Positions 1-40,530 of a stretch of 40,530 nucleotides of DNA are shown here, one piece after another (the stretch's first letter is position 1; each line of letters begins with the position of its first letter). The translations under genes and the position numbers were made by a program. Where the stretch lies: contig JAGGXZ010000055.1 of assembly GCA_021162805.1 (NCBI GenBank), forward strand, positions 1 to 40,530, in the 5' to 3' direction. Under the pieces are notes generated by a model. It ran no database searches, was not told the origin of the DNA, and saw only the letters and a list, made by a program, of their open reading frames with translations. This DNA is from Candidatus Poribacteria bacterium. GTDB taxonomy: Bacteria; Poribacteria; WGA-4E; B28-G17.

Positions 1-24
1 CTTTGTCGATAGGAGGGAAAGCGA

Positions 25-390
25 ATGAACCCACCCAAGTGCGATGACCTTGACTACATCCATTTTCTCATCGCCACCCAGAGGGTATTCACCTGCACTG
101 AGGCAGCAAGATGCCAACCTCAAGGGGAGAAAGCCCCAGCCCACGATGCCTTCACAAGACTGCTACAAAGACAGCCTCCCGACACGGAGGCGTTGTGGCA
201 GGAAGCGAAGGAGTTCGTGGAGAAAAAGAAGGGAATTTTGGTTCTGGATGACACCACCTTGGACAAGCCCTATGCGAAGAAGATGGAACTTGTGACCTAT
301 CACTGGAGTGGCAAGCACAAAAGGGTGGTGAAAGGCATCCCCCTTTTGACCTTGACCTCCCTATCGCTTGTTTTCCCCCGTGGCAACTAG
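25..390 (+). pseudogene. IS701-type transposase, N-terminal fragment
   Basis: This is the N-terminal quarter of a DDE transposase of the IS701 group. The protein has the family's opening (PPKCDDLDYIHFLIATQR) and the first-aspartate region (LVLDDTTLDKPYAKKMEL), followed by YHWSGKHKRVVKGI. After that point, near residue 107, the similarity stops and a short unrelated tail ends at a TAG. Full-length relatives are about 350-450 residues, so the second aspartate, the glutamate and the right end of the element are missing. An AGGAGG ribosome site lies 7 bases before the ATG. The cut end abuts the stop codon of the convergent downstream gene. It cannot encode an active transposase. The left inverted repeat would lie outside the window. 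The family assignment is by motif memory. Confidence 0.75.
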
Positions 391-866
391 ATCAGCCCGA
401 TGTTTCTGAATACCTCTGCTAGTTCGGGATGATCTTTCATCAAGTCTTGTGCTTTCTCCCTTATTTGTCTGATAGTCTCCCTCTGCTCCTGCCGTTTTTG
501 CCACCACTGAGCGAAAATGGGGCCACCGAATATCGCTGCCAGGATAGTAACAAATATCACCGTCCATATAGCCCACATCTGGTAATACATCGAGTCGATC
601 CGTGAATTAACCCTAGCGTTTGATTCTTCCATTTTCTTCGTCAGTTCTCTCTGTAGGGTGATGATATCGTCCTTGGTTACCATCTTACCTTCAAGTGCTT
701 CTATCTTACCCTTCATCTCGGCGATGTCCAGTTTGATGGCGGTTATCCCTTGTTTAATTGGTTCAAGGGCTTGCTGTATTATCTGCTCTACATCCTGTCT
801 TGTGAGCTCGGCGAAGGACGGCAGAGCAAGGGCCAAAAGCAGGGTAAGTGCCAATGCGGTTTTCAT
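387..866 (-). CDS. Signal-peptide coiled-coil protein with one membrane helix
   Basis: This 159-residue protein is of unknown function. Residues 1-19 look like a cleavable signal peptide ending in PSFA before E20. Residues 22-95 are a charged, heptad-like helix (EQIIQQALEPIKQGITAIK and onward), which suggests a coiled coil. A hydrophobic segment at about 96-118 (WTVIFVTILAAIFGGP) should span the membrane, and a charged tail of about 40 residues follows. Similar small proteins with a signal sequence, coiled coil and tail anchor are common in uncultured bacteria and have no assigned role. Its ATG overlaps the stop of the upstream ribbon-helix-helix gene by ATGA, so the two are probably translated together from the promoter at about 1084-1112. 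I see no enzymatic motif and no toxin fold. Confidence 0.7.
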   Translation of the reverse strand: MKTALALTLLLALALPSFAELTRQDVEQIIQQALEPIKQGITAIKLDIAEMKGKIEALEGKMVTKDDIITLQRELTKKMEESNARVNSRIDSMYYQMWAIWTVIFVTILAAIFGGPIFAQWWQKRQEQRETIRQIREKAQDLMKDHPELAEVFRNIGLI

Positions 867-1045
867 GTCGTGGCTCCTTGTTCTCTTAGCGCTTTCTCTA
901 AGGCTTCGCGGATGAATAGAGTAATGGATTTTCTAGACTGGTAAGCGGCTTCTTCAACTTGTTCTTTAAGCGTCTTCGGTATGCGGATTGTAAGTTTTAC
1001 AGCCTCCTCTGATTTCGCAAGCTTTTGAAATTTTAGAGCTGCCAT
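863..1045 (-). CDS. Ribbon-helix-helix (Arc/CopG-like) regulator
   Basis: This 60-residue protein has the layout of a ribbon-helix-helix DNA-binding protein. A short beta strand (VKLTIRIPKTLKEQ, about residues 16-29) is followed by two helices containing VEEAAYQSRKSITLFIREAL. Such proteins bind palindromic operators as dimers. I chose the ATG at 1045 because AGGTGA sits 5 bases upstream; in-frame starts at 1060 and 1078 lack one. It precedes, with a 4-base overlap, a membrane coiled-coil gene that does not look like a toxin, so a toxin-antitoxin reading is weak. A strong promoter with a 10-bp palindrome in its spacer lies 40 bases upstream, which makes self-repression plausible (inference). 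Confidence 0.7.
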   Translation of the reverse strand: MAALKFQKLAKSEEAVKLTIRIPKTLKEQVEEAAYQSRKSITLFIREALEKALREQGATT

Positions 1046-1083
1046 TTTATCACCTACCATGTGGGTTGTTTTCAACAAAACTA

Positions 1084-1117
1084 ATTATACAGCATGCCGG
1101 CATTAAAGTCAATGCCG
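1084..1117 (-). promoter_or_regulatory. Sigma-70 promoter with palindromic operator-like site
   Basis: On the minus strand a -35 TTGACT (1112-1107) and a perfect -10 TATAAT (1089-1084) are separated by exactly 17 bases. The spacer contains the perfect palindrome ATGCCGGCAT (1094-1103), and a further half-site ATGCCG lies at 1112-1117, overlapping the -35. The start site would fall near 1077, leaving a leader of about 30 bases before the ribbon-helix-helix start. The half-sites across the core promoter are what an autorepressor would use; that binding is inferred, not shown. Confidence 0.7.
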
Positions 1118-1245
1118 TAATAATTACCGAGTAAATTCTTATGTGTTAATCTACCACCTGCGCGAAGCCTATTAAGGTTAAAGCAACCACCAGTAATGGT
1201 GCTAAAGTTCCCCCTTCTTTTGCCTGGGTAATTGATGCCGTAGCA

Positions 1246-2994
1246 TCATTGGTAGATTGAGGGAGGAAGATAAACCGTGAAGGTCGTCCCCGATCCAGGA
1301 CAGCTTGTAACCCTGATCTCACCGCCGTGAAGCCGGACGATATGCTTGACTATTGAGAGTCCCAAACCCGTCCCCCCCAACTCCCTCGATCTTGCTTTGT
1401 CCACCCTGTAAAATCTCTCAAATATCCTGGGTAGATGTTCGGACGGTATCCCCACACCTGTGTCCGACACCTGAATTTTCACTCTTCCCCTTTCCCTGTC
1501 GATCCTGAGGGTCACCTCACCCCGCTCGGTATATTTGACTGCGTTATCGAGCAGATTTAAAAGCATCTGCTCGATCAAAAACGGATCGCCGACGATGATG
1601 GATTCGGGATTCACATCCATGTTAAGCTCAATCCCCTTCCTCTCAGCTTCCCTTTCGATCAGCTTCATCACATCTACGGATATTTCACCGAGATCGATCC
1701 TCTCCATAGCGAGATGCGGTTCCGATGATTCAAGCCTTGACAGCAACAGCAGGTCGGAGACGAGGTTCGACATCCTCTCGACATTTCTCCGTATTATACC
1801 GATGAATTTTCTCCGCGTTTCGGGTTCCTCATCCTCAAGCGTCTCAAGATAGCCTTTGATAGCCGTCAGCGGAGTTCTCAGCTCATGGGAGGCATTCGCG
1901 ACGAAATCGGCTTTGATCCTTTCAATCTGGGCATCTGATGTGATATCGTGAAACACGAGCACAAGCCATCTCTCCCCGCCTTCCCCTTCGAAGGAGGAGC
2001 CGTTGACCGTAAAGGTCCTGCCGCTGAGTTTCATCCTCCGCCCTATCACCTTGCCCTCTCGGATGAGATCATCGACGATCACCTTAAGGTCAGCGCATCT
2101 GATCACCTCGAGATATCCCCTTCCAGTTATATCCCCTTCGACCGAAAACATCTCGACAAGGCGGTTATTCGCCAACTTAACATTTAGGTTTCTATCGAGC
2201 ACCAACACGCCTTCCGACATCGAATTAAGGATGGCGTTCAGCTCATCATATCTCGTCTGAAGCTGCTCAAACAACGACTGAAGCTTTCGAGCCATCTCAT
2301 TCAACGCTTCGGCGAGTGATCCCAGCTCATCCCTTCTTCGCACGGCGGTGCGGGCGGTGAAATCCCCTTCAGCTATCTTTCTGGTCAGGGCAACCATACG
2401 CCTGACGGACGAGGAGAAAAGTGAGGAGAAGAGGAAAGTCAACGCCAAGGCGACAGCCCACATGATGATCGAAAGGAGAAGCACCCTATCGGTGATTTCC
2501 CCTATAAGGAGGTTCACCTCCCTTGTTTTGAGACTCACCCTTACAACACCCCTGATCCTCCCCTCTTCGATTACCGGCACCGCCACATAGCTCATCATCT
2601 CCCCCAGGGTTGTGCTGTATCTGGTGCTCATCCCGATCTCCCCTTTCAGCGCCTTCTTGATCTCAGGCCGGCCGGAGTGGTTCTCCATGGTGAGCGGATC
2701 TCTTTCCGAATCGGCGAGAACTGTCCCCATAGGGTCTATCAATGTGATCCTGAGTCCGGTAGATCTGCCGATCTCCTTAGCGAGGAGATCGGCCTTTTCG
2801 GGAGCTTCATTGAGGGCATTTTTGAAGATCTCCGCCGCCAAGAGGGCGTGAACCTTAAGCTTATCGGCGGTCCATCTTCGATATCGATCCCTCACCACGC
2901 CGTTTATCAGCAGGGCGATGGTGAATATAGCGATCGTAGCTATGGCAGAACAGGCTATGAAATATTTCCATGTGATTCCGAATCTAGGCCTCAA
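1246..2994 (-). CDS. Membrane sensor histidine kinase (PhoR/WalK architecture)
   Basis: This 582-residue sensor kinase has a first membrane helix at about 11-33, an extracytoplasmic sensor of about 135 residues, a second helix at about 171-193, HAMP at about 194-246, and a PAS domain starting near 252 (LNAILNSMSEGVLVLD). HisKA carries the phospho-acceptor histidine H370 in NASHELRTPL. The ATPase domain has the N box (DNAVKYT, about 485), DTGVGIP (about 513) and GTGLGL (about 543), so all catalytic motifs are present. It overlaps the response regulator upstream by 11 bases, so the pair is surely one transcript. The domain order matches PhoR, but no phosphate-transport genes are nearby, so the signal is unknown. 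A 6-bp hairpin (TGATGC/GCATCA) follows the gene without a T-run. Confidence 0.9.
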   Translation of the reverse strand: MRPRFGITWKYFIACSAIATIAIFTIALLINGVVRDRYRRWTADKLKVHALLAAEIFKNALNEAPEKADLLAKEIGRSTGLRITLIDPMGTVLADSERDPLTMENHSGRPEIKKALKGEIGMSTRYSTTLGEMMSYVAVPVIEEGRIRGVVRVSLKTREVNLLIGEITDRVLLLSIIMWAVALALTFLFSSLFSSSVRRMVALTRKIAEGDFTARTAVRRRDELGSLAEALNEMARKLQSLFEQLQTRYDELNAILNSMSEGVLVLDRNLNVKLANNRLVEMFSVEGDITGRGYLEVIRCADLKVIVDDLIREGKVIGRRMKLSGRTFTVNGSSFEGEGGERWLVLVFHDITSDAQIERIKADFVANASHELRTPLTAIKGYLETLEDEEPETRRKFIGIIRRNVERMSNLVSDLLLLSRLESSEPHLAMERIDLGEISVDVMKLIEREAERKGIELNMDVNPESIIVGDPFLIEQMLLNLLDNAVKYTERGEVTLRIDRERGRVKIQVSDTGVGIPSEHLPRIFERFYRVDKARSRELGGTGLGLSIVKHIVRLHGGEIRVTSCPGSGTTFTVYLPPSIYQ

Positions 2995-3658
2995 ATTTGT
3001 AGCCCACTCCCCTGACGGATTTGATCAAATCGCCGTATCTCCCCAATTTTTTACGGAGGTTTGACACATGGACATCCACGGCCTTGGGAACGACCACCTT
3101 CTCCCCTTCCCATATCCAGTCTATGATCTGTCTTCGGGTGAAAACCCTTCCGGGCTTTGAGACGAGCAGGGAAAGCAATCTGAACTCGGCGAAGGTGAGG
3201 TCCAACGGCGTTCCGTCCACGCTGGCTGAAAATCCTTCAGGATCAACCTGCAGGCCTCCGATCTTAAAGGGGGTATCCCGAAACGATGGTTCTGAGCGCC
3301 TCAGCACGGCTTTCACCCTTGCGATAAGCTCCCTGACGCTGAAGGGTTTGACGACATAATCGTCGGCACCCAGCTCAAGCCCTAGAACCACATCTACCTC
3401 GCTTCCCTTCGCCGTGAGGATAATTATCGGGATGGATCTCGCTCTTCCTTCATCCCTCATCATCCTGCAGATCTCCAGTCCGTCTATGCCGGGGAGCATC
3501 AGATCCAGTATCACCAGATCGGGCCTTTCCCATTTCAGAGCGCTGAGAAATTCCTCCCCATCCTGAAATATCCTAGTGTTGAACTTCTCCTTCCGCAGAT
3601 TATGTGCGACGAGCTCAGCTATGTCGGGCTCATCTTCAACAATCCAGATCACCTTCAT
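2984..3658 (-). CDS. OmpR/PhoB-family response regulator
   Basis: This 224-residue two-domain regulator has a receiver with acidic residues at 8-10 (VEDEP), phospho-acceptor D52 in VILDLMLPG and the conserved lysine in DDYVVKPFS. It is followed by a winged-helix DNA-binding domain whose end (SNLRKKLG, VRGVGYKFEA) is typical of the OmpR/PhoB class. The ATG at 3658 is preferred because a GGTGAG ribosome site precedes it and the receiver fold begins immediately; an in-frame start at 3694 would add 12 unlikely residues. It is co-transcribed with the histidine kinase and is divergent from the large secreted protein at 3752. The short gap contains back-to-back promoters, so this regulator could control that gene (inference). 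Confidence 0.92.
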   Translation of the reverse strand: MKVIWIVEDEPDIAELVAHNLRKEKFNTRIFQDGEEFLSALKWERPDLVILDLMLPGIDGLEICRMMRDEGRARSIPIIILTAKGSEVDVVLGLELGADDYVVKPFSVRELIARVKAVLRRSEPSFRDTPFKIGGLQVDPEGFSASVDGTPLDLTFAEFRLLSLLVSKPGRVFTRRQIIDWIWEGEKVVVPKAVDVHVSNLRKKLGRYGDLIKSVRGVGYKFEA

Positions 3659-3682
3659 GTCGATCAACTCACCCGAATCCCT

Positions 3683-3711
3683 TAGACACGGCATCAGTGG
3701 TGTGATATAAT
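3683..3711 (+). promoter_or_regulatory. Extended -10 sigma-70 promoter for the 872-aa gene
   Basis: TAGACA (3683-3688), a 17-base spacer and TATAAT (3706-3711) form a near-consensus promoter. TG at 3703-3704 makes an extended -10 (TGATATAAT). The start site would be near 3718, leaving a leader of about 34 bases that contains a strong GAGGAGG ribosome site. Confidence 0.65.
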
Positions 3712-3738
3712 CTTAACCTGAAAGGGATCTGGATTCAA
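3710..3738 (-). promoter_or_regulatory. Possible promoter of the response regulator/kinase pair
   Basis: On the minus strand TTGAAT (3738-3733), 17 bases and TAAGAT (3715-3710) make a plausible but imperfect promoter facing the response regulator. It lies back-to-back with the plus-strand promoter, and their -10 regions overlap by two bases, so transcription in the two directions may compete. Confidence 0.35.
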
Positions 3739-3751
3739 GAGGAGGTCGAAG

Positions 3752-6370
3752 ATGATCTGCCTTATAACCATGCTGATCTGCTCGGGATTGATGGGAACGG
3801 ATGAAACGCCTGTCGTTAAATCCCTCGTCCGTCCCGATCTCTCATCCCGTAATCTCCTTTCAAATCCCGGTTTTGAGGAGATATCGGATGGGAAGGTGAA
3901 GGGATGGAGTTCATATGGGGAGAGCGGTTTTGAACTGGACGATCGAAACCGGCGATCGGGAAAGATGAGCATAAGATGCAGCGGAAGAAGAGGCGGAGCA
4001 CAGCAGGTGGTGGAGCTGAATCAGAAGTCGCCAAGGCCGGTCTTCGTGAGCGGCTGGAGCAAGGCCGATTCCGTCTCCGGATCGCCCGATAGCAACTACT
4101 CCCTCTATGTCGATATCATCTACTCCGATGGCGCGCCCCTCTGGGGACAGACGGTCAGTTTCAGCACTGGAACGCATGATTGGGAATATCGCGAACGCTT
4201 TATACTTCCCGAAAAGCCTATAAAAAAGCTTTATCTCTATGCCCTTTTCAGAGGACATGGAGGGAGGGTTTGGTTCGACGATCTCAGATTGGTTGAGCTC
4301 AAATCCACGGAGGGAACGTTCTGGTTCGACGGTCAGTTCGTCAGACTTGAAAGGGGTAAATCGGGCGAGATCACCCGAAAGTTCAGGATAACGACCGAAG
4401 ACGAGCTGGAGTTAACCCTGGGAGAGGACGGTCGATTGAGCCGTGTGAGATGTGGGGAGAGAACGATCTTTGAGGGAAATCGTCCTTGGATCTACGCCCG
4501 CGATTTCGCCGCCAACTCGGATTTCATAGCCGCTGTGGGAAAGATCCAGAGGGATAAGGAGGGGAAACTTATCTTCACCGGGGAGTTTCCGTCGCTGAAC
4601 CTCCGGATCGAGCTTGAGATATCGGGTTTAAAATCCCACCTTCGTTTAGACGGCAGGGTGAAGGATCTGACGGGAAAGGATCGGGCGATAAGTTTATACG
4701 TCGGACTGCCGATACTCAAAATAGGATGGAGATGGTGGGATTACGTCCGTAGGTCGAGAAAGATAGAGGGGAAGGAGGAGTATTCGAACGTCGCCTATTG
4801 TGGGGCCGGGGCGACGGGATATATATCGCTTTACCCGATAGGGTGTGTGGAAGATGGCCGGTCGGATTTGGTCATGGGGATCCCTATGGATAGGCCTCGT
4901 CTTTACAGGATTGCCTGTAACGGTGGGAGTGGAGAGATATATGCCGCCTTCGACTTCGGTTTAGTTGCGGAGTCCATCCGATATCCCTCCTCGGCCGATT
5001 TCTCACTCGTGATCTACAGGGCCGATCCCGAATGGGGTTTCAGGAGCGCCCTCAAAAGGTATTACGATATATTCCCTCAGTTCTTCGTCAAGCGGGTTGA
5101 GAGAGAGGGTATATGGATGCCCTTCACCGATATCTCCACGGTTGAGGGTTATGAGGATTTCGGCTCCGCTTTCCACGAGGGGACCAATAATATCAGATTC
5201 GACGATCAAATCGGAGTTTACAGTTTCAGGTATACCGAGCCGATGACATACTGGCAGAGGATGCCCAAAGGGATACCCCGCACATATGAGGGGGCAGTGG
5301 AGTTCCTCAAAAGGAATATGCACAGCCTGGATAAGAGGTTAAGGGATATCTCACGGGCGACGGAGCTCTGTGGCGCATATGATCGAAACGGCAGGTATAT
5401 ACTGAGGATCAGGAACGCCCCATGGTGCGATGGCGCCGTCTTTACGCTCAACCCGAACCCCGATATACCCGAAGACGATTACCACACCCTCAACAAGGCA
5501 CACCTCAACTACACTCCGCAGATGGGAGACAAGCTCTATAGCGGTGAAAACGGCCAGTTGGACGGCGAATATCTCGACTCGCTGGAGGGATGGGGAGGCG
5601 ATAAGAATTTTCGGAGGGAACACTTCAAATATGTAAGCATACCGCTCACCTTCGATCCGCAGAGCGGAAGACCCATTATACTTCAGATCTTCTCCACATA
5701 TGAGTTCACGCGCTACATCAGCGAGGACATACATCGGCGTGGCAAGCTGATGATGGCTAATGCCGTGCCCTGGAGGTTCGGCTTCCTAGGACATCTGCTG
5801 GATGTGATGGGCACAGAGGTCAACTGGATGCGAGGGGAAAAGTTGGTACCAGAGTCGGACGAAAGGATGAGTTATCGGCGGGCGATATGCTATCAAAAGC
5901 CTTATCTTCTACTTATGAACACCTTCTTCGATCGATTCACGAGCGATAAGGTCGAGGTGTATATGAAGAGATGTCTGTTCTATGGGATCTTTCCAAGCAT
6001 GTTCAGTCATAACGCCGCCGAAGACCCCTACTGGCGCAATCCGAAGTGGTATAACCGGGATAGAAACCTCTTTAAGAAGTATATACCCCTCATCAGGCTG
6101 ATCGCACAGGCGGGATGGGAACCTGTGACGGGTGTGAGAGGGGATAACCCGAACGTGTATATCGAGAGGTTCGGCGATTTTGAGGATAAGGTCTTCTATC
6201 TGACACTGCTCAACCCGACCGATGAGGTGCAGAGAACCGAGCTGAGTTTGCCTGTGAGGGTGAATGAAGCCGATGAGCTCATAACCGGTGAACGCCTCAT
6301 CTCATCTCCGACCGGGACGATATCCCTTCAGATCGGGTCTGGGGAGGTCCGCCTGATACGCCTGAAGTAG
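3752..6370 (+). CDS. Large exported carbohydrate-associated protein of unknown function
   Basis: This 872-residue protein begins with a short hydrophobic export-like segment (residues 1-15). A first module (about 35-190) looks like a beta-sandwich carbohydrate-binding domain of the CBM4/9 kind: it opens with NLLSNPGFEEISDGKVKGWS and ends with GGRVWFDDLRLVEL. The remainder contains a beta-rich region and then a Trp/Tyr/Asp-rich part (for example EYLDSLEGWGG and NAVPWRFGFLGHLLD) that resembles the TIM barrel of uncharacterised glycosidases. I cannot name a GH family or catalytic pair. The start is supported by GAGGAGG 6 bases upstream and a good promoter. It is divergent from a two-component system and monocistronic, with a hairpin right after the stop. 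Export and a role with polysaccharide are inference. Confidence 0.7.
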   Translation: MICLITMLICSGLMGTDETPVVKSLVRPDLSSRNLLSNPGFEEISDGKVKGWSSYGESGFELDDRNRRSGKMSIRCSGRRGGAQQVVELNQKSPRPVFVSGWSKADSVSGSPDSNYSLYVDIIYSDGAPLWGQTVSFSTGTHDWEYRERFILPEKPIKKLYLYALFRGHGGRVWFDDLRLVELKSTEGTFWFDGQFVRLERGKSGEITRKFRITTEDELELTLGEDGRLSRVRCGERTIFEGNRPWIYARDFAANSDFIAAVGKIQRDKEGKLIFTGEFPSLNLRIELEISGLKSHLRLDGRVKDLTGKDRAISLYVGLPILKIGWRWWDYVRRSRKIEGKEEYSNVAYCGAGATGYISLYPIGCVEDGRSDLVMGIPMDRPRLYRIACNGGSGEIYAAFDFGLVAESIRYPSSADFSLVIYRADPEWGFRSALKRYYDIFPQFFVKRVEREGIWMPFTDISTVEGYEDFGSAFHEGTNNIRFDDQIGVYSFRYTEPMTYWQRMPKGIPRTYEGAVEFLKRNMHSLDKRLRDISRATELCGAYDRNGRYILRIRNAPWCDGAVFTLNPNPDIPEDDYHTLNKAHLNYTPQMGDKLYSGENGQLDGEYLDSLEGWGGDKNFRREHFKYVSIPLTFDPQSGRPIILQIFSTYEFTRYISEDIHRRGKLMMANAVPWRFGFLGHLLDVMGTEVNWMRGEKLVPESDERMSYRRAICYQKPYLLLMNTFFDRFTSDKVEVYMKRCLFYGIFPSMFSHNAAEDPYWRNPKWYNRDRNLFKKYIPLIRLIAQAGWEPVTGVRGDNPNVYIERFGDFEDKVFYLTLLNPTDEVQRTELSLPVRVNEADELITGERLISSPTGTISLQIGSGEVRLIRLK

Positions 6371-6391
6371 GGGCGAAAAAATCTTTCGCCC
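6371..6391 (+). terminator. Hairpin after the 872-aa gene
   Basis: A perfect 8-bp inverted repeat, GGGCGAAA (6371-6378) and TTTCGCCC (6384-6391), with a 5-base loop begins right after the stop codon. No T-run follows, so it may stabilise the 3' end rather than terminate by itself. Confidence 0.45.
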
Positions 6392-6421
6392 TAGAAAGAT
6401 CTCTCGTCCCTGCATTTTCAC

Positions 6422-6450
6422 TTGTATTCGTTTCTGAAGTATGCTAAAAT
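6422..6450 (+). promoter_or_regulatory. Extended -10 promoter of the OmpA-like lipoprotein
   Basis: TTGTAT (6422-6427), a 17-base spacer and TAAAAT (6445-6450) precede the lipoprotein gene. TG one base upstream (TGCTAAAAT) makes an extended -10 that could compensate for the weak -35. The start site would be near 6457. Confidence 0.5.
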
Positions 6451-6503
6451 ATGCTTGAAAGTGAGAGCTGCTAAGGTAATCTTTAGAGCTGAGGAGGAAC
6501 CAA

Positions 6504-7358
6504 ATGAAGAGAGCATTATACCTAATGATCGCCTTGCTGGTTTTGGCTCTGGCCGTGGGAGGTTGTGGCTATTTAAAGAAGGAGGAGTTCAACAGGGAGT
6601 TCAGCGCGTATAAGGAGCAGAACGCCAAAGACCTGGCTGAGCTCAAAACCAACATCGGTAATGTCGATCAAAAGCTGGATAACGCCGTTGCCAACCTCAA
6701 TCAGAAGATCGAAAGCGCTCGTGAGGAGGCGATAAAGGCCGCCGAGCAGGGCGATGCTGACACGATGGAGAAGGCCTCCAAGAAGATCGAAGAGGGCGAT
6801 AAAGCCGTAAGGGACGAAGCCCTGAAAGCAGCCCGCAAGGCCGAAGAGAACGCTAAAAAATACGCCGATGCCCAGGTGAGAAAGGCCATGGCTAAGGCTG
6901 CCGACCGGATGAGCAGGGATATCAACCGCGCCGCCACTGCTGCTAGGGTAGCCGTCAGGGAGATCGAGGAGGTCAAGAAAACACAGAAGAAGATCATCGA
7001 GCGGCTGACGAAAGAACCGATCGTCGTTTATTTCGATAGCGGCAAGGCCGATCTCACGGACGAGGCAAAGGCAAAGTTGGATAAGGCCATCGCCTTGATC
7101 AAAAAATATCCGGACGCAAAGCTGAAAATCGTCGGACACGCCGACAGCAGACCGGTCCTGGGCGGCAAATTTAGGAGCAACTGGGATCTCTCAGCGGCCA
7201 GGGCTAAAGCGGTCGCAGATTATCTTAAAGGAAAAGGCATCACCAACGAAATGGAGGTCTACGGCAGAGCCCATACCGAACCGATATCGACCGAGACAAC
7301 CAAGGAGGGGCTTGCCAAAAACAGAAGGACTGAGATCTGGATTCTCCCCTCTCTATAA
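6504..7358 (+). CDS. OmpA/Pal-type peptidoglycan-binding lipoprotein with coiled coil
   Basis: This 284-residue outer-membrane lipoprotein has a basic N-terminus and hydrophobic stretch ending in the lipobox AVGGC, with C21 as the lipidated cysteine. Residues about 28-165 are Ala/Lys/Glu-rich and lack prolines, so a long coiled coil is expected. Residues about 172-284 form an OmpA C-terminal domain: YFDSGKADLTDEAK, VGHADSRP, NWDLSAARAKAV and NRRTEIWI contain the usual peptidoglycan-contact residues. It would tether outer membrane to cell wall, with the coiled coil as periplasmic spacer, which is much longer than in classical Pal. The gene follows a GAGGAGG site, has its own promoter and ends at a strong terminator, so it is probably a single-gene unit. 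Confidence 0.88.
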   Translation: MKRALYLMIALLVLALAVGGCGYLKKEEFNREFSAYKEQNAKDLAELKTNIGNVDQKLDNAVANLNQKIESAREEAIKAAEQGDADTMEKASKKIEEGDKAVRDEALKAARKAEENAKKYADAQVRKAMAKAADRMSRDINRAATAARVAVREIEEVKKTQKKIIERLTKEPIVVYFDSGKADLTDEAKAKLDKAIALIKKYPDAKLKIVGHADSRPVLGGKFRSNWDLSAARAKAVADYLKGKGITNEMEVYGRAHTEPISTETTKEGLAKNRRTEIWILPSL

Positions 7359-7380
7359 TCGAGGTGATCGAAATACCAAC

Positions 7381-7415
7381 AGCGGCTCATCCGTACGATG
7401 GGCCGCTTTTTATTT
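7381..7415 (+). terminator. Rho-independent terminator after the lipoprotein gene
   Basis: AGCGGCTCAT (7381-7390) pairs with ATGGGCCGCT (7398-7407) around a 7-base loop, with a single T-G wobble, and is followed by TTTTTATTT-type bases to 7415. It ends only 17 bases before the next start codon, so the following gene must be initiated by read-through or by a promoter within this hairpin. Confidence 0.8.
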
Positions 7416-7431
7416 CTCAACGAGGTGCGTT

Positions 7432-8526
7432 ATGCTGATGGAGTTTATAACCCTGGGGTGTCTCGTGTTGAACACCGCTTCACCCCAGCCGGCCGATAAG
7501 AGATTGATAGAGTTCGGATGGGATGAACCCGACACAAGCTTCATCAGGGAACATATATCCGAAATGGAGAAAACCCCCTTTGACGGATGTGTCTTCCACG
7601 TCAATTGCCGTAAACCGGACGGTAGCACAGGCAGCTTCACCTGGGAATGCTGGGGTGGAGAGAGGTTCAGCGAAGAAGAGGTGCAACATGCCATTGAAAA
7701 CCTGAAAAACACGCCCTTCCAGCGGTTTAAATACAACTTCCTACGCTTTAACGTCACCCCAGGCGATGTGGATTGGTTCGACGATTTCTCGGCCATAATC
7801 TCCAACGCCAAACTGGCGGCTAAAATCGCCCGCGAAGGGGGATGCAGTGGGGTGTTGTTCGACATAGAGCAGTACAAATTTCCCCTTTTCAACTATCAAA
7901 AGCAGAGGTATCGGGAGGAGAAATCCTGGAACCAATATGCCCTGCAGGTTAAAAAGAGGGGCGGGGAGCTGATGAGGGCCTTTCAATCCGAATATCCCGA
8001 TATCACTATCTTCCTCACCTTCGGATACTGCCTGCCGTGGGTTCAAAGCGATGGAGGAAGGAAAAACCTCGCCGATGTGAGCTACGGGCTGCTTGCACCG
8101 CTGCTCGACGGAATGGTAGAGGCGGCAAACGGCAGGTCGCTCATCGTAGATGGATGTGAGCTCGCCTACCCTTACAAGGATGTCAATAGGTTTGAGCAAA
8201 CCTATAAGATGATGGAGAGGGATGTGCTGAAGATCGTGGCGAATCCCGAAAAATACAGAAAGGTCTTCAGCTTCGGATTCGGGGTATGGATGGATTGTGA
8301 TTGGCGTAAGATGGGATGGCATACGGACGATTTCAGCCGTAACTTCTATACGCCAGAGGAGTTCGAAAGATCGCTATATGCCGCCTTGAAGCGATCCGAT
8401 AGATATGTGTGGATCTATACCGAAAAACCTAGATGGTGGACGGCCTCGGGGAGATCTCAGGATCTTCCTGACGAATACGTTCAGGCCGTCTGGAACGCCC
8501 GAAAAAAGCTAGGAGCCTCGGATTAA
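7432..8526 (+). CDS. TIM-barrel-like hypothetical protein, possible glycosidase
   Basis: About 364 residues. I placed the start at 7432 (GAGGTG 4 bases upstream); a second ATG at 7438 has better spacing, and a longer in-frame reading from 7312 would run through the lipoprotein gene and the terminator. The N-terminus is mildly hydrophobic and could be an export signal. The body has alternating strands and helices with aromatic and acidic motifs at strand ends: GWDEPDTSFI, FDGCVFHVNCR, GVLFDIEQYKFPLF, IFLTFGYCLPW, YVWIYTEKPRWW. The acidic GVLFDIEQY resembles the strand-4 end of clan-A glycosidases, but I cannot assign a family. Related proteins of unknown role are known from uncultured bacteria rich in polysaccharide enzymes. 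Confidence 0.65.
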   Translation: MLMEFITLGCLVLNTASPQPADKRLIEFGWDEPDTSFIREHISEMEKTPFDGCVFHVNCRKPDGSTGSFTWECWGGERFSEEEVQHAIENLKNTPFQRFKYNFLRFNVTPGDVDWFDDFSAIISNAKLAAKIAREGGCSGVLFDIEQYKFPLFNYQKQRYREEKSWNQYALQVKKRGGELMRAFQSEYPDITIFLTFGYCLPWVQSDGGRKNLADVSYGLLAPLLDGMVEAANGRSLIVDGCELAYPYKDVNRFEQTYKMMERDVLKIVANPEKYRKVFSFGFGVWMDCDWRKMGWHTDDFSRNFYTPEEFERSLYAALKRSDRYVWIYTEKPRWWTASGRSQDLPDEYVQAVWNARKKLGASD

Positions 8527-8527
8527 A

Positions 8528-8712
8528 ATGAATGAGCTTGAAGCAAAGGTTCAGAAGCTGGAAACCCTCCTCAGCGTCGCCAAGGAGTTAACCTCGCAGC
8601 TGGACCTGGATAAACTGCTCGACACCATCATGAAGTGCGAAAGTTCATGGGGAACGCGCCTCAGTTTGATGACCTGACGCTTCTGATCCTAGAGGCGGTC
8701 ATATCTCGTTAA
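8528..8712 (+). pseudogene. GAF-SpoIIE phosphatase remnant with internal deletion
   Basis: The first 35 codons from the ATG at 8528 read MNELEAKVQKLETLLSVAKE and then LDLDKLLDTIM, the usual beginning of a GAF-domain signalling protein. From about 8632 the homology continues in another frame as EVRKFMGNAPQFDDLTLLIL and stops with TAA at 8710-8712. That is the C-terminus of a PP2C/SpoIIE (RsbU-type) serine phosphatase (the GNAPQFDDLTLL motif carries the metal-binding aspartates). So a gene that normally spans about 400-600 codons has kept its two ends and lost the middle, with a frame change at the join. It starts two bases after the upstream stop codon. No functional product is expected. Confidence 0.75.
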
Positions 8713-8742
8713 ACGTTCTAACGTTTAACGTGCCAACGTTGA
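8707..8742 (+). repeat. Palindrome with short AACGTT-type tandem repeat
   Basis: CGTTAAACGTT (8707-8717) and AACGTTTAACG (8720-8730) form a perfect 11-bp inverted repeat with a 2-base gap. ACGT cores recur at 8713, 8721, 8728 and 8736, a 7-8 base period. The element overlaps the stop codon of the phosphatase remnant and ends just before the next gene. No T-run follows. It could be an operator, a cruciform or a short tandem repeat; I cannot tell which. Confidence 0.6.
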
Positions 8743-8750
8743 ATAAGGGG

Positions 8751-10235
8751 ATGGTCCAATTGAGAGGGAGCCAAAGGCTTTTGGGTTTTCTCAAAAAAGC
8801 GCGGAGGCGAATCGTTCTGATGCGCGTGATCCGATCGCTCGATCTATCCATACCGATAGCCGTAGGTTTGATCATTATTTGGGTCTCAGCTTCTCTTTTC
8901 CTAAATCTTCCCGGATCGTTTCTGCCACTGATGATCTCATTTCTCCCCATCTGGTTTCTGATAACGCTATTCCGAACCAGAAGGTTGGGTCCAATCGCTG
9001 TGGAAATGGACAGGATATTTGAGCTGGAAGAGAGGGTTTCCACCGCTTACGAGATCGCATCCGGAAGGATCCAAACCCATCTCGGCGATCTGGTTATAGC
9101 CGATGCCCTGAAGCACCTTGAACGAATCGATCTGAAAACGAAGCTTCCGCTTCGGCTTCCCAAAAGGGCTATCATCTCCCTGTTGTTTATCCCGATGATG
9201 TTCTTGGCCGTTCGTCTCATCCCGCACCATATGACCCCGAGGATAAACCCGAGAGAGAGTGAGGCGATCGCTGAAGTTGCGAAATCCCTCTCGCTATTGC
9301 CCGCTGAGAGGCTTAGTTCCGAAGAGCTGACGAAAAACCTCCGGCGAACGGTGAAAATCATGCGCGACGGCCACCTCGATAAGACCAAAGCGCTGAAAAA
9401 GCTTGCTGAGCTCGAATCGGATGTGGAGCGACAATACAGGAAGGCATCTCAAGCCGATGAGGCTATGAAGGAGATCTCACAGATCCTCAAAACCTCCCTG
9501 CCTTTCACCCCAAAATCTATCGACAGATCCTCTAGAATCATCGAAAAGGTGGCGTCAGATCTCGAAAATGATAGGATACCCCCCGAGATGCTCCCTCAAC
9601 TCGAAAGGGCTTTAAGGACGCTTTTTGAAAGGCTTAAGATACTGGACGGTGATCTGGCGAAAAATCTAGATAAGGCATCCCAAAACCCGCTTTCCCCCGA
9701 ATCGCTGCGTGATCTCGCCCGGGCGCTGACCGAATTCGAGTCTAAGGTCGATGATCTTCAGATCTTGAAGATGATGTTGACCAGGATAAGGGAGGGTGAA
9801 CTACGGATAGGCATGCTCGGCTTGGAAGGGGAGAAACCTGAGGGTAGGTTCGCGTCAAAAGAGGGCCTCCCAGACGGGGAAGGTGGGAGAGGCGAAGCCA
9901 TCGGGGGGAAGGTCTCAGGCGGAGGAGAGTTTACCCCTTCGGGCAAGGCAAAGGAGGTGAGCGGGGAGAAATTCACATCGGGAGAGGAGAAAAGAGCTTC
10001 ACCCCCGATCGGGAAAGGTAAATTCGAGCTCCCCTCAACGGCGGAAGGGGGCGGACGAAGATCCGGTAGGGAGGCCGGAGGAAAATACAGGGTTAAATCC
10101 GTGCTGCCCGATAGCAGGACGATCGCCGAGGCATATAAAGCGGCCGAAAGCTTCATCTCCTCCGGAAGGATTCCCCCACTTTACAGGGAGGTAGTCAAAA
10201 GATACTTCGATCTACTGGCGGAGGGAAGCAGATGA
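8751..10235 (+). CDS. Membrane protein paired with MoxR ATPase
   Basis: About 494 residues, unknown function. A basic N-terminus is followed by two close membrane helices (around IPIAVGLIIIWVSASLF and FLPLMISFLPIWFLITLF) and a third near IISLLFIPMMFLAVRLIP. A long helical cytoplasmic or periplasmic part comes next, then a Gly/Ser/Glu-rich linker (about 360-440) and a conserved-looking tail (YKAAESFISSGRIPPLYREV). Its stop overlaps the MoxR start by ATGA. In many bacteria MoxR ATPases are encoded beside such membrane proteins together with DUF58 and VWA proteins; the latter are absent here. The start is uncertain: ATG 8751 abuts AAGGGG, TTG 8760 has that site at ideal spacing, and GTG 8730 lies inside the palindrome. 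Confidence 0.7.
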   Translation: MVQLRGSQRLLGFLKKARRRIVLMRVIRSLDLSIPIAVGLIIIWVSASLFLNLPGSFLPLMISFLPIWFLITLFRTRRLGPIAVEMDRIFELEERVSTAYEIASGRIQTHLGDLVIADALKHLERIDLKTKLPLRLPKRAIISLLFIPMMFLAVRLIPHHMTPRINPRESEAIAEVAKSLSLLPAERLSSEELTKNLRRTVKIMRDGHLDKTKALKKLAELESDVERQYRKASQADEAMKEISQILKTSLPFTPKSIDRSSRIIEKVASDLENDRIPPEMLPQLERALRTLFERLKILDGDLAKNLDKASQNPLSPESLRDLARALTEFESKVDDLQILKMMLTRIREGELRIGMLGLEGEKPEGRFASKEGLPDGEGGRGEAIGGKVSGGGEFTPSGKAKEVSGEKFTSGEEKRASPPIGKGKFELPSTAEGGGRRSGREAGGKYRVKSVLPDSRTIAEAYKAAESFISSGRIPPLYREVVKRYFDLLAEGSR

Positions 10236-11206
10236 ACGAGGAGAGACTCCACTGGTTCCGCCAAAACGCTGAGAGGGTCAAAGCTGAGATAGGTAAGGTT
10301 ATAGTCGGGCAGGAGGATGTGGTGGAGGGCATACTGCTGTGCCTGCTTGCAGGCGGCCATGTGCTTCTGGAGGGTGTCCCAGGGGTCGGCAAAACCAAGA
10401 TCGTCAGGACGCTGAGCGCCGTCTTAGACCTTAAATTCTCCAGGATACAGTTCACGCCCGATCTGATGCCTGCCGATATAACAGGGACGGAGATATTGAT
10501 CGAAAATCCCGATGGCGGAAGAAGTTTCAGATTTCAGCCCGGCCCGATCTTCGCCAACGTCATATTGGCCGATGAGATAAACCGAGCCACCCCCAGGACA
10601 CAGTCCGCCCTGCTCGAGGCTATGCAGGAGAGACAGGTGACGGTCTCCGGGAAAAGCTATAAACTGGATGAACCGTTCATCGTGCTGGCAACCCAAAACC
10701 CTATCGAGATGGAGGGCACTTATACGCTTCCTGAAGCTCAATTGGATAGGTTCACCTTCAAGCTGAAGGTCAGTTACTCCTCTCATGAGGAGATGCGCGA
10801 GATCCTGCGGAGAACCACCTACGGCGAGGAGCCGATGCCCGAAAGGGTGATCGGGGCGGAGGAGATAATGGAGATGCGAAAGCTGGTCAGGGATGTGCCC
10901 GTGGCCACCCATGTGGAGGATTACATCATAAATCTGGTCAGGATGACACACCCTTCGCAGGATGCCCCGGATATCGTTAGACGTTACGTGGAATACGGAT
11001 CCAGCGTCCGAGGCGCACAGGCGATAGTGCTCACGGCCAAGGCGAGGGCGTTATGCAGGGGCAGATATAACGTGTCGCTCGATGACGTCCATGCCGTGGC
11101 GATGCCCGCCCTGAGACACAGGATAATCAAAAGCTATGAGGCGGAGGTCGAGGGGATAGACGCGGATCGGATAATAGACGAACTACTGGAGAGGGTAGGA
11201 CGGTAG
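10232..11206 (+). CDS. MoxR-family AAA+ ATPase
   Basis: This 324-residue protein is a full-length MoxR-type AAA+ ATPase. Walker A is GVPGVGKT (residues 48-55) and Walker B is ILADEINRA (about 111-119), followed by the hallmark TPRTQSALLEAMQERQVT. Sensor 1 lies in VLATQNPIEMEGTYTLPEAQ, the arginine region is LDRFTFKL, and a C-terminal lid domain ends in MPALRHRI. MoxR proteins are chaperone-like and act with VWA-domain partners in assembly of metalloenzymes or envelope complexes. Here the only partner is the membrane protein upstream, whose stop codon overlaps this start. The MFS gene begins 16 bases downstream and may be in the same transcript. Confidence 0.93.
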   Translation: MNEERLHWFRQNAERVKAEIGKVIVGQEDVVEGILLCLLAGGHVLLEGVPGVGKTKIVRTLSAVLDLKFSRIQFTPDLMPADITGTEILIENPDGGRSFRFQPGPIFANVILADEINRATPRTQSALLEAMQERQVTVSGKSYKLDEPFIVLATQNPIEMEGTYTLPEAQLDRFTFKLKVSYSSHEEMREILRRTTYGEEPMPERVIGAEEIMEMRKLVRDVPVATHVEDYIINLVRMTHPSQDAPDIVRRYVEYGSSVRGAQAIVLTAKARALCRGRYNVSLDDVHAVAMPALRHRIIKSYEAEVEGIDADRIIDELLERVGR

Positions 11207-11221
11207 CGGGGATAAGACGAG

Positions 11222-12361
11222 ATGAAGAGGAACAGGATCGCCAGCATAGTGACGTTGAGCCTCGCTCATTTCAACTGTGACGGATATCTTAACTTCATCC
11301 CGCCCCTCTGGCCGGTCATAAAGACGGTATATGGGCTGAGCAACACCGGAGTTGGTTTTCTCACTGCCCTTCTCTCCATCACGGCCAATTTCGGTCAGCT
11401 CATATTCGGATATCTCACCGATAGGTTACGTCCGTACGGTCTGATCCTGGCCGGCGTGTTGATGACATCGGTCTTCATCAGCACCTTAGGTTTTGCCCCG
11501 ACCTCAGTTGGCCTTGCCTTTTTCCTGCTGATGGCAGGGGTGGGGATAGCTTTATTCCATCCCCGCGCCGCGGCTTTAGCCACCGGGCTGGCCCGAGGAC
11601 AAGCGGCTTTTGGGCTCTCCGTATTCGGAGGAGGCGGCACGTTGGGTTATGCCGTAGGTTCGCTGATAGGGGTATCGCTCTATCAGCATTTCGGCACACT
11701 TAAAGGGCTACTTCCATCGCTGATATTCGGATTGGGAGTGGCCGTCGCTGTGCTCATCGTCAATCCCGAAGGCGCTGAGGAGAAGGTCGAGATTAACTTT
11801 GCTCTGCGCCGACATCTACTGCCTCGGATATCCCAGATAGGCCCGATATTCGCCGTGATATCGCTCCGTTCGGCCGCTATAACCGCCTTCGTGAATTTCA
11901 TGCCGATACTTTTGAGAGCCAGAGGGGCCTCCTTGAGCGCCGGTGGTGGCGCCGTCTTTCTGTTCGTGGCGGGCACGGCGGTCGGCTCCATCGTCGGAGG
12001 GAAACTGGCGATGAGGATGAGCGAGAGGTTTCTGACCGTAATCACGTTATTGTTGTCCAGCCCTCTACTGTTGGCATCTGTTCTCACGAGGGGGATAGCG
12101 CTTTTCGCATGCCTTTTCATGGCGGGATTCATGTTACGCTGTGCCGATTACGTCAACATCGCCCGAACTCAGGCGATCGTTCCGGAAGGAGCCAGCCTGG
12201 TGGCAGCTTTGGGCATGGGCGGTGCATGGGGTATAGCCGGATTGATCGCCCCCGTGGTGGGGAAGACGGCGGATCTTTATGGAGAGGTGATCGCGCTTGC
12301 TTGGAGCGCCGGACTGCCCATAGCAGCAGCACTGGTCGCCTCAGCGGTGAAATTCAGGTGA
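11222..12361 (+). CDS. MFS transporter, fosmidomycin-resistance-like
   Basis: This 379-residue protein has about 12 hydrophobic segments, typical of the major facilitator superfamily. The first half includes the loop-2 signature region (FGYLTDRLRPYG) after helix 2 and RAAALATGLARGQ in the middle of the N-terminal bundle. The general layout (NCDGYLNFIPPLWPVIK in helix 1) resembles the FSR/fosmidomycin-resistance type, but the substrate cannot be read from sequence. The ribosome site is weak. It lies 16 bases after the MoxR gene, and its last 21 bases overlap the end of a convergent minus-strand remnant. Size and termini look intact. Confidence 0.85.
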   Translation: MKRNRIASIVTLSLAHFNCDGYLNFIPPLWPVIKTVYGLSNTGVGFLTALLSITANFGQLIFGYLTDRLRPYGLILAGVLMTSVFISTLGFAPTSVGLAFFLLMAGVGIALFHPRAAALATGLARGQAAFGLSVFGGGGTLGYAVGSLIGVSLYQHFGTLKGLLPSLIFGLGVAVAVLIVNPEGAEEKVEINFALRRHLLPRISQIGPIFAVISLRSAAITAFVNFMPILLRARGASLSAGGGAVFLFVAGTAVGSIVGGKLAMRMSERFLTVITLLLSSPLLLASVLTRGIALFACLFMAGFMLRCADYVNIARTQAIVPEGASLVAALGMGGAWGIAGLIAPVVGKTADLYGEVIALAWSAGLPIAAALVASAVKFR

Positions 12362-12640
12362 TTCCCTGTAAGCTCGGTCTATGTTCCCTTTCCCCTTCTT
12401 CAGGACTTTAATCCCCTCTGCTATGAAGTTCCTCGTCAATCGATACCCTTTTGGCAGTACGAAATTCCTGATGAAGCTCGATTGGGGATCTTCGTCTATC
12501 AGGCCGATCCCGTAACCCCTCCGCTCAATCTCCAGAACAACTCTTGAGTTACCGTAGGCACGGCTTGAATGTCTAGGACTTGATCCTGGAAGAAGCATCT
12601 CAATCAGCGCTTTATCCGGATTGCACTCAACACAGATCAT
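12341..12640 (-). pseudogene. TOPRIM-like partner of the AAA ATPase, probably truncated
   Basis: This 99-residue frame begins ICVECNPDKALIEMLLP and contains YGIGLIDEDPQS. The glutamate followed by a D/K-rich helix and the later DxD after a hydrophobic strand match the order of metal-binding motifs in a small TOPRIM-like domain. Proteins of this kind that sit beside OLD/AAA_15-type ATPases are usually about 170-200 residues, so the C-terminal half appears lost; the tail (KVLKKGKGN and onward) does not look like it and runs 21 bases into the convergent MFS gene. The ATG has AAGGAG close by and overlaps the end of the ATPase frame by 14 bases, the arrangement of an operon. I call it a remnant with moderate confidence; a short intact protein cannot be excluded. 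Confidence 0.5.
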
Positions 12641-13236
12641 CCTTCTCCTTTAAGAGCTCAAACGGATCGGTTTCCAGCAGCATCATAAGCTCCTTATTTT
12701 CCAGAGCCCTCACTCTCGTTTGATAATCTCGGTAGTATGTTAAGAAGACTACCAAATCGCCCTCAGGGGCCTTCTCGATGAGGGGTATGAGGAAGTAAGA
12801 GTTATGGGTCGAAATGAAGAACTGATTATTGCCCTTGTCGAGCGCTATCCTCTCAGATAGCAACTTTGTATAGGAGGGGAAGGCATGAGATTCGGGTTCC
12901 TCAAACACCAAGACCGAGTCTTCGTTCGATTCGATCGCTGTCAGGTAAAAGATAGTTCTCTGGATCGTGCTCGACAGCAGTGAATAATGTAGCAGAATCA
13001 GCTCGTCCTTTTCCAATATGACCCTGAAGCTTCCCTCATTCGGAGAGGTTCTCACATCGTATAAACTCCCTTAAATTTGCAAAGCTTCCATATGCGCCGA
13101 ATGACAGGAACCCCAACGCCTCCAATATATTTGATTTCCCGACATTCGGTTCGCCGATGAAAACGTTTATCCTCTTAGGATATAGGCTTAAATCCCGTAT
13201 GGATTTGAAATTCCTAACCCTGAAGTTCTTCAACAT
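12627..13236 (-). pseudogene. AAA (OLD/AAA_21-type) ATPase with internal deletion and frameshift
   Basis: The first part (from 13236) reads MLKNFRVRNFKSIRDLSL and then the Walker A GEPNVGKSNILEALG, the typical start of an SMC/OLD-like AAA_15/AAA_21 ATPase. It runs into a stop at 13036-13038 after FIRCENLSE. In the next frame, from about 13055, the homology resumes with STIQRTIFYLTAIESNEDSV, Walker B VLVFEEPESHAFPSY and the switch histidine region FFISTHNSYFLIPL, ending at 12627. Complete relatives carry roughly 100 or more extra residues between these parts, so the middle has been deleted and the frame broken. It follows the AlbA_2 gene directly and precedes the TOPRIM-like frame. GGGGA is 5 bases before the chosen ATG. 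Confidence 0.75.
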
Positions 13237-13250
13237 ACCGGTCCCCATCT

Positions 13251-14417
13251 TCAACCTTCTACATCGATCTGCTTTTTGGTTAAGATCACGTGAAACTCAA
13301 AATCACGTTCGTAAAACTCAGGCTCCTTCCCGACATATTCCCTCATCAACCTTATCATTCTCACTATCCCAGTTCCGATCTGCCCCATAAATCCTCTCTT
13401 CGTGAGAAACGAGACTACGGTGGGATTCCTCTCAACATGTATGCCGTATCTTATGTTCTCCACCGTCACGGTGTTCGGAAGCCTTCCAGGGCTTCTCACC
13501 TCGATTCTATCGTCGAAGATGAAGATCCTTATATGTGACCGGATGGAGTAATCCCTATGTGCCACGGCGTTCACCACCGCTTCCCTCAGAGCTTCAAGCG
13601 GGATCTCGTGTATATCTTTTCTCTTGAACCCCTCTATCCTCCCCGCCACTTTGATGTGGCTCTTGAGCACCCTCTCCGCCTCCTCGAGCTGCTCGAAGAG
13701 CGTTCCGGTTATCTCCTTCTGATCCAGCAATCTCTCGCCGATCTCCTTTCCCTCAAATCTCACGATATGGATCTTCGCCCATGGGAGATACCTCTGAGGT
13801 TCCCTGGCGAAGAGGATCACACCTGCGGTGGTGAGTAATCCCTCATCGTTCATCAGCTTCATGTTCACGAGGACGCGCTCCACCTCGACCCCCTCCTCGT
13901 CGAGAGTTCGCCCGAACGTTTCCCTGAAGAAGCCCTCGAACGAGCGGATGTCCAGGTCCCCGATGGAGGTTTCGGGGATAGGTATCTCGTCGGGATTTAG
14001 AGCCCTCGCCTCCTGGAATATCCTGAGCAGCTCCTCTCTTGTCGCCTGTCTTCTGCCTGAGGACGTCCTTATGTAAAATATCCCTCGGTTTGTCCGGTAA
14101 GGTCTCTGTCCGCCCTGAGGGATATGGACGACGATGACGATCCTAGCATCAACCTTCACCTTCTCCTGAAAACAGGTGATGGGGGGTTCACAGTTGTTGA
14201 AGCTTATCTGGTCAACCCTCTGCATCAGCCTATCCGGATCTCCGACTCCTATTATCTCCCCCTCGTCGGAGACGCCGATTATGAGCTTTCCCCCTTGAGC
14301 GTTGGCGAAGGCGACGAGCGAGGCGGCTATATCCTCGGGACGTGCCCTTTCGTCCTTGAACTCGGTGAAGGCATCTTCACCTTTTTCAACTATCTCCTGA
14401 AGCTCTCTCACCTTCAT
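13251..14417 (-). CDS. AlbA_2 domain protein with GHKL-like ATPase domain
   Basis: This 388-residue protein has an N-terminal AlbA_2 (Schlafen-type) domain, about residues 10-130: FTEFKDERARPEDIA, FANAQGGKLIIGVSDEGEI and later RTNRGIFYIRTSSGRRQAT. A central region follows, then a C-terminal HATPase_c_4-type domain with EALREAVVNAVAHRDYS and RSPGRLPNTVTVENI and the lid-like GTGIVRMI. Proteins of this build are annotated as putative transcriptional regulators or RecG-like ATPases, and AlbA_2 domains also occur in anti-phage loci. It looks complete. It lies immediately upstream of the degenerate ATPase/TOPRIM-like pair on the same strand, so all three may have been one accessory operon. Confidence 0.85.
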   Translation of the reverse strand: MKVRELQEIVEKGEDAFTEFKDERARPEDIAASLVAFANAQGGKLIIGVSDEGEIIGVGDPDRLMQRVDQISFNNCEPPITCFQEKVKVDARIVIVVHIPQGGQRPYRTNRGIFYIRTSSGRRQATREELLRIFQEARALNPDEIPIPETSIGDLDIRSFEGFFRETFGRTLDEEGVEVERVLVNMKLMNDEGLLTTAGVILFAREPQRYLPWAKIHIVRFEGKEIGERLLDQKEITGTLFEQLEEAERVLKSHIKVAGRIEGFKRKDIHEIPLEALREAVVNAVAHRDYSIRSHIRIFIFDDRIEVRSPGRLPNTVTVENIRYGIHVERNPTVVSFLTKRGFMGQIGTGIVRMIRLMREYVGKEPEFYERDFEFHVILTKKQIDVEG

Positions 14418-14483
14418 GATTTTACCTTCTTGCCTTTCCTGCCAGGATTATAGAGTCCCCCTGATCGGATGTCAAGCGACAGC

Positions 14484-14850
14484 TCACCTCCGCGGCCGGA
14501 GGAGTAACGCCCAGTCTCTGGCGTCGGGTTTCTCGAAACTCACACTTTTGCCGCCGGAGCAGGTGAACTCCTTGAGATACCGTCCCGTCCTGGGATCGTA
14601 AAAACGCCCCACAAACGTTCTGCCGTTGATGTGAGATAGATCAAGTGTGAAGGAACTCCCGGAGATCGAATACACGGCATACTCCTTCCCCGGGTTTGCC
14701 AGGCAGCCGGTAATCTATGTTCGGGTTTTGAAGGATGCATTGGGTTCCGCTGTCGCCGACTAGAAGAAGCGTTTGGCCCTCATATCGGACGTAATGCCCG
14801 TTTGGACTTAAGGCGATTAACAGCATCATCCAGGCTACCGTCGGTATCAT
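14484..14850 (-). pseudogene. Apiosidase-like glycosidase remnant with internal deletion
   Basis: From the ATG at 14850 (GGGAGGTGA upstream) the frame reads ALSPNGHYVRYEGQTLLLVG and CILQNPNIDYR, the characteristic N-terminus of DUF4038/apiosidase-like (beta/alpha)8 glycosidases. Near 14712 the homology jumps to another frame as CLANPGKEYAVYSISGSSF and continues TLDLSHINGRTF, VGRFYDPRTGRYLKEF, ending with RDWALLLRPRR and a stop at 14484. That is the C-terminal beta-sandwich (collagen-binding-like) domain that closes the same enzymes. The several-hundred-residue barrel is absent, so no activity is expected. The ribosome site is intact, so the loss may be recent, or it may be an assembly collapse. 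Confidence 0.75.
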
Positions 14851-14921
14851 CCTCGATTCACCTCCCTACATGATCGAAAAGTGTCTGCCACGAGCATATG
14901 GCACACCTACAAACGCGAAAA

Positions 14922-17219
14922 TCAGCTCATGTTCCCCTCTTCATCAAACGACGCCCTTATCTCACAGCTCCTGGTGACCGGAACCCGTCCGCAGCAGATC
15001 TTCAGGGTTCCCGTTGTGAGATCGTAGCTCCATCCCAGTTCATCCTTCAGCTCCCCGCGTTTTGGAACAGCGGCACCGTCGAGCTCCACCCGTACGGGCT
15101 TCCTCCCCTGCCTCTCGACCCGTATGACTCTGGAGGCCGGCTGGCCGGCATATATGCCGTCGGCGGCTGAGATACTCAGCCTCCATCCCCACTCTCTCTC
15201 CTCGTGGTGGATATATGTGCGAGCCACCTCGCCCCTCTCATAGGCGAAACTGACTCCGTCATCCTCATACAGCGTGAATCTGCTCTCTCCTCCAGGATAA
15301 AGGAGAAGCGTCAGCTCATCCTCATGTCTCTCTCCGATGTGGTTCATCGTCGGCCCCATGGGCACAACGGCGCCGGCTCTGACGAAGATCGGTATCAGAT
15401 CGATCGGAACCTCATACTCGATGTCATCCGGCCCCTCATAGATATCGCCCGACCAGAAGTCGATCCACTTTCCGGGCGGCAGGTGAATATTCCTAGGCCC
15501 TTTCTGGATCACAGGGGCGATCATCATGGAATCGCCGAACATGTATTGATCATCCAGCGACCTTGTGGCGGGGTCATCGGGAAAATCCAAGTAGAGCGGC
15601 CTTATGACCGGTACGCCCTCCTCCCTTGCCCTCCAGAAGGCGGAATAGATATAGGGCAGAAGTCGCATTCTCATCTCGGCGTATCTTCTGAAGATGCCCT
15701 CACATCTTTTGCCCATCCTCCAGGGTGTGATGCCGTCCGCCCAGGCGTTTATCATGGCGAGGGGTGAGAGGAACATAAGTTGGGCCCTCCTTATGAACTC
15801 CTCGGCGGAGCTCGTTTTCCTGACCTCCGGACACCAAAGCGTCATCGTGAATCCGCTGTTAACTAAGGCCCGGAGATATTCCCGAAAGCCATAGAGATCG
15901 CTGTAGGCGCATGTGGCATACCGGTGTGAGCCGGTGAAATTGCCCCTGCACAGCAGATAGGTTCGTCTGTTCGCCCTGCGGTAGACGGAATGTATGGCAT
16001 CCTGATAGAGAAATCCGAAGATATTGTGCATCTCCGACCCCTTAAGCCCACCCGGAAACTTCGTCTCATCGGGAAAGAACCAACCTCCGGTGAAATCCGA
16101 TCCATCGCATTCATCCAGTTTAAACCCGTCCACGCCTTTTCTCACGAACTCCCTCTCGTGATATTCCGTAAAGACCCTACGGGCCTCATCAACGGTGAAG
16201 TCGGGCACCAAACCACCCCATACCTCCCTATCCGCTGAGTGCGGCTTGATCTCCTCATAGATCGGCGATGAGGGGTGGACGTATGCGTGCTCCCACAGAT
16301 TCAACCTGAACCCCCTTTCATGCAGCCATTCGATGAGCCCATCCGGATCGGGGAAATCGGACTTATTCCACACATATGAGCAGGAATAGGCATGCGTTTG
16401 CCAGCTCGGCTCAAGACCGATAACATCACATGGTATCCCCCTACGCCTGAACTCCTCGGCCACATGCCTGATCTTATCCTCCTTCCATCCGGATTTCATC
16501 CTGTACCAGAACCCAAGCCCCCATTTGGGAGGTATGGCCGGAGGGCCGGTTATCTCGACGTATCGGGCGACGATCTGCCTGGGCAAAGGGCCATAGATCA
16601 TAAAGAGATCCATCGAATCGCCCGGGGTGGAGATCACAACCGTATCGGGATTCTCCCCCTCAGCCATCTGGAAGGTCGAGTAGAGATGCGTGTTCACAAG
16701 GATCCCATATCCTCGGGAGCTGAGGAAGAAGGGCACGACGACGTGGGACTGGCCGTTATCCTCCTTCGGATCGGCGGTCACCTTCAGAAATCGAAGCTTG
16801 CCCCGATGGTTAAAGCTATGAAACTGAAGCCCGAATCCGAAGAAATCCTCATCCTCCTCGGCCCTTCGTGAGATCTTCGTTACCCCTCCTTCAAAGCGAA
16901 TCCCATCGGCGTCGAGGTTTATGGGATGGCCGTCGCGGGAGAAGAGGTCAAATCTGAGAGGGGATTTGTGGAGTTTCAGCTTTATCGATGAGGTGGTTAT
17001 CTCCAGATGATCCTCCTCGTCCTTCAATTCGAACGAGGGAAGCCCCCACGACCTTTCGGGCAGGGCGGGATTGGGTTTCGGCCCTTCCCCCCGCCACACC
17101 TGAACTCTGGCGATCTCACGACTGCAGATGGTGATCCTCATCTTCCCGTTAGAGGCTTTGATGTGTATACCGTTCCCTTTCACCTCTCTTGAGACATAGC
17201 TGCCGATTTCATCCCTCAT
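14922..17219 (-). CDS. Glycoside hydrolase family 31 (alpha-glycosidase)
   Basis: About 765 residues. An N-terminal beta-sandwich contains EDFFGFGLQFHSFNHRGK. The (beta/alpha)8 barrel has WGLGFWYRMKSGW and GIPCDVIGLEPSWQTH. The nucleophile region is GVDGFKLDECDGSD near residue 370, and an acid/base loop follows around RGNFTGSHRYATCAYSD. C-terminal beta domains include FGDSMMIAPVIQKGPR and LPPGKWIDFWSGD. These are GH31 hallmarks; family members release alpha-glucose or alpha-xylose from oligosaccharides, and the exact substrate is not evident. No signal peptide is seen, so it is probably cytoplasmic. I chose the ATG at 17219 (GAGGTG 7 bases upstream) over 17234; it overlaps the end of the GT9 gene by 11 bases. 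Confidence 0.9.
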   Translation of the reverse strand: MRDEIGSYVSREVKGNGIHIKASNGKMRITICSREIARVQVWRGEGPKPNPALPERSWGLPSFELKDEEDHLEITTSSIKLKLHKSPLRFDLFSRDGHPINLDADGIRFEGGVTKISRRAEEDEDFFGFGLQFHSFNHRGKLRFLKVTADPKEDNGQSHVVVPFFLSSRGYGILVNTHLYSTFQMAEGENPDTVVISTPGDSMDLFMIYGPLPRQIVARYVEITGPPAIPPKWGLGFWYRMKSGWKEDKIRHVAEEFRRRGIPCDVIGLEPSWQTHAYSCSYVWNKSDFPDPDGLIEWLHERGFRLNLWEHAYVHPSSPIYEEIKPHSADREVWGGLVPDFTVDEARRVFTEYHEREFVRKGVDGFKLDECDGSDFTGGWFFPDETKFPGGLKGSEMHNIFGFLYQDAIHSVYRRANRRTYLLCRGNFTGSHRYATCAYSDLYGFREYLRALVNSGFTMTLWCPEVRKTSSAEEFIRRAQLMFLSPLAMINAWADGITPWRMGKRCEGIFRRYAEMRMRLLPYIYSAFWRAREEGVPVIRPLYLDFPDDPATRSLDDQYMFGDSMMIAPVIQKGPRNIHLPPGKWIDFWSGDIYEGPDDIEYEVPIDLIPIFVRAGAVVPMGPTMNHIGERHEDELTLLLYPGGESRFTLYEDDGVSFAYERGEVARTYIHHEEREWGWRLSISAADGIYAGQPASRVIRVERQGRKPVRVELDGAAVPKRGELKDELGWSYDLTTGTLKICCGRVPVTRSCEIRASFDEEGNMS

Positions 17220-18213
17220 ACTTACGCACCTCATCCCAACGTGCTATGGCTTCAAGACAGGCTTTGAGGGCGTCGTCGACGCCTATCGATCGGATAACGG
17301 GACATGGTTTGATCCCACAGCCTCCGGGACGCCTTCCCGGGTGACAGGGAGCACAATCCATCCTGAGCTTGCCGACGATCGTGATGACGCGTTCCCCGTA
17401 GGGAGAACTGCGCAGATGGTCCGTCGGCCCGAAGAGAGCGACGGTCGGCACCCCCACCGCCGCGGCGAGGTGTGTGGTGCCGGTGTCATTTCCCACGTAG
17501 ATCGAACATCGTCTCATCAGCGCGGCCGCCGTTCTCAGGGGCAGTCCGACGCATTTTATCGCCTTCCCCTTGATCCTTCGCTCAACCGATTCGGCCAAAT
17601 CCTCCTCTTCGGGGCCCGCGAAAAGCAGGAGATTAAGCCCCAACCTTTCCGAGAGCCGTTCGGCCAGCTCCGAGAATCTGTCCGTCCCCCAGAGCTTGTA
17701 GGGCCACCCGCCGCCGGGATGTATTCCGATGAACCTTTCCCCCTCATCCGCCCCCCTTTCGGCGAGAAACCGATCGGCCGATTCGATCTCCTCACTTCTG
17801 AGTTCGATCTCAGGTTTCGCCCCCCTGACATCTATTCCGTGTGTTCTGAGCACGTCTAGATATCTCTGAACGGCATGTCTTCTGCTCCGCCTGATCTCCC
17901 TCCTTATCCTCCATCTCTCCCGTCCGATAAGGCTTGACCACGGCGCATCGCGCAGATCCACGACGAGATCGAACCTCCTATCCTTCAGGTCCTTTATCAG
18001 CCTCACCTTTCCCCTCAATCCCCTGTGAAGATGGCGCTTATCGTAGATCAACACCTCATCGATCCTCGGATCGCCCTTAAGAACCGGCGCCGGTTTAGGA
18101 TTAAGCAGGTATGAGAGATGACAGCCGGGGAATTCGTCCTTCAAAGGCGGGATGACGCAGGTCGAAAGGACGGCATCACCTATGTGTGAGAAGCTCAACA
18201 CCAATATCCTCAT
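17209..18213 (-). CDS. Glycosyltransferase family 9 (heptosyltransferase-like)
   Basis: About 334 residues. It begins MRILVLSFSHIGDAVLSTCV, the GT9 opening with the conserved GD. The C-terminal half has IGIHPGGGWPYKLWG and the nucleotide-sugar site YVGNDTGTTHLAAAVGVP followed by ALFGPTDH. GT9 enzymes such as WaaC and WaaF add heptose in LPS core synthesis at the inner membrane. A CxPCHPGRRPGGC cysteine cluster near the end (residues about 290-310) is seen in many relatives. The in-frame start at 18276 would add 21 residues from the neighbour, so I use 18213, where the GT9 fold begins. It overlaps the second GT9 gene by 38 bases and the GH31 gene by 11, so the three form one operon. Confidence 0.88.
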   Translation of the reverse strand: MRILVLSFSHIGDAVLSTCVIPPLKDEFPGCHLSYLLNPKPAPVLKGDPRIDEVLIYDKRHLHRGLRGKVRLIKDLKDRRFDLVVDLRDAPWSSLIGRERWRIRREIRRSRRHAVQRYLDVLRTHGIDVRGAKPEIELRSEEIESADRFLAERGADEGERFIGIHPGGGWPYKLWGTDRFSELAERLSERLGLNLLLFAGPEEEDLAESVERRIKGKAIKCVGLPLRTAAALMRRCSIYVGNDTGTTHLAAAVGVPTVALFGPTDHLRSSPYGERVITIVGKLRMDCAPCHPGRRPGGCGIKPCPVIRSIGVDDALKACLEAIARWDEVRKYEG

Positions 18214-19198
18214 CCTCCAACATCTCCTCGAGCCCCTTCCAGACCAGATCGACGGGCAACCTCTTGATACACTCATAGCCGCGACGGCATTTATGGGCGC
18301 TACAGGGGAAACAGCCGAGATCGCGCCTGATCACCTTGGCCTTTTCGCTTAAGGGACGCCATCTGACGTGATCGGTGGGGCCGAATATCGCCAGCGTTGG
18401 CACCTCCAAAGCGGCGGCGATGTGCATCGGTCCGGAGTCGTTACAGATGAAGAGTGAAACGTGAGCTATCACGGCCACTAAGCTTCTCACGTTTTCGGGC
18501 TGTATCAGAGCCGGTTTGATCCGCATCTGGGAGGCGATCTCACCCGCGATCCCCTCCTCGCCTGGGCCGAAGATGATCGCCACCTGCATGTCGTATCTCT
18601 CCGAGAGCCTCTCCCCAATTCGGGCGAACCCATCGGGTGGCCACAGCTTATCCCAGGAGCTACCGCCGGGATGTATCGCGCACCATGGCCGTCGCGGGTC
18701 TATACCCGCCCGAATGATCTCCCGCATCCCGGTTTCCCTCTCCTCCTCCCTCAGGGCGAGCTTGAGCCTCAGAGGCGCCAACCTGTCACATACTTTTGCG
18801 ATGAGATCGAGGTTCCTTCGAGCCTCATGGACCTCGCCCTTGACATATCGATATGGAACGCGAATGGAGAGGAGGGATGAGAACCGCTTCCCCTTCCATC
18901 CGAGCTTGATCCTCGCTCCGGAGAAGGCAGCGGTCAGGTTGCAAAGGTATGCGTTTTGGACGGCCACGGCGAGATCGGGTTTCAGCCGCCTTACCTCACT
19001 CACGAGTTTCAAGCCCCTCAGCGTTATCGTCTCGTCCACATCGGGATTGTGTTTGAGCAGATCGGCCTGGGGAGGAGAACAGGCAACTACGATCCTTGCA
19101 TCCGGATAGCTCAACCTAAGCGATGCGATGGCCGGCGTGGTGTTGAGCATATCGCCTATGCCGTCCCTCCTGATGAGGAGTATCCTTTTGAAGTCCAA
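18176..19198 (-). CDS. Glycosyltransferase family 9 (heptosyltransferase-like)
   Basis: This 340-residue second GT9 enzyme reads FKRILLIRRDGIGDMLNTTP at the N-terminus. The donor-binding half has CAIHPGGSSWDKLWPPDGF, LFICNDSGPMHIAAALEVP and AIFGPTDHVRW, followed by a cysteine-containing tail (DLGCFPCSAHKCRRGYECI). The start is a TTG at 19198 with AGGA about 9 bases upstream; the TTG lies inside a heptameric tandem repeat (19191-19218). Two adjacent GT9 genes suggest consecutive steps of lipopolysaccharide-core or other surface-glycan assembly. They are paralogs of different sequence, not a recent duplication. It is first of the three-gene run ending in GH31. Confidence 0.88.
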   Translation of the reverse strand: MDFKRILLIRRDGIGDMLNTTPAIASLRLSYPDARIVVACSPPQADLLKHNPDVDETITLRGLKLVSEVRRLKPDLAVAVQNAYLCNLTAAFSGARIKLGWKGKRFSSLLSIRVPYRYVKGEVHEARRNLDLIAKVCDRLAPLRLKLALREEERETGMREIIRAGIDPRRPWCAIHPGGSSWDKLWPPDGFARIGERLSERYDMQVAIIFGPGEEGIAGEIASQMRIKPALIQPENVRSLVAVIAHVSLFICNDSGPMHIAAALEVPTLAIFGPTDHVRWRPLSEKAKVIRRDLGCFPCSAHKCRRGYECIKRLPVDLVWKGLEEMLEDEDIGVELLTHR

Positions 19199-19218
19199 GG
19201 TCCAACGTCCTAAGTCCT
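19191..19218. repeat. Heptameric tandem repeat
   Basis: Four consecutive 7-base units (AAGTCCA, AGGTCCA, ACGTCCT, AAGTCCT) run from 19191 to 19218 and include the TTG start codon of the GT9 gene. Short heptamer repeats of this kind occur in some cyanobacteria and other lineages with repeat-rich spacers. A similar 7-8 base periodicity occurs at 8707-8742. Confidence 0.65.
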
Positions 19219-19224
19219 AAATTA

Positions 19225-19434
19225 ATCGCTCTTATTTCCCTTGAGTGTAGTATCTATGGCCAATTGTCCGCCGTCCACAGCTCAACCGTCATTTGTAGTC
19301 ATTAAGTCATTTGGCTTCGCCGTCATTAATGACTACAAATGACTATCAATGACGACAAATGACGATAAATGACCTATAAGCGGCGGACGGTAGCTTTAAA
19401 AATCTCCGCTACACTCAGCGATAATATGAGCGAT
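19225..19434. repeat. Palindromic, MITE-like intergenic element
   Basis: The 240-base spacer between the GT9 and cytidylate-kinase-like genes is built from nested inverted repeats. A perfect 18-bp pair lies at 19288-19305 and 19326-19343 (20-base loop). Outside it are GTCCGCCG (19266-19273) with CGGCGGAC (19381-19388), then GAGTGTAG (19243-19250) with CTACACTC (19409-19416), and the outermost ATCGCTC (19225-19231) with GAGCGAT (19428-19434). Four tandem 10-base units ending in AATGAC run from 19334 to 19373. No coding frame is present. The long imperfect terminal repeats suggest a miniature inverted-repeat element; no target duplication is evident. Confidence 0.65.
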
Positions 19435-19439
19435 AAGGT

Positions 19440-20138
19440 TTAAAGCACCTGTGGGAACTTGGCGCGCAGGGCGGTTATGATCACATCGGTGGCCTCCTCA
19501 ATGCCGATATAATCCGTGTTTATGGTCAGGTCGTAGTGGATCGGATCGTTTATGTCCAACCTGAACATCTTCTTGACGAAGTCCCGTCTCTGCCTATCCG
19601 AGCGAAGGATCTTCCTTTTGGCCTCATCCTCGGATATATTCTCCCTCTGCATCAGCCTATTAATCCTCGACTCCATGGAAGCGACGATCCTAACGGCTAA
19701 CGTGCAGCGGGTGCAATTAAGGATGAAATTCGCCCCGCGACCCAGTATGATCGCCTTTCCCCGCTGGGCGATGGTGAAGATCGTCTCAACGAGATGTCTC
19801 CGATAGACGTAACGGTCGATCGTTTTCTCCTTGGAGAAAGCCCTCAAGATCGCCTCTATCTCCGTCTGATGTCTCTCGTCCAGAAGCTCGACCATTTTTC
19901 TATGGACGTTTGCGTTGGTGGCGATCTCATCTACGATCTCCCTATCCCATAGCTCCCACCCTAGAATCTTGTTCAGCCTGACCGCTATATCCCTCCCGCC
20001 GCTTGCCAGGAGACGGGAGATGGTGATGACGGGCATCTGTTCCCTAGGCCCGAATTCCTCCCCCTCCTCACCCATTCCGGTTTGGGCGAGGATCCAGTTT
20101 CTGATCTTTTCGCTTTTAATGACATCATCTATCTTCAA
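19440..20138 (-). CDS. Cytidylate-kinase-like protein
   Basis: This 232-residue protein belongs to the cytidylate-kinase-like group (Cytidylate_kin2). After a variable N-terminus of about 34 residues it has VITISRLLASGGRDIAVRL, a degenerate P-loop, then WDREIVDEIA, GKAIILGRGANFIL, and the lid-like RINRLMQRENISEDEAKR with RQRRDFVKKMF. Members are predicted nucleoside monophosphate kinases, but their real substrates are mostly unknown. They differ from the housekeeping Cmk, whose P-loop is more classical. The TTG start overlaps the stop of the Ser/Thr kinase gene by TTGA, and AGGAGG lies 11 bases upstream. It is the last gene of a five-gene overlapping operon and is followed by the palindromic spacer. 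Confidence 0.85.
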   Translation of the reverse strand: MKIDDVIKSEKIRNWILAQTGMGEEGEEFGPREQMPVITISRLLASGGRDIAVRLNKILGWELWDREIVDEIATNANVHRKMVELLDERHQTEIEAILRAFSKEKTIDRYVYRRHLVETIFTIAQRGKAIILGRGANFILNCTRCTLAVRIVASMESRINRLMQRENISEDEAKRKILRSDRQRRDFVKKMFRLDINDPIHYDLTINTDYIGIEEATDVIITALRAKFPQVL

Positions 20139-22012
20139 CTTTCAACCGTCCTCCTTTTCTTCGATTCTATTGTGGCCAACAACCTTCGCGCCTGATCAGC
20201 AGGCGACCATCTGCCCATCCCCGATGAGAGATTGACCGCCTGACGACAGGCAGTATAGGCCTCCTCGAGCTGATCCTCCTCAAGGGCGAGCTGGGCGGCC
20301 GTATAATAGGCCGTGATCGCCTTTTTGGTCATTCCCCTCCTCTCGATTTCCCTTAGAGCCGTCTGATAGGCATCGGCGGCTTTGAGATAGAACTGCGCTG
20401 CTGAGGCCCATTCACCTTCGATCGCTGCCCTCTCGGCCAGAGATCGATAGACCGACGCCGATCTCTCCAGCATCTTGCGTCCCTTTCTCCTTCGACCTCC
20501 CGATTTGTAGGCCATGGCCGAGCTCATCAACAGCTTAGCCGCATCGGCGGAAGGTCCATCCTTCAGCAGATCCTCAGCGCATCTCCTGAACAGCTTAGCC
20601 GCTTTCCTATAGCATCTCCTGGCTCTGAAGAATCGGGATTCATCCCAAAGGGATCTGCCCTCGTCCATGTATAGCTCGGCAACCCTCCTGCGATCCCCCC
20701 TTTTCCTGTATTCCCTGATCATACGTCGGTAATCCCCGGGCCTGAGCTCCCTCATCTCCTCAGCGGATTCAAGCTCGCTGAGACAGGTGACCTGTGACAT
20801 CTTCTCCTTCAGGAGATTGAACTCCGTTTGGGAAAGGGATCTGATGATCTGGATCGCAGTCCTCAGATCTGCCCCTCGCTTCATATCTCCCGCCCTCGAT
20901 ATGTTCACCATGAGATCCTCGATCAGATCGGCGGTCGAGTCGTCGGGTGCAATGGATCTGAGGATCCCTCTCAACCTCCGGCCGGCTGAGGATCGATCCC
21001 CACCCGTCAACTCCTCCTTCGCCCGGCGATACTCATCGATGATCCGACTCTCAAGATCGGCCCTCTCGATCTCATCGATGAGCCTATCAAGCATAAAGGC
21101 AGCGTGTTTGGGATCAAAGCCCAACCGTGATGCGATCTCAGGTGAAAGCTTACGGGGGTCCTCTCCGGAACTCCGAAGAGCGTAAACCCTATCTCTAAAC
21201 AGCTTTTCCCTCACTCTCTCCAGATCTTCGATCAGATCGGCGACCGATTGGTATCTATCCTTAGGGTTCGGATCAAGAGCTTTACGTATGATATCGGCCA
21301 GCTCATCCGGCAGATCGTCGGAGATCCGCACCTCATCGAGCTTTTTAGCCTTCTCGATGAGATCGGTCTCATCCGAGGGGAAGGGGAGGCTGCCGGTAGC
21401 CATCTCATGGAGGATGATGCCGACGGAGTAGATATCGGCCCTGTGGTCGTAGTTGCCCCTCAACTGCTCGGGCGCCATATACCTTCTGGTTCCGACGATC
21501 GTATGCAGATATTCGGACTGCTCGGCGGCTCTGGCCACGCTGAAATCGGTCAGCTTTGCCCTGAAGGAGGAGTCTATGAGGATGTTCTGAGGTTTGATAT
21601 CCCTGTGGATAATCCCAAGGCTATGGGCATGCTGTAGGGCATTGCAGATGTCCATCCCTATCCTGATCGTCTCCTCCAAGGAGAGGGAACGGGATGAGAT
21701 CAACCTCTTGAGGTTTCCCCCATCGACGTATTCCATGACTATGTAGGCTACGCACTCCTCATCCCCCGGTTCGACCGTGTGGACGGCGACGATGTTGGGA
21801 TGCCCCCATAGCTTCCCCATAAACCTCATCTCGTCCAAGACATACCTGATCGATCGCTCATCATATCGATCCCTCTGAAGCGCCTTTATGGCGACGGGTC
21901 TATCGCAAAACACGTCCTGAGCCTTGAAGACCGAACCGAAGGTTCCGTTGCCCAAAAACCGCTCTATTCTGTATTTCCCAAGCAATACCTGATTCAGGAT
22001 CATCTCGTTCAC
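20135..22012 (-). CDS. Hanks-type Ser/Thr protein kinase with helical C-terminal repeats
   Basis: This 625-residue protein has a kinase domain at about residues 13-275: glycine loop GNGTFGSVFKA, lysine K43 in VAIKAL, HRDIKPQN with catalytic D138, magnesium motif D156-F157-S158 (DFS in place of DFG), and GTRRYMAPEQLRG. The rest (about 290-625) is alpha-helical, Arg/Lys/Glu-rich and resembles TPR-like helix pairs (ARRCYRKAAKLFRRCAE, AAQFYLKAADAYQTALRE). There is no membrane helix or PASTA domain, so it should be cytoplasmic. The start is GTG at 22012 (ATG at 22003 possible) and overlaps the menA stop by GTGA. Its substrates are unknown. The operon placement next to a histidine kinase suggests a signalling role. 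Confidence 0.9.
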   Translation of the reverse strand: MNEMILNQVLLGKYRIERFLGNGTFGSVFKAQDVFCDRPVAIKALQRDRYDERSIRYVLDEMRFMGKLWGHPNIVAVHTVEPGDEECVAYIVMEYVDGGNLKRLISSRSLSLEETIRIGMDICNALQHAHSLGIIHRDIKPQNILIDSSFRAKLTDFSVARAAEQSEYLHTIVGTRRYMAPEQLRGNYDHRADIYSVGIILHEMATGSLPFPSDETDLIEKAKKLDEVRISDDLPDELADIIRKALDPNPKDRYQSVADLIEDLERVREKLFRDRVYALRSSGEDPRKLSPEIASRLGFDPKHAAFMLDRLIDEIERADLESRIIDEYRRAKEELTGGDRSSAGRRLRGILRSIAPDDSTADLIEDLMVNISRAGDMKRGADLRTAIQIIRSLSQTEFNLLKEKMSQVTCLSELESAEEMRELRPGDYRRMIREYRKRGDRRRVAELYMDEGRSLWDESRFFRARRCYRKAAKLFRRCAEDLLKDGPSADAAKLLMSSAMAYKSGGRRRKGRKMLERSASVYRSLAERAAIEGEWASAAQFYLKAADAYQTALREIERRGMTKKAITAYYTAAQLALEEDQLEEAYTACRQAVNLSSGMGRWSPADQARRLLATIESKKRRTVES

Positions 22013-22899
22013 ACCAGCCTATCCAGCAGATAGGCGAGACAAAGCGCCAGGCCGAAGGAAAGATGAAGCATGACCGTCGCTGCGTTCGCCGGGATTAAAT
22101 TCATCGGATCGTCGTATCTCGATAAGGCTATCTTGGCGCTTTTGAAAGCTATGGGAAGGGTGATCAGAGCTATCGCCACCCAGGGGATGCCGAGGAGGAT
22201 AAGCCAGATATAGGAAAAGGCCAGCATCCCGACATAGATGTAGGCCGATCTTCTCAATCCCAGCTTGACCACAAGCGTTCTTTTGCCGACGGCGGCGTCC
22301 GCGTCGTAGTCAGGGAACTCGTTTATCCATAGCACGGCGGCTATCAGGAGCGATATCGGCACAGAGGCGATGACCGGCCGCAGGGAGAGAAATCCCGTTT
22401 GAACGTAATATGAGCCGAGGACGACGAGGATTCCGAAATTCAGCCCGACCATCATCTCGCCGAGACCGTGATAACCAAACCTTATGGGCACGGCGGTATA
22501 GAAGAATCCTGAGAACACACCGATGAGACCCAAATAGAGGATAACATTTCCCGGGCGTCTCCAGTTGAGATAGAGCCCTATGAGACACCCTAGGGTGAAC
22601 CACGATAGCGAGTAGATTAAAATCCCTCTTGGCGAAATCAGCCCATCCTGAATCACCCTGCTCCCGCCGCTGAAAGGGGTGGGATGGGGATTCAGATCGT
22701 CGTTTCCGGAGAGATGATCGAAGTAATCGTTCGCGAGGTTCGTTCCGGCATGTAGGGCGATCACGCCTATCAACGTGAGGATCAGATCCGGAACCGATAT
22801 CCTGCCCGTATGGTTATAGGCCACGGCGGTACCCAGAAGGACGGGAACGGTGGAGGCGGTGAAGAAGGGAGCTCGCAGCGCTTTAACCCACCTGTTCAT
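22009..22899 (-). CDS. menA: MenA-type UbiA-family prenyltransferase
   Basis: This 296-residue integral membrane protein has about eight to nine hydrophobic helices. The first aspartate-rich motif is NLANDYFDHLSGND (about residues 53-66), and the second is around NEFPDYDADAAVGKRTL (about 190-206). This pair is typical of 1,4-dihydroxy-2-naphthoate prenyltransferase, which attaches the isoprenoid tail in menaquinone synthesis. Related UbiA enzymes cannot be fully excluded without alignment. No other men gene is in the window. The gene overlaps the histidine kinase upstream by 17 bases and the Ser/Thr kinase downstream by 4, so it is co-transcribed with signalling genes rather than with quinone genes. 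Confidence 0.78.
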   Translation of the reverse strand: MNRWVKALRAPFFTASTVPVLLGTAVAYNHTGRISVPDLILTLIGVIALHAGTNLANDYFDHLSGNDDLNPHPTPFSGGSRVIQDGLISPRGILIYSLSWFTLGCLIGLYLNWRRPGNVILYLGLIGVFSGFFYTAVPIRFGYHGLGEMMVGLNFGILVVLGSYYVQTGFLSLRPVIASVPISLLIAAVLWINEFPDYDADAAVGKRTLVVKLGLRRSAYIYVGMLAFSYIWLILLGIPWVAIALITLPIAFKSAKIALSRYDDPMNLIPANAATVMLHLSFGLALCLAYLLDRLV

Positions 22900-23593
22900 C
22901 GGGCACCTCCAGCGGCAGTTTTAACGTGAACTTGGACCCTTTCCCGGGCTTGCTCTCCACCTCGATATCTCCTCCCATCAATCTCGCTAGCCTTCTCGAT
23001 ATGCTTAACCCCAGCCCATATCCGTCCGTCCCTGGGATCAACTGGACGAACTCCTTGAAAAGCTTTTCGATATCTTCTCGTTCAATTCCGGGACCGGTGT
23101 CGATCACGGAGAACTCGATCCATCCGTCATCATCCGAGGGTTCGCATGTGAGTTCCACGTAACCTCGCTCGGTGAATTTAACGGCGTTTGAGAGCAGGTT
23201 AAGCAGAATCTGCCTGAGCTTGACCGTATCGGTCAGTATGCTTTTGAGGGAGGGATCGAGGTGGAATCTAAGATCTATCCCTTTTTTCCTGGCCATCGGC
23301 TCAACGGTTCTGACGGTATTCGCTATGAATTCGGGCAGATAACACCTCCCGATCTCCACCTTCACCTTTCCGGAATCTATCCTGGAGATATCCAGCACAT
23401 CGTTGACCAGTTTGAGGAGATGCTGGGCATTTTTATGGATCATTTCGACGGCCGCCTGAACCTCGCCGTTCACCTCGCCCATCAGCCCCTGCAGGATGGC
23501 GTCTGAGAGGGCGATGATAGAGGTTAGCGGGGTTCGCATCTCATGGGTCATATCCGAGATAAGGTTGGGTTCCTTTCGGTTGAAATCATCCAT
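22883..23593 (-). CDS. Sensor-less histidine kinase
   Basis: This 236-residue protein consists only of the kinase core. HisKA has H17 in MTHEMRTPLTSI, followed by DVLDISRIDSGKV. The HATPase domain has the N box LLNLLSNAVKFTERG, then VIDTGPGIEREDIEKLF, FVQLIPGTDGYGLGLSIS and GKGSKFTLKLPL. There is no input domain, membrane helix or receiver, so it must get its signal from a partner or from another protein's domain. No response regulator lies in this operon. The ATG at 23593 overlaps the GATase-like gene by 8 bases. All phosphotransfer motifs are present, so it should be active. Confidence 0.88.
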   Translation of the reverse strand: MDDFNRKEPNLISDMTHEMRTPLTSIIALSDAILQGLMGEVNGEVQAAVEMIHKNAQHLLKLVNDVLDISRIDSGKVKVEIGRCYLPEFIANTVRTVEPMARKKGIDLRFHLDPSLKSILTDTVKLRQILLNLLSNAVKFTERGYVELTCEPSDDDGWIEFSVIDTGPGIEREDIEKLFKEFVQLIPGTDGYGLGLSISRRLARLMGGDIEVESKPGKGSKFTLKLPLEVPDEQVG

Positions 23594-24347
23594 CTCGACA
23601 GGCCTCCACGAACGATCTAAAGAGAGCTGCCGCCTCAGGATGTCTACGCCACATCATCTCCGGGTGAAACTGGACGCCGAGCACGAATTTATGTCGGGGG
23701 CTCTCTATCGCTTCGATGATACCGTCGAGCGATGTGGCCGAAACCACAAATCCCTCCGCGGGCATCCTGACGGCCTGGTGGTGATAGGAATTGACATGGA
23801 TCACAGATTTGCCGATTATCTTGTGCAATAGGCTTCCTTCGACCACCTTTATGGTGTGAGAGCCGTACCATCCGGCGGCTCTCTGCCGATGTTTAAGCAC
23901 TTCGCCGGAGTGCTGGCTGAGATCCTGATAGAGCGTTCCTCCGGCGGCCACGTTCAGAACCTGTATCCCCCTGCATATGGCGAAAAGGGGTAGATCCCTC
24001 TCAAGCGCCAATTTTGTGAGCTCCATTTCGACCATGTCCCTCTCCAGATCAACGGCCCCTAGTTTCCGATGTGGCTCCTCGCCGAAGAAATGGGGTGAGA
24101 TGTCACCGCCGCCGGAGAGCAGAAGACCGTCTATCACGTCGATGTAGGTTTCGGCCAGGGACATATCCTCGAAGACCGGTATAACGAGCGGCAGGCCGCC
24201 GGCATGTTCTACGGCGTTGATGTACTCATAGCCACAATAGGAATATCTGAACACCCCGCTGCCTTCGTCATCGGCTATCTTAACCGATGTCCCGGAAGTT
24301 ATACCTATGACCGGTCCTTTCGACCTTGTCGTCATGTCGAATTCCAT
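23586..24347 (-). CDS. Class I glutamine amidotransferase-like hydrolase (PuuD/peptidase C26)
   Basis: This 253-residue protein has the class I GATase fold. GVQFHPEMM carries H228 and E230, the nucleophile C125 is in FAICRGIQVLNVAAGG, and LLSGGGDISPHFFGEEP is the early glycine-rich motif. The length and the motif order fit gamma-glutamyl-gamma-aminobutyrate hydrolase (PuuD-like), which cuts gamma-glutamyl amides, but substrate assignment in this family is unreliable. It is the first gene of the five-gene minus-strand operon. GAGGT lies 8 bases before the ATG. I see no clear promoter in the 62-base gap to the divergent hisA, which holds a GC-rich hairpin (24373-24389). Confidence 0.85.
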   Translation of the reverse strand: MEFDMTTRSKGPVIGITSGTSVKIADDEGSGVFRYSYCGYEYINAVEHAGGLPLVIPVFEDMSLAETYIDVIDGLLLSGGGDISPHFFGEEPHRKLGAVDLERDMVEMELTKLALERDLPLFAICRGIQVLNVAAGGTLYQDLSQHSGEVLKHRQRAAGWYGSHTIKVVEGSLLHKIIGKSVIHVNSYHHQAVRMPAEGFVVSATSLDGIIEAIESPRHKFVLGVQFHPEMMWRRHPEAAALFRSFVEACRDG

Positions 24348-24409
24348 GGTAAACTACCTCAGAATGTCTGACGTCGGCCGTCCGCCGACCGCTAGGAGGT
24401 CTTAACGAT

Positions 24410-25135
24410 ATGATCGTCATACCGGCGATAGATCTCATGGACGGCAAATGCGTCCGGCTGAGACAGGGTAGGTTTGACTGCAAGACAGTTTTCTCGGACG
24501 ATCCGGTTGAGGTCGCTCTGAGATGGCAAGAGATGGGAGCTAGATGGATACACATCGTCGATCTTGATGGCGCGCGTGAAGGGACGATGCGGAATTTCGA
24601 GGTCGTCAGACGGATCGTTCGCTCGATAAAGATCCCCGTCCAGCTCGGTGGGGGCATAAGGGATATGAAAAGGCTCCAGATGGTGCTCGATCTCGGCGTC
24701 AAGAGGGCGATCATCGGAACGGCAGCGCTGAAAAAACCTGAATTTGCCAAGCTTGCATGTGAGAGATTCGGCGACAAAACCGCCGTCGGAATAGATGCAC
24801 GCGATGGAATGGTCACCACGGACGGATGGCTTAACGTGTCCGAGAAACCGGCCATCCAGTTCGCTATCGAGATGGAGAAGCTCGGTGTGTCGCTCATAAT
24901 CTACACCGACATCGCCCGTGATGGGACGTTGAGCGGTGTGAACCTCAGAGCTGTGGAGGAGATGGCTCGATCGATCGACATCCCACTTATAGCCTCCGGC
25001 GGGGTTTCCTCGATCGATGACATAGAGAAACTCAAGGGGATCGAACACCTGGGCATCGTCGGGGTCATCATCGGGAAAGCCCTTTACACCGGCGCCCTCG
25101 ATCTGAAGGAGGCGATCGAAAAGGCCGAGAGCTGA
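24410..25135 (+). CDS. hisA: HisA, ProFAR isomerase of histidine synthesis
   Basis: This 241-residue (beta/alpha)8 protein catalyses the fourth step of histidine synthesis, the Amadori-type isomerisation of ProFAR to PRFAR. The catalytic base is D8 in IPAIDLMDGKCVRL. The phosphate-binding glycines are in QLGGGIRDM and SGGVSSIDDI. The second catalytic aspartate lies in the IYTDIARDGTLSG loop (about residue 167). The C-terminus (VIIGKALYTGALDLKEAI) is typical. The TrpF-like PriA is an alternative for some lineages, but the spacing and these motifs favour HisA. An AGGAGG site precedes the start. No other his gene is nearby. It converges on moaE with a single base between the stops. Confidence 0.93.
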   Translation: MIVIPAIDLMDGKCVRLRQGRFDCKTVFSDDPVEVALRWQEMGARWIHIVDLDGAREGTMRNFEVVRRIVRSIKIPVQLGGGIRDMKRLQMVLDLGVKRAIIGTAALKKPEFAKLACERFGDKTAVGIDARDGMVTTDGWLNVSEKPAIQFAIEMEKLGVSLIIYTDIARDGTLSGVNLRAVEEMARSIDIPLIASGGVSSIDDIEKLKGIEHLGIVGVIIGKALYTGALDLKEAIEKAES

Positions 25136-25136
25136 A

Positions 25137-25541
25137 TTACACCCATTTCTCGCCGTCCTCATATATCTCCTTCTTCCATATGGGGACGCTCTCCTTTATC
25201 CTCTCGATGGCGTATCTGCAACCCTGAAACGCCTCGGATCGATGGGGGGAGGAGACGGCGATGAAGAGGCTCGCCTCGCCTACCTTTAAGTTTCCCACTC
25301 GATGGAGGATCGCCGTTTTCGCCCCCCATCTCTCCCTTATCTCCTCGACGATTTTCTCCAATTCCCTCTCCGCCATCTCGGCGTACGCCTCATATTCCAA
25401 CCGTATTACCTTTCTTCCGTTCGAGATACCCCGCACCACACCTAAAAAGGTCATCACAGCGCCATCCCGATCGGTCTGTATGGCGGATACCATATCCCAC
25501 ATGATCTGCGGCGTTATTGGCTTGTCCGTAACCCTCACCAT
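25137..25541 (-). CDS. moaE: MoaE, molybdopterin synthase large subunit
   Basis: This 134-residue protein is the catalytic subunit of molybdopterin synthase, which with thiocarboxylated MoaD converts cPMP to molybdopterin. It shows GAVMTFLGVVRGISNGRKV, LEYEAYAEMAERELEKI, VGEASLFIAVSSPHRSEAF and the C-terminal active-site run ESVPIWKKEIYEDGEKW with the conserved lysines. The length is standard. It starts 3 bases after moaD, the usual order. No moaA, moaC or moeA is in the window, so the rest of the pathway is elsewhere. Confidence 0.95.
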   Translation of the reverse strand: MVRVTDKPITPQIMWDMVSAIQTDRDGAVMTFLGVVRGISNGRKVIRLEYEAYAEMAERELEKIVEEIRERWGAKTAILHRVGNLKVGEASLFIAVSSPHRSEAFQGCRYAIERIKESVPIWKKEIYEDGEKWV

Positions 25542-25544
25542 GTT

Positions 25545-25787
25545 CTATCCACCGCTTACCGGAGGTATAAGGGCCAGCTCATCGCCATCATGCAGCATCG
25601 TGGCCGGGTCCGAATACTCCAGGTTGACGGAGAACTGCATGCTCTTGATCTCTTTCAGTTCAGGAAATCTGGTTAAGAGGAGATTAAAGGCGTCTTTTAT
25701 GGTTGCACCTTCGTGCAGATCGATCTCCAGCTCCGACTGTCCCACAATCGACCGTGCCATCGCAAACGGTTTAACCTTTATCCTCAT
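25545..25787 (-). CDS. moaD: MoaD, molybdopterin synthase small subunit
   Basis: This 80-residue protein has a ubiquitin-like beta-grasp fold. It begins with RIKVKPFAMARSIVG, has LALIPPVSGG at the C-terminus and ends in Gly-Gly, the residues that are adenylated and thiocarboxylated to carry sulphur. It is followed by moaE after 3 bases and preceded by the nicotinamidase-like gene after 3 bases, so it is transcribed as part of the five-gene minus-strand run. The Gly-Gly end and the moaE neighbour distinguish it from ThiS. Confidence 0.93.
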   Translation of the reverse strand: MRIKVKPFAMARSIVGQSELEIDLHEGATIKDAFNLLLTRFPELKEIKSMQFSVNLEYSDPATMLHDGDELALIPPVSGG

Positions 25788-25790
25788 CGT

Positions 25791-26333
25791 TCAGAGCTCA
25801 CCTGTGCTTTTGAGTTTGGCGCCGAGTATCCTCTCCATATGTTTCAACGCCCACTCGTGGGCCTCGGGGTCAAAGGAGGCGACGCAGTCGGTGTAGACCT
25901 CCACCGGGTAATCCCTGTTTCGGGCGTCCGCTACGGTATGCATAACGCATATATCGGTGCAGACGCCGACCACCACAAGCCTCTCGATGTCGAGTTCTCT
26001 GAGCCTTTTGTCCAGTTCCGTGTTGTAAAAGCCGCTGTATCTGTTCTTGGATATCCTCTCCCCTTCATAACCGGCAAGCTCCGGTATGATCTCCCTCTCT
26101 GGCGAACCTATCACGCAGTGCGGCGGAAACATCTGGAACTCCTTATCGTCCGGCTGATGGGTGTCTATCAGGAAGAACACCTTGGCCCCCTGAGCGGTCT
26201 TGACGTCGAGGAGCTTTTTGATATTCGGTATGATCTTACGGCAATCATCGCCGCAGTAGAGGGTATTTCCCTCCTCACAAAACCCCCGAAGCATATCCAC
26301 GACGATAATTGCCGTTTTCTCCTCTCCGCTCAT
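25791..26333 (-). CDS. Isochorismatase/nicotinamidase-like cysteine hydrolase
   Basis: This 180-residue protein carries the catalytic triad of the cysteine hydrolase family: D13 in AIIVVDMLRGF, a lysine in ERISKNRYSGFYNTEL, and the cysteine in VVGVCTDICVMHT. The motif after the cysteine (VADARNRDYPVEVYTDCV) resembles nicotinamidase (PncA). The acid FCEEGNTLYCGDD near residues 18-30 differs from the usual metal-binding site, so the substrate is uncertain. Nicotinamidases recycle nicotinamide in NAD metabolism. The gene lies 3 bases before moaD and 4 bases after the Cys-rich gene, so it is in the same operon. Confidence 0.85.
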   Translation of the reverse strand: MSGEEKTAIIVVDMLRGFCEEGNTLYCGDDCRKIIPNIKKLLDVKTAQGAKVFFLIDTHQPDDKEFQMFPPHCVIGSPEREIIPELAGYEGERISKNRYSGFYNTELDKRLRELDIERLVVVGVCTDICVMHTVADARNRDYPVEVYTDCVASFDPEAHEWALKHMERILGAKLKSTGEL

Positions 26334-26337
26334 AGCT

Positions 26338-26481
26338 TTACCTCATGCAGGCTGGCTTCTGTCCTCTTGAGAGATGATGTCTCATACACTCACAGCATAT
26401 ACCCCGTCTGGAGCATTTTTCATACGTGCAGGGACAGTCTTTTAAGTTTCTATCCCTGTTTGGGCAACCGTGGTTTCGCAT
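26338..26481 (-). CDS. Small cysteine-rich protein (DUF6485-like)
   Basis: About 47 residues with eight cysteines. The pattern NHGCPNRDRNLKDCPC, YEKCSRRGICCECMRHHL and KPACMR matches DUF6485-type proteins from anaerobes, which probably bind zinc or another metal; the function is unknown. I take the ATG at 26481 because AAGGAGG lies 6 bases upstream and the fold begins at once; a longer in-frame reading to 26583 would run through the neighbour. The start overlaps the end of the upstream sugar-isomerase-like gene by a few bases. Confidence 0.75.
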   Translation of the reverse strand: MRNHGCPNRDRNLKDCPCTYEKCSRRGICCECMRHHLSRGQKPACMR

Positions 26482-26482
26482 C

Positions 26483-27274
26483 TCATTCCTCCTTGAAGAG
26501 TTTTTTGAGGAAGATGAGGTTTTTGGAGGCCGCATATGACGGATCATCAGTAGCTTTGGTTTCGAGGATGATATAACCGTCATAGCCGATATCCCTGATC
26601 GCCTCGGCCACCGCCTCGAAATTCAGGTCTCCCTCTCCCAGGTAGGTTCCACCGGGAGCCTTAGCATGTATGGCGGCGATCTTATCGCCTAGGAGGTGTA
26701 TCTCCTCCACAGGATCGTTGCCGAGGCTGAGTCCGTTGCCGAAGTCATAGTATGCCCTCACGTATGGCGAATCTATCGCCTCGATAATCCTCATCTGTCT
26801 TCTGGCTGAAGGGCAGACGCCTCCTCCGACGTTTTCGATGGCGAGGATCACGTTGTTCCTCTCAGCATCTGGAGCACAGAGCTCAAGCCCTTTTATCCAG
26901 TTCTCAAGGGATCTATCGGGATCAACCCCCTCGCCTCTGGCAGGGGTTATCGGCACCAGTATGAATCCGGCGCCGAGCTCGCTACAGTAGGCTGTGGACC
27001 GCTTAATGATCTCGACTGCCGTTTTTCTAACGTCATCCCTCTCGCTTGAGAGGCTTAAACTCCACATGACGCCCAGGCAGACGGAGGCGAGCTCGGCCCC
27101 CGACTCCTGTGACATCCTCCTTATCTCCTCTCTTCCCTCGGCGGACCAGAAGAGGGTATTGGCGTAATCGGCCCCTATGTCGAGCTCCACGCCGTCAAAC
27201 CCCAATCTGGCTGCCTCGTAGAAGACCTCATTCCACGGTTTCCTCAAAACGCCGTTTCTGACGCCAAATTTCAT
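26483..27274 (-). CDS. Sugar phosphate isomerase/epimerase-like TIM-barrel protein
   Basis: About 263 residues. It belongs to the xylose isomerase-like TIM barrel family. The start is at 27274 because AAGGAG precedes it; an in-frame start at 27370 would add 32 residues from the intergenic region. Motifs include GFDGVELDIGADY, VILAIENVGGGV (metal-binding glutamate), YVRAYYDFGNGLSLG, AIHAKAPGGTYLGEGDL and YDGYIILETKATDD (second glutamate near the C-terminus). Family members isomerise or epimerise sugars, but the substrate is not evident. It leads the five-gene run and has a divergent promoter. Confidence 0.85.
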   Translation of the reverse strand: MKFGVRNGVLRKPWNEVFYEAARLGFDGVELDIGADYANTLFWSAEGREEIRRMSQESGAELASVCLGVMWSLSLSSERDDVRKTAVEIIKRSTAYCSELGAGFILVPITPARGEGVDPDRSLENWIKGLELCAPDAERNNVILAIENVGGGVCPSARRQMRIIEAIDSPYVRAYYDFGNGLSLGNDPVEEIHLLGDKIAAIHAKAPGGTYLGEGDLNFEAVAEAIRDIGYDGYIILETKATDDPSYAASKNLIFLKKLFKEE

Positions 27275-27309
27275 ATCGCTCTCCTTCGATCGAGCTTGAA
27301 GGCAAGATA

Positions 27310-27339
27310 AATTTACCATAATCTCGGCGTGAATGTCAA
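27310..27339 (-). promoter_or_regulatory. Promoter of the isomerase-to-moaE operon
   Basis: On the minus strand a perfect -35 TTGACA (27339-27334) is followed after 18 bases by TAAATT (27315-27310). A second TTGACA (27350-27355) points the other way, and the two form an inverted repeat GTCAA/TTGAC with 10 bases between. The plus-strand copy lacks a good -10 (TAGAAT only at 21 bases). Confidence 0.45.
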
Positions 27340-27411
27340 TCAACCTCCCTTGACAACGACGGTGTAACATTGCATCATAGAATCAGAAAATTTAAGGAGG
27401 GTGTTTCAGAC

Positions 27412-28536
27412 ATGTTTGAGCTTAGGTATCCAAGCAGATTGATCTTCGGCAACGGATGCTTCAATCGACTTGGCGAGATGGCCGCCGAATTCGGACGGAG
27501 AGCCCTCCTCGTAACCGGAAGGAGAGCCATGAGGGAATCGGGAACGCTGGATAAAGCCTTGAAACTGCTGCGGGAGTTCAATATAGAGGTGGTGGTCTTC
27601 GATAGAGTTGAACCCGAACCCTCGACCGACACCGTGGATGAAGGGGTAAGGGTTGTCAGGGCGGAGAGATGTGATCTGGTCGTAGGAATCGGCGGTGGTA
27701 GCGCGATGGACGTAGCCAAAGCAATAGCATGCCTCGTCCGAAATGAGGGTTCCGCATCCGAATATCAACAGGGGATGAGAAAGATCGAAAGGGAAGGGTT
27801 ACCCTTCATAGCCGTTCCAACTACTGCCGGCACGGGCGCGGAGGTAACTAAAAACGCCGTTTTGATAGATAGATCCCGCGGCGTGAAAGCCAGCATAAGA
27901 AGTCCGCTGATGTTGGCAAAAATCGCCCTTATCGATCCTCTGTTGACCGTGAGCGCGCCGCCGAGGGTCACAGCAGGTTCCGGCATGGATGCCCTAACAC
28001 AGGCGATAGAATCCTATGTCTCCCTCGCATCGAATCCCGTCTCTGATGCGCTGGCCATAAGGGCGATCAAGTATATCTATAATTTTCTCCCCAGGGCATT
28101 TGAATCGGGCGATGATATCGAGGCGAGAGAAAAGGTGATGCTGGGGAGCTTCATGACAGGACTCTCTTTCGCCAATGCCTCCCTCGGAGCAGTTCACGGC
28201 CTCGCCCATCCGATCGGAGCACACTTCGGGATCCCCCATGGCATCGCGTGCGCCATACTGTTGCCTCACGTTATGAGGTTTAATCTCGATGTCAGAAAGG
28301 AGAAGTATGCCGAAATAGCTGTCGCTATGGGAGCTGAACCCGTCCCCGAGATGGCGATCGAAAGGGTGAAGGAACTGTCGTTAAAGCTGGAGCTTCCCCA
28401 GAGGCTCTCCCATTTCGGGATTGAGAAAGGGGAGTTGGAAAAGGTGGCAAGGGATGCCAGAGGGTCAAGTTTGAACAACAATCCAAGACCGGCAACGAGA
28501 GAGGATCTAATCGAGATCCTCCATGCCGCGCTATGA
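27412..28536 (+). CDS. Iron-containing alcohol dehydrogenase
   Basis: About 374 residues, family III alcohol dehydrogenase. The NAD-binding glycines are in VGIGGGSAMDVAKAIA, and TTAGTGAEVTKNAVL follows. The metal ligands are in GSGMDALTQAIESYVS (Asp) and AVHGLAHPIGAHFGIPHG (three histidines). The ATG at 27412 is chosen because AAGGAGG lies about 11 bases upstream and the family begins FELRYPSRLIFGNG. An in-frame start at 27370 would add 14 residues without a site. Members oxidise various alcohols or reduce aldehydes using Fe2+ or Zn2+. It is followed after 18 bases by the DapA-family gene, so the two may act in one pathway. Confidence 0.88.
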   Translation: MFELRYPSRLIFGNGCFNRLGEMAAEFGRRALLVTGRRAMRESGTLDKALKLLREFNIEVVVFDRVEPEPSTDTVDEGVRVVRAERCDLVVGIGGGSAMDVAKAIACLVRNEGSASEYQQGMRKIEREGLPFIAVPTTAGTGAEVTKNAVLIDRSRGVKASIRSPLMLAKIALIDPLLTVSAPPRVTAGSGMDALTQAIESYVSLASNPVSDALAIRAIKYIYNFLPRAFESGDDIEAREKVMLGSFMTGLSFANASLGAVHGLAHPIGAHFGIPHGIACAILLPHVMRFNLDVRKEKYAEIAVAMGAEPVPEMAIERVKELSLKLELPQRLSHFGIEKGELEKVARDARGSSLNNNPRPATREDLIEILHAAL

Positions 28537-28554
28537 AGTCTGGAGGTGGGAAGG

Positions 28555-29454
28555 ATGAGATTCGAAGGTATAATACCGCCGCTTGTCACTCCGATGAAGG
28601 ATGGAGGAGAGCTGAATCTGGACGGATTACCCCCTATAATTGAATACGTCATCAGGGGTGGGGTACACGGGATATTCATCCTGGGCAGTCAGAGTGAGTC
28701 GTTCGCCCTCTCCTTCGATGAGAAACGGGAGATCATACTTAAGACCCTTGAAATCGTTTCAGGAAGGGTTCCCGTGTTGGTTGGAACCGGCATGATAACC
28801 ACCCGTGACTCGATTCGCATGACGCGGTTGGCGAGGGAACTCGGCGCCGACGGCGTCTCCGTCATGACTCCATACTTCATTCGTCCTTCTCAGGAGGAGC
28901 TATATGAGCATTATCGGGCGATTGCCGAAGAAGCGGGGGAAATGTCGGTGCTTCTCTATAACAATCCACTTCGCACAGGGCTACAGATTGAAGTCGAAAC
29001 GGTCGTGAGATTGGCAGAGCTGAAGAACGTCGTTGGGATGAAGGAGAGCAGCGGTGATATGATGAGGATGATGAGATACATTCAGGCGACGGAGAGGATG
29101 GAATTCGACGTGTTGTCGGGGAATGATGCCCTGATCTATGCGGGGATGCTGTGTGGGGCCAAAGGAGGCGTATCCGCCACCGCTAACGTCTATCCTGATC
29201 TGGTGGTTGGGATATATGAGTCGGTTAGGAGGGGTGACCTTGAGGAAGGACGGCGGTTACAGTATGAGCTTTTGAAGTTCAGGGTGGCCTTCAACCGCCT
29301 CGGCACTTTCCCCGCCATGGTTAAGGAGGCTATGAATATGCTAGGCCTTCCGGCCGGTCCTCCACGTCCGCCTGTTAAACCGCTAGCGCATGAGGAGAAG
29401 GAGGAGCTGAAAAGGATAATGGATGAGCTGAATTTGGGCTCGGGCTCTCGCTGA
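28555..29454 (+). CDS. DapA/NAL-family class I aldolase
   Basis: About 299 residues. The Schiff-base lysine is K163 in VVGMKESSGDM, and Y135 in VLLYNNPLRTG is the proton-relay tyrosine. The beginning (EGIIPPLVTPM) is typical of the family. The pyruvate-binding loop reads ILGSQSESFAL, in place of GTTGE. This change means it may not be dihydrodipicolinate synthase itself; related enzymes condense pyruvate with other aldehydes or sugar acids. The ATG at 28555 has GGAGG 8 bases upstream; a GTG at 28546 is a poorer choice. It lies directly after the alcohol dehydrogenase. The amino acid or sugar pathway is not clear from context. Confidence 0.85.
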   Translation: MRFEGIIPPLVTPMKDGGELNLDGLPPIIEYVIRGGVHGIFILGSQSESFALSFDEKREIILKTLEIVSGRVPVLVGTGMITTRDSIRMTRLARELGADGVSVMTPYFIRPSQEELYEHYRAIAEEAGEMSVLLYNNPLRTGLQIEVETVVRLAELKNVVGMKESSGDMMRMMRYIQATERMEFDVLSGNDALIYAGMLCGAKGGVSATANVYPDLVVGIYESVRRGDLEEGRRLQYELLKFRVAFNRLGTFPAMVKEAMNMLGLPAGPPRPPVKPLAHEEKEELKRIMDELNLGSGSR

Positions 29455-29510
29455 TTCCGTGGAATTTCGCTTCCGATTATGATAAAATAAATCCGGTTAT
29501 GAGGTGAAGC

Positions 29511-30698
29511 ATGGTAAAAGAGGATATATCCCTGCTCAGGGAAGCCTTCGATTCTTTCAACAGAGCAGTTGACAGATTAAGCTCCTCCTACTCGGAACTG
29601 GAGAAAAAAGTCGCTCAGCTCAAGGAGGAACTCGCCAGGGAGAACGCTGAGAAGGAGAAGCTGCGCGGATATCTTGAGAGCATACTCAACAGCATCGACC
29701 TGGGGGTGATAGCTGTTAACGTCGAGGGCAGAGTGATCTTTTTTAACAGGGCGGCGGGGGAGATACTAGGGCTGGACCCCCAGAAGGCGGTCGGTCGTAG
29801 TTGTTCTTCCGTGCTTGGGCTCGATTCACCGCTTGAGGAAACGCTGAGGAATACACGACGCAGGACCTTCGACGACGAATTGATAAACCCTGAGGAGAAC
29901 GGCGAACCGATAAAGGTCGAGATAACCACCTCGCCGATGTGGGATGAACACGGTAAGGTGATAGGGGCCGTGGAGGTGATAAAGGATATATCCGAGCGGA
30001 AGATGTTGGAGGAACAGATCAGGAGGTCCGAAACGCTATCCGCGCTTGGTGAGATGGCCGCCCAGGTCGTCCACGAAATACGAAATCCACTGGGAGCGAT
30101 TCAGCTTTATGTGGGTATACTACAGAGGGAGCTGAGCGGGGATCAGAAAAAGCTTGCCGACGATATAGCCTCCGGCCTCAGGTCGATAGAGATCATAACC
30201 TCCAACCTGCTTGCCCTCGCCCGACCGATCAAACCGTCCTTCCGAGAGGTGGATATACTCGCCCTGCTGGAAGAGGTGATAACCTTCGCCATATACGCCA
30301 TAGAGGAGAATGGGATCAAGCTGATAAGAGATTATCCTGAGTGTGGCCTGATCTGCCACGTCGATCCGGAACAGATCAAACAGGTCGCTCTTAACCTTAT
30401 ACTCAACGCCATCCAGGCTATGCCTGAAGGAGGCGTGTTGAGGATATCCGCTTCGAAGGGCAACGGCAGGATAAAACTTGAGTTCGAGGACACAGGAGTT
30501 GGGATACCTCAGGAACATCTGGATAAGATCTTCAATCCCTTCTTCTCGACGAAAAGCACCGGAACAGGTCTGGGATTATACACGGTGGATAAGATCCTCA
30601 GAGCGCACGGCGCATCGATAAGGGTTAAAAGCCAAGTGGGCGTGGGAACCTGTTTCCTCATAGAGATCCCGGAGGTGATAAAGGGTGAGCAGCGATAA
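29511..30698 (+). CDS. PAS histidine kinase, NtrB/FlgS-like
   Basis: This 395-residue kinase has no membrane helix. An N-terminal coiled coil (residues about 15-58) is followed by a PAS domain (ILNSIDLGVIAVNVEGRVIF). The core has H188 in VVHEIRNPLGAIQL and the HATPase motifs NLILNAIQAMPEGG, FEDTGVGIPQEHLDKIF and FSTKSTGTGLGLYTV. Its 14-base overlap with the NtrC-type gene shows they are a pair. Such cytoplasmic NtrB-like kinases upstream of flagellar operons (FlgS/FlrB) phosphorylate a sigma-54 activator; here the flagellar operon follows next. A weak -10 (TATGAT, 29478-29483) lies ahead of the gene, and GAGGTG precedes the ATG. Confidence 0.9.
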   Translation: MVKEDISLLREAFDSFNRAVDRLSSSYSELEKKVAQLKEELARENAEKEKLRGYLESILNSIDLGVIAVNVEGRVIFFNRAAGEILGLDPQKAVGRSCSSVLGLDSPLEETLRNTRRRTFDDELINPEENGEPIKVEITTSPMWDEHGKVIGAVEVIKDISERKMLEEQIRRSETLSALGEMAAQVVHEIRNPLGAIQLYVGILQRELSGDQKKLADDIASGLRSIEIITSNLLALARPIKPSFREVDILALLEEVITFAIYAIEENGIKLIRDYPECGLICHVDPEQIKQVALNLILNAIQAMPEGGVLRISASKGNGRIKLEFEDTGVGIPQEHLDKIFNPFFSTKSTGTGLGLYTVDKILRAHGASIRVKSQVGVGTCFLIEIPEVIKGEQR

Positions 30699-32034
30699 AA
30701 TATTGATAATAGATGATGACGAGCATCTGAGGAAGGCCTTGAAAGAAGTCATAAGGAGGGAAGGATATGAGGTGGTAGCCGCTAGCAGAAAAGAGGAGGC
30801 GCTGGAGATGATCCCGCATGTCAGGTTCAGCGTCGCTCTTGTGGATATCAGGATGGACGAGTCACACAGAGACGGGATAGAGATACTAGGCAGAATCAAG
30901 GAGATAGCGCCTGAGGCAGCCGTGTTGATCATGACGGCATATCCGAGCGTCGAGACGGCAGTGGAGGCGATGAAGCTCGGCGCCGCCGACTATATCTCGA
31001 AGCCTTTCTCATACGATCAGCTCATGCAGAAGCTTCGAAACCTCGCCGGCCCTCCGGGTGAAGAAGAACGATATTTCGGCGGAATCGTCACCCGGAACAA
31101 GCAGATGCTGAAGATACTGGAGACCGTGAGAAATGTCGCCGCCACCCAATCAACCGTCCTCATCAGGGGAGAAACGGGCACGGGGAAGGAACTGGTGGCA
31201 AGGGCGTTGCATAACTATAGCCCGAGAGCCGACGGCCCCTTTGTCGCCGTCAACTGCGCCGCACTCCCGGACATGCTGCTGGAGAGCGAACTCTTCGGAT
31301 ATGAAAGAGGGGCGTTCACAGGGGCTGTATCGAGGAAGTTGGGGAAATTCGAGCTGGCTCACGGAGGAACCCTCTTCCTGGACGAGATCACGGAACTCAC
31401 TCCTAAACTGCAGGCTAAGCTGCTCAGGGTGCTGGAACAGAAAGAGGTGGACCGGCTAGGAGGGAGAGAGCCGATCCCCGTAGATGTCAGGGTTATCGCT
31501 ACGACGAACGAGGATATCGAGGCATGCGTTGCCGAGGGGAGATTTCGCGACGATCTATACTACCGCGTGACGGTCGTGACGATAGAGCTGCCCCCTCTAA
31601 GGGAGCGGAAAGACGATATACCGCTCCTGGCCAGACATTTCCTTAAGATCTATTCCCGGCAGCACTGTAAGGAGATAGTGGATCTGTCCGAAGGGGCGAT
31701 ACAGAAGTTGATGGATTACCACTGGCCGGGAAACGTCAGACAGCTTCGAAACATCATCGAGCAGGCGGTCATCCTGTGTCCCGATGAGATCATCACCGAG
31801 ATGTATATCAATCCTGAAAGAAGAAGACGATCATCCAACCAGATAGTCATACCTATCGGAACGCCGCTCCATGAAGCCGAGAAGATGATAATTCTGAAGA
31901 CCCTGGAGGCGTGTGGAAACGTCAAAACCAAAGCGGCGGAACTCCTTAAAATCACTCCGAGAACCATCAGAAACAAGCTGAAGGCGTACGCCAAGGAAGA
32001 AGGAAGGCGGTTTGAAGATGAGGAGGAAGAATAG
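30685..32034 (+). CDS. NtrC-family sigma-54 activator, FlgR/FlrC-like
   Basis: This 449-residue protein has a receiver with D54 in [11 protein letters not shown]. The AAA+ domain has Walker A GETGTGKE near residue 162, the intact sigma-54 contact loop GAFTGA at residues 209-214 and [18 protein letters not shown] Fis-type DNA-binding helix-turn-helix lies near the C-terminus ([20 protein letters not shown]). The GTG start at 30685 overlaps the kinase gene by 14 bases. A sigma-54 promoter lies 93 bases after its stop, before flgB, so the activator probably drives the flagellar operon (inference). The enhancer sites are not identified. Confidence 0.93.
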
Positions 32035-32126
32035 CTGAAACTTTATCCCCCTCGAGTAAGAAAATTTTTCCTCTTTCCTCTCCTCCCTTACCCGCTGAAT
32101 CCCCTATAAACACGTCCTCTGAGTGA

Positions 32127-32142
32127 TGGCATGCTAATTGCT
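32127..32142 (+). promoter_or_regulatory. Sigma-54 (RpoN) promoter of the flagellar operon
   Basis: TGGCATGCTAATTGCT matches the -24/-12 consensus TGGCACG-N4-TTGCW with a single mismatch at a tolerated position and exact spacing. The start site would be near 32153, leaving a leader of about 40 bases ahead of flgB. It lies directly downstream of an NtrC-type activator gene with an intact GAFTGA, which supports it. Confidence 0.85.
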
Positions 32143-32193
32143 CAAATATAGAGGGCGTTTCTCCCTAATCGAAAAACGGGAGGGTTTGTGAAG

Positions 32194-32619
32194 ATGCCGG
32201 GGCTTTTCGATTCGGTTTCCAAAATGCTTGAGGTTGCCATTCGCGGAACCGTCCTCAGGCACAATATCATCGCCAATAACATCTCCAATGCGGATACGCC
32301 GGGATATCAGGCGATGGATATCTCCTTTGAGGGGCTGCTGAGAAGAGTTCTTTCAGGGGAAGTCGATCCGGAGAGGGTTGATATGACGCCTAAGCTTGAT
32401 TACTCCCCTCCGAGACTTGCTGGGTTGGACGATGAGAAGGATAACGGGGTCGAGTTGATCCTTGAGCCGGGAGAGGAGGTCAAATTGGATGCCAACACCG
32501 TGGATATAGATCGTGAGATGACGAAACTTGCCGAGAATCTCATCATGCATAACGCCTTCGTGAGACTTCTAAACGCCAAGTATAGAATCCTTAAAACCGC
32601 CATAAATGGAAGGGCGTGA
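32194..32619 (+). CDS. flgB: FlgB, proximal rod protein
   Basis: About 141 residues. It is the first gene of the flagellar operon. The rod signature near the N-terminus is HNIIANNISNADTPGYQAMD, and the C-terminal helix has MTKLAENLIMHNAFVRLL. It forms part of the proximal rod crossing the periplasm. I use the ATG at 32194: GGGAGG lies 9 bases upstream, whereas the GTG at 32188 sits too close to it. FlgC follows after 13 bases. Confidence 0.93.
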   Translation: MPGLFDSVSKMLEVAIRGTVLRHNIIANNISNADTPGYQAMDISFEGLLRRVLSGEVDPERVDMTPKLDYSPPRLAGLDDEKDNGVELILEPGEEVKLDANTVDIDREMTKLAENLIMHNAFVRLLNAKYRILKTAINGRA

Positions 32620-32632
32620 GGAGGTATGAGAA

Positions 32633-33070
32633 ATGGATCTGTTCACGTCGATGGAGATAAGTGCCAGCGGGCTTACCGCTCAGAGAATCAGGATGAACGT
32701 CATATCCGAGAACCTCGCCAATGCCAACACCACCAGAACTCCTCAGGGAACGCCATATCGGCGTAAGGAGGTTTTATTTGCGACAAGGCCTGGAGGAACG
32801 ATATTGAGGGCGGGATTTATGAATCTCCCGTTCGATCTGGGAAGTGGGGTTGCTGTAACCGGGATAGTGGAAGATAAATCCCCATTTAGGGAGGTATATG
32901 ATCCAGGCCATCCGGACGCTAACAGCAAAGGGATTGTTCTGATGCCAAACGTCAATGTGGTCGTGGAGATGGTGAATATGATTTCAGCTACGAGGGCCTA
33001 TGAGTTGAACATCACTGCCCTTTCAGCCGCCAAAGAGATGGCGATGAAAACCTTGGAGATAGGAGCGTGA
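32633..33070 (+). CDS. flgC: FlgC, proximal rod protein
   Basis: This 145-residue protein is a rod component with the family opening ISASGLTAQRIRMNVISENL followed by ANANTTRTPQGTPYRRK, and the closing motif VNMISATRAYELNITALSAA. Both terminal helices, which pack into the rod, are present and the length is standard. The GAGGTATGAG stretch gives a ribosome site. fliE begins 4 bases after its stop. Confidence 0.94.
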   Translation: MDLFTSMEISASGLTAQRIRMNVISENLANANTTRTPQGTPYRRKEVLFATRPGGTILRAGFMNLPFDLGSGVAVTGIVEDKSPFREVYDPGHPDANSKGIVLMPNVNVVVEMVNMISATRAYELNITALSAAKEMAMKTLEIGA

Positions 33071-33074
33071 AAGG

Positions 33075-33377
33075 ATGAAGGTAGAATCGAGTTACGATCG
33101 ACTCAAATTTGAAGGACAGATGAAGGAGATCACCTCCGGGGGAAAGGGTAAAACCACCTCCTCGTTCATGGATATCCTCAAGGACTCCATTCAGAAGGTG
33201 AATGAGCTTCAGGTCGAGGCGGATAAAGCTATAGCGGAACTGGCTACAGGCAAGAATAGGGATATTGCCAGGACGATGATCGCCGTCGAGAAGGCGAACA
33301 TCGCCTTTCAAATGATGACGCAGATAAGAAATAAGATCGTCGAGGCATATCAGGAGATAATGAGGATGCAGGTGTAA
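33075..33377 (+). CDS. fliE: FliE, MS-ring to rod adapter
   Basis: This 100-residue protein joins the MS ring to the rod and is needed for export. It has SFMDILKDSIQKVNELQVEA and then ATGKNRDIARTMIAVEKANI and IAFQMMTQIRNKIVEAYQEI, the typical C-terminal helix of FliE. The length is normal and the operon position between flgC and fliF is standard. Confidence 0.93.
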   Translation: MKVESSYDRLKFEGQMKEITSGGKGKTTSSFMDILKDSIQKVNELQVEADKAIAELATGKNRDIARTMIAVEKANIAFQMMTQIRNKIVEAYQEIMRMQV

Positions 33378-33381
33378 GGAG

Positions 33382-35052
33382 ATGCCGGAGGGTATAAAAG
33401 GGTTACTGGAACAGCTCAAAACGGTATGGGGAAATCTGCCGAGGCAGGCAAAGATCGTCATACCTCTGGTATCGATTGGATTGCTGATCGGCCTAATCGC
33501 CCTGAGTTTACGCACGAATTCCTCCTACACGCTGCTATATAGCAATCTGAACGTCGAGGATCTGCGCGATATACAGATAGAACTCAGCAGGATGAACGTC
33601 AAATACAAACTCGGTCAGGACAACTCGATCTATGTCCCATCAAAAGAGGAGGCACGGCTGAGATTGATGCTTTCAGAGTCGGGCTTGCCCAGAGGGGACA
33701 ACGGATACAGCATTTTCAAAGAGAGGAATCTCGGCGAGACTTTCTTCGACTACGAGCGGAAGTACCAGGAGGCCACGGAGAGGAAGCTGAAACAGGCGAT
33801 AGAAAGTCTGCGTCCGGTTAAATTCGCCACGGTTAACATCACCCCCATGGAGGAATCGGTTTTCCTCGAAGGGGAACGACCGGCCAAAGCTTCCGTCATG
33901 CTTCAGCTTGAGCCAGGCACTCATCTCTCGCGCAAACAGGTTGAAGGGATCGTGCACTTGGTGGCTGGAGCGGTAAAAGGCCTTGATCCGGAAAACGTGG
34001 TCATCCTCGATGAAAGAGGGAATCAGTTGAACGCCGACCTAGACGAGGTGGAATCGGCGCAGATGCGGCTGAAACATCAAAGTGAGCTCGAAAAGCTCTT
34101 CGCCAGGAAGATCAGAGATCTGCTCGTGCCGCTCGTGGGCCCCAACGGATTCTCGGCGGAGGTGACGGTCGAGACTAACTTCGACCTAACGGAGACGACC
34201 ACCAAGAAATATAACAACGACGATGAGGTGATCTCCAAGGAGACCACCACCACGGAGAACTCCCAGGGCGTGGTTTCGACCGGACTTCCGCCAGGGACGG
34301 CTTCAAATGTGGTCTCCTCGGCTCAGGTTCAGCTCCCTTCCTCCAATCAGCCGATTTCCTTAAGCAGGAACACCACCACAAAGGAGTATGTGCCGAGCGA
34401 GACGATTCAGAAGGTCAAGAGCCTGCCGGGGGATATCAAGAAGGTTTCGGTTTCGGTTCTGCTGGATTACAAGCGCTCGGTCGGCCCTAACGGCAAAGTA
34501 ACCAAAGTGCCATGGACAACGCAGGAGCTTCAAATGATAGAGGATAACATCAAAAGCGCCATCGGGTATGATCAGAGACGCGGGGACATGGTAAAGGTAA
34601 ACGCCATTCAGTTCGACACCCTCTACGCCTTGCAGTATCAGGCCGAGCTGAAATCGGCCAAACGACATGAGCTCTATATGACCTTCGCCAGATACCTATC
34701 TATCGTAGCACTTGGATTCATGCTCTTCATACTGGTGAGGTTCATCATAAAGACTCTTGCATCGCCACAAGGGAAGGTGATACCAGCAGCTCTGGGCCCC
34801 GAGGTCGGCCCTGAGGCGATAGAGACGGGAGAAGGGAGAAGAGAGTTGGAAACCAAGCGAGAGGTCAAAGCGGTGGAGGCTCAGAAAGAAGAGGAACTCT
34901 CTCTTGAGGAGATCTTTCCAGAGCTTACCGGCGAGAGCAGGACTAAAGCGGAGGAGATTCAGCGTAAGGTCTTCAGCTTTGCCGAACATGATCCCGAAGC
35001 TATGGCTAAATTGATAAGAACATGGCTGCTGGAGGATGAAAAAGGGGAATGA
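33382..35052 (+). CDS. fliF: FliF, flagellar MS-ring protein
   Basis: This 556-residue protein builds the inner-membrane MS ring. It has a first membrane helix at about residues 25-43 (IVIPLVSIGLLIGLIALSL), then the ring-building motifs: SNLNVEDLRDIQIELSRMNV, then SESGLPRGDNGYSIFKE and LERKLKQAIESL-like. A second helix near residues 436-456 (FARYLSIVALGFMLFILVRF) leads to a cytoplasmic tail (SLEEIFPELTGESRTKAEEI) that binds FliG. The middle region is Thr/Ser-rich (TTTENSQGVVSTGLPPGTA). The size is standard, and fliE lies 4 bases upstream. Confidence 0.94.
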   Translation: MPEGIKGLLEQLKTVWGNLPRQAKIVIPLVSIGLLIGLIALSLRTNSSYTLLYSNLNVEDLRDIQIELSRMNVKYKLGQDNSIYVPSKEEARLRLMLSESGLPRGDNGYSIFKERNLGETFFDYERKYQEATERKLKQAIESLRPVKFATVNITPMEESVFLEGERPAKASVMLQLEPGTHLSRKQVEGIVHLVAGAVKGLDPENVVILDERGNQLNADLDEVESAQMRLKHQSELEKLFARKIRDLLVPLVGPNGFSAEVTVETNFDLTETTTKKYNNDDEVISKETTTTENSQGVVSTGLPPGTASNVVSSAQVQLPSSNQPISLSRNTTTKEYVPSETIQKVKSLPGDIKKVSVSVLLDYKRSVGPNGKVTKVPWTTQELQMIEDNIKSAIGYDQRRGDMVKVNAIQFDTLYALQYQAELKSAKRHELYMTFARYLSIVALGFMLFILVRFIIKTLASPQGKVIPAALGPEVGPEAIETGEGRRELETKREVKAVEAQKEEELSLEEIFPELTGESRTKAEEIQRKVFSFAEHDPEAMAKLIRTWLLEDEKGE

Positions 35053-35053
35053 A

Positions 35054-36064
35054 ATGGATGAGAAAAGATTAAAAGGTGTTGAGAGAGCCGCAATATTGAT
35101 GGTGATATTGGGAGCCGAGAGAGCCGCTCAGATCTATAGGCATCTCAATGAGGACGAAATTGAGAAAGTCTCGTTGCAGGTGAGTCAGCTTAAGGCCGTT
35201 CCGCCTGGAGTGAAGCTCGATGTGCTTCAAGAAGTATACGACCATATCCTGGCGAAAGAATACGTCGAGCAAGGGGGGATCGAATTTGCCAAGGTTGTTC
35301 TAGAAGCCGCTCTAGGCGAGGAAAGAGCTAAGAGAATCCTGGAAAGAATCCGCAGATCACTTGAGGGTAACCCGTTCGAGTTCCTAGATAAGGCCGATCC
35401 GGAGCAGTTGATCATGCTGTTGGAAAACGAACATCCACAGGTGGTTTCGCTCATATTGGCTAACCTCTCACCCGACCAGGCAAGCGCCGTCTTAGGAGGA
35501 TTGCCCGATCAGGTGAGATACGAAGTGATCAAGAGGATCGCCAACATGGAGAGCATAACCCCTGATGTATTGGAACTCCTTAGAACCTCTCTCCAGACGA
35601 GGATATCCACTATGATGGGTGGAACGGCGAAGGTCGGCGGACCTGAATTGGTGGCCGAAATACTCAATAGGGTCGATTCAAACGTGGAGAAGAGCGTGCT
35701 TGAAAAACTGGAGGAGGAGGATCCGGAACTGGCCGAACAGGTGAAGAACCTGATGTTCGTCTTCGATGATTTCATGCTTCTCGACGACAGGGATCTGCAG
35801 AAGGTTATAAGGGCTGTCAAGGATAACCGCGACCTAGTCCTCGCTCTGAAAGGGGCCACGGAGGAGCTCAAGGAGAAGTTCTTCAAGAACATGTCCCAGC
35901 GTATGGCGTTGATGATCAAAGAGGATATGGAGGTTATGGGGAGGGTGCCGTTGCGTGAGGTGGAGGCCGCCCAGCAGAGAATCATACAGGTTGCTAAGGA
36001 GTTAGATGAGGCTGGCGAGATAGTTCTGCAGAGACACGGTGCCGAGGAGGAGGTGTTCATCTGA
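35054..36064 (+). CDS. fliG: FliG, flagellar motor switch protein
   Basis: About 336 residues. It is the C-ring switch subunit that takes force from the stator. The N-terminal domain (RAAILMVILGAERAAQIYRH) binds FliF, the middle domain has ENEHPQVVSLILANLSPDQA, and the C-terminal domain carries the charged torque helix DRDLQKVIRAVKDNRDLVLA. I use the ATG at 35054 because AAGGGG lies 6 bases upstream; an ATG at 35036 lies within fliF. fliH begins at the last base of its stop (TGATG). Confidence 0.95.
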   Translation: MDEKRLKGVERAAILMVILGAERAAQIYRHLNEDEIEKVSLQVSQLKAVPPGVKLDVLQEVYDHILAKEYVEQGGIEFAKVVLEAALGEERAKRILERIRRSLEGNPFEFLDKADPEQLIMLLENEHPQVVSLILANLSPDQASAVLGGLPDQVRYEVIKRIANMESITPDVLELLRTSLQTRISTMMGGTAKVGGPELVAEILNRVDSNVEKSVLEKLEEEDPELAEQVKNLMFVFDDFMLLDDRDLQKVIRAVKDNRDLVLALKGATEELKEKFFKNMSQRMALMIKEDMEVMGRVPLREVEAAQQRIIQVAKELDEAGEIVLQRHGAEEEVFI

Positions 36065-36846
36065 TGGCAACCGTTATAAGAGCCGAAGATCACAACATCA
36101 GCACCATCAGAAGGTTCGATCTGGAATCGCTCGGTCTCGAACCTCCTAAAGGGAAAAGTAGCCGCAATGCCGAGAAGGATAAGATCTTGAATGAGATCCT
36201 CTCTCAAGCAGAGGAGATCAAAAGGGAAAAGATAGCCCAGGCGGAGCAGGAGGCGCGGGAGATTCTGATGAAGGCCAAGGCTGAATCGGAGGAGATCATC
36301 CGTCAAGCCCGGCAACAGGCGCAGGATCTGATAAAACTGGCTGAGAAAGAGGGATTCAAAGCTGGTTTCGATAAGGGATTCAACGATGGCATGCAACAGG
36401 CAGAACAAAGGCTGAAAATGATGGAGGAAGCCCTTAGACGGGCAGTGGATGAGTTCCGCAAAATCACAGATGATCTGATCAGAGAGAACGAAAGGGAAAT
36501 CGTTCAACTTATCAGAATAACGGCCGAGAAGATCGCTTTAAAGGAACTTTCCATATCTCCTGAATCGCTGCTTAAGGTGGCTAAGGAGGCGATCAGGGTT
36601 TGCCGATCGCCTCAGGCGATTTTAAGACTTCCACCCGATCTTCTCTCGTTGTTCAGAGAGCATAGGTCGAAATTGATGGAAGACCTGGATGAGGTGGAGT
36701 CGATCAGAATCGAACCGGATGAGACCCTCAGCCGGTTCGACCTGATGGTTGAAACCGATGATATGATCGTTGACGCCGCTCTTTCACGGAGGGTAGAGCG
36801 AATCCAAAAGGTTATCGAGGAGGCTTATGAAGCCCATAAACCTTAA
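36064..36846 (+). CDS. fliH: FliH, export ATPase regulator
   Basis: This 260-residue protein is the peripheral stalk regulator of the flagellar export ATPase. It has a long charged coiled coil (residues about 40-130: EEIKREKIAQAEQEAREIL), the GxxxG-like GFKAGFDKGFNDGM and a C-terminal domain (AEKIALKELSISPESLLKVA and IRIEPDETLSRFDLMVETDD) like V/F-type ATPase subunit E. Its position between fliG and fliI and the coiled coil support this. It overlaps fliI by 20 bases. Confidence 0.88.
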   Translation: MATVIRAEDHNISTIRRFDLESLGLEPPKGKSSRNAEKDKILNEILSQAEEIKREKIAQAEQEAREILMKAKAESEEIIRQARQQAQDLIKLAEKEGFKAGFDKGFNDGMQQAEQRLKMMEEALRRAVDEFRKITDDLIRENEREIVQLIRITAEKIALKELSISPESLLKVAKEAIRVCRSPQAILRLPPDLLSLFREHRSKLMEDLDEVESIRIEPDETLSRFDLMVETDDMIVDAALSRRVERIQKVIEEAYEAHKP

Positions 36847-38155
36847 ACTCAACCTATCCAAATATATGACGAGGATCAATGGGATCGAACCGCTCAAGAT
36901 TTACGGGAGGGTAAAACAGGTTGTAGGACTGGTGGTTCAAGCCTCCGGGTTGAGCGCTTCCGTCGGCGAACTCTGTCTCCTTATCCCTTCCGGCGGGCCC
37001 CCGGTGAACGCCGAGGTGGTGGGATTCAGGGATGATGGGATCTTGCTTATGCCATACGGGGAGCTGAGAGGTGTAAGGGCTGGGGATAAAGTTGAGCTTT
37101 CCAAATCGACCTTGACCGTTAAGGTCGGCCGATCCTTGCTGGGTAGAGTTCTGGATGCGCTCGGCTTACCCATAGACGACAAAGGGGATCTCGTCTGGGA
37201 GGAGGAACGCCTGATTCACAATACCCCTCCGAATCCGGTTTTAAGGAGAAGAATTACAGAGCCGGTCTCCACGGGAATCAGAGCCATCGATGGGCTCTTA
37301 ACGATCGGTAGGGGACAACGGATCGGGATATTCGCCGGGAGCGGTGTAGGCAAAAGCACCCTGCTCGGGATGATCGCCCGATACACCGAGGCCGATGTCA
37401 ACGTCATCGCCCTCATAGGTGAAAGAGGCCGTGAGGTGAGAGAGTTCATCGAGAAGGAGCTTGGAGAAAAGGGATTAGCGAGATCGGTCGTCGTAGTGGC
37501 CACCTCCGATCAGCCTCCGCTTCTGAGGGTTTTAGGGGCATTGACAGCTACAAGTATAGCCGAGTTCTTCCGCGATAGGGGGCTGAGCGTGATGCTGATG
37601 ATGGATTCGTTGACGAGGTTTGCCATGGCACAGAGAGAGATAGGGCTGGCGGCAGGGGAACCTCCGACGAGTAAAGGATATACGCCGTCGGTCTTTACCA
37701 AGATGCCGGCATTGCTCGAACGGGCCGGCACTTCCCCCGGGAAGGGGAGCATAACAGGGATATACACTGTGCTGGTCGAGGGGGATGACCTGAGCGATCC
37801 GGTGGCGGATGCTGCCAGATCAATCCTTGACGGACATATCGTCCTTTCCAGATCACTCGCCGATCAGAACCATTACCCCGCAATAGATGTGCTTAAAAGC
37901 GTCAGCAGGGTTATGAGCGATATCGCATCCCCCGATCATAAGGAAGCAGCGGCGATCTTCAGACAAGTGCTGGCGACATACTGGGAGTTCAGAGACCTCA
38001 TAAACATCGGCGCATATCAGCATGGCAGCAATCCGAAGATAGATTATGCTATAGCACACATCGACGCGATGAATGAGTTCCTCAGACAGGATGTGGACGA
38101 AAGCTCCGATTTTCACACCACGCTGAATCGGTTAAAGGGGCTGTTTGAGTCATGA
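36827..38155 (+). CDS. fliI: FliI, flagellar type III export ATPase
   Basis: This 442-residue ATPase has a P-loop at G171-S177 (GSGVGKS), VIALIGERGREVREFIEKEL, the Walker B region VMLMMDSLTRFAMAQREI, and the signature KGYTPSVFTKMPALLERAG with GSITGIYTVLVEGDDLSDP. It energises unfolding and export of rod, hook and filament subunits. The length is standard. It overlaps fliJ by 4 bases (ATGA). Confidence 0.96.
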   Translation: MKPINLKLNLSKYMTRINGIEPLKIYGRVKQVVGLVVQASGLSASVGELCLLIPSGGPPVNAEVVGFRDDGILLMPYGELRGVRAGDKVELSKSTLTVKVGRSLLGRVLDALGLPIDDKGDLVWEEERLIHNTPPNPVLRRRITEPVSTGIRAIDGLLTIGRGQRIGIFAGSGVGKSTLLGMIARYTEADVNVIALIGERGREVREFIEKELGEKGLARSVVVVATSDQPPLLRVLGALTATSIAEFFRDRGLSVMLMMDSLTRFAMAQREIGLAAGEPPTSKGYTPSVFTKMPALLERAGTSPGKGSITGIYTVLVEGDDLSDPVADAARSILDGHIVLSRSLADQNHYPAIDVLKSVSRVMSDIASPDHKEAAAIFRQVLATYWEFRDLINIGAYQHGSNPKIDYAIAHIDAMNEFLRQDVDESSDFHTTLNRLKGLFES

Positions 38156-38616
38156 GACGTTTCAACTTCAGACTCGAAGGGATATTGAGATATAGAAACA
38201 TGATAGAGGAGCAACGTAAAATGGATCTGGCGCGCGAGACGAGCCTCTATGAAAGAGCACTCAAGTCTCTGGTTGAGGTTCAGGAAAAGATAGCGGATGT
38301 TGAGGAGAAGCTTGCTCGTAAAAGCGCTAAAGGATTAACGGGTGCTGAGGCTAGAATTCACCTGAGATACCTCTCTTTCCTGAGGGAAATTGAGAGGGAA
38401 AGGCAAAAGGAGCTCGAAGAGGCGAATGAAAGGTTGGAGGAGGCCAGAAGGAAATTTATAGAGTCCAGACGGGAAAGGAAGACCGTAGAGACGCTTAAGG
38501 AGAAAGCATATGAGCTTTATCTCGAAGAGCTTAAGAGGGCCGAGCGGAAATTGATAGATGAGGTGGCGGCTAATAAGATCGCTAGATCGATAGCTGATGA
38601 GAGGCGATTGCCATGA
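38152..38616 (+). CDS. fliJ: FliJ-like export chaperone
   Basis: This 154-residue protein is almost entirely a charged, coiled-coil helix: it starts FNFRLEGILRYRNMIEEQRK, typical of FliJ, and is rich in Glu, Arg and Lys. It overlaps fliI and the next gene by 4 bases each. FliJ links FliI to the export gate. The identification rests on start motif, size, coiled coil and operon position. Confidence 0.85.
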   Translation: MRRFNFRLEGILRYRNMIEEQRKMDLARETSLYERALKSLVEVQEKIADVEEKLARKSAKGLTGAEARIHLRYLSFLREIERERQKELEEANERLEEARRKFIESRRERKTVETLKEKAYELYLEELKRAERKLIDEVAANKIARSIADERRLP

Positions 38617-39161
38617 CAAAGCTGATGACGATCACATCTTTGGCTTTCTACTTCTTTGCTCTGCTCTTCGGTCTGATTTTGTTCACCGGAAGATATACTT
38701 ACACCGTTCCGGCTCAAACCGCTCAGGGGGAGAGGAAGTCCGAGGAAACGTCCGCCCAGATGAAATCGCTTCAGGAGAAGATCAACCAGTTGAATGCTGA
38801 GATAGAGGCGAAACAGAACAGGCTCTCGAAGCTTCAAGAACAGATCGGCGAGGCCACAAAGACGTTGAGTCAGCTCAAGGAGCAGATAGCGGCTCTGGAG
38901 ATGGAAAGGGAATCCGTCGAGCGAGGTAGATCCCTGGCACGGCTTTACAGCTCTATGCAGGCCGAGGATGTGGCATCACTGATCATGCAGGCCAACGACG
39001 AGACGATAGATCTGATAGTTAAATATGCCTTCCCATATATGAGAAGTAGAGACCTCGGGAAGGTCATGAGCTCGCTGGTGAAGAACGATCCCCAGCTTGC
39101 AGCCAAAATATCCAAGATATTGGCCGAAAACGACAGTAAGGAGAGGTCACAGAATATATGA
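38613..39161 (+). CDS. MotE-like membrane coiled-coil protein
   Basis: This 182-residue protein has one membrane helix (ITSLAFYFFALLFGLILFTG, residues about 6-25). A periplasmic coiled coil follows (about 48-105), and then an MgtE-N-like domain (RLYSSMQAEDVASLIMQAND and GKVMSSLVKNDPQLAAKISK). That layout matches MotE, a chaperone for the MotA/MotB-type stator or motor in several phyla, encoded between fliJ and fliK as here. Overlaps of 4 bases on both sides support the operon. The role is by family and position. Confidence 0.75.
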   Translation: MTKLMTITSLAFYFFALLFGLILFTGRYTYTVPAQTAQGERKSEETSAQMKSLQEKINQLNAEIEAKQNRLSKLQEQIGEATKTLSQLKEQIAALEMERESVERGRSLARLYSSMQAEDVASLIMQANDETIDLIVKYAFPYMRSRDLGKVMSSLVKNDPQLAAKISKILAENDSKERSQNI

Positions 39162-40530
39162 ACGCCATGAATTTATCCGTGCTCAACGATCTCATGTTCA
39201 TATCGGTCAAAACACCGGATGATCAGATCAAAGGTGCCGATGTATCAGTCCCTGTGGGGTTCCAGGATCTGCTCGATCGGATACTGGAGTTGCGAGGGAT
39301 AGATCGTATCAATGTTGAAGCGTCGGACGTGATACCGATCAACGGTCTGTGGACGGCGGACGGCGGAGGATCAATCCATATCCCTCCTCATCAGACGAGG
39401 GTCTGTGAACGGCGAAACGATATCTCCCATGGGCTCCAGGGAGGGAGCCGTCTGATCGGAGGGCGGCCAGATGAGGGAGCATCTGCACCCTCCATCTCGT
39501 TGCGTAGAATCCAGATCATGACAAAGCCCTTCGGGAACATCAGGCGGCTAGCCTTCAAGCTGAGAGATATCGTCATCACTCCACGCCTCACATTTAGAGA
39601 TCTATATGATCTGGTGGAGAAGATCAAAGATAGGGTTGAATCGGAAGGAGCTGAGCTTCGGGAGATCATACTGACGGGATTCAACATTCCACCGTCTTCA
39701 TCATCGACAAGCTTCACCTCCATAGCTCCCTCTGGGGTGAAGATCGATTCTTCGGGGTTATCTGCCCATCACCTTGCCCGACCCCGAAGAGGGAGGCCGG
39801 ACGGGATAATTTACGCTCGCCGGCCTCCTAATTTAACTTCCCAAGGGCATATGGAGACGACGGTTCATATCTCCACCTCATCCCAGCCTCAGAGACCGGC
39901 TTCCCTCCCCAGGTATCAGGCGGAGAAAAGATCTTACTCTGTAACTACTAAAAGCTTGGAAAACCATATCCTGAAAGACGCAACCATACGCGAATCCAGG
40001 CTCAGTGAACTATCAAATGGGGGGAAAACCTTTGGTGAATCAATACCGGATTCGATCCTTTACATTCGAAAGGCGTATAATCCTTCATCCGGCAAGTATG
40101 AATTTAACGTCACCTCAGAAAATTCACTTGGGCCTACCACCTTAGGATCATCTGCCCACCACCCCACATATGGGAGTGTGGGTGTAGGGGAAAATAAAGA
40201 AAAGTCCCACACTCCCATGCTTCTTCACACGAGAGAGATTATTTCCAAGGATATCGATCTCTATGCTGGGTCTGATACAAAGAAGGGAGTTCGTAATCAG
40301 CCTTTGAAGGTTGGCTTCTCCAAGGGGGTAAACGTCGATGTGAAGACGGAGTTTCAGATGATCCCCGATGATGTTGATCCCCTTGCGGAGTTGAAATCCT
40401 CCCCTCCGGCTGCATCACCCAGTGGTAGAGGGGAGGTTGAAGTCGTTATCAGGAATGGTGGAAGCTATAAGATAGCGGATCTGAAAAAGAGGGTTCATAT
40501 TCCCAAAGAGGTGATCCCCGATGATGTTGA
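39158..40530 (+). CDS. Long open frame at the fliK position, cut by the window edge
   Basis: From an ATG at 39158 (overlapping the MotE-like stop by 4 bases) the frame is open for 457 codons to the right edge, with no stop. I checked the frame line by line. The first ~35 residues (MNAMNLSVLNDLMFISVKT) look ordinary; the rest is Ser/Pro/Arg/Gly-rich and low in hydrophobic runs, as expected for the disordered N-terminal part of FliK hook-length proteins. The conserved C-terminal FliK domain would lie beyond the window, so the identity rests on position, size and composition only. The frame contains several palindromes (39432-39449, 39749-39790, 39793-39827, 40170-40218) and a 19-bp direct repeat spaced 51 codons apart. 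It is probably the tail gene of this operon. Confidence 0.7.
   Translation, partial: MNAMNLSVLNDLMFISVKTPDDQIKGADVSVPVGFQDLLDRILELRGIDRINVEASDVIPINGLWTADGGGSIHIPPHQTRVCERRNDISHGLQGGSRLIGGRPDEGASAPSISLRRIQIMTKPFGNIRRLAFKLRDIVITPRLTFRDLYDLVEKIKDRVESEGAELREIILTGFNIPPSSSSTSFTSIAPSGVKIDSSGLSAHHLARPRRGRPDGIIYARRPPNLTSQGHMETTVHISTSSQPQRPASLPRYQAEKRSYSVTTKSLENHILKDATIRESRLSELSNGGKTFGESIPDSILYIRKAYNPSSGKYEFNVTSENSLGPTTLGSSAHHPTYGSVGVGENKEKSHTPMLLHTREIISKDIDLYAGSDTKKGVRNQPLKVGFSKGVNVDVKTEFQMIPDDVDPLAELKSSPPAASPSGRGEVEVVIRNGGSYKIADLKKRVHIPKEVIPDDV
39749..39827. repeat. Two adjacent hairpins inside the fliK-position gene
   Basis: TCTTCGGGGT (39749-39758) and ACCCCGAAGA (39781-39790) are a perfect 10-bp inverted repeat with a 22-base loop. 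Directly after it, GAGGCCGG (39793-39800) and CCGGCCTC (39820-39827) form a second, 8-bp hairpin with a 19-base loop. The loop of the first contains ATCTGCCCATCACC (39760-39773), which recurs almost exactly at 40150-40163. The frame stays open through both. Confidence 0.7.
40150..40218. repeat. 13-bp hairpin with repeat core inside the fliK-position gene
   Basis: ATGGGAGTGTGGG (40170-40182) and CCCACACTCCCAT (40206-40218) form a perfect 13-bp inverted repeat with a 23-base, A-rich loop. It is preceded by ATCTGCCCACCACC (40150-40163), which matches 13 of 14 bases of the copy at 39760-39773. Both copies encode Ser-Ala-His-His in the same frame. Confidence 0.7.
40359..40530 (+). repeat. 19-bp direct repeat spaced 51 codons
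   Basis: TGATCCCCGATGATGTTGA occurs at 40359-40377 and again at 40512-40530, ending at the window edge. The spacing is 153 bases, so both copies are in the same frame and encode IPDDV. It may be the edge of a tandem protein repeat; more copies may lie outside the window. Confidence 0.6.

Follow-up and report, generated by a model that had tools for sequence, protein, structure and literature searches.

Described systems related to the locus

The closest described counterparts of the locus analyzed here are prenyltransferases of quinone biosynthesis and salvage and, for one gene product, the Cytidylate_kin2 family. UBIAD1 (PDB 8djk), a eukaryotic membrane protein without an operon, prenylates a salvaged naphthoquinone, and it is the only PDB sequence match of our MenA-type protein at an E-value of 0.001 or better (8.2e-27). 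A bacterial precedent is found in lactic acid bacteria: prenylation of a scavenged naphthoquinone precursor has been proposed for quinone auxotrophs among them. PMC10746273 reports that Lactiplantibacillus plantarum grown in 1,4-dihydroxy-2-naphthoate (DHNA) contained MK-6 and MK-7, and describes genes hypothesized to make DMK from DHNA in that species, where the rest of the pathway is absent; the same text states that the pathway of quinone incorporation remains to be identified. A second study (PMC9888254) lists dmkA and dmkB of L. plantarum as dispensable for electron transfer; in the mutants, iron reduction that depends on DHNA is only slightly lowered.

Comparison of the locus with these systems revealed both common and distinct features. 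It encodes a MenA-type prenyltransferase, as does the flavin-based extracellular electron transfer (FLEET) locus of Listeria and Lactiplantibacillus in the form of DmkA, and in L. plantarum DmkA is likewise not accompanied by the genes needed to complete the menaquinone pathway (PMC10746273). However, EetB-type PF07456 has no match in the host genome (G000) or in the same-family genome G001, and instead a histidine kinase (HK) gene and a Cytidylate_kin2 gene stand beside MenA. The protein passes the equivalog cut-off of classical MenA (TIGR00751), whereas the host differs from a classical producer in having neither MenD nor MenB above cut-off and no match to MqnA or MqnD. A literature search retrieved no paper combining a UbiA prenyltransferase, a histidine kinase, a cytidylate kinase and an operon.

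Gene content and organization of the run

The window, a stretch of 40,530 nucleotides from a Candidatus Poribacteria draft genome, contains a run of five minus-strand genes at 19440-24347, transcribed in the order listed in Table 1. Both the overlaps of 4-17 bases and the five gene identities of the original prediction were confirmed, each protein scoring above its Pfam cut-off. The tight packing is real without being unusual: among the 27 other co-directional neighbor pairs in the 38-gene window list, 11 overlap as well, so the overlaps by themselves offer weak support for a functional link. Scans of the region gave 4 promoter-like sites (4.3 expected), uninformative for operon boundaries, and 6 terminator-like sites (4.2 expected in shuffles), which is not significant; repeats in the window comprise only short, chance-like families. 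The five genes are probably co-transcribed as a single operon.

Table 1. Features of the five-gene run, in order of transcription, and of the response regulator genes in the window
Feature	Position	Strand	Details
Peptidase_C26 / class-I glutamine-amidotransferase-like hydrolase, gamma-glutamyl-hydrolase type (C26)	23586..24347	-	253 aa; first in run; PF07722
Sensorless histidine kinase, HisKA + HATPase_c (HK)	22883..23593	-	236 aa; 8-base overlap with C26 gene; PF00512/PF02518
MenA-type UbiA prenyltransferase	22009..22899	-	296 aa; 17-base overlap with HK gene; PF01040, TIGR00751
Ser/Thr protein kinase, C-terminal TPR-like tail	20135..22012	-	625 aa; 4-base overlap with MenA gene; PF00069
Cytidylate_kin2, nucleotide-kinase-like (CK)	19440..20138	-	232 aa; 4-base overlap with Ser/Thr kinase gene; PF13189
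Spacer 3' of run	19199..19439	.	241 bases; weak terminator-like hairpin at 19421-19406, minus strand
Response regulator	2984..3694		overlaps own sensor kinase gene, 1246..2994
Response regulator, NtrC type	30685..32034		about 7 kb from HK gene; overlaps own sensor kinase gene, 29511..30698

The first gene product matches PF07722 with 243.7 bits (cut-off 20.5), and its best NCBIfam model, PRK11366, scores below cut-off (143.1 of 266). Relatives of this hydrolase were found in 7 of the 9 other genomes searched and were absent from the G001 and G012 results. In genome G058, a glutamine synthetase gene separates the C26 gene from a nearby gene for a CHASE4-HisKA-HATPase-REC hybrid kinase; this is the only such case of a histidine kinase near C26 that we noticed. 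The window HK had no match to this kinase at 1e-4, and it was therefore not counted as the same gene or as a sign of HK-C26 linkage.

The CK protein matches nearly the whole PF13189 profile (150.1 bits) and is related to two PDB chains, 3hdt ('putative kinase') and 3fdi ('uncharacterized protein'), for which we know of no activity. It scores 46.3 bits against the (d)CMP kinase model TIGR02173, with a cut-off of 102.1. The window protein resembles the Cytidylate_kin2 family in its profile match and its PDB sequence matches, and differs in its place next to MenA and HK; it may have a role in the operon.

Conservation of gene order in relatives

One other genome of the same family, G001, which represents another genus, was compared (draft completeness 76%, versus 95% for the host). 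The family-level core consists of HK, the MenA-type prenyltransferase and Cytidylate_kin2, in an order found in two genera, the second being represented by one genome and one contig of 4,128 bases. There, HK and MenA overlap by 4 bases and a 28-base gap separates MenA from CK. The CK copies are 72% identical, and the HK copies 63% over 197 aa, the G001 copy being truncated where the contig ends. G001 has no Ser/Thr kinase gene between MenA and CK, and no match to the window kinase was found elsewhere in that genome. Thus, the original prediction of a five-gene module holds in part: the order of three genes is kept in a relative, whereas the Ser/Thr kinase falls outside the core.

Beyond CK, the G001 run continues, with overlapping frames as called, into genes for a 229-aa protein and a heptosyltransferase, an ortholog of which also follows in the window. 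At 17 loci carrying one of the run genes, either in other genomes or on another host contig, no second run gene was found.

MenA and the quinone pathway markers

The window MenA scores 122.1 bits for PF01040, above cut-off. It passes the menA equivalog TIGR00751 (cut-off 102.15) with 126.4 bits, as do the G001 (132.7) and G058 (149.2) proteins, whereas the G059 protein stays below (65.2). Two narrower NCBIfam models, NF004751 (188.1 of 264) and NF004749, score below their cut-offs for the window protein. Strong MenA matches occur in only 4 of 84 genomes of the phylum, namely the host, G001, G058 (88% complete) and G059 (91%); the last three copies align with the window protein at 68, 52 and 34% identity, respectively. 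In G058, an Rnf/NuoF-like cluster is followed downstream by a group of genes that includes the MenA ortholog together with polyprenyl synthase, NusG_II, Hpre_diP_synt_I and UbiE, so that this ortholog looks like a true quinone gene.

Markers of ring synthesis and of electron transfer were compared among genomes, the ring-pathway search covering MqnA, MqnD, MenD and MenB. Searches of the 95%-complete host genome for MqnA, MqnD and the complex I subunit NuoH gave no match, and those for MenD, MenB and UbiE/MenG gave nothing above cut-off; by these markers, a ring-forming (DHNA) pathway serving MenA was not detected in the host. MqnA/MqnD were found in none of the four MenA-bearing genomes versus all four same-class genomes, and the same 0/4 versus 4/4 distribution was observed for NuoH. 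MenD and MenB separate nothing, being absent above cut-off from MenA-bearing and other genomes alike (0 of 8 and 0 of 6 genomes, respectively). A classical menaquinone operon was rejected, as these marker genes were not found (for MenD, MenB and MenG, above cut-off).

The Rnf-type family PF03116 is present in all four MenA-bearing genomes. The Rnf cluster of the host comprises RnfC-, RnfD-, FMN_bind-, two Rnf-Nqr- and RnfB-like genes; the 10.7 kb inspected around it contain no quinone gene. PF07456 was found in G058 and G059; in the latter, MenA and a PF07456-NusG_II pair are on separate contigs. A FLEET/EET locus is partly present in G058. For the host, a full FLEET/EET locus was rejected on account of the missing PF07456 and the surroundings of the Rnf cluster. 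G000 and G001 have neither UbiE/MenG above cut-off nor PF07456, and the stretch read around the host Rnf cluster has no quinone gene; a gene product that would use the quinone was thus not identified. The predicted link of the run to respiratory quinone synthesis is weakened by the lack of matches to MqnA, MqnD and NuoH and of matches above cut-off to MenD, MenB and MenG in the host.

The two kinases

HK matches PF00512 (60.2 bits) and PF02518 (108.6 bits) above their cut-offs and has the features of a two-component kinase, HisKA plus HATPase_c with a phospho-acceptor histidine (His17). A sensor domain has no room in this protein, because HisKA, starting at residue 11, and HATPase_c, the sole other Pfam domain, fill its 236 residues; the absence of a sensor is as originally described. 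The accompanying statement that no response regulator is nearby is valid for the run, where Pfam detects none among the five genes, but not for the window, in which two were found (33 of 38 listed genes covered by the Pfam scan), each paired with another kinase (Table 1). Cys84 is present in the HK of both genera and in none of 80 other kinases compared, two of which are gapped at this position. These 80, kept from 125 loci (34-44% identity) retrieved with HK from the genome collection, were used only for the cysteine count.

The Ser/Thr kinase matches PF00069 with 190.3 bits, above cut-off, and contains the VAIK, HRD and APE motifs, with DFS in place of DFG. Its tail is weakly TPR-like (TPR_2 and SNAP matches, both below cut-off). 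It does not resemble full-length PASTA-type (PknB/Stk1) kinases: NF033483 covers only residues 8-271, with 247.9 of 450 bits, and no PASTA repeat matches Pfam. At the loci read for six relatives of this kinase in other genomes, the remaining four run genes are absent.

The original prediction had this kinase feeding HK, with both coupling the quinone state to phosphorylation. Both genes do lie in one overlapping run, and the Ser/Thr kinase motifs look intact save for DFS; however, the pairing was not seen outside the window genome, G001 retains HK without the Ser/Thr kinase, and the six relatives stand apart from the run genes. We regard such a relay as extremely unlikely, and a kinase cascade was rejected as the conserved core of the module. 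The roles of the two kinases are putative.

Proposed salvage of a quinone precursor and its alternatives

Since the host shows no sign of its own naphthoquinone ring synthesis, the acceptor of MenA is most likely made outside the menaquinone routes sought. By analogy with the lactic acid bacteria, the most likely substrate of MenA is a naphthoquinone precursor obtained by scavenging, or else another acceptor. The run would be a single, translationally coupled operon with an HK-MenA-Cytidylate_kin2 core, inside which the Ser/Thr kinase lies in the window genome. MenA would polyprenylate the ring acceptor, in the simplest case DHNA or a related compound taken up from other cells, to yield a demethylmenaquinone-like electron carrier in the membrane of an organism that bears Rnf and lacks complex I. 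HK may act as a cytosolic kinase signaling to a response regulator encoded elsewhere. For this coupled operon with MenA acting on a scavenged DHNA-type ring we estimate an even chance; salvage and the identity of the product are inferred. A fuller scheme, in which the three core genes form a dedicated quinone-salvage module of an organism without its own naphthoquinone synthesis, MenA making a membrane quinone from the scavenged ring, the soluble HK, with its Cys84, reading the quinone state and Cytidylate_kin2 serving prenyl or ring activation, is very improbable.

Alternatively, the neighborhood may have no functional meaning, unrelated genes having been packed together in a gene-dense genome, and the linkage in G001 may merely reflect genera that are still close. 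The frequent overlaps elsewhere in the window, the functionally mixed G001 run reaching a heptosyltransferase and the 17 single-gene loci all fit this explanation. Against it, the order of the trio and its overlapping or near-overlapping junctions are kept at 63-72% protein identity, despite the gain or loss of a 1.9-kb gene between two of the three, and we consider it rather doubtful. The UbiA protein might also prenylate some other aromatic or lipid acceptor, in which case it would be no quinone enzyme and the operon would be unrelated to redox carriers. The missing markers and NuoH in G000 and G001, together with the scores below the narrower MenA cut-offs, point in this direction, whereas passage of TIGR00751 in both genomes, about half identity to the G058 protein with its polyprenyl synthase and UbiE neighbors, and the naphthoquinone prenylator UBIAD1 as the only PDB sequence match at an E-value of 0.001 or better point back to quinones; we consider a different acceptor unlikely.

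The presence of a MenA-type enzyme in genomes where ring synthesis was not detected suggests that this lineage of draft genomes relies on its neighbors for quinones, a dependence described, in the papers found, for lactic acid bacteria. The run also supplies a histidine kinase for which a ligand or redox input is possible. Should MenA use another acceptor, homology would have given this lineage a mistaken 'menaquinone' label.

The five-gene run and its conservation

The original prediction described an operon of five overlapping genes on one strand, and this description proved accurate, the gene identities being assigned by Pfam (see the table). All five reading frames are complete. Overlapping junctions are no rarity within the window, where 11 of 27 further co-directional gene pairs also overlap. 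This count is approximate because the 38-gene list was hand-built from ORF tables, and Pfam was the basis for preferring hisA, moaE, a ThiS-family gene, and an isochorismatase gene to longer overlapping frames.

Features of the window and of the compared loci (L-numbers denote loci cut from other contigs; other coordinates are window positions)
Feature	Location	Strand	Description
Five-gene run	19440-24347	minus	Successive overlaps of 8, 17, 4, and 4 bases
Run gene 1 (transcription order), C26		minus	Peptidase_C26 hydrolase (Pfam)
Run gene 2, HK		minus	Histidine kinase, 236 aa, HisKA and HATPase_c only (Pfam)
Run gene 3, MenA		minus	MenA-type UbiA prenyltransferase (Pfam)
Run gene 4, Ser/Thr kinase		minus	Tail weakly TPR-repeat-like (Pfam)
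Run gene 5, CK		minus	Cytidylate_kin2 protein (Pfam)
Spacer	19199-19439	minus	Repeated units (by eye)
OmpR-like response regulator	2984-3694		Adjoins its own sensor kinase (Pfam)
Schlafen/AlbA_2 domain protein	13251-14417		RecG-like C-terminal domain
NtrC-type sigma-54 response regulator and overlapping PAS-type sensor kinase	29511-32034 (regulator 30685-32034)		Adjoin the flagellar genes (Pfam)
Flagellar genes	32188-39161	plus	Rod proteins, FliF, FliG, FliH, FliI-type ATPase, FliJ (Pfam)
229-aa protein of G001	L004:803-1492 (G001 contig 256)		Hydrophobic stretches (by eye), no Pfam match; overlaps the CK gene by 4 bases
Second CK relative of the window genome	L113:8138-8860 (contig 52)		28% identity
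Rnf-quinone cluster of G058	L157:990-14853 (G058 contig 3)	one direction	Pfam families
Linocin_M18 protein of G059	L158:4503-5303 (contig 314)		Encapsulin-type shell protein near the MenA-like gene
C26 locus of G058	L168:2507-6894 (G058 contig 10)		C26, glutamine synthetase, hybrid kinase

The window genome (G000; 4.35 Mb, 232 contigs, 95% complete, the window being its contig 55) was compared with G001, the sole other genome of the family searched, which belongs to a different genus and is 76% complete. A 4,128-base contig of G001 carries HK, MenA, and CK in the window order, so that two genera of this family share a three-gene core. The G001 HK, truncated by the contig end, is 63% identical over 197 aa, and MenA and CK are 67% and 72% identical to the window proteins; any upstream C26 gene and any HK sensor domain would lie beyond the sequence end. 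Only a 28-base gap separates MenA from CK in G001, with no Ser/Thr kinase gene between them, and this incomplete genome, the sole negative among 10 searched, has no match to the Ser/Thr kinase anywhere. The C26 protein has no match in G001 and G012, the two negatives among the genomes searched. Because the Ser/Thr kinase is missing from the sole order-keeping relative seen, the proposed regulatory module, in which this kinase and HK would link quinone synthesis or redox state to phosphorylation, is unsupported.

The G001 run goes on after CK with a 229-aa protein and a heptosyltransferase. An ortholog of the latter also lies downstream of the run in the window, past a 241-base spacer that occupies the position of the 229-aa protein. 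The spacer contains repeated TCATTTGT-like units, which the repeat scan missed at the settings used.

Neighborhoods of 17 loci beyond G001 (six for the Ser/Thr kinase, seven for C26, and two each for MenA and CK, one CK locus being another contig of the host) were compared with the window proteins by BLASTP of called frames (top matches) and subsequently by tblastn with the five run proteins as queries (1e-4, all matches). A second run gene was found by these searches at none of the 17 loci, two short contigs (3.7 and 4.8 kb) limiting the test there. The near-case is the C26 locus of G058, a further MenA-bearing genome of the phylum; its hybrid kinase has a CHASE4-HisKA-HATPase-REC architecture that differs from that of the window HK. 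The window genome encodes a second, remoter CK relative. Two PDB relatives of the Cytidylate_kin2 protein are labeled 'putative kinase' and 'uncharacterized protein'.

The two kinases

HK has no sensor domain, and no response regulator was detected by Pfam among the five operon genes; the scan covered 33 of the 38 listed window genes and identified two response regulators elsewhere, each with a sensor kinase. The HKs of the window and G001 have in common Cys84, which none of the 80 further kinases in the comparison has (two of them show a gap at that site), and Cys150, which also occurs in seven of the 80. As just two sequences with 63% identity are involved, this sharing may reflect plain descent, and Cys84 should be taken only as a lead.

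The Ser/Thr kinase has DFS in place of the DFG motif, a variant shared by one (G005) of the six relatives aligned with it. A near-full-length relative occurs in G004 (39%), and separate matches to the tail were found in G003, G007, G012, and G022. Judging by these relatives, the Ser/Thr kinase gene seems to be an older one of the class, and in the window genome it lies in this operon.

Distribution of MenA and respiratory markers

The most informative feature of the operon is its orphan MenA. Some match to it was found in 10 of 84 phylum genomes, and the match is strong in four: G000 itself, G001 (67%), G058 (51%), and G059 (35%); the remaining six are weak (2.8e-5 to 2.8e-4). The TIGR00751 cut-off is passed by the proteins of G000, G001, and G058 and failed by that of G059, near whose gene an encapsulin-type shell protein is encoded. 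Besides MenA, G000 encodes a second UbiA protein similar to geranylgeranylglycerol-phosphate and other prenyltransferases; its scores fall under all of the 25 cut-offs listed for 31 families, MqnP models included.

Ring-pathway and respiratory markers were searched in eight genomes, the ring-pathway search covering MqnA/MqnD, MenD, and MenB. MqnA/MqnD (PF02621; 4/14 controls positive) were found in the same-class genomes G003, G005, G022, and G025 and in none of the four MenA-bearing genomes. MenD was above the cut-off in none of eight genomes and MenB in none of six (7/14 controls positive for each). UbiE/MenG passed the cut-off in five of eight genomes, the four same-class genomes and G058, with none above it in G000, G001, and G059. 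NuoH of complex I was confined to the same four same-class genomes, and Rnf/Nqr (PF03116) was present in five: all four MenA-bearing genomes and G005. These tallies show that, in the eight genomes, the MenA-type gene co-occurs with Rnf and with the absence of complex I and MqnA/D. The genomes are drafts; assembly gaps alone are unlikely to explain the absences, because four concordant absences stand against four presences.

A FLEET-like cluster and a possible role of MenA

In G058, the direct neighbors of MenA are a NuoG/hydrogenase-like iron-sulphur protein on one side and a polyprenyl synthase on the other. Beyond the polyprenyl synthase come NusG_II, an Hpre_diP_synt_I that is fused to a CbiQ-like part, and UbiE; upstream of MenA are RnfC, RnfD, Rnf/Nqr-type subunits, and a NuoF-like protein. 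NusG_II and Hpre_diP_synt_I are the counterparts of Listeria EetA and EetB. Combined with MenA and the polyprenyl synthase, they look like the quinone part of a flavin-based extracellular electron transfer (FLEET) locus on an Rnf cluster, in a genome with no MqnA/D matches and no MenD or MenB above the cut-off. The window genome has no match to PF07456, and no quinone gene occurs in the part examined on either side of and within its Rnf cluster.

A model for an orphan MenA is offered by Lactiplantibacillus plantarum. This bacterium is described as lacking the remainder of a complete menaquinone pathway while possessing genes hypothesized to join 1,4-dihydroxy-2-naphthoate (DHNA) and an isoprenoid; MK-6 and MK-7 were detected in cells grown in DHNA, and the authors regard the route of quinone incorporation as still to be identified (PMC10746273). 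A counter-result comes from a table in which dmkA and dmkB of L. plantarum are given as not required for DHNA- or flavin-dependent electron transfer, with a minor but significant fall in DHNA-dependent iron reduction in the mutants (PMC9888254). By analogy with L. plantarum, the window MenA would act on DHNA from outside.
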